DNA from: Magnolia sinica
Lineage: Eukaryota > Streptophyta > Magnoliopsida > Magnoliales > Magnoliaceae
Length of the DNA stretch: 64,000 nucleotides
Direction: 5' to 3'
Assembly (NCBI RefSeq): GCF_029962835.1
Contig: NC_080590.1
Span: 70,085,501 to 70,149,500 of the forward strand
Under the pieces are notes generated by a model, which searched no databases, was not told the DNA's origin, and worked only from the letters and a program-made list of their open reading frames with translations. The position numbers were made by a program, and so were the translations under genes. Position 1 is the stretch's first letter; the number at the start of each line of letters is the position of its first letter. Below, piece by piece: positions 1-64,000 of this stretch.

Positions 1-217
1 CTAAAACCACATTTCCTCTCTCAAATCTCCCTCCCATACACAAAGCTTCTTCTTCTTCTACATTACACAACCATTCTTCATCATTTTCCTGAAAACTCCT
101 TTCTTACAACCCTCCATCTTCCCATTTCCTACCTATTTGAGCACAAAAGCTCTCTTTTGTGTCTCATAGCCCTCGAAATCCATAAACTCATCTCACCTTT
201 CAAGCTTTTCCAACCCC
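1..217 (+). other. Pyrimidine-rich leader upstream of the Transposase_32-like frame
   Basis: CT-rich sequence with no coding signal, of the kind seen in plant 5' untranslated regions. No 5' LTR end or primer-binding site for the gypsy element downstream is visible here. Confidence 0.3.
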
Positions 218-1531
218 ATGGCTCTTTTTAAGCTAGTTGCTACTATTTTCTCCCTCTCTACACTCCTTTCCCTTATGGGAAAGAAGAGGGCATCCGCGGA
301 TGAAGTTGGGACTAACCGCCCAACTAACTCAAAGAAGAGGATGGGCGCTGAAGCAAGCACGAGCGCTGAGCGAGAGAGAAGATCAAAATGGGATCTCGAC
401 CCGTGGATCCCCATCAAAAGATTGCTACCGGCGGGTGTAGAATTAGGTAGGTTCCGTAACTAAAAAGTTATATTCAAGGCTCATGTGGATGAAAGGCTTT
501 TCGAGTTGTACCCAGTGATGAACATGCTCCTGGACAATGGATGGGGTCCCATATTTGAGGAAAATACCCATGTGAGTGGAGCAGTGCGTGCCTTCAATGC
601 TCATATACGGGACCCACTACTGGAGCCGCTGCAGTTTACTATCCCTTTGGGAAGAGAGGAGGCCATAGTAAATGTAGACATGATAGCTCATATCATGGGT
701 ATGGAGCATGGACTTGTACATGCTAGCGAGACAAACCTTGCCAGTGAACGAGAAAGGAATCGCCGCACCCATTTTCTTTGCGGCCAGCTTGAGTGGTGGA
801 GGTAAGGAAATAGCCTTGCATTAACCAACATGACAAACGATTTCCACCTGCTCCATCACATATTTACATATAACGTATATCCCAAGTGGAGTAACTGTAC
901 GGAGTGTACTCAGCTTATGGTGGATTTCTTATACAAAGTTGGTCAAGGAGATAAGCTATGTCTACCTACATTCATATTGTCTCATATTGTGGGTACTTCA
1001 CGATCTATACGGGGAGATGCCTCACTTCCATTCGATCAACTTATTTGTAAGATCGCTCGAAATTTTGGCTTCCAACTCCATATGGAGAACCATGCCCCAA
1101 TTCATATCATTAGTGACGCTACGCTCAACAATATGGGCATAGGCCCCAGGCAGCGACAAGTAAGGCTCGATGAGTATGGGGATGAGATAGAAGAAGAGGA
1201 AGAAAGTAGTGAAGAAGAGGAGGAAAATAAAATAGAGGAAGAAAGTGAGAAGGAAGGAAGTGTGGGGGAAGGCAGTGATGAAGAGGGAAGTGATGAGGAA
1301 GAGTAGGAAGAGGAAGAAGAGGAGGCCCAAGATCTGCATAGGGAGCCTCCTACTGCTACACATGACGACCGCCATGATCGGGCTGCCTTGGAAGCTCGCA
1401 TGGCCAAAATTGAGGAGGATCAGGCCTACCTAAAACAGAAATTCAAGAGGATGTATCACACTCTGAAGGCCCTCCTGTGCTGTATGCAGGACAAGGGTGC
1501 TCCTCAACCGTCACCAGAGTCAAATGACTAG
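218..1531 (+). pseudogene. Transposase_32-like 'putative plant transposon protein', three in-frame stops
   Basis: One reading frame runs from the ATG at 218 (alternative start 275, MGKKRAS) to the TAG at 1529-1531, about 437 codons. In-frame stops interrupt it at 461-463 (TAA), 803-805 (TAA) and 1304-1306 (TAG). The middle (485-1110) has the layout of the plant Transposase_32 family: a globular N-terminal part (FELYPVMNMLLDNGWGPIF), then HHIFTYNVYPKW, LCLPTFILSHIVG and LPFDQLICKIARNFGF, close to family lines such as 'LPFGGLITRILEHFGV'. A Glu-rich acidic tract (1178-1335) follows. The C-terminal helix (ARMAKIEEDQAYLKQKFKRM) could be a coiled coil. The family's function is unknown; members are usually intronless and transposon-borne. 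The frame is otherwise open, so decay is recent or weak. It lies 290 bp upstream of a gypsy gag on the same strand. It may be an extra ORF of that element or a separate insertion. The family assignment is from memory of its motifs. Confidence 0.6.
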
Positions 1532-1820
1532 TCATATGTTATAGTCGTCTTTGGGTTTTCCTTGTTTATTATTTTCCTTTGTAATTGCCATGGTAGGCTT
1601 AATTAGTGTTGGTGTGCTTAGTGTTTAAAGCTTTGTTAGATTAGCTCACATGCATCTTCTGTCATGATCCATGTAAGACTACATCTCATATATTATGATA
1701 ATTTTGGATAAATGAAATGCATGAAGCTTCTTTTGATTTGGAATGTGTAGAATGCTTGGAAAAATTGAGTGTTGTTATTTAAAGTCTTACACATGTTGCA
1801 CCCTATGTTGTATATAGGGA
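1532..1820 (+). other. AT-rich spacer between the Transposase_32-like frame and gypsy gag
   Basis: Non-coding, AT-rich. I see no LTR end (CA) and no tRNA-complementary primer site immediately before the gag ATG at 1821, where a complete Tekay element would normally have them within a few hundred bases. Confidence 0.4.
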
Positions 1821-3110
1821 ATGCCTCCGAAAACCACTCGAAATGTGACACGTCTTGCACTTGGCAGATCGATTGTCAGGGCACCTCCCCTGAATGATAG
1901 CCAGACGGACCCTATCCTAGACCCGAATCATGAGACAATGCTGGATTCTTAGCTAGCCACTGGCCCCACAAATGGGCTAACACCTTTTGCACCACCGGTT
2001 TCAGAATAAAACCGTGCGTCCTCATCGACACCACATGTACCTCAGTTGGCTCCTCCTCCTGATAGGTTGGAGCAGATGATATTTTTAATATAACAGAAGC
2101 AATAATTTTTTGCCACTATTGCGGGGGCCATTGACCATAACATGAATATGGTCCCGCTTGCACCACCTGTGCAGCTTGCTGGAAATATGAATACCAGCGG
2201 CCTTTTTGAGTGCTTCCAGTGTTTCTGTCCTCCTACCTTTGCAGGCACTCACAGGCCCGAGGAAGCCGAATACTGGCTAGATCGCATCTCTAAGATGTTG
2301 AAGCTGCTGCAATGCACTAAGGCAGAATAAGTTGAGCTGGTCACCTATATGTTCGAGAGGGAGGCTAGTCTATGGTGGGACAGCATCCTACGAACAGTTC
2401 CCACAGGACACGTATGGATATGAGATGCATTTGAGACCCACTTCCATGGGAAGTACTTCCCCCTCACTTACCATAATGAAAAGGTGGGTGAGTTCCTTCA
2501 CCTTTGATAGGGAGGAATGATCGTGTCGGAACATGAGAACAGATTTACGGAGATAGCCAGATACGCTCCATTTATTTTAACAGATGAGTCGATGAAAATG
2601 CGGCATTTCTCAGATGGTCTGCGGCCCGATATCCACACGAAGATGTGTTGCGCTAGCATTCCCAACTATGCTGAGCTAGTGAACATGGTCCTACGAGCTG
2701 AGTAGGATGGAGACAGACTGTCTCGCACACATTTACTAGTGGGCCCAAGGCCTTGACCTGAATTGCCGAACTGCCCGTTCCTCGACAAGAGGCCACGTGT
2801 AGATTCGCCTCTCAGGCTTATGGCTCCACCGACCCAGCAGAGGCAATCAGATCTATGGTGCACCAACTGTAAGAGGATGGACCATACAGACACCTACTAC
2901 TTTACTAAGATGATGGACAATGGTTTTACGCTGCCTCAGAAGATCAAATTCCAGCAACCACATGTTATATCAGCTCCACCTCTATGATCGACACCGCCAG
3001 CTCAGCCATTTTACCGACCACCTATACCTCAAAATAGGCCACCTCAACAACCTATGGCAGCACAACCAAATTGTCCTCAATAGGCACGTGTACATGCACT
3101 AGTAGCTGGT
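1821..3110 (+). pseudogene. gag: Gypsy gag (capsid and damaged zinc knuckle)
   Basis: The frame starts at the ATG at 1821 (MPPKTTRNVTRLALGRS) and can be followed with several in-frame stops to about 3110. The Retrotrans_gag core is clear at 2240-2700: PPTFAGTHRPEEAEYWLDRI, LVTYMFEREASLWWDSI, FETHFHGKYFP, and a stretch ending NYAELVNMVLRAE. A CCHC knuckle is at about 2860-2905 (WCTNCKRMDHTDTYYF), but the fourth ligand is Tyr instead of Cys, which fits a TGT/TGC to TAT/TAC transition. Most of gag and the protease share one frame, as expected for a fused gag-pol. The product would form the virus-like particle; this copy cannot. Confidence 0.8.
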
Positions 3111-3131
3111 GCATCTGAGATAGCAACTGCA

Positions 3132-3791
3132 ATGCCTTTAGCCTTTGAAGTCACTACCCACATTCAAGGTACACCTGTATTTCTATTGGTGGACGCCGGA
3201 TCCACTATTTCGATAATATCGTGCTCTACATTCAAGCGTTTGGGGTTAACCAGTACCCCTATGAGTGGGGTGAGAGTCCTTACTGCAACAGGGACTTTCT
3301 CTGACACTACTAAGTTTTGTAAAGATTGCCCGATAGACTTAGGGAGTAGAACAGTGCGTATTGACCTGATTTTCACTCTGCTGCATCATTATGATGTCAT
3401 CCTCGGCATGAATTGGCTCACTGAAATGAAGGCAGAAATCAATTGCGATACTAGATTGGTGACAGCACATGCACCTGAGGGCACAACCTTTACTTTCCTA
3501 GTACAGGTCAGTTGGCCCTATCGTATAAGTTGTTACGCTTTCTCATTGGAGAATATTGATGGTCCGATACTTGGGGACATGCCTGTAGTCCAAGATTTCA
3601 CGGACGTGTTCAGGACGATACCTAGACTACCTCCTCGACGCGAGATCAACTTGACTATCGACCTTGTGCCTAGTGCGATACCCATTTCTCTATTGATGTA
3701 TCGCACGCATCCATGTAAAATGAAAGAGTTGAGGAGACAGATCGATGATCTGTTGGATGCAGGTTTTATACGGCCTAGTGTAACCCCTTAG
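3132..3791 (+). pseudogene. Gypsy aspartic protease
   Basis: Retroviral-type aspartic protease in the same frame as gag. The active-site region reads FLLVDAGSTISIIS, the Tekay-style D-A/S-G-S/A variant of DTG, with the downstream YDVILGMNWL motif of the flap/helix segment at about 3390-3418. The frame continues to 3789, entering the linker before RT (RRQIDDLLDAGFIRPSVTP), where a TAG stops it. It would cleave the gag-pol polyprotein. This is the longest unbroken stretch of the element. Confidence 0.8.
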
Positions 3792-4520
3792 GGAGCACCA
3801 GTATTTTTTGTAAAGAAGAAAGATGGATCGCTGCGATTGTGTATTGATTATTACAGGTTGAACCAAGTGACAGTGAAGAACAAGTATCCTTTGCCCAGGA
3901 TAGATGATTTGTTCGACCAGTTGAAAGGGGCACAGTATTTCTTAAAGATTGACTTACAGTCTGGATATCATCAGTTGCGCGTCAGGGATGAAGACGTGTA
4001 AAAAACAACATTCAGAACCAGTTTTGGGCACTATGAGTTGCACTGTGATGTCGTTTGGACTTATGAATGCACCAGCTGTATTGATGGACCTCATGAACCA
4101 GGTGTTTCGGTCGTATCTATACTGGTTCGTCATCGTATTTATAGATGACATTTTGATATACTCCAAGAGCTGAAAGGATCATGAAGAGCACCTACGAGCG
4201 GTCTTCGATACTCTCAGGAAGAATCAACTATTTGCTCAATACCGACTTCTGGAAGGAAGAAGTTAAGTTTCTAGGGCACGTGGTATCCAAGGAAGGTATT
4301 GTTGTGGACCTCGCTAAGGTGACCGCGGTTCAGGACTAGAAGCAGCCCGGTTCAGTTACAGAAGTGAGGAGTTTCCTTGGACTTGCATGCTACATCGCCG
4401 CTTCATTAAAGACTTTTCCAAGATAGCCAGACCGTTATCGCAACTCACTTGAAAGGATCTTAAGTTTGCTTGGAATGAGAAGGCAAAAGCAGCCTTTCAG
4501 GAATTAAAGGACAAGCTGAC
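3792..4520 (+). pseudogene. Gypsy reverse transcriptase, frameshifted
   Basis: RT palm motifs are easy to see but spread over frames: [19 protein letters not shown], then [19 protein letters not shown] and [13 protein letters not shown] in the gag frame. A shift at about 4025 leads to [17 protein letters not shown] and the catalytic [10 protein letters not shown] (Y/F-x-D-D) at about 4134-4166. Further shifts near 4235 and 4395 separate FWKEEVKFLGHVVSKEG and SFLGLACY from the connection segment. A stop at 4000-4002 interrupts the first segment. Catalytic aspartates are present, but no single frame spans the domain. Confidence 0.85.
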
Positions 4521-4530
4521 GTCCGCAGCC

Positions 4531-4930
4531 GTGCTAGTATTTCCAGAGCAGGGGGTCAAGTACACTATCTACAATGACGCCTCTCGTGTTAGTTTGGGTT
4601 GTGTTCTTATGCAGAAGGATAGAGTGATCGCCTATACCTCACGGTGGTTTAGGAAGCATGAGGAAAACTACCCTACACATGACCTGGAATTGGCAGCAGT
4701 TATTTTTGCATTAAAGCTCTTGAGATATTACCTCTATGGAGAGGAGTCTGAGCTCTTTTGCGACCATAAGAGCCTAAAGTACATAGTCACACAGAGAGAC
4801 CTGAATATGAGGTAGCGTCGTTCAATGGAAACCTTGAAAGACTTCAAGTTTGAGATCTCCTACCATCCTAGCAAGGCCACCCTTATGGCAGACGCGTTGA
4901 GTCACAAGAAGACAATAGAATTTGCAGCTC
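4531..4930 (+). pseudogene. Gypsy RNase H
   Basis: Starts with [17 protein letters not shown] (first catalytic Asp), continues with [21 protein letters not shown] (catalytic Glu) and [10 protein letters not shown] (Asp), then a stop at 4813-4815 and the linker YHPSKATLMADALSHKK. This is the standard Ty3 RNase H arrangement, which degrades the RNA strand during cDNA synthesis. All three acidic residues remain. Confidence 0.8.
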
Positions 4931-5189
4931 CGCTGATGGTAGAAGAATAGAACATGGTAGAGTTTGTGTGAGACTTCTAACAGAGGCTTATAGTAGAGGA
5001 GCCGTTCAAGAGTGTTGCACACATCCATGTATGGCCGCTTATCGATGACCAAATCATTGTGACTCAGAAGGAAGATGAACTGTTGATGAAAATGAGAAAA
5101 CGATCGAGTGACAGTGAAGACTCTGAATGGAGGGTTCGCATAGATGGAGGTTTGAGATATCGTGGCCAGTTATGCGTCTCGAACCTCCA

Positions 5190-6286
5190 TGACTTGGGAG
5201 AGAGGTTCTAGAAGCCGCACATAATTCAAGATTGGCAATGCATCCCGGTAGTACAAAGATGTGTCAGGATTTGAAACGTTCATACTGGTGGGACAACATG
5301 AAGGCCCAGATGGCATATTTTGTATCCCGTTGTCTCACATGCCAGCAGGTAAAGGTCGAGCATCACTGACCTCCTAGTTTACTTCAACCCATGCCCATAG
5401 CTGAATGGAAATGGGATTTCATATCTATGGATTTCATTACCGGGTTACCGAAGACAAGGAAGGGACATGACTCCATTTGGGTGATTGTGGACCGATTGAC
5501 AAAGTCGGCCCATTTCCTCCCGATTAGAGTTTCAAACTCAGCAAATGATTTAGCTAAGTTGTACATCAAAGAGATCGTACATCTGCATGGAGTTCCTATG
5601 TAGATTGTCTTGGATCGAGACACATAATTCACATCTATTTTTTAGACTCGAATCCAAGAAGCAATGGGAGTGCAGCTGAAGTTCAGTACCGCGTTCCACC
5701 CACAGACAGATGGGTAGATGGAACGAGTAAACCAGAATTAAAAGACAGGTTGTGAGCATGTGTGCTTGATTTCAAGGACAGTTGGGATGACTGTCTTCCC
5801 TATGTTGAGTTCGCTTATAATAACAGCTTCTAGGTGGGCATTGGCATGGCACCCTACGAAGCCTTGTATGGGCGCCCATGTCGAGCACCGCATTGTTGGG
5901 CAGAAGTTGGCGAGAAGAGTTTGATTGGCCTAGATTTGGTTCAGGCGATCTCAGAGAAGATTGATATTATCATATGTCAACTTCTTGCAGCCCAGAGCAG
6001 ACAGAAGAGTTACGCCGATACATGATTGCGGCAGTTAGAATTCGAGGTTGGGGACCATGTGTTTCTTAAGGTTTCCCTCATAAAGAGAGTATTCCATTTT
6101 AACAAGAAAGGGAAGCTTACGCCGAGATTCATTGGGCCATTCCAAATTCTAGACCGAGTGGGTGTGGTAGCATACCGTCTCGCCATGCCCACACCACTCA
6201 CTGGCGTGCACAACGTATTTCACGTGTCCATGCTGAAGAAATACATTCCTGATCCCACTCACATTTTCAAGTGGGAGCAGGTGTAG
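5190..6286 (+). pseudogene. Gypsy integrase (HHCC, DDE core, C-terminal domain)
   Basis: Zinc-binding region at 5205-5355: AAHNSRLAMHPGSTKM... with RCLTCQQVK giving H-H-C-C. The DDE core has [20 protein letters not shown] (first Asp, 5410-5480), IVLDRDT (second Asp, about 5605) and the FHPQTDG-MERVN segment (Glu, about 5690-5730). Frame 5834-6286 carries APYEALYGRPCRAP and the C-terminal domain VGDHVFLKVS, TPRFIGPFQIL, VFHVSMLKKYIPDP. Stops at 5601, 5622, 5643 and 5716 and shifts near 5205 and 5745 disable it. Confidence 0.85.
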
Positions 6287-6299
6287 CTAAGTGAAGATG

Positions 6300-6480
6300 C
6301 TACCTACGTACTTCAACCAACACGTATTCGGGATAGGAAGGAACAGGTGCTGCACAACAAAGCTATCCCTTTTGTGAAAGTATTGTGGACTCACCATACT
6401 GAGGAAGAGGTAACTTGGGAAACGGAAGCAAAAGTCTATAAGAACTACCCTCAGATCCTCAAGGAGTACAAAAAGGTACT
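6300..6480 (+). pseudogene. Chromodomain at integrase C-terminus
   Basis: After a TAG at 6284-6286, the same frame gives RIRDRKEQVLHNKAIPFVKV, then LWTHHTEEEVTWETEA and NYPQIL. This matches the chromodomain tail of plant chromoviruses (core pattern VLWxxHxxEEATWE), which in the family directs integration to particular chromatin. The aromatic-cage residues cannot be judged reliably from this degraded copy. Confidence 0.7.
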
Positions 6481-6504
6481 AATTTTGGGGACGAAAATTT
6501 CTTT

Positions 6505-6512
6505 AAGGGGGG
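6505..6512 (+). promoter_or_regulatory. Polypurine tract of the gypsy element
   Basis: AAGGGGGG lies five bases before the 3' LTR start (TGTAACGTCTCG at 6518), the normal position of the plus-strand primer. Confidence 0.75.
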
Positions 6513-6517
6513 TAGAT

Positions 6518-9500
6518 TGTAACGTCTCGAAAAAATTCTTACAAAGACCTGAGTACCACCTCAGGCAGAAATCCTTAAGGACCAAATTATTTAAGAATTA
6601 AACGAAAATTTATTTAAGTGCTGAACTAAATAATCAGTGGATTTAGTTTGAACCACTATCTATACGAACTACAAGACCCAAAACCATTAAAATCGCTAGC
6701 TTAACATTACTTAAGAACCTAGGAGAAATCTCAAAACCCAGTTGCTCTTGGGAGCATCTTGAAACTTCGTATCGAACCTGGACCACGCGTCGAAAGTCCG
6801 ATTAATGTGAGACTATACGGTTATGACCGCCTTATTGGGCTTGATAACCATCTCGAAAATCAAGTCCCAATACTATCTAAAAACGCACAACTTGAGCCCA
6901 GAGCAAAGTGTGTGAGAAATGCGAATATCTTTAAAAATGAACTCAAACTTAAGTGAATTGGACCATTCATTTGCATGCGAAATTGAAGACTTCAGACAAT
7001 CAGATTCTGGCCAAACTACACCCATGGATCAGGGAAATTTCCCCGCTCTTATCCGTATACTTGTGGCCTTGATCGAGTGACAATGACTGTTGATCTGATA
7101 CGGGTCCTCCATGGTTAATCCATTAATCTGATCATGCCGAAATCATAACCTGGCCTAGATCCATTGTCAGGAAACTTACTCCGTGACATAGACAGGTAAT
7201 GGACCTCCATATGAGCCCCATTCACCAGAAATAGTCGCCCTTTGGCTATAACCCAAGTATACCATGGCCCTGGGGCCATTGACATCACTTTTGGGCCTAT
7301 TTAAAGACCTTAAACCACCCCATATCTCTTTCATACGAATTTCTCAAACCTTAGGTGAGAGAAGAGAGAAAAGAGGAGGAAAGAGTGAGGAGTAGAGTGA
7401 GATTTCAGAAGATCGTTGCTGGGATTCACTCCCACTACTCCACGTACCGAATCGCCACCCCACCATCGCTACACCATCGATTCTAACTTCGATTTGGGTA
7501 AGAAATCCTAACCTAAACTTGTTTTAGAAGCCCAGATAGGGTAATCAGCGAAATAGTTAACCTATTTCGATGTTTAAGTACCATTGCTATATATACGGGG
7601 ACGTAAGATTCGAATCGTGTTCGAAACAAGAAATTCGACGATAAGTGTGGACTATAAATGTTTACGTTATGGTTTTCAAGGCTTTCAATGTTAGCAATGA
7701 TTTATGTCTGACTTAATTGCTACCATATAATTTTAGTTACGATATATTCGATAAACTATACGTGTGTGCGAATTATGAGAATATATAATGCATTTCATGT
7801 GTTTGTTGAAATGTTTGAATGAAAGTGCAATTATGATTTATGCTTGCCAGGACTATTAATCTATAATACATGTTTGTTGTATGTATGACAACTCCTTTAT
7901 GAAAGGATCTGCCATAATATATATTATAACTAATTTAGTTTATAATTGTAGTATTGTGTAGTCTAAGTGTTTGATAAAATGCCTAAATGAGAAATTATTT
8001 GATGAATCGCTTTTAACAAGGGTGTTGAGATAGGATTCTCAACTACCCTATCCACATTTATTGTTTTCTTCATATAATGTAAATTGCTGCTATGTGATTT
8101 ATGGATGAAATGCATATGTATAATAACTTGTTCCATATATTTAATAAAATGCTTGAATGGGAATTTTGTTTGAATTGTTCATTAAATGCTGTTATGATTA
8201 ACATATGTGACTACCTATTGTATTTGAGTATGATTGGGACTACTATGCAGTTCAGGAAATCGAAAATGGTTCCTGATTGAGTGGCTGAACTAGTTTCGCC
8301 ACATTGGATATGTTCGATGAATCCGAGCTGTACGGTGATTGTCAATAGTGATTAGGCCACGTGGAGTGCGTATGCACTCCGTGTCGATTTATTTAGTGTG
8401 CGCTCGTACTAATCGAACTTGTTAAATAACCCGATTGGCCTATTGTGTGTTTACCATGTATGGACGCTACTGTTTGAATCTAAGCTATCGCTTAGCAATG
8501 TAAAGCCCGTTTTAACCATGGTACCAAGATCCACTAAGACTCATGAGCTGGGCATGGTGGTGTATGGGGCACCGTGGTCGAGCTGGTAGCCTACGCTAGG
8601 TTGACGAGCCTCCCGTATTGACCTTGAGTATAATCTAGGCTTACGCTGAGGTGACGAGTCTCCCCGTAACGACCTCGAGTATAAACTCTTGAACTTGCCT
8701 ATCCACTGCTTTTATTAGGGGTGATGCCCTATAACTTGCCTATCGTATGTGATTAACTAGGATTGATGACTATAGATGGATCCTTGTTTAGGTAAATGAT
8801 AAAAAGAGAGGTACCTTAGCTTTCCAAATCTGTTGTATGAATAAGCCTAATAAATTACTTGGCTAACAAGACCATGCACCGCATTGCATGTGCTTTGGTG
8901 AGGAAGCGCGTGTCTAGGGAGTTTGCTATGCGCGATCGTTAGATAAAGTCGCTGAGGGAGTGCAGGAGAGGGCATGCACATTACTGCATATCATTCCTAC
9001 ATTAACAAGAGTAATTGGGAAGTGATTGTTATATTGCTTTATCATTACTGCTTGATTGAATTGATAACATGTTAACCTTTGTCTTATAGTACCATTGAGT
9101 TAATCACTCACTCCCACTCTGGGATGATATTTTAAAACACCAACCAGACTCTGATTTAGATAGAGATTATAGCGAGGCTTACGTGACGGAGCCAGATTTC
9201 ATTGACGAGGAGGAGTTCTCCTATGTGCAGTTCTCTGGCGAGTCTGTGTAGACCTAAAGCTACGTTACCGGGGTCGCAGGGACATTAGATTAGTTGAACA
9301 TTTACATTTTGATATTTTTGTGTATTTTGAAACAAAATATGTATATATTTAGCCCGATAACACGTTCATACTTTGGAGGTTATGAAACCCATATATACTT
9401 TATATACTATCTCAGTCTTCCGCTTGCTAAATTACATTAACTTTGGAGTATGATATGCTGATTTAGTGTAATCTCACTCATGTGTAATTCACTAATATGG

Positions 9501-9593
9501 ACAACATTTAAATATCATTATCTATCTGCATAAGTGATGCGTTGGAACTCGGGAGTTGAGCCTTGCTCGACCCTCGATTTTTTGGGCACTACA
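6518..9593 (+). repeat. 3' LTR of the Tekay-like element (about 3.08 kb)
   Basis: Begins TGTAACGTCTCG just after the polypurine tract and ends GGGCACTACA at 9593, so it has TG...CA termini. A TATA-like CTATTTAAAG at 7298-7307 is followed by a GA-rich leader, suggesting the U3/R boundary. No long ORF. 9594-9598 (ATTAA) is the expected 3' copy of the target duplication; the 5' copy is outside the window. Confidence 0.85.
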
Positions 9594-10660
9594 ATTAAGA
9601 ACCCAATATGCTTAACTATTCAGAGCAAACCCTAAAAATATCCCTTCATCACTTTTGCTGTCAAATTTATCCAGATTTTCTTGGTCATGCAAGATGTAGC
9701 ACTTGCTACTGAAAACTCGAAAGTATTTGACAGTAGGCTTCTTATCAAACCACATTTCATAAGCCGTTTTACTATTTTGTTTTCTAGTATAAATGCGATT
9801 AATCATATAACAAGCAGTATTTACGACTTCAACCCAAAGATTTTTAGGAAGCTTCATACTATTTAGTATTACATTTGCCATTTCGTGAAGCACTCTATTT
9901 TTTCTTTCCACTACCCAATTTTGTTGTGGTGTTTTGGGCGTAGAATATTCATGTGATATTCCCTGGTCACTGCAAAATTTCTCAAAACTGTTATTTTCAA
10001 ACTCAGAACCATGACCACTACATATCTTAGTGGTTTGTGATTCTTTTTCAGTTTGGATATGTTTAAGTATCCCTTTTTACTTCGTCGAGAGTTTCTGATT
10101 TCTCTCTTAAGAAGACTACCCAAGTATACCTAGTAAAGTCATTTACAATGACTATAATATATTTTTTGCCACCTCGACTCTCTGTTCTAGTTGATCCAAT
10201 GAGATCCATGTGGAGAAGTTTGAGTGGTTTAGATGTGGCATTGGAGTTCACCTTTTTGTGAGAACTCCTCGTTTATTTACCAATCTGGCACTCACCACAT
10301 ATTTTATCCACTTTCTTTATTTTGGGTAGATATCGTACTAATTCACTTTTGGTCAATCTATACAAGTTGCGGTAGTATACATGTCCTAGGCACTTATGCC
10401 ATAATTCGGTCTCATCGGTTTGGACCATGTAACATGATAGCTTAGATGAGCTTGAATCACTGACAATGTAGTTGTTCTCACAAGTTTTGTGATAAGTTAA
10501 TATTACAGAACCATTCTTATTTAAAATTTCACACCCTTGATTGGTAAATTTTATACTATGATTATTATTGTATATTTGAGAATTTCTTAATAGATTATAT
10601 TTTAAACCTTCTACATATAAAACATTCTCAAATAGAGGGAGGTTAAAGAGTTGAACTGTA
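9594..10660 (-). pseudogene. Copia integrase, truncated by the gypsy insertion
   Basis: On the minus strand the zinc region shows HKCLGHVYYRNLYRLTKSEL and CGECQIGK (10280-10410), then the DDE core with LHMDLIGSTRTESRGGKKY and YIIVIVNDFTRYTWVVFL (first Asp), then MERKNRVLHEMANVILNSMK with ACYMINR (Glu region), WFDKKPTVKYFRVFSSKCYI and GIFLGFALNS. The frame is broken into three pieces (10251-10063, 10123-9911, 9911-9612) by stops and a shift and ends at the gypsy LTR boundary. Confidence 0.85.
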
Positions 10661-10662
10661 CC

Positions 10663-10857
10663 TTAACCAACAATTCTGTAGTTGTTACCATCATCGAATG
10701 TGACTGAACCATTAGTCATGTCTTTAAGATTGGTGAACAGACCTTTGTCACCTGTCATATGTCTGGAGCAACCACTATCTAGGTACCACTTTGAATGGCT
10801 CATATCCTTGAAAGCGGTGTGGGTAACCAAACAAGCAACCTTAGGGACCCATTTCAT
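10663..10857 (-). pseudogene. Copia protease fragment
   Basis: KWYLDSGCSRHMTGDKGLF is the copia-type aspartic protease active site (D-S-G-C-S-x-H-M). It lies directly upstream of the integrase zinc region, as in copia polyproteins. The open piece is 64 residues. Confidence 0.8.
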
Positions 10858-10859
10858 TA

Positions 10860-11847
10860 CAGTTTTAGGCTTAGGAGCATAGTTGGTCTTCTTTGTTATA
10901 AGTCCTACCCACTGAGTTAGATTTTAAGAGCTCCTTAAGCAAGTCTTAAATTTTCTCAGCTAAAGGATAACGATCCTGATTTTTATAGTTGATATGGTTA
11001 CTTTTTTGTTTTAAAGTCTGAAAAGTTTTAGTATTTTTAGAATTATTTTGATTCAGACTTTTCCCTTTTGAGTTAGAAGACTCCCCTTTAACAAATTTAG
11101 GTGGAGATTCTTATATTTGGGAGGAATACTTTTATCATAACCCAATCCAGATCGATCGCCACATTTTCTGGATTTGGATAAAAGTTTTTTTAATTTAGGA
11201 TGACCTTGGGCATACCTCTATGTGTCCTTCAAACTCAAAAGCGAAGAGACTTCTAGTTCTAGCTTTTCATGTTTAGATTTTAAGTTTTCAACTTGGGACA
11301 TTTTGAAATCTAAGTCACACTTAGTTTTTTCAAAGCAATCTGAAAAGTGTGATTTTTCTAAGACTAGATTATCAGAATTCTCTTTTAGTTTTGAAAACTT
11401 TTCTTTCTAAATTTTAACTTTACAGCTATTTTACAACTTTCCCTGTATAAGGCATCATAAGAATCTTGAAGGTCTTCTTCATTTTCATGGTCACTACCCA
11501 GATTTTCTTCACTGGTTGAATCATTATTATCTGAGAAAGTGAACTTGGCTAAAGTCATTAGGGCTTTAACATCATTAGCCTACTCGGTTTCAGAATCTTT
11601 TGACTTAGAAGAGACTTCAGAGTAAGAAGATTCATCCCTATAGCCAACATTCCTTTCTTTTTAGACTTGTCCTTCTTAGGATATTTGTTTACTAGATGCC
11701 CATATTCATGGCAATCGTAATATTAACTGCCTTTTAGAGATTTCTAATTTTTAGATCTAGATCTTTTCTTTTCAATAGGTTTTTACAAATCAACCCTCTT
11801 TTTACTCTTGAAAATCTTGTAAAACTTTTTGGCTAAAAGAGTCATAT
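10860..11847 (-). pseudogene. gag: Copia gag, C-terminal half (zinc knuckle and coiled-coil tail)
   Basis: Minus-strand continuation of the gag that starts at 16376. Near 11690-11735 the zinc knuckle reads YYDCHEYGHLVNKY, so the first and last Cys of C-x2-C-x4-H-x4-C are Tyr and a stop lies just before it; both changes fit G-to-A transitions. The Ser/Glu-rich linker and the Lys/Glu/Leu-rich region (11170-11450) match the extended coiled-coil tail of SIRE-type gag. Several stops and shifts. Its boundary at 11847 is the TSD of the solo LTR. Confidence 0.65.
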
Positions 11848-14800
11848 TGTGAAACTTGACCCGAGTTCGCTTGTGTGCATGTGGGTGTAAGATGCATTCC
11901 GTCCATCTTGGTCCTGTGGTCCTACCGGTCGAATCCCGGTGACCCGTGACCCTTAGATAGTGTTTGCGGTCATCCGTGAGCCCAGTCGTGAAGACCCGAC
12001 TCGGATTGAGTTAAGACGTATGCCATTGTGACCGCATCGTCGCCGCGGTTCCAACGACGTGTCTTGTGCGTCCCTCCGATGTGTGGATCATAAGTTGTGT
12101 GCATCTCATTTGTAGCCTTTGAGCATGATCATGTGGCCCACCCTAGTGTGGAGGGCACGTTTTTCAAGGTGGCCACCCTCTTTTATGCAAATTCCAACAC
12201 ACACTACCATACACTACCTAAACCCTCCATATCCTACACCACCCACCTCCCACACACTACCCATCCCTACTCTAGCCTAGCAACATAGTTTATATCACCA
12301 TAGGCTATGATGATTTTTCTCTTATCTAGGAGAGAGAGTGATGATTACTCTTCCACTCTCTCTTTTCTAGCAAATTTCCATATTCTCCCTCTCATTTCTC
12401 TCTACTCTCTTCTCTCTTTCTTTCTCTTTTTTAAAAAAAATCCAGCCCCATTTTCCCTCTTCTCCAGCCCCTTCTCCCTCAAATCCCCTCCCATCTAACC
12501 TTCAAAATCCGTCTCACCCATTGAAACATGTCCTATGGAGAATGAAGAGTAGATTGATGTAACTTTGGAGTGGGATCTATTAAGGTGGGTGATTATAATT
12601 TCTGATCTTCTTTTCTACCCTTTGATCTTATTTTTTCTTCCTAGATGGATCATATGGGACCCACCAATCCATGGTGGGGACCCCATTTGACCCATGGATG
12701 TGGCCTTTTGGCCCATCCTACATGCATATCATGAAACATGATGGGGCCATTCTCCATGGACCCCATCATGATGTATTGTATCATCCACTTTATTTCAAGG
12801 GCATCTAGACACTAAAAGTCATGTTGGGTTGACATCACAACCACCCATTATAGTTATAGATCATACATGCATTAGTATAATGTTGCATGTTTAAGTAACA
12901 TTGTTGTATGGTTGAGATTGACTCTTGGGAGGGCCCATTAGTGCCGGGGCCCTACCCCCATGGCCAGATTACTCTCTTTTCTTTAATGTGTGGATGATAA
13001 TGTGTGTGTGGCCCATTTAGTGGGCCTAGGATGTCCCAAAATAAATAAAAATAAAAATCCAGCAAGGTAGGATGCCCTTATCACCCAACTTCATGATCAT
13101 TAGACACCTTAATCAATGCATGCAAGTGTCCTAGTCCTAGTATGTGATCTGGAATTATGTGGGGCCCACTGAGGAAGGCCACACACCCTTTTTATGGCTG
13201 AGATTATTGAGATGTAGGCTGATGTGTCCAGCCATGTATTGCTGTCCAAAAACCTGGACTGTTGCATGGATTGTCATGTTCAATCTTTGGCATAGATTTT
13301 TGGATCATGATTGCCATTATTTTCTTTATAATTATGGGGTGTAAGGAGAAGGTGTGGACCCACCTACAAAATTTTAGGGCCAATGGACACCTGTACACAC
13401 CATGGTGGTGGCTGGACCGGCCCATTACAATATGGTGTCTAGATTAGTCCGATTTTCTGGACAGTCTGTTTCATTTAAATAAATTAAAATATTTTTAAGT
13501 GTCCAAAAATTCTGAAATTTTGTGGGGGTGTGACCCACCTATGGAAGTGTCACTCTATAAAATTTCAAACCCAACGAACATTTGACCTGGTCGTGGTGCG
13601 GCCGGGAGTGGCCAGCTAGGCAGGGACGCCCAGGCTGGGGCGTCCAGTCTGCTTCATGGGCCCACCTTGATGTGTTGTATATCTCAGCCGTCTCATCCAT
13701 GGGTGGCCCATGTAGGGAGGGTCCACCCTACGTGTACATCCCCTGTGGGACCAGCTTTAGTGTACGTGGAGCCTGCCTTGATTTATGTATAGGCAGGTCG
13801 TCCAGGCCTTGGACCTCCCAGGCCCATATGAGACGCCCCATGTGGGCTACCTGCTGGACTTTGGTCTAGCAATGTGGCCCACCTACTCCCTTGTGTCGTA
13901 TGATGTAACCTTATGTGGTGGGGCCCTCTGACTTGATAGCTGGACCACTTGGCTGATGTCCTAATCAAATAAAACAATTACTGGACTCCAATAGGCCCAT
14001 AAACTTATTGGGTTAAAAAAATCCAGCAACTTGTTATAATTATGCTTGGCCTTTGGGCTGAAATTTTGAGGAGTGGGGCCCACCGCATTGTGAAGATCTT
14101 AGAGGGAATAATTTATACCTTTGGTTCCTTAAATGTTGGGCTTAATAAATGCACTTTTGAGGCCCACCACAATTAAATTTAATTGGGTCCATGAATGTAG
14201 CTAGTTGTTGAACTCTTTAGGCCAATTGGGCTGGAACTTTCCAGATAGGCCCATTGAACTCTTGGGCCATTTTTACCATACTATTGTGTTGGGTTAGTGG
14301 GTCAGATTACACAAGTAGATGGGCCCTTGGTTAGGTAGAGAGTTCATCTTCACCTCATTGGCACCCCTATTGATCTTCATGGCCCACTCCCATACACATC
14401 AATGCATGCTTGGTTGAGGTATGATTGGCCATGGTTGTGCCATTATGTAGGACATGTTGGTATCTCCCCGAGAGTTGGATGCTTGGGATTAATGCATGGG
14501 TGATTGTGTGATTCATGCTTCTAGCATTGCATAGCTTGTGGATATCCGCCCTTACTTCATCAGGGCCTTGCCTCCACAGGGGTATTCGTGGATGGCCGAA
14601 TGTGTAGACACCGAAAATATTAGTTGAGCATACCAAGTGCATAGGATGCCTATGGGTGAAATTTCCAAAACTTCTATGGTACTAAGGATCTGCTCCAACA
14701 CCGTGACCAGGTGGAATACATGAGCACATGAGGGCCTTATACCGGTAGGCCTTGACTCCCACTGTCGTGTAGTCGGTTGGATAGGTGTGTGGCCTTACCT

Positions 14801-15634
14801 GCCTGGTGTGAGGAGGCATTGCTAGGCTGAGTCTAACTAGCTCGTAAATGGGTCCACTACTGTCAGGCCTTGTTGGTGATTGGCTGTCCACAGGCAGGTA
14901 GTGAGGTCTCTTACACTCGTTTGACTATGCGGGGTTTGTAGAGCGGCAGTCATTTAGCGGTGTAATGGACCCCGGTAATTTCCTTATGATTGGAAATGTA
15001 CTTGACTTATGGTTTGGATATGAGCACTAACATTACTTGCACCGCATTAGCATTGGCTGTACAAGCCCCTTCATGCATTGCCTTGATATGACACCCATTA
15101 CTCATTGCATCGCGTTCATGGTAAGCCTTGGTAAGGCTAGTGATATGCTCATTGATCATGCTTCTCTCCTTATACCTCCTACTATTCTTTTGTGCACCAT
15201 TGATACACTTTCACCACCCTCTAAGCTTCTATAAGCTTATGCATGATTGATGCGTGCAGGAGACTCTAGGTAGGCACCGTAGCAGCAGAGCGTGGAGTAG
15301 AGTTGAGCAGTGAGGACTCCAGTATTGCTGATTTCTCTCTCTTTTCCTTTTATTCTCATGTATGTCCTTTTGGACCTTATGGATGATTGTAAAAGTTCAA
15401 ATTTATAGTGGATTTTACGATGTGTGCCTTTGCTATTCTCAGATGTACTTGCTGTGATCTTGGGTATGCTCGTATTGAAATGATTATACTGTTACGAAAA
15501 TCCTCCTTGTAGGATCCCAGGATCGGAACCTGCCTCAGGAGCCGAGAATGGGGTACTATGGAGGCTGTTACGGCCAGAATCGGCCATCGGGTTCCTTGTG
15601 ATTCCGGTTACCGAGTTTGGGGCGTGACACATAT
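11843..15634 (+). mobile_element. Solo LTR (Tekay-type) with perfect 5-bp target duplication CATAT
   Basis: The LTR body is 11848-15629 (3,782 bp), starting TGTGAAACTTG and ending GGGGCGTGACA. CATAT stands immediately before it (11843-11847) and immediately after it (15630-15634), and the two flanks are adjacent parts of one copia gag. No gag or pol is inside, so the internal region was lost by LTR-LTR recombination. The last 150 bp (CCTCCTTGTAGGATCCCA..., GAGAATGGGGTACTA...) match the 3' ends of the LTRs ending at 25258 and 59236 and, inverted, those starting at 43197 and 55151, so they belong to one lineage. AAGCTTCTATAAGCTT near 15224 is also shared. Contains CT-rich sequence at 12330-12480 and GGCCCA-type sequence at 12640-14400. 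Confidence 0.93.
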
Positions 15635-16376
15635 CATCTTTAGAAGTTTCTAAATCAGAATTATTACTATTTTCATGAGAAATAATTTTAGAAGACTTGA
15701 GGGCAATTGACTGACCTTTGGGAGCCTTAAAATTTAATTCATAGGTTTGAAGAGACCCAACTAACTCTTCTACCCTCATATTATCTGTATCACGAAGTTC
15801 CTGGATCGCGGTCACTTTTGAATTGAAACGATTAGGCAACGAGCGCAGTATCTTTGCACAGACTTTACTTTCTGGGTTCCTATCACCAAGACCCCATATA
15901 GAGTTGACAATGGCATTCAATCTTGTATAGAAGTCCATGAAAGTTTCACTTTCTTCCATACGTATTTCCTCAAATTTTTTTATGAGGATTTGAACTTTAG
16001 ATTTCTTAACAATTATTGTACCTTTATGTGTCATTTCCAAAATATCTCAGGCTTGCTTTACAGTATCACAGGATATAATTCTCTTGAATTCATTCAGTGA
16101 TAGTGCACAAGTAATAGCATTTAAAGCCTTTATATTAGCACTACTCTCACTTTTCTGAAGAGTGGTCTAAGAAAAATAAGGTAAAACTTTTACAGTTATA
16201 GATCCATCAGTACCAGTCACTTCAGTGGTACGAGGGGTCCAATTGGTCACTGTGGCTTGCCACACGCTCTCATCCATGGACTTTTTAAAAATCCTCATTC
16301 TGGCTTTCCAATAGGCGTAATTGGAGCCATCAAATGATGGAGGCCTAGTGATTGAGAGGCTATCAACATTTAACAT
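15630..16376 (-). pseudogene. gag: Copia gag, N-terminal half
   Basis: ATG at 16376 (minus). The N-terminal DUF4219-like motif is PPSFDGSNYAYWKARM, followed after a stop (about 16170) by ALNAITCALSLNEF. The long UBN2-like part is open from 16040: MEESETFMDFYTRLNAIVN, KILRSLPNRFNSKVTAIQEL, MRVEELVGSLQTYEL. A TGG-to-TGA/TAG-type change probably made the break before EMTHKG (near 16045). At 15630 the frame enters the solo LTR; the same frame resumes at 11847. This gag is closely related to that of the gag-only element at 49732. Confidence 0.85.
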
Positions 16377-16442
16377 CTTAAAAAGTTCAGATCGATTAGC
16401 TTAAGAATTTAATCCAAATAACAAAAATAAAACGAGCTATTA

Positions 16443-16455
16443 GGCTCTGATACCA
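16443..16455 (-). promoter_or_regulatory. Primer-binding site (initiator tRNA-Met)
   Basis: Minus strand TGGTATCAGAGCC, complementary to the 3' end of initiator tRNA-Met, two bases inside the LTR end at 16458. This fixes the LTR boundary. Confidence 0.9.
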
Positions 16456-16457
16456 CT

Positions 16458-18320
16458 TGAAAAGGTCAAGCTAAATGTCTTAGAGGGGAGGGAGGTGAAT
16501 AGGACAATGTCAAATTTAAAAATAAGCGCAGAAATAAAGACTTAATGAGCAGTTGATAGCACAATTGAAAGCAACCTCTAAAATCAAGTATGGAGATGTT
16601 GACACAAACTTAGTTCTAAGGACAACTTAACACCAAAAACCTTCGGTTTATGGAAGGACAACCTTACTAGAATGTGGGTGAGTATCAAAAACTCAAACTC
16701 AAATGGAGGTAAAAGAAATAAGAACTAATCTATTACAACATTCACCACACAATGCTTGAAAAATAAATATTACAACATTCACATCCACAAATACATCTCA
16801 CGATCTTATACCACAAAATGATAAAGAAATAAATCAAACACCCACCAAACACCTGAGAATTATAGTGGTTCGTGTGTTTACACCAACTGTCTGAAAACAG
16901 CCACACAACTACTCCACCCCTAATATCCACTCCCTCAGGATATTAGCTTTCACTATTCAAATAGGTTTTTCAAGGTTCACCTAAAACTTTCACAATTGTA
17001 TTTTAAGTGGGCTCACACAATCACAACCCCACACTCCAAGATTTTCTGGCTGATCTCAGAAAAAACTAAATGAGATTTTCTGGCTTATCTCATAAACCAA
17101 ACAAAATGAATTTACAGAAAAAGAAACACTTATCTGTATGAAGATTCTAAAGTAGCCTAGTAGAACTAACTTGATGACGACATAAATGTTCAAAGTTTAG
17201 TCCCACAAGTGTATAGGGTTCTAGGTCTAGATGATTTTTAATTTAAATCAACCTAGGCTAACTTAATTTGATTTCGATCTCAAGAAATGGTAAATCAAAT
17301 GTCCCTTTTCAAAATCAGATTGGAATAGAGATCTAAAATCAAATAACAAGAGCTACTTATAAAGAATCTACAATATGCAAAAAATAGCTTAGAATGAGCA
17401 CAAACTTATCTCAGAGTGATTGCTTAAAAATAATTAGAATTGAATAGAAAACTCTGAAATTTGAGTTCTATTTATACGTGAAAAATCTGTTCACTTGACT
17501 GACCTTAGTTCGCTTCGACTGGCCTTAGGTCCTAGAGATTTTCAAAAATTCTGGCACGATAAGATTTGATAAGTGCTCAACTGGACTTGTGGGTCCCACG
17601 ACAGGTCGAGTGGCCTGCTCGACTAGTCGTGGACTACACACGACTGGTCGAGTTGGGCTAAAATGTTTGTTGTAATTTGAGTTGAGCCTTACACGACCAG
17701 TCAAGCACTATTCACTCGACTGGTCGAGAAAATTCTAGGATTGGTCGAGGAGCAATAGAAAATTTCTAAAAATTTGTAACAAATCCTGGACTGGTCGAGA
17801 AAATTCTAGGACTGGTCGAGCCAGTGTATGGCTAGTCGAAAAAAAACCTATTATGCTATAAAATGACCGATACCAAGTACAAAATGAACGTAACATGCCC
17901 TAAGGTCAATCTAGGTCATTCATACCTTACTTGTGAGATAGAACATGTGAACCATCAAACTATCGATCACATCGACAACTTTAATTCTTGTGATATTCAA
18001 AGTTTGACCTCGACGTATCGAACTTAGTCTTCAATTAGGACTTGAGTTCTTGGACATTTTCGGTTACAGAACTTGAACCGCAATAATGAGATTGGGTTCT
18101 TGAAAGTTGAGTCTTCAACCAACACTTGAAACTCATATACTTTCTTCAACTTGAAGATCTCGGCAAGTTCGTCGTAGATATCAACAAGATTGATTCAGCA
18201 CGATCGTCGAAGATTCAAAGCAAATCAAAGTACAAGCTTGATACATAAAAGACATAAGCATGACATAAACTCGAATTGGTTTGACACACCAAAATTTGAC
18301 TAAACTTAAGGTTTCCAACA
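16458..18320 (-). repeat. 5' LTR of the minus-strand copia element (about 1.86 kb)
   Basis: On the minus strand it begins TGTTGGAAACC (18320) and ends ACCTTTTCA (16458). A box like CCTATTCACCTCCCTCCCC near the end is shared with the LTRs ending at 34947 and 49661. TATA box GTATAAATAG at 17468-17477. Just upstream in U3 (17490-17870) is a cluster of CGACTGGTCGAG-type words. The first 50 bases resemble the start of the solo LTR at 32948 (TCAAATTTTG(G/T)). Candidate target duplication TAGCA at 18321-18325; the partner is not in view. Confidence 0.75.
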
Positions 18321-19000
18321 TAGCAATTTCAGATCGGATAAAACCGAACTTTAATTGGTCGAAGGCCTTGCTCGACTGGTCGAGCATGGGCTTCGATTGG
18401 TTGAGGGTGCCAAATTTTAGTTGATGGACTTCGAGTCAAGCAACCCTCGACTGATCAAAGGCCTCTCTTTAACTGATCGAGCAGCCTGCTTGACTGGTTG
18501 AGGAAGTAACGGAAAAATTCATTTTTTTGAATTCAAAGTTGGACTGGTTAAAGATTTCTTAGATTAGTTGAGCCACAGCTTAGACTAGTCGAACCTTAGC
18601 CTAGACTAGTCAAAATATAGCCTAACATAAGTATAAAAACCCATATAAGTTTGTATCTTAAAAGAACCTAAGCCTAAGGTCTTTCAGCAGTATGGCACCT
18701 CAAAGACCGAACATCACAGATGAGGTGATTAAACTTTATGAAACTTCGTTCTTCTACTGACTTTTAAAGATATCTTGTGAAGCCAAGATGAAGCTTGAAC
18801 TCTAGTCGAAGTGTAGTAACATAAAACTTAGTAAAGTTTAACTTCCAATTTCATCTACTTATGACTAACTCTCGGTAGAGTTCAACTTTCCATCTTATTC
18901 TCTCAACTTCCATCTCGATCCACATTAAACACTACTTCATAAGTCGCTTGGTTTCAAAACAAAATTTGACACAAAAATGCCTTTTATGTTGTCATAGCAT
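18321..19000 (+). repeat. Older copia LTR fragment, plus strand
   Basis: 18340-18620 carries another run of CTCGACTGGTCGAG-like words, followed by a TATA box (TATAAAAA at 18632-18639) on the plus strand. This is the same word-array-then-TATA order as in the neighbouring LTRs. The first ~500 bp expected of such an LTR are absent, which fits the minus-strand copia element having inserted in its U3. The end of the fragment is not clear. Confidence 0.5.
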
Positions 19001-19480
19001 CTACACTTTTTATCTTTTATTTCCATATTATATTCCTGCAGGTATGATCCATCGTACAACTGGGCTAGCATCATTCTAAAGAAGACACTAAAGCCACATG
19101 GTCGTGACAACATGACTTAGATCCAATGCATAGACTCAAATTTGTCCAAAATGAACAGTCACTACGACTAAGAGTTCATTCTTCGTATTGTGAGTAATCA
19201 CTTTGTTATGATTAGAGTTTTACTTGCATAATGAATAACATAAGGCTTTATTTTCTTCTATGGCCTAACACCCGCCCAAGAGCATAGTCTTGACACATCA
19301 CACATAATTTCAAAATCAATCTACCTTAAGTTTGGGATCATGAACTAAAATAATTTAATAAAATTAATGGTCAGAATGGATAAACCAAATACATCATGGT
19401 GGGCCCCACGGAGCTCTGTCAGGACTATCCATGGTCCATCTCATGAAACATCGCCCAATTGAGCCTCACACAAAACTGGC
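19001..19480. other. Unassigned sequence
   Basis: AT-rich, no ORF or element end recognised; a GGGCCCCAC word near 19401 recalls the GGCCCA-rich LTRs. Confidence 0.3.
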
Positions 19481-19484
19481 TAGT

Positions 19485-19496
19485 TCTCTCTCTCTC

Positions 19497-19545
<49 letters not shown>

Positions 19546-19575
19546 CCCAATCCTCTCTCTCCCTCCCGATCTCTG

Positions 19576-19616
<41 letters not shown>

Positions 19617-19660
19617 AATCTCTACTCCATCTCTTCTCCTCTCTCTCTCTCTCTCCAATG
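19485..19660 (+). repeat. (TC)n microsatellite tract
   Basis: Near-continuous TC dinucleotides broken by short spacers, in a setting like a plant 5' UTR. Ser/Leu-repeat frames over it are low-complexity translations, not genes. Confidence 0.9.
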
Positions 19661-21577
19661 CATCTCTGTCATCTCTTTTTTCTCTCTCCATTGCAGCAGC
19701 CGTGAAGCTCTCCTACTTGAAGAAACACACGCCATGAAGCTCCTCTCCATAGGTTTGATATCTTCTTCTCTTTTTCTGTCTTTCAGATTTGATACATGTT
19801 AATTGTTTGATGAAATGGCCTACTATCTATTTGTTGAAATGGCTGGATGAAATGGCATGCTATCTATTTGATAAAATGGCTAGATTTCATGCATGTTATC
19901 TGTTTGATAAAATTCCTCTGTTTAATATATTAGTCTTTTAGAAGATCATTTCTTAAACTACACTTTTTCAGTAGAGAATGGATCACCTTCAGGATAAATC
20001 ATTGCCCTTGTGGCGCCATACTATCTTTCCTGTCAACATAAAAATGGTAGGCCCCATCATGAAGTTCACCTGGCACAAAAATCAAGACAGTCTGCTCATC
20101 AGATGCACCAAATTGTTGGAATCAATGGACAAACAAAGATCTGATTTGACATCGAGGTGAGTTGTATACTTTTCATTCATTTTCTGAGAGACTTTTTTAA
20201 AATGCTTGAACATTTGAAATGACTCAGTTGAAATGATATCCAGGTGAGGAATCTGGAGAGTGCGTATTTCAAGATGTGGAATCTGTACTGCAATGAAGAT
20301 GTATTTGTATATGGCTAGTGTGGAAGGAAAGCCGCATATTGTATTTTAGAGGACTGCAGGGCTGCAGAGTCTGTAACGGTTGGATAGCCATTGCGTCGAA
20401 TGTAAAACTTCTATGCACTGACTAATATTTTTAACTCCGTCTCTACTTTATTTTTATACTATATAGGATACATTCATAGGAATGTATTAACCTATCTATT
20501 GTAACTGTAACGTTCTCTAGAAGCTTAGTTAACAGTAATAGCATCATTGCCATGTGCATAGGAATTGCAAAATCGGTTATGGCTATTGCAAGAAATGGTC
20601 ACTGATGTGAAGTATGGATTGAGATATTGTTTTATCTATAGTTGGAGTTTCTAGGAGTAAAAAGCCGTTGCACTTTTTGTGTTTGTACTGCATGCATACA
20701 AACAGATACATTTTGCCTAAATGTTTTTGTGAGGATGAATTGTTTTTTACCGACTGTTCCTTATCGACTTGACAAGAGAACATAATAGTGTAACTTTACA
20801 GAATATTACATTTTTTATTTTGATTTTTTTTTAAATGTATCTATTTTGGAAGCTGTTGGACCATACTAGGAAGCGTTAATAATGCAAGCCCAACTTGGAG
20901 TAGTGGAAGAATCTCTGAGAAATTTTATTGATTCACCTTGAGAACACTAGGTAGTTCTATCTTCTTTAATTTCAAAATATGTAAGTTGTTTCTAATTCAG
21001 TATAGCCAGCCTTGTAGGCAATAGCTTTTGCCATATCATCTCTGATAATTAAGGCCATCATCTAAGGAACTGAGAGATATTACTTGGCTAGGATCAGTTG
21101 TAAAGGACTTTGATATGTTGTATTAAAATAGATGAAATACTATTAGAACATGGTTTAATACATGTACTCTATTTAATTGGCATTTGTATAGCTTAAACAT
21201 TAATTAAATTTCAAGAGGATGGATCACCTACAATCAGTTGTATGCTGTAATCAAGATTTTTATGCCAAAACTTCATTTTCCAGTTTTGCCTATGAAAATA
21301 ATATCATATATTTTCAAAAGCGAAGTGCTTAGAAAAATGTGGTTGATGCTTGTAGGGCAGTTGATTGTAGACCCTTATTTGCCAATCTACCATTTAAAGG
21401 CAACCACAACTTGTTGGAAGAGATGTGAAGATGATATATTTGTGAGCCTTTGCATGTCCATGTTTTAGATTCTCTTTATTCAATGTGGAGAAAAATATAT
21501 GTATACAAAGCTATGCATCATTTCTACCTATCTAGGATATAAGATCTCTCGTTTTGGATTTTAAAGTACCTCAAACA
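19661..21577 (+). other. Possible remnant of a host gene 5' region; no exon recognised
   Basis: A short frame at 19978-20160 (MDHLQDKSLPLWRHTIFPV...) ends at a plausible GT donor and might be an exon, but I recognise no family. The rest is AT-rich and intron-like. Interrupted on the right by the solo LTR at 21583. Confidence 0.25.
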
Positions 21578-22082
21578 GTAATTGTAAGACCCGTATCCTA
21601 GACTGTACCGTTCCGTAGGCTTCCGCGGTCCTCCCGATCGAATTCCGGCAACCCTCAACATGTAATCGGCATGTGCGTACAATCCTAATTTGCAGCCCGT
21701 AGATCTAAGTCGGTTCAACTTGAAACTTATATCCTTGCAACCGTGCTATCACCATGACTCACGCACCGATCCGATACCTAAGCCAAAAGATATGGGCCTG
21801 CATTCATTTCGAGGAAAATGCCGCACGTTGCGAATTCCGAGAGAATCTCTACGACCCGTCACATCAAATCAATCAAGTACACATCAATCACAAGTCAAGT
21901 ACACCACCCATACCCCATGCCACATCATCCTATCACAAGTACAAGCACTCATTCCCTCTTTTCTCCAAGTCATCTCTCTCTCTCCCCACCCATTCCTTTT
22001 TTACCTAAATTTTAACTAAACCCATACCTTCCCATCCCCATTCCTTACAACACCCATTCCACCATTACTTATCAATCCATCA

Positions 22083-22117
<35 letters not shown>

Positions 22118-22746
22118 CTCTAACAATTCTCTTACTCCCTAGAGCAAGCACTAATGTCCAAGCTTTCCCAAAGCCAAGTGTGGCCCACTTTCCTACCCTC
22201 TCATCTCCCATCTCAACCCTCCATTCGTCATCAACCTCCATCAAGATCAAAGACAAGGAGCATAGGAGTTCAAGGAGCTAAGGAAGAAGGCCGATAGGTG
22301 GGTGATCCACCATTGATTTTCTATTAGACGACCCACTTGTGTTGGGACCCATTTTGATGTATGTATTGTAATCTTGAGGGGCCCATAGGCGGGGTCCCTC
22401 CCTACTCTCTCTCTCTCTCTATGTGTGTGTGTGTGTGTGTTCCTGATTGTATGGCCCATCTTGAAGTATGTATCATATCCATGTCGTCCATGCAGTGGGC
22501 CGACCTTGCTGGATTGTCCAGCGGACGGGATTGTTGCCTGTCCATCTGGACAGGCTTGGATGTAGGAAAACACAAATGTTAGCTTGATCTAGAATGGGTG
22601 GGCCACACCACGTGGACCCACCTTGATGTTTACATCATCCACACCGTCCAGATCCCTAGACAGTGGGACCCTTTAACACCGTCCAGACGTCTAGATGGCT
22701 GGACGTTGGACCCCCTTTTAAAAAATGTAAATAATATAATATAATA

Positions 22747-22783
<37 letters not shown>

Positions 22784-25263
22784 GGAGGTGGGCACCACGT
22801 GGGACCCACCCACCATGGCAGCTGCTGGGCTGTTGTAACGTGGGGTGAAATCCACGCCGTTCATCTATATAGTAGGACCCACCACAGTTGTATGTGTTTC
22901 ATCTGCACTGTCCATCTAAACTATTTTTCATCCAAATTGTCCATCCACTTGGTAGAATCAGGGTCATCCATCTGCTGGACAGTCACCGCCCCACCATGAT
23001 GGACGTTTTCCATCCAAACCGTCCATCCATTTGGCAAGCTCATCTTAAGGCTTGGACTAAAAATTAAAAACATAAAATAAAATGAAGCTAATCCGATGAT
23101 CAAGTGGACCACACAGTACAAAGCAGTGAGGTGTTGAACAACTACCATTGAAACCCTTTTTGGGGTCACGGAAGTTTGGATCAATATGAAATTTATTTTT
23201 CCTCTTAGGTCAGGTCCATGCGACCCTATAAACAAATTGGATGGAAAATAACATTGTGGTGGGCCCTACCTTGTTGATGTGTTGTATTGCGGCCTGATTT
23301 AATGTAATTGAGGCCCACATGATGCGGCCCGATTTGATGTATTTTTGGCCCATTGAAGCGGCCCATTTGATGTATATTAGGCCCATTGGTGTGGCCCATA
23401 TGATGTGGCCCACTTGATGCATGTCGACCCATGGTGCAGCCCATATGATGTGGCCCATTTGATGCATGTTGACCTATTGGAGTAGCCCACATGATGCGGC
23501 CCACTTGATGAATATGAGGCCCATTGAGATGTATTTGAGGCCCATGGGTTGAGGCCCAATGTAATGTATATAAGGACCATGAGTGGGCCCAAAGAGATGT
23601 ATGTGAGGCCTTTGTGTGGGTCGAATGTGATGTATATGAGGCCCATTGCGATGTAAGACTCCACCATGATGTATGTAATGATGTGTGGGTTGAATGTGAT
23701 GTATATGAGGCCCATTGCGATGTAAGACTCCATCATGATGTATGTAATGATTATTATGGTGGCCATGCCTTAGGAGCAATGATGGTTTGACGTCTACATT
23801 ATAAGAGCAATGATGGTTAAATGTTCGCATTGTAACTCTCCCTAGGGCAAATTGTTAGGCCCATACTTGTGGTGTGTAGGCCGTCTAGGCCCATCTTTAT
23901 TATGAATAAAGTCCATCACCATATAACATGCTTAGTATAGCTCCATGATTCATGCTCATATGCATCATATGTATGCTTGATATGAGGAGTGACTGATCAT
24001 AGAATATGCCTACGGGCAAATTGTTTATGGGCTCTCTGATAGGCGGAGTTTCCCCACATGACCGCACAGTACGCGTAGGATTTCTACATGACTAATAGTG
24101 TGATTCATGCACTTCATATTTGTATGACATGATTAATGTATGCCCTAGCGACATTAGGACTGTGGCCTCCACAGGCACATCATGGATGACAGGATCAGAC
24201 AACAAAAATATTGTTACTAGCATCGGGGCGCCATAGATGTCCCTAGGTGAAAATTCCTAAACCCAATGATACCAGAGGATGACTCCAATGTCGAGACTGA
24301 GTGGATACGTGAGTGCACGAGGACTGAATACCAGGAGGCTGCGTCTCCCACTGTGTTATGGTCGGTTGGAAAGGGGTGTGGTCTTACCCACCCGAGGGTA
24401 GGGGGCATTGCTAGTTTGAGTATAACTAGCTCGTAAATGGGTCCGCTATCGACACACTAGATAGGTATTAGCAGACTATTGGCCAGGCAGATAGTGAGGT
24501 TTCTTACACTCACTTGGACTGCGCACATGAGAAAGGTGCAGTGTCATTTGGAGTGTAATAGACCCCGGTGATTGTCTAGCATGAGAACTGTACTGATATT
24601 TGATGCTCTAGCGATGAGTTGCATTGACATGTGGATTTGGATGAGGATTGGTGTGCTTGAGTTGCGTCTCGCATTGCTTGGCCTTGGTATGGCCGACATC
24701 ATTCACTCCTTGCATCGTATGGCCTTAATATGGCCAATAGCATTCATGCCTTGTATTACATAGCCTTGGTATGGCTGATTGCATTCATGGACTCATCAAT
24801 ATGACTCTGCTTTACTCTAATATTACATTCTGAGCACGCTCGTATTACGCACACACTTACACCAGTCTCTAAGCTTCTATAAGCTTATGCACGATTGATG
24901 CGTGCAGGTGACACTAGGATGCAGCCGTAGCTTAGTCGCAGCAGGAGTGTGCAGTCGAGCTTCAAGAGTTTTCATTATTATCATTATCTTGTATTTCCCT
25001 TCATACGCATTGTACTCAAAGTTTTTTGTCATAGTGGATTTTGTGATGGTGTTCTTGTGGTTATTGTTCGTGGGTTATGCTTATGATTATGCTTATTACA
25101 AATCAAAATCATGTTTGAAATCCTCCTTGTAGAATCCCAAGATCAGAACCTGGTGTATGGGTGCCAGGAACCGAGAATGGGGTACTACGGAGGTTATCGA
25201 TGTGGGATTCGGCGATCAGAAATTTTGTGAGCCTGGTTTTCGAGTTTAGGGCATGACAGTAAC
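21578..25263 (+). mobile_element. Solo LTR (Tekay-type) with near-perfect target duplication GTAAT/GTAAC
   Basis: LTR body 21583-25258 (3,676 bp): TGTAAGACCCGTATCC... to ...TTTAGGGCATGACA. Flanks are GTAAT (21578-21582) and GTAAC (25259-25263), one transition apart. No internal coding region. It contains a (TC)n run (22087-22113), a (TA)n run (about 22735-22783), a GGCCCA/GATGTAT minisatellite (23260-23740), half of a GTGGTCCAC hairpin element (about 23095-23205) and the AAGCTTCTATAAGCTT block (24871-24886). Its first 350 bp match 59265-59600 and the reverse of 54780-55122. Confidence 0.9.
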
Positions 25264-25971
25264 ATTGGTAGAAATACTTCTGAAAATGTTTAACGATGTC
25301 TAGAGGGAACATCGCCATCTGCAGTTCCCTGTTCATGGCAACAAAGGGGAGCTTAAGCGAAGATCTCAATTTTTCGATGGCTCAAAGGTGCATGCATCGT
25401 TTTTTTTTAATACATGGTTTTAGAGTAAAATTTTTAATCGAAGTTACTGTTATGTTGCAGAGATGTTGCATACTTGGTGGAAATTTCAGATATAGGTCAA
25501 ACCTCGATCTCCAATCTCCCTATCGACAGCCTCTCTACAATTTTGTCCCTTCCAACAAATACCAACATATGAACGTATTCGGCCAAACTTCCATCCAATA
25601 CAACAGCTTGGATTAGAGAAGTCGAACCCAGTGCCTCTCATCCAATACAATATCTGAGAAGAGATATTGTCCTATTTTCAACTGAGAGGCCTTTTTCTAA
25701 TCCCGACTCATAGAAAATCTAACATTTTGTTTTTGGCATTTCATTTGTCAGCTTAATTCCTTAAGATAGAAATATTAATTTAGTTATAGGCATATTTCAA
25801 GATCTCCACATTGCAAGGTCTTCATTTGAGCAGACACACTTCAATCTAGTATTTACAACTTTATGCATGTAGACTATTCTAGTAGAGATGCATTGATATG
25901 AGATCCTGGATACAAATGTCTAATGATAGCCAGTGGCCGGTGCCATTAATTGTCATATTCTCTCTTTCCAG
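25264..25971 (+). other. Unassigned, possibly intron or decayed exon sequence
   Basis: A splice-like acceptor/donor-bounded piece at about 25300-25390 is followed by AT-rich sequence. No family recognised. Confidence 0.25.
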
Positions 25972-26209
25972 GTCACAGTTCTTTCTAATGTCGAGGCCAA
26001 GAAGAGGTTTGAGTTTTTGGAAGCTATTAGTGAGGCAATGGATGCTCACCTTATTCGTTATTTCAAACAAGTATGCATATGATTTCCTTGTTCACTGTCC
26101 TATTGCATGTAGTTTGTTGCTCTTCTTTTGTGCTTCTCTAAAAGCTTTTGACCCAGATTTCTTGTAGGGATATGAGCTATTGCATCAGATAGAGCCATAT
26201 GTCCACTAG
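25972..26209 (+). pseudogene. Two exons of an ARF-GAP with BAR domain (AGD1/AGD3/VAN3-like), broken
   Basis: Exon one, 25972-26070, is bounded by ...TTTCCAG and GTATGC and encodes SNVEAKKRFEFLEAISEAMD plus AHLIRYFKQ. Exon two, 26168-26209, follows TTGTAG and encodes GYELLHQIEPYVH, then TAG where Gln is expected, directly before a GTCTGT donor. In plant AGD1/AGD3 (ARF GTPase-activating proteins of vesicle traffic) the BAR domain reads VEAKKRFEFLEAVSGTMDAH and YFKQGYELLHQMEPYI, with an intron-phase pattern that fits. Oddities are an extra Ile codon (HLIRYF versus HLRYF), the CAG-to-TAG stop, and absence of the PH, GAP and ankyrin exons nearby. It is a gene fragment, not a gene. Family match is from memory. 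Confidence 0.75.
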
Positions 26210-27237
26210 GTCTGTTTTTGTTTATGAATTGCCATAGAAAATGTGTAGGGTGCTTAATTTAGCAACATGAGTTAGTGCATAGACTAGATGTGATCTACAT
26301 TCTTCTAGTAAGTTAGAAGACTTTATGGCACAAGTAAAGGGTCTCTTCTCTAGGAATCATCCATATAAAATGATTATGAACCTCAATATTTTTCATCATC
26401 GCCTAAAACCAAGCTCTTGGTTATCCAAGCAGAGAAATCATTGCAGAGGTAGCCTTTCAATTATTAATTTTTTATTTGTTACAGGGGTAAATAGTCTAAA
26501 AAACAGTTCCAATCCTATGATTTATTTCTTATTCGCATTATCTTCATTTGGTCTCAATTCTTAATTAGGTTTTGTAAGACATTAATTATGTCCACAAAAG
26601 ATGCATTATGATTTATGTCAGTTCATTATGTAGGTATTCACAAATAAACTTCACAACTCATCTGAACCTTGAAGAACAGTAGTGTACTTCATAGGCTAGT
26701 AGTTGCTGCCAAATTTATAATCTCATTCAAACCTCATAAAAGAGCTAGCAAATCAATATTTCACTGGTATAGAGGTTGCTATATTTTATTGCAAAATCAT
26801 TAGGAATGTATTGAAATTGGTTATTACTAAGTCTGTATTTGGATACTTAGTTGAGTTGATTAGCAATATGTCATTATAATAAACCAGAAATGACTACGTG
26901 AGGCTATTCTTTATTCATTCATAATGCGAGAGTCACCCCTAAATAGTAATTTTCTTTTAATTATCCCCCAGACAACAATTCAGACCATTCAAATGTGACT
27001 CATGCAACTCGCAACATATCGATTGTGATTAGAGGTCATCGGTATGAATTAAAACGTTCCTACCTCCATTGTGATCACCTGCTATATATTTAAGTGCATT
27101 ATTCAAGTGTAATTCTGCTCACCATACAAAGACGCCTTAAGTTTTGTTTTAACTATATATTATTTTACTTAGAGATATTTTTTATATATTATCTGTATGA
27201 CATTAGGTGTAATATATTGATACATTAATATGACGCA
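26210..27237 (+). other. AT-rich, intron-like spacer between gene fragments
   Basis: No further ARF-GAP exons and no TE ends recognised. Confidence 0.35.
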
Positions 27238-27683
27238 ATGGAAGATTATGAAAACCTTCAAACATTTTTTTTCCTTGTTGTCAAGCTACATCTGTACTTA
27301 CAAAATAGTTTTAACTTTCAAAATGCTGGGTCGCTTAGTGCTCTTGTTGGATTTGCTATTGCTATAGTTTTTACCTGGAAGTCATTGAGGTCTTCCAGTA
27401 CACTACAAAGAAGGCAACGGAAACAAATAGGTTCTACATCAACAAGAAATGGTAGTACTCAAGCAAATGCAGTTGCTTCCAATTCTGAAGTACACCCTTT
27501 AGTTGAAAATGTAAAGGACAAATGTAATGGATGAAGTCCATCCTCAAATGAAGGTAAAATATCACTTAATATTCTTTCTGCCAATGTTGTTGTCAGTATA
27601 AACATGCTTATAGTCAAGCTTTTGTTTTCCCTTTTCTAGATGTCTCTTGGACAAATCGTAAGAAACTAAATGGAAGTCGAAAG
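27238..27683 (+). pseudogene. PEX22-like (peroxisome biogenesis) gene fragment
   Basis: The first piece (27320-27553) encodes LSALVGFAIAIVFTWKSLRS followed by a basic RRQRKQ segment. This resembles the membrane anchor plus basic stretch of plant PEX22 (GAIAGLAIAVVFTWRAIRSS...RRRQPKR), the peroxisomal membrane protein that holds the ubiquitin-conjugating enzyme PEX4. A TGA at 27532-27534 interrupts it before a GTAAAA donor. The second piece, 27640-27683, between TTTCTAG and GTACAC, reads LGQIVR then, after a shift, KLNGSRK, matching PEX22 LGQIVR-KL-GRK at the same place. The PEX4-binding cytosolic domain is not recognisable downstream. The ATG at 27238 lies in unrelated sequence. Assignment from memory of the family. 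Confidence 0.65.
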
Positions 27684-28965
27684 GTACACATCTTTTCATA
27701 ATATGCGAGTTCAGCATTTTTTGCTTATTTTTTAGTTATATTATTCCCTTTTTTGGCTTTGTAATTACCATTCTATATAAGTCCTTGTGTGTACTATCTT
27801 GCTATAGCATTCCTCGCGCTCAATGGTTGAGCAAGGTTCAACTGCTTTAGTTAAAGCTTTATTCATCTTCACATAGAAATGTTTATTAAATTCGACCATA
27901 CCTCAGGTCTCAACATTATTCACCACCATCACCATCGTAATATTATTATTATTATTTCCTTCTTTCAGGCATTGCTTGGATATTTATTGGATGATCAGGA
28001 TAAGATGTCTCATGAGATGTCTGTGGGAACTGATCCTTAGGAGAAAGCTTCCGTCAGAAAGGGTCTGTCATGGTCATTCTAGTGTAACTTTTCTAGTATT
28101 GGAGGTCTACTTCATCTCTGCTTATGGTCATGTCCGTGCACTGATGAATCTTCTTGGTGATTTCACTATCTTTACCATAAATATTAACCAGGTTTCTGAG
28201 AAGTGCAGAGGTCCAGATCCATCATGTGCCCAAAACCCTTTTAAGGTGCGCATTGAACCTTTGTTATGATTGCCTGCAAGGATTGCCATAATGGCATCGC
28301 CATTTCACTATTTTTTGTATGCCGTTAGTAAGTAATGAAGATGTTATTTCCACAGGTCCTTCGGTTATTGAATGAACATAGTGGATAAGAGCAGATTTTG
28401 CAGTTGTATGATGAATGGTGAGCACATTGGACATTCTGGCCATGGAACCTTCTAAATGTTTCTACCTTCTTACTGATTTTGCACTTGTATTAAAATTTTC
28501 AGGTTTTATGTTCAAAAATTGCCTTTTCTAAGAAACAGGATCTACATAAATGGTCCTAAATGTCACTGACTTCACAAACCATAGTTTTTTTTAAAAAAAG
28601 GATCTCATCTAATGTATATCTTTGCTATCTAGATATCTCTCATGTTACTAAAGCTAAGGCTATGTGTGTCGGTTTGTGCAGGGGCTGTAATATTGTGGTG
28701 CCGGAGTTGATAAGGCATTTGGACGATCTTTGCTCTTATTATACTTACAACTGGCGATCTGTTGTATTCTGAAATTTGTTTATTTAGAAATGTGAATGTA
28801 GGATGCATTGTATGATTTGATTGCTATTTGTAATATGAATGCATCGTTTTCTTTCCTGATTGCATTTTATGTACTATTCCTAGCAGCATTAATTGTATTA
28901 GCTTAGATGAGTTGATCAATCACAACAGGTTCTTGCAATGGTAATAGACACCATTGTTATAATTT
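27684..28965 (+). other. Possible further exon fragments, family unknown
   Basis: Splice-bounded open pieces occur at about 27970-28245, 28356-28417 (VLRLLNEHSG, stop, EQILQLYDEW) and 28680-28770 (VVPELIRHLDDLCSYYTYNW). They look like transcribed exons with stops but I recognise none of them. The rest is AT-rich. Confidence 0.3.
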
Positions 28966-29275
28966 TTTTAAAAAAGTAGCTACAAATTTAATCGTAGCTC
29001 TTGTTATGAAAACCTTATCTATTGCTAACTTCAACATATTGCTACGAATTTCATTCTACTTTTAGCTACAGATATTATCCATAGTTGGATGTACATTTCG
29101 CTACAAAAAGTGTAGCTATGGATTATATTCATAGTTATTGATATCTATTGCTACGGATTTAATCCGTAGCTATAGCCTTTTGACTTTTAACTACACCAAT
29201 TGCTACGATCATGTTACAGACTATAACCGTAACAATAGGCCTTTAGCTACGGTTTTTATCTATAGCCTGGTAGTG
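28966..29275 (+). mobile_element. Right end of a CACTA (En/Spm) transposon with subterminal repeats
   Basis: About ten copies, in both orientations, of a GCTACGGATT / AATCCGTAGC word (for example an odd-centred perfect palindrome at 29150-29170) are packed into 300 bp, typical of CACTA subterminal regions where transposase binds. The sequence ends ...CCTGGTAGTG at 29275, the expected TAGTG terminus (CACTACCAGG read outward). The following TTA (29276-29278) could be a 3-bp target duplication. Immediately beyond, a plant-mobile-domain frame begins in mid-domain. I could not find the matching left CACTA end. Confidence 0.65.
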
Positions 29276-29280
29276 TTAGG

Positions 29281-31157
29281 ATGACTGTTTTTGCTGTCGC
29301 AGGAGGAATGGCGGAAGGATGAAAGTATTCTTTAGCACCTCCCGTTCTCTGCTCACTCTATACGGCTTTTGGTGACATAACTACTCTTTGCAAAAGTCCA
29401 TCAGTAGGGGCAGGCTCTATTTATATGTCATGACATTATTTCTTAGGGTGGCTTGGCATATACTTCCCCTAGACGTATGATGATCCAAAAAAGGCTAATG
29501 TTAGTCTTACTCATCTTCGATTGTGGAACTACGAAAAACGATCAATGATAAGGAAAACTTATCAATGGGTCATTGACAAGATTGAAGCAACCGACGCAAA
29601 TGATTTATATCAATTCTCATTTTCTCAATATGCCAATGATCATGAAACTGTGGATAATGATTCCCTTCCTCCCAATGAACAGGCTTTCTTTATCTCGATC
29701 AGATCCAGTAGTCTCCCCTTGAGAGAGGGTAGTGAATTATGGAGGGAACCATATTATCCAAGCAGGTTTGCTCGCCAATTTGGTTATGATAAGACAATGC
29801 CAAAATTCAGTGAAATATTTACTCGCATCATGAGGAGCTATGGTGTGGGTCCTTATAACTGGGCACTAATCTGGAAGTAACTGCTAGCTGCACGCATTAA
29901 CTCCAGATTCGTCATCCCTGGCCATGGACGATCTGTTCATACCTCGTATCCTTGGATGAGATAGTGGGCGCATCAATCTCTCCTCATTCGTCATTATCTA
30001 CCTGTCGATTCTTCGATATGGGTACCTCCTCCGAGATTGAGGAAACGAGATCTTGTACAAGGAATAGGGCATACTATTGAGAAAGATCATGCTCTTGTCC
30101 CCGGTCAAATCTGCGTTAAGATATTTTTAGAAGAGCCTATTTGCTAGATCAAACAGGTCAACATTCTCAAAGGCTGGATAGCTCATAGGTTTCCCTTAGA
30201 CCATTTAAGAACCTGTAAAAGGCAAATTGCTAGAACGGATGTTGCAGATCCTGTAGAGATTTCTCAAACTCCAGTCACTACTATTCCTTCTCTTACACCG
30301 GAAGTTGCAAAACTATTGAACCTGAAGAAGTATCTCCAACTGTTTCACCTGAGCAACCATCTATTCATAGGAATTCGTCTTCTCCAGTAACCCAATCTCA
30401 GACTCCAGCCAGATCTTTTATTTCTCCTGCCCATGCTATTACAAAAGAACATGTTCTTACCAATGAAGCCAGATTGTCTAAGAATGATAAATAAGTATTT
30501 GTTGAAGAGTTGGTCATAGTGTTGTCATCATCAGAAGATAAAGATGAAGAATCTTCTTCTGGTAGTTCTTCTTCTACTGAGAGTGATTATTCTTTAGACG
30601 ACTCGAGAGAAGGAGAATTGGATTATGGTGAAAAAGAAGAAGAATGAGAAGTAAATATCGGTGAAGAGGATAATACTGCTATCGTAGTTACTACAGCTGA
30701 GGAGAAAACACCATAAGATGTGGCTATTCCTCAAGTAATAGCAGTGGAAGTCCATGAAGAAGAAGAGCCTTTGGATTATGGAGAATATAATGATCCACCG
30801 GAAGGAGATATGACTATATCATTCAGTGATGATTATTCGCCTCTTCCACATGCAATATTCTCTGATCCGGAGGTTAACTCTTCGGTTACTCCTGAAATTC
30901 CTCTTATTGTTGTAGAAGCATCTCCTGGTAATGTAGATATTTTTATTTCTGGCACAAGATCTGCTAAGGCAACTATAACATCTCTCGCTCCTCTGGCTAA
31001 GCCTAGTACTGTAGTGCGTGAAATAATATGTCCAACAGAGCCTGCCGATGCGACAACTCCAACTACTCTTGCTTTGAGTGCTTATGCCATAGTGCCCTCT
31101 TTCGCAGATATGATTTCAAATATACCTGGTCCTTCATCTATTTTAGAAAGAATGTGA
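29281..31157 (+). pseudogene. Plant mobile domain (PMD) protein, 5'-truncated, several stops
   Basis: Following frames from about 29320: LAPPVLCSLYTAFGDITTL, HYFLGWLGIYFP, YDDPKKANVSLTHLRLWNYE, then open from 29521 to 29877 with PYYPSRFARQFGYDKTMPKF and SYGVGPYNWALIWK. After a stop come INSRFVIPGHGRSVHTSYP and an acidic Ser/Glu-rich region, then a second open piece 30720-31157. 'YxPxRxARQFGxDQxxP' and the GWL-yfP segment are hallmarks of the plant mobile ('aminotransferase-like') domain, found both in MAIN/MAIL proteins and in many transposons. The N-terminus is missing because the CACTA end abuts it. No working product is likely. Confidence 0.6.
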
Positions 31158-31259
31158 CCTTTCAAAGCGCCAATCTCGGCTCCTATTGCTTCGATCGCAG
31201 GTATATTTATTTTTAGTATGTTTTATGTTATAAATACACCTTTATAAGTTTTATTTTAA

Positions 31260-31263
<4 letters not shown>

Positions 31264-31311
<48 letters not shown>

Positions 31312-31312
31312 G
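31264..31312 (+). repeat. (CT)n microsatellite
   Basis: An uninterrupted run of CT dinucleotides, probably inside an intron of the PMD-type gene (GTATAT-like donor at 31200, acceptor-like CTAG at 31310-31313). Confidence 0.9.
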
Positions 31313-31377
31313 TCGCGGTTAATCCTACTTCGAGTGGTTCTACAAGCTCAAATTCGGTCGCCACCGTTTAGGATGCA

Positions 31378-32060
31378 TTGTCATTAGGGAGGATCCCTCC
31401 TTACATGCTTCTTTTGGTTAAAGGCGCTTTGTTAGCAGCTGCTTCCATGTTCAAGGATCCAGCCCTATGGCCTACTTTGAATACCACAGTAGGGGTTCTG
31501 GATCAGATTGCAAAGATGGCCAATATCAACATTTCTCCTTTACGTGATTCTCTGACCCATTTCTGTGCTTCTCTAAATCAGCTAGAAACCGCCCGAAATG
31601 TGGTCATTGTTCCGAAAATATTGGCTCGTCAAAAGGAATTATCAGAGCTTAAAGATAATTCTTTGAAGGAAGTGGTGATGATAACTGGATATAACAAAGA
31701 ATACGATCTTCTTTAAGAGTAGCTGAAGGCTTCCAAGAAATCCTCAATGGTTATTAACAAAAAGATAGTTATCCTCAAGCAGCAGTTACTTGATCTCAAA
31801 GTTCAGAAGAAAGAGGAAGAGCTAAGGACCAGCAAGATCCAAGCAGCTATTAAAGATAATGTTCGAATAACTAATCTTGAGAAGTCAGAAATTTCAAAGA
31901 ATAATGAGTCATCGTCTCTTTGGAACAAGAGTTGGATGATGCTCCTGATCAGGCGAAGCTCATTGTCGATGCTGAACTTGGCAATGCGGCAACTCAAGTA
32001 CAATTGAAATAAGAGCTTCAAAGATATATGAACGCATTAGGCGCTTTCGAAGAATTGTAA
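31378..32060 (+). pseudogene. C-terminal coiled-coil part of the PMD-type gene
   Basis: An open piece at 31378-31713 begins MSLGRIPPYMLLLVKGALLA and contains LRDSLTHFCASLNQLETARN. After a TAA at 31714-31716 the Lys/Glu/Leu-rich text continues (VILKQQLLDLKVQKKEEELR), predicting a coiled coil. The conserved neighbourhood and same strand suggest it is the last exon of the gene at 29281. Function unknown. Confidence 0.4.
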
Positions 32061-32942
32061 TGTATATTTTGCAGTAAACATGTATTGATCTTTTTGCATT
32101 TATATGGAATTTTATGATGATATTTTCATGGTAATTCCCAAGCATAATCTCTTCATAATACCAATATCAAATGTTTTGACAGAGTTTAACATACTCATGC
32201 CTTGATAAGCGTATATTCTATACATATAATATTTCTCACATTATATCTGAGCATATTCTTCTTCTCTTTTTGTTTATAGTAGATGAATACGCGTGTATGT
32301 GAGATTTTAATTTGTCAATTTGAGAGTCATAATCATATAATTCATAATACAATGAGGTAGCAACACATCTTATTGTTAGTGTCACCTATGTGGTATTCAT
32401 TTTGGTGGGCAGAACTAATTCATAGTTTAGTTAGTTTTAAGGTGCCACATGCACAGTTTATGCTCTTGAGTAGTTGGACCAACTATAAGTTTTTAGGCTC
32501 TTGAGTAGTTGGAGTCAGGGGGTATTACACAAATGGCCTCTGTAACTCTTTTGAGTCACTAAACCACCCCAGACGGGGAGCTCAAAAACTACGATCCATC
32601 AGAGGGGCCCAGTGAAGTTATCGGGGCAGTGAACTTGGTAGGTTTTATGCAAAGGATTAGTTGAATCCATCGATGAGGGGGTACCTCATTTAGAGGAACC
32701 ATCCGCATGAGTTTTTACTGAAACCAAACAAGGAATCTGGGGGGTCTTATGCATGGTTGGCCTATGTATGGACAAGCTAAAGAGCGCACGCTGCAATCCA
32801 CTTTTTCTTCAGCTACAAGGTCTAACCCATTCATAAGAGGGCATTTTCTCTCACCATCCCCCATGACACTGTCAGAAGCTATACTGACAGCATTGGTCTT
32901 ACATGTGGTTGGCCGTATAGGCACACTCCGCTATCTGCATGG
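32061..32942. other. Non-coding; contains two copies of a TGGTTGGCC-type repeat
   Basis: No gene seen. 32744-32775 and 32890-32935 carry TTATGCATGGTTGGCC / CATGTGGTTGGCCGTATAGG words that recur at 35036 and 35110. Confidence 0.4.
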
Positions 32943-33030
32943 GTCTCTGTAAGTGCAAAGGTTATTTGTTCCCTTAATTGTCAAATTTTGTAGTGCTAAA
33001 ACCACAATATGTGTCTTTTGTAGTACGTTG

Positions 33031-33099
<69 letters not shown>

Positions 33100-34952
33100 C
33101 AAGGCACTGCATCACATTGCTTCAAGTCAAGAACGAAGATCTACTTCAAGAAATGCAATGTCAAGTACATTGTCCACTTATGTAAGCTTCAAAGTTCAGA
33201 GTCTTTAAAGAGCTACATCAGAAGACAAGTTCTTGTTTAAGACTCAAGATAAAGTACAACTCAAGATGAAGTATAGCTCAAATTCAAGCTTTAGAAGATC
33301 TCAAATTCAAGTTACATCATGAGTCGAGATCTCAACCTTCATAATCTTCAAAGGTCAACCATCATCTGAAGAAATGAAGACTCAATGTCCATACTTCATA
33401 TTTAAGGTATGAATGACCTTAGATTGACCTTAGGGTAGGTCATTTTGTACACATAATTCAAATTGAAACATTTTATAAGTGTTTGGTCTGTTCTTAGACT
33501 AGTCCTGAACTTTGTTCGACCAGTCCTAGAACTAGCTCAACCAGTCTAAGAAATTCCGAGACCAGTCTTAAGTTTGTTGCATTTTTTTTAAATTTTTTAG
33601 TCCTCCATGACTAGTCCTAGACTCTGCTGGACCGGTCGTGTGAACAGTGCATGACTCATCCTTGACTAGGCCAGCAGCTAAGACTCAAACTCCAGTAATG
33701 AATTCTGGTTTCTCACGACCAGTCGTGGGCATGTCACGACCAATAGTGGAGGACTCACGATCGGTCGTGGATAGCCTTCGACCAGTCGTGCCATGGTTTT
33801 ATCCAATCACGCTCAAAATTTCAAAATGTTGTTGTACTACGACCAGTCGTAGTGTCCACAGGACCAGTCGTAGATGCGATTTCTTCAATTATAAATAGAG
33901 CACGATTTTTAGAGTTTGATATCTAATTCAAGTAAAATCATGGCATCACTCTGGGAGATAAGTTTGTGTTCTTTTTTAGCTACATTGTGCATATTTAATA
34001 TTCTCTTTTGTTAGCTTTTCATATTTGATTTTGTTTCTGCATTCCAATCTTATTTGAAAGAGGAATTGGGATATTCCACTTCTTGGAATCAAAATCAAAT
34101 AAAGCTAGCCCGACTTGATTTAATTCAAAATCAATTAGAACTTAAAACCATTTCAAAGTGAGTATTGGACATTGAACTTCTATATTCAAACTTCTACTCC
34201 AACTTGGTTCTTCCGGGGGGTAACAAAAGGAGAAATCCAGGTATTTTACATTTGTGTAAATTTCCTATATTTTGGTTTCTTTTGAGATTAAGCCAGAAAA
34301 ATCTCATTGTGTTGGTTATTTGAGGAGAGCCAAAAAACTCAGAGGTTGGGGTTTTTGAATTGTGTAAGTCCATTTGAAAGACACAAATGTGAGGGTTTTA
34401 GGTGAACCTGAGAAAAACCTATTTTTCATAATGAACGCTAATATCCCCTGTGTGAGGATATTAGGAGTGGAGTAGCAAGCTGTGTGGTTGTTGTTTAACA
34501 GTTGGTGTACACATAGGCGAACCACTATAATTCTTTGTGTCTTATGATTTGAATATTTGTTTAATTTCTTTATCCTTTATCATTCAAGTTTGTGGGATGT
34601 ATGTGTGGATGTGAATGTTGTAATATTTACATTTCAAGCATTGTGGGGAATGTTGTAATAGCTTAGAATTTCTTTCTTGCTATTTCCCTTATTTCCTTTA
34701 CAGTTTGAGATTTTATTTCTCTAATTGTTCTAGTAAGGTTGTCCTTGCCATAAACCCTTCGTTTTTATGGTGAAAGGTTGTCCTTAGAAAAACTAGTATT
34801 TGAGGTTGCTTTTCATTCTATATTGTGGATTTTTATCTTTCTTTTACTTGGCTATCTTATTGTTTTATTTTACTGTTAAAGTTTTAATTTGGCATAGTCC
34901 TATTCACCCCCCACCCCCCCTCTAGGACTCGTAGCTAGGCCTTTTCAGTCTC
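32943..34952 (+). mobile_element. Solo copia LTR with perfect target duplication GTCTC
   Basis: LTR body 32948-34947 (2,000 bp): TGTAAGTGCAAAGG... to ...GGCCTTTTCA. GTCTC flanks it on both sides (32943-32947, 34948-34952). A (TA)n run sits at 33033-33096, a cluster of ACGACCAGTCGTG-type words at 33480-33880, then TATA box TATAAATAG at 33890-33898. The CCTATTCACCCCCC box near 34899 is shared with the other copia LTRs. No internal region, hence a solo LTR. Confidence 0.93.
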
Positions 34953-35160
34953 AGCATGTGATTGCCTTGGCTTTTTAGGGCCACTGGCTTTTCACTGTTG
35001 CCCGCATAATATTTGATGAATCACCGATATGATAGGTCTTATGCATGGTTGGCCGTATAGGTACATTCCTTAGTTGTAAATGATAAATCGCCATCGCTGT
35101 TAACATAGGGCTTATGTGTGGTTGGCCGTGTAGGCGCACTACGCTGCCATATATGATAAA
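34953..35160. repeat. Resumption of the TGGTTGGCC-type repeat region after the solo LTR
   Basis: 35036-35070 and 35108-35150 repeat TTATGCATGGTTGGCCGTAT and AGGC(G/A)CACT(A/C)C(G/C)CT words seen before the LTR (32744, 32890). The solo LTR therefore inserted into a pre-existing repeat cluster. Confidence 0.6.
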
Positions 35161-35490
35161 TCGTCATCACTGATAATATTTTCGATAATATTTATGGTTA
35201 AAGTAATGTACCAGCTTGGCGATAATATCAATTTGGTAGTGATAATTGGTGATATTTTCAATTTGGCGATAATCGATGATTGTAATAATCATTGGCGATA
35301 ATAATTGGTGCTTGTCGATAGTAAGTATGTTTGACGATAATCGGCAATAATATCAATTTAGCAACAATAATCAAATAATCAATGCTTGGTGATAATCGAC
35401 AATTATATCAATGTCAAATAATCGGCGCTTGGCGATAATTGGCTATTTTCATGGCGATAATCGATGATATTTCGATAACTGACGGCGTTT
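35160..35490. repeat. Degenerate CGATAAT-type short repeat
   Basis: About fifteen loosely spaced copies of GGCGATAAT / CGATAATCG in 330 bp with drifting spacers; too irregular for one unit length. No coding potential. Confidence 0.6.
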
Positions 35491-35689
35491 TGACATTTTT
35501 TTATTGCCTTCATTATTGGAGATCCTTTTGATTGTCACTTCATCATCATCGTCATCATCAAAGATCTTTTCGATTGTGGCTTGAAGATTTTACCAGAGCT
35601 TTTGTATTCGATTCCCATATAAGGCCACTATTTCAAAATTCTAAAGGAACGCTGGCCAATGCTATCAAGGAGGGAAAAAATGAAGAATT

Positions 35690-36252
35690 ATCATAACAGA
35701 TAAAGAAATTATAGTGGAGAGAATAGAAATGATTTCATGGCTAAGAAAGTAAGGAAAGGACTTGAACAATTCAAAGACTGTGAAAAATACGCATTTATAG
35801 AAGACGATATACTTCCCATGATGAATAGACCATTAGCAGTAGAAAAAATCAAACTGCCATGGCCAAAATATCCAAGAGAAATGAGGAGAATAAGGGAAAA
35901 TGACTACTGTCATTATCATTGCTTTCTTGGGCACCTAACCGGGAATTGCTTCTTTCTAAAAAAATCTTCTACAAAAAAAATGATCGATAGTGGGGAAATC
36001 TTTATAAGGAAAACGTATGACATAAAAGAGATATTGGCTGTGCACAATCCTGATTGAACATGTCTCATGATCGTCAGAAGAAAAATTAGAATCCTGGTGT
36101 TGATACGATTCCTCATGTTCTTATACACGATTCACCAAGAAACACTACCCTTGAAGGATAAAAAGGTTTTAATCATGAAGATTGTCAGAGAAATCTTCCT
36201 GATTAAAAGGGGGAAGACAAGTACAGCTCCACAATTGCAAAAAGAACTCTGA
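35690..36252 (+). pseudogene. Gypsy gag fragment (zinc-knuckle region), plus strand
   Basis: The frame at 35737-36057 ends with DYCHYHCFLGHLTGNCFFLK then MIDSGEIFI. This is the C-x2-H-type knuckle plus 'LK..I..LI..G.I' tail of Athila/Tat-like gypsy gag. The minus-strand gag that follows has a homologous knuckle (YYHFHRFLSQPIEDCFTLK at about 37060-37120), so two fragments of one family meet in opposite orientation near 36260. Confidence 0.6.
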
Positions 36253-36259
36253 AGATCAC

Positions 36260-38880
36260 ATATGTCTCCTATACACTATCTCAAATAAAGAATTAACCTA
36301 CGAATAATCGAAAAGAGTATACTGACTTTCACACTGCTCCTTTCTAAGTTGCAAGCCTTTATGACTAAGTCCTGGAAAGTTTGTATATTTTGACCCATAA
36401 GGCCAAATGTGACCTCTGGTTTCATACATTTCACACATAGCTTGACCTGTTCTTCTTCTTCTACAAGCTGTGGGCATGATGCCCCCGGGATTCTCCGTTG
36501 ATTGATGAATTCTTTGACTGGTTCAATTTCTTACTGACAGATAGAGGCTAAGTCGTTTAGACTGATTTCTTTAGAGGGTGATTCAAGTAATTGTGAATGA
36601 CAACGAGGAGTCATGATGAAGTCTGCTACAAGAAACATTATAGGTGGAAATTCTCTTATTATGACGTTCTTCCCTTTATCTTTTTCAGATCCTTGATGAA
36701 TTCATGACATGTGTCTTCATTGAAATAATCGATCTTTGTTTTTTCCTTTCGACTTTCTTCATTGCATGGAGAATTTTCTCCTTGTAACATTCTTGATATT
36801 CTTACTTGCGGTATTGCAAGATCTTATCTTCGTAAAGGAACGGTTACCTTTCCTCTCTTATGTTCACTTTTTGACAAGGATTCTACTAACCTCAGCGATG
36901 GCTTAATATTGATCATGTCTCGACTATAATGAATTGGATATGGACAATCCACATCCCTTGCAGATACCATATTTATGGTCATTTTCCCATCTCTTTCTTT
37001 GCCCCTTTTTATCACTATCTCACCCTGTTTTATCTTTTTCTATAGTGTATTCTTTAGTGTAAAACAATCTTCTATAGGTTGACTCAAAAAGCGATGAAAA
37101 TGGTAATAATTCTTTTCTTTTGTTTTCATAGATTCTTCAGGACGCTTGGATGGAGACAATTCTATTGTTCCGGCATCCAGGAGTTGATTCATCATGGGAA
37201 CTACATCTTCCCTTTCGAATGCATACCCTTCGTGAGAATCAAACGGTCTGGATCTTTTATCATCATCTCTTCCTCTGTATCAGTTCGTTTCTTCTCTCCT
37301 TTCCATTCTCCGTCTATAGTGAGGGACGTCATTCTTCTTCTCTCGATCAACGACATTCACTATTAATATGTTCTGTCCTCTTCTGTCCATCTCATTCTGA
37401 AATGATGGAATTTTCTTTGTCATTAATTCGAGTGTTTGTGCTTTTGTGGTAAGATTGCAAAAGGTCCTTATATCTACAATCGTGAGACCAAATGCAATTC
37501 CCGTTTCCATTTAATTGAGGCACATCTTCACTTACTCCTTTTCTTCCGGCAGCTTCCTGCACGATGCTCCCAAAGTTTTCCATCGATCGATGAATTTTTC
37601 TACAAGCTCATTCTCTCTTTGTCGTTAGAAAGACAACTCAGTGATACTAACATCCTGATCAGACGAGAAGAAGTTGGCCATAAATGCATCCTGCATCTGT
37701 TCCCAAGTTCGTATAGATTCTAGAGCCATGCTTGAATACCATCAGAATGCCTTACCTGTCAGAGAAGAACCAAACAACCGTAAATAATACTGTGGTGTTT
37801 TGGAGAAATTACCCATAGTAGTGATAAAATTCATAAGATGTTCTTCTGGCGATCCATCCCCATTAAACTTTTAGAATTCTAGGTGCTTGAAGTTGGTGGG
37901 GAATGGTACATCTTCTAATTCATTGGGGTACAGAGTTCTGTACAGGAACCTTTCAGGATGTTCTTATTTTCTCTCAGTTCTGATGACTTCCATTATCACT
38001 TGCCGCATTTCATCTTGTGTGATCACTCTTACTACGGGAGTCGAACTGTGTGACCCTGCCCTTGGCGGTTGCGAGCCTTCGGGTTATTGTTCATGTCCAT
38101 TCATAGTGGCAATCATGGGAGGGGCCATGATTTTAGCCACATTGTGAGCGAGGGTTTTTAATGCCTCTCGGAGGCTTTGACATTCTTCAATTAGAGTTCT
38201 CTGTGCTCGTGCCATTTCAGCCATACGCTCAGCAGTAGTCGATAATGGATTCTGACTTGTTCCTGCCATACATACGGTAGCCTCTCCACTTCCCGACAAA
38301 GTTGTTGTTGGATTGGGACAAGAATTGGGACAAGAATATGTTGGCATAAGAGGATGTAACGAGGGAGGACTCTCATTAGATTCTTTAATACTTCCATAGG
38401 ATTCAGTTGATTTCGACATGGTTCATGGAGGTGTTGTTTGCGGAGATGTGGTGAATTTTACAAAGGATGATACATCTTCTGTAGGTGACTTATTTTTTCT
38501 TTCCTCATTCATCGAACATTTGCAATAGGATGGGATGGAAAGTCTTGCGATGTAAAAGAACAAGGAGACTTTCTAGGGTATAACATCGGTGGAGCGAGTG
38601 CTGGGTTTTGTCTTGTAGCATTTTGTGTTACTGGTCCCCTGATCATTTACGATGGGGCTGATTTAATAGCCGCGTAAGTTCGGGTTCTTGACCTTCTAGG
38701 GGATAAAATGATCCATTCATCGCCATTATCTTATGCTAGTGGTGATACGGATATTACTCTGGTAGTAGCTTGTGACATATCGCTTTTAGTCAGAGTTGTT
38801 TGGCTTTTTTGGCCCAGAGGCTGATTGTGAGCATATTCTACCACGAACCCGGTTGGCACGAAATAAAATATTATCTTACT
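36260..38880 (-). pseudogene. Gypsy gag (Athila/Tat-like), minus strand, many breaks
   Basis: Minus-strand start probably at 38419 (MSKSTESYGSIKESNESPPS) or upstream of it. Then a helix-rich part (AERMAEMARAQRTLIEECQS), FPTNFKHLEF, NGDGSPEEHLMNFITTMGNF, LFGSSLTGKAF, SIRTWEQMQDAFMANFF and ENELVEKFIDRWKTL, which follows the Retrotrans_gag pattern. Downstream are the knuckle YYHFHRFLSQPIEDCF and PIHYSRDMINIKPSL (36900). Stops and shifts occur throughout. No protease or RT is seen before 36260, where the opposite-strand fragment starts. Confidence 0.65.
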
Positions 38881-41429
38881 TGCAACGATTGCCATTGTAG
38901 TTTGAATGGATTATAATTCCTAGAGAAATAATGCAATATATTGTGAGTAAGAATTTGGACAAATTTACACTTTATTTTGGAGATGACGGGGAGGATGTTC
39001 CCATTGAGAGTCGTTATTTTGGCTTCAGTATGACGCCAAACAATGATGAAGTTCTCTAAGTAGTTTCTAGGTTAGTATCAAATAAGAAAATATCCCTAGC
39101 AGATTCGTCATTTTGTTTCGACAAGAAACGAATGTGTTTGATTTGGGGAATTATCTTATTCAATAATAACAAAGGAAGATAGAGAGAACAGTCATCACAA
39201 TATATTTTATTGATTCAGAATTCATTTATATCCTCATTTATCCCTTGATTCCAAAATATAGTATACATAACGAAAGTGCAAGAATCGAGTAAGTTCGAAT
39301 ATCAATTCCGGCAGCATTTCAGCTTATGATGTATTTGTCTCAATAAGAGAAGTTTGTGCAGATTTGAACATCCTCATCTTCTTTATATATTTTTTCAGAT
39401 AATGACTTTTCAAAGGAATGCTTGAATTCCAAGAAAGACCATGATGAATTCAGTAGCATGGAGGTTGTACAAAACCCTCTGCACGTAACTTGACATATAG
39501 TTGCACAGACCCACCAGTTACGCGGACCCGTGCAACTACTCCCTGTAGCGCGGTCCAACACAACTACTCTCTTCTTCTTCTCCTCCTTCTTCCAATACCT
39601 ATCAGAGGTATCGAAATTTTCCTTCAGAGGCTCTGATCTTTGTATCTATCTCTAAATAAAGGGGTATTTATAGGCCTTCACACATATTAGTCTCGATCTT
39701 TGTGTCGTGGACCCCACTATGCAACATTCAGTGCGCAACTGATTGTATTCACAAAACATGTTGCACGGACTCACGCAACTCATCTGTCTTCTGTCTCTGG
39801 TCTTCATCTTCTTAGTCTTTTCTTTTCCACCTTGATTCTTTTTCCATCATTACACACATTTTTATGCTCCAACAAGCCACAACTTGAGCAAAGATCGAAT
39901 GTAGAAAATTAACTTAAGTTTTTGATTAATTTCAGTAATATTCGCACGTCTTATAGACTGACCTCACGAGTCCAGGTTTAGTAATTCGAGGCACGATCTC
40001 GGCTTGATGTCCCATAATGGACGTCAAGCCCGCTAAGAAGAACATCTTTCTATAGTCTCAGGTTTAGTGACCCACCAACGAGCGGTCTAAAGCTTGTTTA
40101 GATAATCAAGGCATTTCTAAAATGAATTGGGGAGTGAGATTTCTTGTGTGCAATGATTAGAGTTTGGTTTAGCTAAGTTTATAGTTTGACCTATTCGTAA
40201 CTAGCGAAAATGACGATTCGATCATAATTACCCTAAACCATTGGTTCTTTGGCCAAAAGGATACTAGGTTAGTTTGGTTTGTTAATTAAGATCCAACCCC
40301 TAGTTGTCTCGGCTCTTGATAGGTCTTTATTTAATTGTGGTTGTCTTGATTAATTAGTGGTAGGTTTATTAGATTGGGCTCTGTGTGAACAAATCACATG
40401 GCTAAACTTAATGTATAAGTGATCATGAAGATTTGTTGGCTTCCTACAATTGATTAATTGAATTTGTGTGGTTCTTTACCGATACCACCCATGTACAGGC
40501 TCACCTCGAGCATTAAGGGTTAGTTAGTGACAATGTGAGCTAATTATAGCAAAACTTTTCAAGGATTTTTAGAAATCCAAAACAGTAAAAATCTGGGACC
40601 TCACAGACGACTTTCACACCATCATCTATTCTTTGACCCCAGGCACCAAGATAGGCAAATACGTTAATTAACCGTATATGAATGAGATTTGAGAATAACA
40701 CTCACATATTCAGCCACTTGCAAAATGTTGTTAAAAATAATCAGGCGATTATTGGAGGGCAGGGTTCATCCTCAAAAAATGGGTTGCACCTTGCCTTCTG
40801 TACGAAAGGACATTTAGATACAAAAGCAAAACAAAAAAAGGGAACACTTATAGTTGATCACAAGAAGCAACTACAAAGCACCTTTCAGAGAGAATTGATT
40901 GAATTTCACTAGAAATTGTCTAGCGCATGAGCATAGACTTGGATTACAGCTAAGGATTACAACTACTAGATAACCACTACTCCTAATGTAAAATTAAGCT
41001 ACTAGTTATGCTAAGGAAGTAAAAGGTAGATTATGCTAAAGAATAGAAAGAATAATTGATAAGACTGATTTGTTTGATTGGGTGGGCATGAAACCCTTTA
41101 CTTAGTTGAATTCCTTTGTTATTTATAGATTTCCTTGATACATCCGCATTTAGTTGATTACTACTATTGCTTCAACACCACTCCATCCTTCCAAAGCTCA
41201 GGTCATAGCATAGGGATGAGTTGTGAGGGGACACCCACTTTTGCTTTACACGGGGCTCACCATGTTTTCTACAACAATCTAAGCCTTTGGTGCCATTGTT
41301 ATACCATGGATGATGGGTCAGGACAAAACTCTGACCGATGTATAGCTTAGTGGAGCTCACTGGAAATCAAGAGAAGTAATCCCTCCAACAGGATGCGAGG
41401 TAAGTCAGTAAACCTTGTTAGGCCCTCCC
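38881..41429. other. Unassigned sequence, probably decayed LTR or leader of the gypsy gag
   Basis: Holds no recognisable protein. It lies upstream of the minus-strand gag, so a 5' leader and LTR are expected, but I could not identify a primer site or TG...CA boundaries. Short frames (40682-40912, 41135-41350) match nothing I know. Confidence 0.3.
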
Positions 41430-41825
41430 TAGTGTATATCTTATCCACGCATCATCAGTTCTATTAGACCATTTGAGGGCATGATCCCAAAATTGAAGCA
41501 TATCCAAAGCTTAAGATGACCATACCACTTGAAAAAGTAGGCACAAAGACGTCCACTGTTAAAATCATTTTGGGGCCCACAATTATGTTTATTTTTCATC
41601 TAACCTGTTCATTAGTCACATAAACATGGATGAAGGGAAAACACAGATATAGCTTGATCCAAAATTTCTGTGGTCGCCAAGAAGTTTTTAACTGTAGGTG
41701 TTCAATTCACACTATTTATTGTGGTGTGGTCCAACTGAGTTTTCGATATGCTTCAATTTTGGGATCATGTCATAAAATGAGCTGGTAAAATAGATGAATG
41801 ACTAGATAAGATGCATACATATGGT
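41430..41825. mobile_element. Hairpin MITE-like element
   Basis: A perfect 25-bp inverted repeat joins 41480-41504 and 41745-41769 (CATGATCCCAAAATTG and its complement). Homology extends outward to about 41430 and 41825 and inward to GACCATACCA / TGGTGTGGTC, so almost the whole element folds back. No coding. Related copies are at 42100-42260 (half) and 46405-46765. Confidence 0.75.
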
Positions 41826-42099
41826 GACCCCCATAAATTTTACTTATCCTACTGAGTTACTCAAAAGCTTTTTATGAAGCTGATTGTTAATCCAAGGGTA
41901 ACATCAAGCCGCGCATTCGATTGATGCGAATGCGATAGATAAAACATGGTAGCCCCACGAGCGAAAGAGGATTGGCTAGTGTACCACACACTACCAACCT
42001 AGTTAGTGTGAGTACGTGTGGTGCGAAGACGAGCGCTAATGCTCCTTAAGCTCTGAATTGTACAAATGGTTCAAAGGAGATCAAAGTTACATAGGCCCC

Positions 42100-42265
42100 A
42101 TAATGTACTTATCATATCTACACCATTCATCCATTCGATGAGATTATTTTAGATCTTCCTTCCAAAAATGAGTAATTTCTAAGGCTCAAGTGGACCACAT
42201 CACAAATAACAGTGCGACAATGATTCTCATGATCAAAACATTTGTATGGCCTAGGTCACAAGGTA
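42100..42265. mobile_element. Half of a hairpin MITE-like element
   Basis: ACCATTCATCCATTCGATGA..., AGTGGACCACATCACAAATA and AACAGTGCGACAATGATT match one arm of the elements at 41430 and 46405; the second arm is missing. Confidence 0.5.
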
Positions 42266-42289
42266 TCATTCTTTGCTCCTTTGGAGGTT

Positions 42290-43196
42290 TGCTGGTGACG
42301 CAGATCTATTGTTCTGTGCCACAATAGCTGATACTTTGGGGGTGGGCTCTCTGAGCTCTGTTTGAGTCACCTCCCCTGCCGAGTCTGCCGAAGATAGTGC
42401 GGATTTCTCCAATGGGTTCATTGTTGATAGATTGCTCATTCTTCAAGTCAATCTGTTCTTCTCTTTTAGTGACGTATTCCTGCAAGTGCCCATTGCAAAT
42501 GAGGGCTTCGATTTCTTCTTTTAGATCGAAGAAGTCACTCGTCGAATGGTCGTGGTTGTGATGGAAATGATAATATTTCCTCTTGTCTCACTTGTCGGTG
42601 TTAGATTTCATCTTGTTTGGCCTTCTAAGAATCCATTTCTCTCGAACTTTCATAAGGACTTGCTTGGGCATCGCATTGAGAGGGTTGTATGAGATGAATC
42701 TGCTCTTGGGTAGTCTGCCTGAACGTTGGCCTCTAGGCGGTTCGTTGACTTTCTTTCTATTATTGTTGTTGGTCGAGGTCTGTTCCTCCTTGGGTCGCTT
42801 CTCCTTGGTCGAACTTTCCTTGCGTCGAGCTGCCCTCTGTAGGCTGGCGACCTCCTTAGTGTTGGAGTATTTCCGGGATCTGTTGAGGAGGTTGACCATC
42901 GTCATAGGAGGACTTTTATTATGTGAAAAGAGAAACCTTCCTTCTCTTAGAACTCCCATCATGGTAGTCAGAGCTATTTCCTCCAAATGTGCTTGCACTT
43001 GTATCATTTCCAGGTTGAAACACCGATGTAGTCCTTAAGCAACTAACCTTCTTTCTGAACGATATGGAGGAGGTCCGGAAGTACGGGGTAATTTGAGGCA
43101 TATAGAACCTCGACAGGAGTTGCACATGCATGATGTCGGCAGTGAATGGAGGCTCAATTTCTTCTAATATTGCCTCCACCGAGGTCGGCTTCCCAG
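42290..43196 (-). pseudogene. Tat/Ogre-like gypsy gag, minus strand, split by an LTR at 43197
   Basis: Minus-strand text from 43196 downward: KPTSVEAILEEIEPPFTADI, FYMPQITPYF, then MTMVNLLNRSRKYSNTKEVA, SYNPLNAMPKQVLMKVREKW and a damaged knuckle HFHHNHDHSTSDFFDLKEEI followed by EALICNGHLQEYV. Family members read 'CRFHRDHGHNTEDCFDLKxxIE.LI..G.L', so the cysteines are lost. At 43196 the frame stops at an LTR end. A 28-bp piece that continues the same frame reappears at 55123-55150. Confidence 0.7.
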
Positions 43197-44859
43197 TGTC
43201 ACGTCCCAAGCTCAGAAACCGGGCTCACAAAATTCTTGATCGCCAAATACAGTGCCAACAGCCTCCGTAGTACCCCGTTCTCGTCTCCCAGTGCCCATAC
43301 GCCAAATTCCGATCCTGGGATCCTACAAGGAGGATTTTTTAACGTACATTTATCTCATAAGAAGCATAACCACAAGTTTACCCAATTCACAAAGGCAACA
43401 TCATCATCACATATCCACTAATATAAACAGTTGAATACAGTGCTGAAAGGGAAATACATATATCAAAAATCAAAGCTCCAGAAGACAGCTACACACTCCA
43501 AGCTCAACGCTGCTGCTACCTAACGCCACTTGCACGCATCTATCGTGCATAAGCTTATAAAAAGCTTAGAGGGTGGTGAAAGTGTGTGCTCAAGGTAAGT
43601 GCCAAGTTGCAATATCAAAGTAATATGAAAATATGCTGGTAAGTCCATAAATACCATCAAACTTATCCAGGCTATGCGATGCAAAAACATAATAAGCTAA
43701 TATCAAATACTGAGGAAGCAATGTAGATCAGCTATGCAAGACGAAGACATAGTAAGCTACATATTAGATACCGAGGATGCAATGCAATATGCAAGACGAG
43801 TCCATGAATACCGTCAGCCTCATCTAGGCCATATAAATGCAGAAACATAGCAACCAAAAATGTCATATGCAACGGATGTAATGTAATATGCAGTGCGAAT
43901 GAAATAACCAAGTTGGAGTGGGAAGTCGGGATGATAGTATGTAGTATCGCAGACTATGGGGTCCATCATAAAGGACTTCTATCTAAACCAGTCTCATACC
44001 TAAATTTGGATAGCCAGACTTAATATAGTAGACTGCTGATCTTAGGTTGGTCGAGCACCCCAACTGAAATCCTGGCCATTACGAAGGTACACAATAATTA
44101 GTTGCGCACCACCGGCCCGAGTGGATAGTGAATGAATGAATAAAATGCTGAGTATGCAACTCCTGCTCAATAAGTCCATACATCAATACCGTACTTCTCT
44201 GGGATCATCAACGAGGTCTATTACACTCTACGCCACTTGCCGCCCCATCAAGCGTACAACTAGGTAAGTCGATGAGACCTACCATCCACCTGTCAATATC
44301 GACCCGGCTCGTCGATAACAGACTCATTCCTCATGCTGGTCAAACTCAACCTAACATTGCCTACTCTCTCAGGAGGGTAAGGCCACACCCACTCCTAAAC
44401 GACCACGACACGCTGGAAAGCGGAACCTCTTGGTATTCGGCACTCGACGCTCATGTTTTCTACTTGGTCTAGATGTTGGAGCATCCCCTGGCCATGAGAG
44501 TTTAGGGACTTTCAACAACGGACATCCAAAGTGCCCATATACTCAAACCAAACATTTTTTGGTGTCCCATCTAGCCATCCGCAATATGCCTGTGGAGGTC
44601 GCAGCCTTGATGTAGGTAGGGCGCCAAATGATCATGTCACAAAATGCGAGATGCATGAGCCATACCATCTAGTCATGCATCAAACCTGTGCATACCGCGC
44701 GCTTATGTGGGGCAACTCCGTCTCTGAGGGAGTCTCATAAACAACTAGCCCAACAGCACATGTTATGCTCAATCACTCCTCATAACAAGCATGAGAATGA
44801 TGCATATGGGCATGTATCATGAAGTATACTAAGCATGATTATAGTCACATACATCATGG

Positions 44860-46390
44860 TGGGCCTGTAGAAGGCAGCTCATGGCCCGTAATAATGAACA
44901 AGTGGCGTGCACACAATCACATACACATGGTGGGTCTCACACATCACAATTGGGCCTCGCACATACAAGGGGCTTCACACAATCACAATGGCCCTCATAT
45001 AATCACAATGGGTCTTGTACAATCACAGTGGGCCTCATATAATCACAATGGGCCTCATATAATCGCAATAGGCTCAAACAATCACACAATGGGTCCCATA
45101 CAATCACGATGAGCCTCATATAGTCACAATAGGCCTCATACAATCACAATGTTATGCTAACACATACTCAGTGTGTATACCAATCATAGTCGTAATCAAT
45201 AATCGGCCTATATATATAGCGGGGTTCATAAAAGGACAGCAGATCTAATCCATAATATGAGGATTGGTCCTCAACAGTGGATATACCAAACCTGATACCA
45301 CCGATCTTTCCACCTACGATGATGATGTATTCCCCTCATATCAAGGATGGGCCCAGATGGCCTACTCATATCAAGAATGGGACTAAGAAAAAGGAGTGAG
45401 CTTCCTTGCCCATTCCATCACGTAGCAATTTGGGCTTCCTAAAGGCTTAATAAGCATAAGATGGGCCACATTCCCTATGGAAGGCTCGGTATGAACACAA
45501 GATGGGCTCCAAGGCTTGGGTGGTCATACAGGGTATGGTGGAAAGCATCATTATCAAATGGGGGCCTAACGGATTGGGATAGCCAAATCAAGGGAAAGAT
45601 GGGTAATATAATCATCAATGAGAGGCCTAACGATTTGGGTTAGCCCATTAAGGGGAGATGAGAATGGGCCTAACAACAGGCCCTAGGGAGAGTTACAATA
45701 TGGACATCTAACCATCATTACTCATACACCGTGGACATTAAACCATCATTGCTCCTAAAGTATGGCCCATTTAATATCAAATAAGAACATGGATGGGCAT
45801 CATAAACATCATTACATACATCTTAGTGGAATCACATATCACAATGGGCCTCATATACATCACCCTGAGCCTCACACAAGGGCTTATATACATTGCATTG
45901 GGCCTCACTCATGGGCCTCATATAGATCACATTGGGCCTCATACTTGGGCCTTAAATACATCACAATGGGCCGCATCACATGTGCCTAATACACATTACA
46001 ATGGGCTACATCACATGGGCCTAATGGGACAATCACTATGGGTCACATACAATCGCAATGGGTCTCATACAATCACAATGGGCCTCATCACGTAGGCCTC
46101 AAATACATCACACTAGGCCTCATCATATGAGCCTCACATATCTCAATGGCCACATACAATCTCAATGGGCCTCATACAATCATAATGGGCCTTATACAAT
46201 CACAATGGGCCTTACACAAGAGTCCCATACATCACAATGGGCCTTACACAAGGGTCTCATACATCAAGTGGACCACATCACATGGGCCGTAACAATGGGC
46301 CTCATGTACATCAAGATGGGCCGCAACAATGGGCCTCATATAATCATAATGGGCCGCATCACATGAGCCATAACAATGAGCCCACCGACC
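44860..46390 (-). repeat. GGCCCAT-GATGTAT minisatellite-like array in LTR A
   Basis: Dozens of degenerate units of about 18-30 bp, on plus CATACAATCACAATGGGCCT and variants (ATACATCACAATGGGCC). The same word family occurs on the plus strand at 23260-23740 and around the palindrome centre (56940-57440). Confidence 0.8.
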
Positions 46391-46404
46391 TAACCGGTCC
46401 ATCT

Positions 46405-46765
46405 ACATCATTCATCTATTTTAGATATCATTTTAGAGCATGTCCCAAAAATGAAACATATCGGAAGATCATCTGGACCACACCCTAAATAGCAGTGGAG
46501 AAGATGATTGAAAGATCATCTGGACCATACCACAAATAACAGTGGAGGTAATGATTTCCATTGTTTTAAACCTCACAGGACCCACCATCACATTTATTTC
46601 CATCTAGTTTATTCATACGGTCACAAAGACCAAAATTAAGAGGAAAAACAATTTCATATTGATCCAGAACTTCTGCGCTCCCAAAAGGATTTCAATGGAG
46701 GACGTTCAATCCCTCACTGGTTTTTATAGTGTGGTCCACCTGAGATTTGAATCTGCTTCATTCCG
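46405..46765. mobile_element. Hairpin MITE-like element within LTR A
   Basis: The left part (CATGTCCCAAAAATGAAACA, ATCTGGACCACACCCTAAAT, CAGTGGAG) is an imperfect inverted copy of the right part (ATAGTGTGGTCCACCTGAGA, AATCTGCTTCATTCC). The centre carries an internal duplication of AGATCATCTGGACCA (46464 and 46512). Same family as the element at 41430. Confidence 0.6.
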
Positions 46766-47324
46766 GATGGACGGTGTAGATGAAAACCCATATCATAGTG
46801 GTCCCTGCCGTCCAGATGGATGGTGGGATGAAACACATACCATGGTGGCCCCTCAAAGCTTGCAGACATCACTTACAAAACTATGCTGCTCGTGTGCCCT
46901 GCTAGTCCACCGCCCGGATGAACGGTCTGGATATCACATAGCCTAGATCAGACCCACATAGCTAGCTGACATTAATCCAATAGTTGATCTACCGCTGGGG
47001 TGGAGTCCACATAGATGGGCAGTCTGGATGATCAAACCCAACTTGCTGACGTCAATACATCAGTTATATAACTAGTGTGAGGTACACTAGCCAATCCACT
47101 CCCACCGTCCAAGGTCTAGACGGTGTGGATGTACAGTGCATGCATCATGGTGGGTCCCACCGTCCAAGGTCTGGACGGTGTGGATCCATAGGTGCATCAT
47201 GTAGGGGGGCCCACACAGATGGACAGATAGAGTGGACATAACATGTATACTATGGTGGGTCAGCACATATTTCACGTGGCTCCAAAATAAAATGATCTGG
47301 AATTTGGATGGATGGTATGGATAC

Positions 47325-49661
47325 TGAAAGTTCCTTAGTTTGTCAATTAGCGTGAGCGTTAAGTCAGCTAGACAGAAGAGCCCCATAAGAAGATTGATCA
47401 AGTGTCTACCTCAACTAGATGCGTGCCCGAACTCGTCACAGGTAAATCTTAGCCTTACATCACATGTCCCAAAACACTAGGTAATTAAAATCCTTAAAAT
47501 TGGATAGAACACCCTAAGGGATTATGGTTAGAAAAAAAAATTCGAACTCAGAAAAATCTTTAAGTTTTTTGCCTTTGTTGATTTATCGACAAGTAGTTCG
47601 ATGAAATCGAACCCTGTTGTCGATGTCCTCAAAGTTCACTCGATATTATCGAAATGAGGACATAAGATGTCCAACAACCACAAAGATCTCTGGATAGAAT
47701 TATCGATGTATCGACAGACGGTTTGATATCATCAAAATTTGAATCTCGAGTCCATCGAATAGACTCGATAAAATCGACATCAGGTCAGTTGTGTCCAAAG
47801 TTCTGCTAAGGCAAATCATGTAAAGCTCAATATATCGAAGAGCACCTCGATATCCTCAAAATTCAAATCTCGATGATATCGGAAGTCCTTCGATGATATC
47901 AGATTGGGATGCATTTCTATCCAGCAAGTTTCTTAGAATGTTGTTTCTTGGATCGAGAGTCACTCGATAAAATTGATATTCAAATATCGATTATATCGAG
48001 GCATGGTCGATGTCATCGAAAGAGGGCAGAAACTGTCCAGCAAGCTTATAGGAAAATTTCTTGGAATTATCGATGAATCAACACTGCCCTCGATATCATC
48101 GATATTTAAATTTCGATGATATCGAGTGATGCTCGATCATATCATTTTCCTGAAAATCTTCAAAGGTAAGTCTCTCACAATTTCAAATGTCGAGGAATTG
48201 AACCTCGTGTCGATGAAATCGGAGTTTGAAATCTGATGACATCGACGCATGTTCGATTTCCTCGACCAGCTGGCAAAAGGTTACAAAAGCGTTTGACATT
48301 TGAGTTCGTATCATCGAGCGGCCGGTCGATGCTATCGAGAGTATACTCTCGATGATATCGACCCTGTTCAATGATATCAAACTCTGTCAAAAATATGACC
48401 GTTTTATATCCGTTGGAACCTTTTGCCTATTTAATGAAAGCTTGCCCTTGGTTGTTAGACAGAGAAAATAGAGAGTGCTTTTGTGTGTTTAAACCCTAGA
48501 TCATATGCCTTAAGCCTTTTATCTCATGGGAGTTCATCCTCTAATCCACCCTCATCACTGACATTCAATAAAGTGGATTGGGGAATGAACTTCTGCATTC
48601 AAGGATCCTACAGCTACCACCTTAATGGTAAATCATTAGGTTGGGATGCCTTGAATGTATAGATGATTGAAATCGCTTTATCTCCCTTATAGGAAAACAT
48701 TTAATAGAGTAGGATTCCATCATAACCTTTACCCAACCCGTCGCCATGTATTGGTACATCTTCTAAGTTGCGGTTCAAGGAAGCAAAACATTCTTCATCA
48801 ACAAAGGAGGAGATCTTCGACAACGCGCTAAACGGGGCTCATCTACTTATCTGTAAGTCATTAGAGTCCAGAGGACCCTTGTGATCATTCCTTCTGTAGG
48901 ATTGGGTCTATGGTGTTTCTCACCCCTTGCAAGTCCTCATAAGAGGCCTCCGGCGGGATTATACGTGGGGGTGCTTTGTGCTGACCCTTGATCTGTGGAG
49001 AGCATAAACTAGTTAGAGGTGAACCTGTTTAAAACCTCCGGTTAGAGGTGAACCTGTTGTGCAACCTCTGTTAGGTTCCTTGTGTGGATCCTTGGCAAGT
49101 TGGGCCTAATAGTCGGGGGCTGTGTGTTGACCCTTGCTCATGGGAGCATAAACTGTGTCGTGTAGACATGTTGTGTTGTGTAGGTTGTACTGGTTAGAGG
49201 TGAACCTGATTCAAAACCTCCAGTTTGAGGTAAACCTATTGTGAAACCTCCTTTAGTGAGATCCGGTACACTCAAGGGTTGAGTGCGTCCACCGAAAGTG
49301 GAGTAGACAAGTAGTCGAACCACTATAAAAATGATTGTGTTTGAGATTGCTATTATCTTCCATTGCTTATGTGATTTCCTTAAATGCCTTCATATTTGAT
49401 CACATCTCACACACAGTCACATCTATCATAAACTATATTTGCATCTTATTTATATTTCAATTAGTTTTATGATTGGATCCTCTATTTGGCTTGGAAGCTA
49501 TTAGAGTTACTCTGAAGAAATTCTGATGCATGCATTTTTACTCAGGATTAGAATGAGAAGATTTTAAATAATCATAAAATATTAAAAAGTCCTATTCACC
49601 CCCCTCTAGGACATATTGGCATATTCCCACTTCAACTAAAGTGGTCATTACCGCAATTTCA
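47325..49661 (+). repeat. 5' LTR of the TR-GAG element (2,337 bp)
   Basis: Starts TGAAAGTTCCTTAG, ends CCGCAATTTCA. 47580-48390 is a dense array of TCGATATCATCGA / TCGATGATATCGA words. Possible TATA-type CCTATTTAATG at 48426. Near 49000-49250 there are three direct copies of GGTTAGAGGTGAACCTG. The CCTATTCACCCCCCTCTAGG box (49588-49608) is shared with other copia LTRs here. Confidence 0.85.
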
Positions 49662-49663
49662 AT

Positions 49664-49675
49664 TGGTATCAGAGC
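49664..49675 (+). promoter_or_regulatory. Primer-binding site (initiator tRNA-Met)
   Basis: TGGTATCAGAGC two bases after the LTR end. Confidence 0.9.
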
Positions 49676-49731
49676 AGGTCTCTCTTAAGGGCTTCACCAC
49701 CTAGAGAGTGATCTTGAGTGAAGTTGGTAAT

Positions 49732-51300
49732 ATGGCTAAAGAAGAGGGCTCATTGGTCACTAGACCTCCAGTATTTGATGGATCAAATTATGCATACTGG
49801 AAGGCTAGAATGCATTACTTTCTGAGATCTTTGGATCATGATGTTTAGGACATTATTGAAAGAGGATGCGTACCACCAACCGAACAAATAGTACTTGAGA
49901 ATGGCACAACTATCATTAAACCAAAAGCGAAAGAAAAGTGGATAGCATTCGATAAAGAAAACTAAACTATTGAGGCAAAAGCAATGAATGCTACCTACTG
50001 TGCTATGTCCCAAGACATTTTCAATCAAATCAGTATGTGTGGGACAGCCAAAGAAGCATGGGATTTGTTGGAAATAACCCATGAAGGAACAAGCACTGTG
50101 AAGAGATCCAAACTGTAACTCTTAACATCACAGTTTGAAAGTCTCATAATGGAAGAACATGAGACCTTCATGGAGTTTTTCACAAAACTGAACATCATTT
50201 ACAACTCCATGGGTGGATTGGGTGAGAAAGTTCCAGTCCCAAAAATCTGTAGGAAAATACTAAGATCATTACCAGAACGGTTTAACCCTAAAGTAACTAC
50301 CATTAAAGAGTGTAAAAATATAGATGAAATGAAAGTAGAAGAACTAGTAGGTTCCCTATAAACATTTGAACTACACTTCAAACAAACTCCCAAATCCAAA
50401 ACTACTGTCCTTAAAACCTCAAAGAATACAACAACTAAGGATATTGAAAGTGAAAGAGAAAATGAAGATGATGAAGTGGCCCTGTTAGCACAACGGTTCA
50501 TAAAGTTCTTTCAGAAAAATCGTGGCCGTCCATTTAAAGGAAGACAGATGAACAACAAACATTTCACAGGTAAATCTGGTAAAAAGTCCAAGGAACCACA
50601 ATGTTATACCTGTCAAAAGTTTGGACATCTGTCTACTGAATGCCCAAATGGAAAAACCAAAGGAAAGGCAATGGCAACCACATGGGATGATACGGAAGAG
50701 TTAAATTCAGAATCTAGTGACTCAGAGAGCGATGGAGACCAGAAATCTCTAAAATTTCTTATGGTCTCCACTGCCTCAACCATTCCCACTGAAACCGAGA
50801 ATGTTAAAGAACCACAAGCCACTGAATCATTTCCATCGGATAATGAGGAGACTGAAAAGGAAGAAGAAGAACAGAACAAATTACAGGATGCTTACAATCA
50901 ACTCTACATTCATAGCATCAACATCCTTAAAAGACTTGGAATATCTGAAAACAAAAAGAAATTGCTGCAAAAAGATCTGGATAAAACTTTGGAAATTAAT
51001 ACACATCTAATTAATGATTTACTGCAATATCATTCAGATAATGATAGATTAGAAGGAATCAATACCTTCCTTAAATCTGAGTCTGACAAACTAAACAAAC
51101 AGGTTGAGCTATTAAAAGATAAAAACATGCTCCTTCAAAATGAAAATCACACACTATTGTTTGAGTTAGAAGAATCCAAATGCACCATCTTCCTCCACTC
51201 CTCTGCCATAGTGCTGACATCCGGGAACTATCACATACACTCTTCTCTTATATCCGCGTATGGGCATTGGTATCTTTTTGAATGCCCTACGATCCCATGA
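49732..51300 (+). pseudogene. gag: Copia-type gag of the TR-GAG element, four in-frame stops
   Basis: One frame runs from ATG 49732 (MAKEEGSLVTRPPVFDGSNY) to 51300 without frameshift but with stops at 49846 (TAG), 49963 (TAA), 50116 (TAA) and 50359 (TAA). At least three stand where related gags have Trp or Gln, so they are G:C-to-A:T transitions. Order: DUF4219-like N-terminus (AYWKARM), UBN2-like middle (ETFMEFFTKLNIIYNSMGGL, LRSLPERFNPKVTTIKE, KVEELVGSL), basic linker (RGRPFKGRQ), intact CCHC knuckle CYTCQKFGHLSTEC (50602-50643), acidic stretch (SDNEETEKEEEEQNKL) and a Leu/Lys/Glu coiled coil (about 50930-51180). The last ~40 residues (after LEESKCTIF) leave the copia pattern, marking where pol was lost. 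The 274-codon part from 50476 is open and is duplicated inverted at 63905-63081. Confidence 0.85.
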
Positions 51301-52067
51301 GTGTATGTGATAGATTACTAACCTGCATAGTCTGACAGTTTTTTGTTTTTAGATATGTATATGCCCATGGATGGGCTAGATACTTGTAGCTGTTTTTGGG
51401 TGCCCATGGATGGGCTTGATTTTTTTAAGGTTTGGGATGAATGATTATACTACTGCCAATCTTGGGCTGTGTGTGTGTGTATGTGTGTGTATTTAGATAT
51501 TTTGGGCCATGGTTGTCTCATATATCTTACTGTCATTTTAGTTCGGTTTACTTACTCATCTGCTTTGAATGCTGCTATCATCTGTGAACCTTATCCCTGT
51601 TTTCTTATTTTCATTTGGTTTATCTCAACTATGGTGCTTGCTCTCTATACTCCTACTATTAATCATCACAGGTTTTCTTTGAGCTGATATGCTTTCCAGG
51701 AATGTTCTTTTATATCTACTCTGCTTATGCCCTGCATTTTGGTTCTCCTAACTGTTTCAACTTCAGTCAATATCCACTATTACATTATCCTTTGCCAATG
51801 ACTGACGAAAAGGGGGATAACAAATCCACCCCAAAGAAAAATCGTGTGTATCTATTTGCGGATGGTGGTGCAGGTGTTAGGGGGAGCAGCTGCAAGGAGA
51901 CAGGGGTAGATTATTATTAGGGGGAGCAACTACTGAATGTGTGTGTGTGCTCACTAGATAACCTTGTAAAATTGTGTAAAGTTCATGTACACACAATTTA
52001 GGGTGTTAGTCTAGACGTTCAACTAGGGTGTTTCGGTGTTTTGTTACGTAATTGACAAAGGGGGAGA
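51301..52067 (+). other. Non-coding 3' internal region and polypurine tract of the TR-GAG element
   Basis: Contains a TG repeat (51468-51491), repeated CCCATGGATGGGCT words (51364 and 51402), several AGGGGGA tracts (51809, 51880, 51921) and the terminal tract ACAAAGGGGGAGAT (52056-52068) before the 3' LTR. No pol sequence. Confidence 0.7.
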
Positions 52068-52068
52068 T

Positions 52069-53969
52069 TGAAAGTGCCCCGATTTGTCAATTAGTGTGAG
52101 CGTTAAGTCAGCTAGACAGAAAAGCCCCATAGGAAGATTAATCAAGTGTCTGCCTCAACTGGATGTGTACCTGAACTCGTCATAGGTAAATCTTAGCCTC
52201 ACATCCCATGTCCCAAAACACTCGGTAATTAAAATCCTTAAAATTGGATAGAACACCCTAAGGGATTATGGTTAGAAAACTTTTTTCCAACTTAGAAAAA
52301 TCTCTAAGTTTTCTGCCTTTGTTGATTTATCGACAAGTAGTTCGATGAAATCGAACCCTATTGTCGATGTCCTCGAAGCTCACTCGATATTATTGAAATA
52401 AGGACATAACATGTCCAACAACCACAAAGATCTTTGGATGGAATTATCGATGTATCGACAGACGGTATGATATCATCGAAATTTGAATCTCAAGTCCATC
52501 GAATAGACTTGATAAAATTGACATCAGGTCTGTTGTGTCCAAAGTTTTGTTAAGGCAAATCATGTAAAGCTCGATATATCGAAGAGCTCCTCGATATCCT
52601 CGGAATTCAAATCTCGATGATATCGAAAGTCCTTTGATGATATCGGATTGGGACGCATTTCTATCCAGCAAGTTTCTCAGGATGTTTTTTCTTGGATCGA
52701 GAGTCACTCAATAAAATTAATATTCAAATATTGATCATATCGAGGCATGGTTGATGTCATCAAAAGAGGACCGAAACTGTTCAGCAAGCTTATAGGAAAA
52801 TTCCTTGGAATTATCGATGAATCGACACTATCCTCGATATCATCGATATTCAAATTTCAATGATATCGAGTGATGCTCGATCATATCATTTTCCTGAAAA
52901 TCTTCAAAGGTAAGTCTCTCACAATTTCATATGTCGAGGAATTGAACCTCGTGTCGATGAAATCGGATTTTAAAATCTGATGACATCGACGCATGTTCGA
53001 TTTCCTCGACCAGCTGGCAAAAGGTTATAAAAGTGTTTGACATTTGAGTTCATATCATCGAGCGGCCAGTCGTTGCTATCGAGAGTATACTCTTGATGAT
53101 ATCGACCCTGTTCGATGATATCAACCTCTGTAAAAAATATGACCGTTTTATATCCGTTAGAACCTTTTGCCTATTTAATGAAAGCTTGCCCTTGGTTGTT
53201 GGACAGAGAAAATAAAGAGTGCTTTTGTGTGTTTAAACCCTAAATCATATACCCTAAGCCTTTTCTCTCATGGGAGTTCGTCTTCCAATCCACCCTCATC
53301 ATTGACATTCAATAGAGTGGATTGAGGAATGAACTTCCGCATTCAAGGATCCTGTAGCTACCACCTTAATGGCAAATCATTAGGTTGGGATGCCTTGAAT
53401 GTATAGATGATTGAAATCATTCTATCTCCCTTATAGGAAAACATTTAATAGAGTAGGATTCCATCATAACCTTGACCTAACCCGTCGTCATGTATTGGTA
53501 CATCTTCTGAGTTGTGGTTCAAGGAAGTAGAAGATTCTTCATCAACAAAGGAGGAGATCTTCGACAACGTGCTGAACGGGGCTCATCTACTTATCTGTAA
53601 GTCATTAGAGTCCAGAGGACCCTTGTGATCATTCCTTCTGTAGGATTGGGTCTAAGGTGTTTCTCACCCCTTGCAAGTCCTCATAGGAGGCCTCCGACGA
53701 GAGTGTACATGGGGGTGCTTTGTGTTGACCCTTGCTCTGTGGAGAGCATAAAATGGTTAGAGGTGAACCTATTTAATACCTCCGATTAGAGGTGAACCTG
53801 TCGTGAAACCTCTGTTAGGTTCCTTGTGTGGATCATTGGCCAGCTGGGCCTAAAAGCCGGGTGCTATGTGTTGACCTTTACTCATGGGAGCATAAACTGT
53901 GTCGTGTAGACACGTTGTGTCAACCTAAGTGTAGGTTGTACTGGTTAGGGGTGAACCTGATTTAAAACC
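52069..53969 (+). repeat. 3' LTR of the TR-GAG element, lacking its last ~443 bp
   Basis: Starts TGAAAGTGCCCCGA after the polypurine tract and is closely similar to 47325-49218, then stops at ...GATTTAAAACC. The segment corresponding to 49219-49661 of the 5' LTR is missing, and LTR A sequence (ATACATCATGGTGG) follows at once. The inverted copy has the same junction at 60410/60411, so the loss came before the inverted duplication. Confidence 0.8.
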
Positions 53970-55122
53970 ATACATCATGGTGGGGTCCACATGGGTGGGC
54001 CACCAAGCCCCGAATCAAGCTTATCTTGTATTTTCCCCCATCATCTAAGCTTACCCAAAAATGGGTAGTAAGGTGGGACCTGCAAGTGAACAGTCTAGAT
54101 CATCATATGTGTATCATCAGGTGGGCCATACATTAAGAGTGAGAGAGAGAGAGAGGTGGAGGGCTCCACCACTATGAGCCCTCCTAGGATTACAATGCAT
54201 ACATCAAGATGGGTCTCATTATATGTGGGCACGCTAATAAAAAAAATGTAAGGTCTAGATAATCCTTTTCACAATGGGAAAATAAACATCATGATGGGGT
54301 CCGTGGAGAATGACCCCATCATGCAATGAATTATAAATCATGGTGGGCTATCGAAAAACACCTAGGGTCCAAAGTGAGATCCATACCATCGATCGATAGG
54401 CCCCACATGGACCATCATCAAAATATAATCTAATCTTATAAAAACACCCACCGATTTCACTCCTTCTTGGCTTCTTAGATTCCTAAACTCCTTGGCTTTC
54501 CCTTTGATGGAAGTTGATGAAGGTTGGATGACTAAGATGGGAGATTGGGTGGTAGGAAGTGGGCCACACTAGGCTCCTCTCTTTTCTCTCCTTAGCTTGG
54601 ACATCCACACTCTTAGGTTGCTTGGGAGTGAAGAGAGAAATGAGAGAGAGAGAGAGAGTGTGTGTGTGTGTGTGTGTGATAGATGGGAGAGAGGGATGAT
54701 GATGGGTGTAAGGAAGGGATGGGTGGAGAGAGAGAGAGTTGACTTTGGATGAGAGAGGTATGGGTTGTCATGCCTTGTTGGTAAGAGAGGGATGGGTGTT
54801 GTACTTGATTAATTGATAGGATTGATTTGATAGATTGTAGAGATTCTCTTCTCAGGATTTGCAACGCGTGGCGTTTGCTCGAAATAAACGCTGGCCCACA
54901 ACTCCTGGCCTGGCTATCGCATTGGCGCGCGAGACGCGGTATTGGAACTGCGATGACGGTGCGGTCGTAAGGGTATAAGTCTCGGGTCGAGCCAACTCAG
55001 ATCTATGGGATACGACTTAGTGTCGTACGCAAACGTCATTTACAGGTCGCAGGTTGTCGAAATTCGACGGGGAGGATCGCGAGACTCTATGGAATGGTAC
55101 GGACTAAGATATGGGCCTTACA
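53970..55122 (-). repeat. 5' part of LTR A, resumed after the TR-GAG insertion
   Basis: Minus strand begins TGTAAGGCCCATATC at 55122 and matches the first kilobase of the LTR at 21583: hallmarks are a GCAAATCCTGAGAAGAGAAT stretch, a CA/TC microsatellite (54640-54680) and GGGCCACAC near 54567. Confidence 0.8.
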
Positions 55123-55150
55123 CCTAGGGGTCGAGATGTTCGATTGGTAA
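55123..55150 (-). pseudogene. 28-bp piece of the Tat-like gag between two LTRs
   Basis: Lies between LTR A (ends 55122) and LTR B (starts 55151). Its minus-strand translation (NIPTPR) stays in frame with the gag that resumes at 43196. Mirrored at 59237-59264. Confidence 0.5.
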
Positions 55151-57193
55151 TGTCATGCTCCAAACTCGAAAATCGGATTCACGAGAATCTCGATTGTCGA
55201 ATCCGATGTCGACAGCCTCCGTAATACCCCATTCTCGGCTCCTGGTGCCCATATGCCAGGTTCCAATCCTAGGATCCTATAAGGAGGATTTTCCAACGTA
55301 CATTTATCTCATAAGAAGCATAACCACAAGTTTACCCAAATCACAAAGGTAACATCATCATCACATATCCACTAATATAAACATTTGAATACAATGCTAA
55401 AAGGGAAATACATATGTCAAAATCAAAGCTCCAAAAGTTAGCTACATGCTCCAACCTCCACGCTGCTGCAACCTAACATTACCTTCACGCATCTATCATG
55501 CATAAGCTTATAGAAAGCTTAGAGGGTGGTGTAAGTGTGTGCATAAGGTAAGTGCCAAGTATTCAATATAATGCCATACTCATACAATATCGAAAATACT
55601 GGTAATATCATGAATCATATGATATTAGAGTAAGCAGAACTACTGACAAGTCCATAAAGATATCATCAACCTTATCCAGGATATGTGATGAAAAGACATA
55701 GTAAGCCAATGTCATATACTGAGAAAGTAATGTAAATCGCTATGTAATGCGGAAACATAATAAACCAGATATCAGATATCGAGGATGCAATGCAATATAC
55801 AATTCGGAAGAGCTACGAATACCATCAACCTCATCTAGGTCATATAAATGCAGAAACATAGCAACCCAGAATGCCATATGCCGAGGATGTAATGCAATAT
55901 GCAATATGTAGTGCGAATGAAATGACCAAGCTGCAGTGTGAATTCAGGATGGTAATAAGTGGTATCATAGGCTATGAGGCCTATCACAAAGTACTTCTAT
56001 CCAAACCAGTCACATACCTAAATTTGGATAGATAGACTCAATGTGGTAAGATCCTGAGCTCAGGTTAGTCCCGTACCCCAACCGAAATCCTGGCCATTGT
56101 GAAAGTATACATAACGATTAGTTGCGCACCACCAATCCGAGTGGATAGTGAATGAATGAATGAATATAATGATGAGTATGCAACTCCTGCTCCATAAAGC
56201 AGTACTGTACATCTCTGGGATCTTCACCGGGGTCTAGTACACTCCAAGATGGCTACTGCCCCAGCTGGCTATGTAGCCCAGTGAGTGTAAAAGACCTCAT
56301 TACCCACTTACCAGTAGTATACCAATGTCTACTCGGCTCATCGATAGCGGACCCATTTGGGAGCTGGTCAAACTCAGCCTAGTTTATAGCCCCCTCACTC
56401 AGGCGGATAAGGCACACTCCCTCCTAACCGACCATGACACAGTGGGGGACACAACCTACTAGTATTCGACACTCGGGCGCTCATTTTATCCACTCAGTAT
56501 AGACGTTGGGGCGTCTCCTAGCCTCGGAGGTTTATGGACTTTCACCCATGGACACCCAAAGTACCCAAATGCTCGAACCAAACATTTTCGGTGTCCCATC
56601 TGGCCATCCATGACATGCCTGTGGAGGTCACAACCCTTATGTCGCTAGGGCGTACAGGAATCACAATCACACAATGCAATATGCATGAGTCATGTAGTCC
56701 AACCATGCATCAATCCTATGCATACCTACGCTCATGTGGGATAACTCCACCTATCAGGGAGTCCCATAAACCACCTACCCAATGACATATGCAATGGTCA
56801 ACCACATCACATAACAAACATGTAGATGATGCGTATGGGCGTGTATCATGATGCTATGTTGTCACATACTCATAATCGGTATCAATAACTGACATTGACA
56901 ATCAACCTCGACAATGTGGACATTTAACTAACATTGCCCCCAAGGAATGACCCACATAGAGCTTAACATATACTGGACCCATGGCCTCACACAAGGGCCA
57001 AATATACAACACCATGGGCCTCACTCAAGAGCTTAATACACATCACGATGGGCCTTTCACATGGGCCTAACATACATCATCATGGGCTCCATCGCCTAGC
57101 CCTTAAATGCATCACAATGGGCCTCATCACATAGGCCTCATATACATCACGTTGGGCCTTAAACACGAGCTGAATACACATCACAACAGGCCT
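55151..57193 (-). mobile_element. Tekay-type LTR 'B', 3' portion, cut by the palindrome centre
   Basis: TGTCATGCTCCAAACTCG at 55151 is the complement of a ...GGAGCATGACA LTR end. It is closely related to LTR A (compare 43330-43440 with 55280-55385). AAGCTT...ATAAGCTT block at about 55505-55520; GGCCCA words from 56940. The 5' portion is absent: at 57194 the sequence reverses. Confidence 0.8.
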
Positions 57194-57194
57194 G

Positions 57195-59236
57195 AGGCCT
57201 GTTGTGATGTGTATTCAGCTCGTGTTTAAGGCCCAACATGATGTATATGAGGCCTATGTGATGAGGCCCATTGTGATGCATTTGAGGGCTAGGCAATGGA
57301 ACTCATGATGATGTATGTTAGGCCCATGTGAAAAGCCCATCGTGATGTGTATTAAGCTCTTGAGTGAGGCCCATGGTATTGTATATTTGGCCCTTGTGTG
57401 AGGCCATGGGTCCAGTATATGTTAAGCTCTATGTGGGTCATTCCTTGGGAGCAATGTTAGTTAAATGTCCACATTGTCGAGGTTGATTGTCAATGCCAGT
57501 TATTGATACCGATTATGAGTATGTGACAGCATAGCATCATGATACACGCCCATACGCATCATCTACATGTTTGTTATGTGATGTAGTTGACCATTGCATA
57601 TGTCATTGGGTAAGTGGTTTATGGGACTCCTTAATAGGTGGAGTTATCCCACATGAGCGTAGGTATGCATAGGATTGATGCATGGTTGGACTACATGACT
57701 CATGCATATTGCATTATGTGATTGTGATTACTGTACGCTCTAGCGACATAAGGGTTGTGACCTCCACAGGCATGTCGTGGATGGCCAGATTGGACACCGA
57801 AAATATTTGGTTCGAGCATTTGGGTACTTTGGGTGTCCATGGGTGAAAGTCCATAAACCTCCGAGGCTAGGAGACGCCCCAATGTCTACACTGAGTGGAT
57901 AAAATGAGCGTCCGAGTGCCGAATACTAGTAGGTTACGTCTCCCACTGTGTCATGGTCGGTTGGGAGGGAGTGTGCCTTATCCGCCTGAGTGAGGGGGCT
58001 ATAAACTAGGCTGAGTTTGACCAGCTCCCAAATGGGTCCACAATCGATGAGCCGAGTAGACATTGGTATACTACTGGCAAGTGGGTAATGAGGTCTTTTA
58101 CACTCACTGGGCTACATAGCCAGCTGGGGCAGTAGCCATCTTGGAGTGTACTAGACCCCGGTGAAGATCCCAGAGATGTACAGTACTGCTTTGTAGAGTA
58201 GGAGTTGCATACTCATCATTATATTCATTCATTCATTCACAATCCACTCGGACTGGTGGTGTGCAACTAATCGTTATGTATACATTCACAATGGCCAGGA
58301 TTTCGGTTGGGGTGCGCGACTAACCTGAGCTCAGGATCTTACCACATTGAGTCTATCTATCCAAATTTAGGTATGGGACTGGTTTGGATAGAAGTACTTT
58401 GTGATAGGCCTCATAGCCTAGGATTCCACGTATTACCATCCTGAAGTCACACTGCAGCTTAGTCATTTCATTCGCACTACATATTGCATATTGCATTACA
58501 TTCTCGGCATATGGCATTCTGGGTTGCTATGTTTCTGATTTATATGACCTAGATGAGGTTGATGGTATTCGTAGCTCTTCCGAATTATATATTGCATTGC
58601 ATCCTTGATATCTGATATCTGGTTCGTTATGTTTCCGCATTACATAGCGATTTACATTACTTTCTCAGTATACGACATTGGCTTACTATGTCTTTTCATC
58701 ACATATCCTGGATAAGGTTGATGATATCTTTATGGACTTGTCAGTAGTTCTGCTTACTCTGATATCATATGATTCATGATATTACCAGTATTTTCGATAT
58801 TGTATGAGTATGGCATTATATTGAATACTTGGCACTTACCTTATGCACACACTTACACCACCCTCTAAGCTTTCTATAAGCTTATGCACGATAGATGCGT
58901 GCAGGTGATGTTAGGTTGCAGCAGCGTGGAGGTTGGAGCATGTAGCTAACTTTTGGAGCTTTAATTTTAACATATGTATTTCCCTTTTAGCATTGTATTC
59001 AAATGTTTATATTAGTGGATATGTGATGATGATGTTACCTTTGTGATTTGGGTAAACTTATGGTTATGCTTCTTATGAGATAAATGTACGTTGGAAAATC
59101 CTCCTTGTAGGATCCTAGGATTGGAACCTAGCATATGGGCACCGGGAGCCGAGAATGGGGTATTACGGAGGCCGTCGACATCGGATTCGACAATCGGGAT
59201 TCTCGTGAATCCGATTTCCGAGTTTGGAGCATGACA
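57195..59236 (+). mobile_element. LTR B, right palindrome arm (3' portion of a Tekay-type LTR)
   Basis: Inverted copy of 55151-57193, ending GGAGCATGACA. Contains TCTAAGCTTTCTATAAGC at 58863-58880 followed by the conserved TTATGCACGATAGATGCG block. Confidence 0.85.
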
Positions 59237-59264
59237 TTACCAATCGAACATCCCGACCCCTAGG
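59237..59264 (+). pseudogene. 28-bp Tat-like gag piece, right arm
   Basis: Mirror of 55123-55150, between LTR B end and LTR A start. Confidence 0.5.
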
Positions 59265-60410
59265 TGTAAGGCCCATATCTTAGTCCGTACCATTCCATAG
59301 GGTCTTGTGATCCTCCCCATCGAATTTTGGCAACCTGTGACCTATAAATGACGTTTGCGTATGACACTAAGTCGTATCCCATAGATCTGAGTCGGCTCGA
59401 CCCGAGACTTATACCCTTACGACCGCACCGTCGTCACAATTCAATAGCGCGTCTCGCACGCCAATGCGATAACCAGGCCAGGAGTTGTGGGCCCGCATTT
59501 ATTTTAAGAAAACGCCACACGTTGCAAATCCTGAGAAGAGAATCTTTACAATCTATCAAATCAATCCTATCAATTAATCAAGTACAACACCCATCCCTCT
59601 CTTATCAACAAGGCATGACAACCCATACCTCTCTCATCCAAAGTCAACTCTCTCTCTCTCTCCACCCATCCCTTCCTTACACCCATCATCATCCCTCTCT
59701 CCCATCCATTACACACACACACACTCTCTCTCTCTCTCTCATTTCTCTCTTCACTCCCAAGCAACCTAAGAGTGTGGATGTCCAAGCTAAGGAGAGAAAA
59801 GAGAGGAGCCTAGTGTGGCCCACTTCCTACCACCCAATCTCCCATCTTAGTCATCCAACCTTCATCAACTTCCATCAAAGGGAAAGCCAAGGAGTTTAGG
59901 AATCTAAGAAGCCAAGAAGGAGTGAAATCGGTGGGTGTTTTTATAAGATTAGATTGTATTTTGATGATGGTCCATGTGGGACCTATCGATCGATGGTATG
60001 GATCTCACTTTGGACCCTAGGTGTTTTTCGATAGCCCACCATGATTTATAATTCATTGCATGATGGGGTCATTCTCCATGGACCCCATCATGATGTTTAT
60101 TTTTCCATTGTGAAAAGGATCATTTAGACCTTACATTTTTTTTATTAGCGTGCCCACATATAATGAGACCCATCTTGATATATGCATTGTAATCCTAGGA
60201 GGGCTCATAGTGGCGGAGCCCTCCACCTCTCTCTCTCTCACTCTTAATGTATGGCCCACCTGATGATACACATATGATGATCTAGACTGTTTGCTTGCGG
60301 GACCCATCTTACTACCCATTTTTGGGTAAGTTTGGATGATGGTGGAAAATACAAGATAAGCTTGATCCGGGGCTGGGTGGCCCACCCATGTGGATCCCAC
60401 CGTGATGTAT
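59265..60410 (+). mobile_element. LTR A 5' part, right palindrome arm
   Basis: Begins TGTAAGGCCCATATC; inverted copy of 53970-55122, about 7 bp shorter. A frame at 59348-59899 is LTR sequence, not a gene. Confidence 0.85.
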
Positions 60411-63400
60411 GGTTTTAAATCAGGTTCACCCCTAACCAGTACAACCTACACTTAGGTTGACACAACGTGTCTACACGACACAATTTATGCTCCCATGAGT
60501 AAAGGTCAACACATAACACCCAGCTTTTAGGCCCAACTGGCCAATGATCCACACAAGGAACCTAACAGAGGTTTCACGACAGGTTCACCTCTAATCGGAG
60601 GTATTAAATAGGTTCACCTCTAACCAGTTTATGCTCTCCACACAGCAAGGGTCAACACAAAGCACCCCCATGCACACTCTCGTCGGAGGCCTCCTATGAG
60701 GACTTGCAATGGGGTGAGAAACACCTTAGACCCAATCCTACAGAAGGAATGATCACAAGGGTCCTTTAGACTCTAATGACTTACAGCTAAGTAGATGAGC
60801 CCCGTTCAGCACGTTGTCGAAGATCTCCTCCTTTGTTGATGAAGAATCTTCTGCTTCCTTAAACAACAACTCAGAAGATGTACCAATACATGACGACGGG
60901 TTGGGTCAAGGTTATGATGGAATCCTACTCTATTAAATGTTTTCCTATAAGGGAGATAGAGCGATTTTAATCATCTATACATTCAAGGCATCCCAGCCTA
61001 ATGATTTGCCATTAAGGTGGTAGCTGCAGGATCCTTGAATACGGAAGTTCATTCCCCAATCCACTCTATTGAATGTCAATGATGAGGGTGGATTGGAAGA
61101 TGAACTCCTATGAGAGAAAAGGCTTAGGGTATATGATCTAGGGTTTAAACACACAAAAGCACTCTCTATTTTCTCTGTCCAACAACCAAGGGCAAGCTTT
61201 CGTTAAATAGGCAAAAGGTTCCAACGGATATAAAACGGTCATATTTTTTACAGAGGTTGATATCATCGAACAGGGTCGATATCATCAAGAGTATACTCTC
61301 GATAGCATCGATTGGCCGCTCGATGATACGAACTCAAATGTCAAACACTTTTGTCACCTTTTGCCAGCTAGTCGAGGAAATCGAACATGCGTCGATGTCA
61401 TCAGATTTTAAAATCCGATTTCATCGACACGAGGTTCAATTCCTCGACATTTGAAATTGTGAGAGACTTACCTTTGAAGATTTTCATGAAAATGATATGA
61501 TCGAGCATCACTCGATATCATTGAAATTTGAATATCGATGATATCGAGGGCAGTGTCAATTCATCGATAATTCCAAGGAATTTTCCTATAAGCTTGCTGA
61601 ACAGTTTCGGTCCTCTTTTGATGACATCAACCATGCCTCGATATGATCGATATGTGAATATCAATTTTATTGAGTGACTCTCGATCCAAGAAAAAACATC
61701 CTGAGAAACTTGCTGGATAGAAATGCGTCCCAATCCGATATCATCAAAGGACTTTCGATATCATCGAGATTTGAATTCCGAGGATATCGAGGAGCTCTTC
61801 GATATATCAAGCTTTACATGATTTGCCTTAACAAAACTTTGGACACAACAGACCTGATGACAAATTATCAAGTCTATTCGATGGACTTGAGATTCAAATT
61901 TCGATGATATCATACCGCTTGTTGATACATCGATAATTCCATCCAAAGATCTTTGTGGTTGCTGGACATGTTATGTCCTTATTTCAATAATATCGAGTGA
62001 GCTTCGAGGACATCGACAATAGGGTTCGATTTCATCGAACTACTTGTCGATAAATCGACAAAGGAAAAAAACTTAGAGATTTTTCTAAGTTGGAAAAAAG
62101 TTTTCTAACCATAATCCCTTAGGGTGTTCTATCCAATTTTAAGGATTTTAATTACCTAGTGTTTTGGGACATGGGATGTGAGGCTAAGATTTACCTATGA
62201 CAAGTTCAGGCACACATCTAGTTGAGGCAGACACTTGATTAATCTTCCTATGGGGCTTTTCTGTCTAGCTGACTTAATGCTCTCACTAATTGACAAATCG
62301 GGGCACTTTCAATCTCCCCCTTTGTCAATTACGTAACAAAACACCGAAACACCCTAGTTGAACGTCTAGACTAACACCCTAAATTGTGTGTACATGAACT
62401 TTACACAATTTTACAAGGTTATCTAGTGAGCACACACACACATTCAGTAGTTGCTCCCCCTAATAATAATCTACCCCTGTCTCCTTGCAGCTGCTCCCCC
62501 TAACACCTGCACCACCATCCGCAAACAGATACACAATTTTTCTTTGGGGTGGATTTGTTATCCCCCTTTTCGTCAGTCATTGGCAAAGGATAATGTAATA
62601 GTGGATATTGACTGAAGTTGAAACAATTAGGAGAACCAAAATGCAGGGCATAAGCAGAGTAGATATAAAAGAACATTCCTGGAAAGCATATCAGCTCAAA
62701 GAAAACCTGTGATGATTAATAGTAGGAGTATAGAGAGCAAGCACCATAGTTGAGATAAACCAAATGAAAATAAGAAAATAGGGATAAGGTTCACAGATGA
62801 TAGCAGCATTCAAAGCAGATGAGTAAGTAAACCGAACTAAAATGACAGTAAGATATATGAGATAGCCATGGCCCAAAATATCCAAATACACACACACACA
62901 CACACACACACACAGCCCAAGATTGGCAGTAGTATAATCATTCATCCCAAACCTTAAAAAAATCAAGCCCATCCATGGGCACCCAAAAACTGCTACAAGT
63001 ATCTAGCCCATCCATGGGCATATACATATCTAAAAAAAAAAACTGTCAGACTATGCAGGTTAGTAATCTATCACATACACTCATGGGATCGTAGGGCATT
63101 TAAAAAGATACCAATGCCCATACGCAGAGATAAGAGAAGAGTGTATGTGATAGTTCCCGGATGTTAGCACTATGGCAGAGGAGTGGAGGAAGACGGTGCA
63201 TTTGGATTCTTCTAACTCAAACAAGAGTGTGTGATTTTCATTTTGAAGGAGCATGTTTTTATCTTTTAATAGCTCAACCTGTTTGTTTAGTTTGTCAGAC
63301 TCAGATTTAAGGAAGGTATTGATTCTTTCTAATCTATCATTATCTGAATGATATTGCAGTAAATCATTAATTAGATGTGTATTAATTTCCAAAGTTTTAT

Positions 63401-64000
63401 TTAGATCTTTTTGCAGCAATTCCTTTTTGTTTTCAGATATTCCAAGTCTTTTAAGGATGTTGATGCTATGAATGTAGAGTTGATTGAAAGCATTCTGTAA
63501 TTTGTTCTGTTCTTCTTCTTCCTTTTCAGTCTCCTCATTATCCGATGGAAATGATTCAGTGGCTTGTGGTTCTTTAACATTCTCGGTTTCAGTGGGAATG
63601 GTTGAGGCAGTGGAGACCATAAGAATTTTCAGAGATTTCTGGTCTCCATCACTCTCTGAGTCACTAGATTCTGAATTTAACTCTTCTGTATCATCCCATG
63701 TGGTTGCCATTGCCTTTCCTGTGGTTTTTCCATTTAGGCATTCAGTAGACAGATGTCCAAACTTTTGACAGGTATAACATTGTGGTTCCTTGGACTTTTT
63801 ACCAGATTTACCTGTGAAATGTTTGTTGTTCATCTGTCTTCCTTTAAATGGACGGCCACGATTTTTCTGAAAGAACTTTATGAACCGTTGTGCTAACAGG
63901 GCCACTTCCTCATCTTCATTTTCTCTTTCACTTTCAATGTCCTTAGTTGTTGTATTCTTTGAGGTTTTAAGGACAGTAGTTTTGGATTTGGGAGTTTGTT
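60411..64000 (-). mobile_element. TR-GAG element, right palindrome arm, incomplete at the window end
   Basis: Minus strand: shortened 3' LTR 62311-60411, polypurine tract about 62312-62323, non-coding internal region, gag from 63081 to beyond 64000. The TCGAT-type word array is at 61255-62060. The 5' LTR, if included in the duplication, would be right of the window. Confidence 0.85.
63081..64000 (-). pseudogene. gag: Gag of the TR-GAG element, right-arm copy, open through the window edge
   Basis: Stop at 63081-63083 (minus). The frame is open to the window end at 64000, more than 300 codons. The equivalent of the left-arm stop at 50359 would lie just beyond the window. The zinc knuckle is intact at about 63738-63779. 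Relative to the left copy I see ten residue changes over the 274 residues (among them a Pro to Leu just after the knuckle and Lys to Glu in the coiled coil), most explained by single transitions. Whether the N-terminal half shares the four stops of the left copy cannot be seen. It was part of a non-autonomous element; there is no sign of a cellular role. Confidence 0.8.

Follow-up and report, generated by a model that had tools for sequence, protein, structure and literature searches.

Structure of the palindrome

The locus raises the question whether a palindrome that folds around a single base within retrotransposon sequences is a true feature of the Magnolia sinica chromosome or a product of reading and assembly, and how and when it could have arisen. 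The whole stretch of DNA that was analysed, 64,000 nucleotides in length, is called the window here and all positions refer to it.

An earlier note on this DNA had described inverted arms around a one-base centre at 57194, which is borne out by the alignment. In a blastn comparison the left arm (50381-57193, plus strand) matches the reverse complement of the right arm (57195-64000, minus strand) from end to end with 96.8% identity over 6820 columns, with 197 mismatches and 11 gap openings. The global MAFFT alignment gives 198 mismatches in 6800 columns (158 transitions and 40 transversions) and 10 gap runs, but it counts the centre base against itself as one transversion, and the real number is 197 (158 and 39) in 6799 columns. 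The divergence of 2.9% agrees with the 2-3% given by the earlier note. Its statement that nearly all differences are transitions was too strong, since these account for 80% (158 of 197). Different microsatellite lengths, also mentioned there, were found as GT-type gaps of 4 and 6 bases at 51467 and 54658.

With two long reverse-complementary arms and next to no spacer the locus is a long palindrome, of which at least 13.6 kb are visible; its outer limits lie beyond the window, and it stops at 64000 because the window stops there. To the left and right of the single base at 57194 the pairing is perfect for 43 bp. In five composition-shuffled windows perfect arms (spacers of 0 or 1) reached at most 9, and the second-longest perfect palindrome of the window under the same spacers is an AT microsatellite, an (AT)n run at 33031-33098 with 30-bp arms. 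A self-comparison of the window with megablast (minus strand, E 1e-20) returned only the palindrome, the AT repeat and, for each of the two LTRs in the palindrome, a single relative. The search with a smaller word size added weaker relatives, none of which is both long and near 97% identity. An inverted pair of old repeats with 73% identity is located at 16614-17487 and 33878-34789.

Retrotransposon sequences within the arms

The outer part of the left arm belongs to a Copia-type element of the gag-only (TR-GAG-like) kind. Its 5' LTR (47325-49663, plus strand) was recognized by its similarity to the 3' LTR and by the motif directly after it at 49664, which we take to be the primer-binding site. 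This LTR lies outside the visible palindrome and can be used as an outgroup; between 47339 and 49218 it is 92.5% identical to 52083-53969. The internal region (49664-52068, plus strand), which is within the palindrome from 50381 on, contains remains of gag with matches to Retrotran_gag_2 (PF14223, 50119-50358) and to a zinc knuckle (zf-CCHC, 50362-51297). A zinc-knuckle frame of 274 codons is open in the left arm (50476-51300, plus strand) as well as in the right arm (63081-63905, minus strand). The two copies differ at 18 of 822 bases (8 silent, 10 replacing), and of the 310 C to T or G to A substitutions that this frame allows, 105 would be silent. The protein search with this frame gave no match at E 0.001 among 623 candidates. 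Another open Copia-type gag frame (PF14223), which belongs to a different element, is found at 15495-16040 on the minus strand.

Pfam scans of three stop-free internal pieces (50119-50358, 50362-51297 and 51663-51917) revealed no pol, and the internal region of 2.4 kb is too small for gag and pol together, therefore the element is assigned to the TR-GAG type. TR-GAG elements are defined by LTRs and a gag without pol, and by a short internal region. The element described here likewise combines LTRs, gag and a short internal region without detectable pol, as judged from the 2.4-kb length and the three scanned pieces; it differs from them in its truncated 3' LTR. The left copy of the 3' LTR (52069-53969, plus strand), identified by similarity to the 5' LTR, carries a TATA-like box at 53172 and lacks the last approximately 445 bases of the 5' LTR. 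Besides itself, this missing tail has only matches of at most 31 bp in the window. The right copy (60411-62311, minus strand), placed by the arm alignment, retains the TATA-like box near 61209. At 53211 an AATAAA is present in the LTR of the left arm; one of its A residues corresponds to G in the 5' LTR and in the right arm.

Next to the 3' LTR follows a segment between two LTRs (53970-55141, plus strand; right copy 59246-60410), delimited by the arm alignment. The earlier note had labelled it a gag piece, which could not be confirmed, since two stop-free pieces, one per arm (54616-54996 on the minus strand and 59348-59896 on the plus strand), have no Pfam match.

The innermost part of each arm is the beginning of a second LTR, which belongs to family B (relative at 43197) and is cut by the palindrome centre within a minisatellite. 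The left copy (55142-57193, plus strand) was found by self-comparison, and the right copy (57195-59245, minus strand) by self-comparison and arm alignment. It is 88.9% identical to its relative at 43197 over 359 columns and then 76% identical over 1.2 kb. The minisatellite at the centre is rich in GGCC, with 9 occurrences in 244 bp compared to 248 across the 64-kb window. Paired GGCC motifs 0-6 bases apart occur at 10 places in the window, and of these the central pair alone falls within a minisatellite (four stretches counted). The second LTR and its relatives carry minisatellites with units of approximately 20-35 bp containing GGCC (23288-23766, 44931-46380 and 56979-57184). One 69-bp minisatellite unit is present in duplicate at 23613-23751, with 97% identity.

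As proposed in the earlier note, the arms run across several older element junctions. At 52068, 53970 and 55142 they are identical in 78, 77 and 78 of 80 columns, respectively, and the junctions as well as older sequence changes are shared by both arms, which is the picture expected for one event spanning all of them.

Differences between the arms

The 158 transitions between the arms fall into 48 at CG, 34 at CHG and 76 at CHH, while 650 CG, 674 CHG and 4344 CHH cytosines are available on both arms and strands. Per site class there are 52 differences at 374 CG sites, 43 at 375 CHG, 90 at 2170 CHH and 13 at 3881 A/T sites, the centre base being included; since each site was classed by the arm that carries C or G there, the A/T class is free of transitions by construction and the fair comparison is that of the three cytosine classes. 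Methylated plant repeats gain changes in this CG- and CHG-led ranking through deamination. The concentration of arm differences at CG and CHG resembles that of such repeats and suggests, as far as can be judged from the bases, that the region was methylated.

The changes were polarised with two outgroups. Against the upstream 5' LTR (1897 columns) 120 changes are common to both arms, 24 are found only in the left and 33 only in the right arm, and no position has three states. Against the relative of the second LTR (1620 columns) the corresponding numbers are 306, 17 and 29, with 9 three-way positions. The private changes number 103, of which 60 turn C into T or G into A and 21 run in the opposite direction. 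The transitions have no strand bias (76 versus 82, p 0.69). Taking both polarisations together, the right arm has more private changes than the left (62 versus 41, p 0.048), an excess that we count against the explanation preferred below.

Origin of the palindrome

We consider it highly probable that the palindrome really exists as an inverted duplication, lies in a methylated plant region rich in retrotransposons, and was formed by fold-back or by fusion of sister ends and resolved later. The structure, its symmetry, the shared junctions, the order of events and the mutation pattern are direct observations; from them we infer the methylation, the fold-back or fusion, the later resolution and the age. 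In the proposed course of events a gag-only Copia-type element would have inserted first, and a second LTR element would then have come to adjoin it. Within the minisatellite of the second LTR a break or a stalled fork may have given rise to a fold-back, or a fusion may have taken place between two sister ends with breaks at an identical base. The strand would then have been copied back along itself, which would leave a mirror image with a one-base centre, and its far end would have been rejoined to the chromosome by a later event beyond the window. Afterwards the arms would have decayed separately, chiefly by C to T changes and without clear conversion between them. Symmetry down to one base implies that the arms would derive from a single molecule or from a pair of sisters with a common break site, and would therefore have been identical at the beginning.

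The one-base centre fits hairpin-primed fold-back, template switching at a fork and fusion of sister ends alike. The mechanisms listed in the earlier note are thus all compatible with the locus, and its narrowing to a single one is beyond what this window permits. The centre can be drawn as a hairpin whose stem has 4 bp and whose loop has 3 nt. Because any mirror centre pairs with itself, such a drawing is compatible with hairpin priming but not probative, and we discounted it as evidence. In yeast, fold-back inversions start from hairpin stems down to 4 bp, with median loops of 4 nt in mre11 and 3 nt in sae2 mutants (5.5 and 5.0 if each site is counted once), whereas with Mre11 and Sae2 intact the median loop is 36 nt and short-loop fold-backs are suppressed (PMC7467729). 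The tiny-loop route is therefore less expected in a normal cell. Breakage and fusion of sister chromatids would give the same product with a near-zero spacer and would avoid the short-loop hairpin. Nothing decisive speaks against it, as the sub-mechanisms leave identical sequence here, and within the reading as a real palindrome we assign it a substantial minority share, the remainder going to hairpin-primed fold-back or a fork template switch.

If the palindrome were not real, the contig could have followed one haplotype to 57194 and returned reversed along the other. For M. sinica, heterozygosity values of 1.21% and 1.29% have been reported (PMC10999834), and for M. biondii a value of 0.73% (PMC7917104). 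These values are under the 3% between the arms, yet within a few fold of it and near enough for alleles in methylated repeats, which may vary more. Such a join demands, however, that two homologues were joined chimerically at precisely the same base. If instead a single molecule had folded into an artefact read, both arms would be expected to show one haplotype, and polishing would bring them to the same consensus. Moreover, the window contains no N, and the differences nearest to the centre are found 44, 90, 101, 107 and 109 bp out, so that they have their full density from 44 bp outward and no shared read or consensus made the centre uniform. Given the one-base centre and the pattern of the arms we regard a haplotype join as unlikely.

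Even less probable, and in our view very improbable, is a fold-back read (template followed by its complement) or a read with a missed adapter that was built into the contig. Such reads do produce centre-perfect palindromes. The earlier note had argued against this origin from the divergence of the arms, and its case becomes stronger with the present data. There are 197 mismatches but only 10 gap runs, the arms decay according to cytosine context, and private changes are present on both arms in a tree-like pattern. Miscalls at methylated cytosines would be one-sided, in contrast to the balanced strands reported above, and the onset of differences at 44 bp points in the same direction. A literature search on nanopore fold-back reads giving such palindromes found no paper.

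Two independent insertions in opposite orientation have a negligible probability and were rejected, since, although other copies of both LTR families occur in the window, the three common junctions and the 120 common changes relative to the upstream LTR contradict them and show instead that a pre-existing mosaic was duplicated, as the earlier note had held for an already nested locus.

Order of events, age and conversion

The Kimura two-parameter (K2P) distance between the arms is 0.030 over 6800 columns, while the LTRs of the two arms are separated from the 5' LTR by 0.081 and 0.087. The duplication is therefore much younger than the insertion of the retrotransposon. At substitution rates between 1.3e-8 and 1.5e-9 per site and year the arms would be 1.1 to 9.9 million years old; with any conversion between the arms this age becomes a minimum.

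Palindromes which are maintained by conversion have arms more than 99% alike or long identical tracts. Here the arms are 97% identical and the longest identical run is 242 bp, compared to a simulated mean maximum of 201 (P 0.15). The spacing variance of the differences is likewise not exceptional (P 0.09). Recent arm-to-arm conversion is thus unsupported by the identical-run and spacing tests. The outermost 1.7 kb contain 28 differences where 42.9 are expected, and this low divergence could reflect some conversion.

A possible hairpin transcript

In each 3' LTR the TATA-like box (at 53172 on the left, near 61209 on the right) points toward the centre, therefore transcription from either could produce a hairpin with a stem of approximately 4 kb. 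Such a transcript is a prediction from the sequence. On the left, five AATAAA signals separate the box from the centre, and the matching stretch on the right contains three, which we count against such a transcript.

As a tentative and rather doubtful extension, a palindrome that spans 13.6 kb or more and has a spacer of one base may have persisted for at least 1 million years in a plant germ line, with its centre kept and without conversion, and its inward promoters could make it a natural source of hairpin siRNAs against both retrotransposon families. If the persistence holds, silenced plant heterochromatin would shelter palindrome centres from hairpin cutting.

Comparison with known palindromes

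As a rearrangement the locus is of a known kind, i.e. a long inverted duplication; unusual are the tight, undecayed centre and the absence of clear conversion between the arms. Long palindromes with a perfect centre are regarded as short-lived owing to hairpin cutting, and one that is aged but intact would allow their stability in plant heterochromatin to be tested in nature. It offers a datable candidate fold-back event together with a candidate source of hairpin siRNAs. In addition, the cytosine-context decay polarised on a neighbouring LTR provides a simple way to separate a real palindrome from a read artefact.

The fold-back inversions of yeast are likewise mirror duplications with a tiny centre, and stem and loop sizes of their short-loop class can be drawn here. 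The Magnolia palindrome, by contrast, occurs naturally inside a plant contig and is old and decayed. The short-loop class of yeast comes mainly from mre11 or sae2 mutants (PMC7467729), and the secondary rearrangement described there is not seen in this window.

Mu killer of maize, a plant inverted duplication that feeds siRNAs, is also an inverted duplicate of transposon sequence, with a proposed hairpin of approximately 4 kb (PMC3440606). The palindrome described here differs by its age, its divergence of 3% and the five AATAAA between left box and centre.

Large inverted arms are also shared with the palindromes of the willow W and the mammalian X, and those of willow contain LTR elements as well. 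The arms of these palindromes are more than 99% alike (in willow over 20-kb stretches) and undergo conversion, and the spacer of willow W.P1 is 2.6 kb (PMC8981503, PMC7023750); here the spacer is one base, the identity 97% and no clear conversion is seen. Among the literature matches listed there was no survey of near-spacerless long plant palindromes, which is not to claim their absence from print.

Outside the palindrome, the window also has coding remains of retroelements. At 3132-3788 an open frame encodes a retroviral-type aspartyl protease (RVP_2), whose best seven matches, among the 120 listed of 201 hits in 420 candidates, are all Magnolia sinica proteins, the top one with 67% identity.
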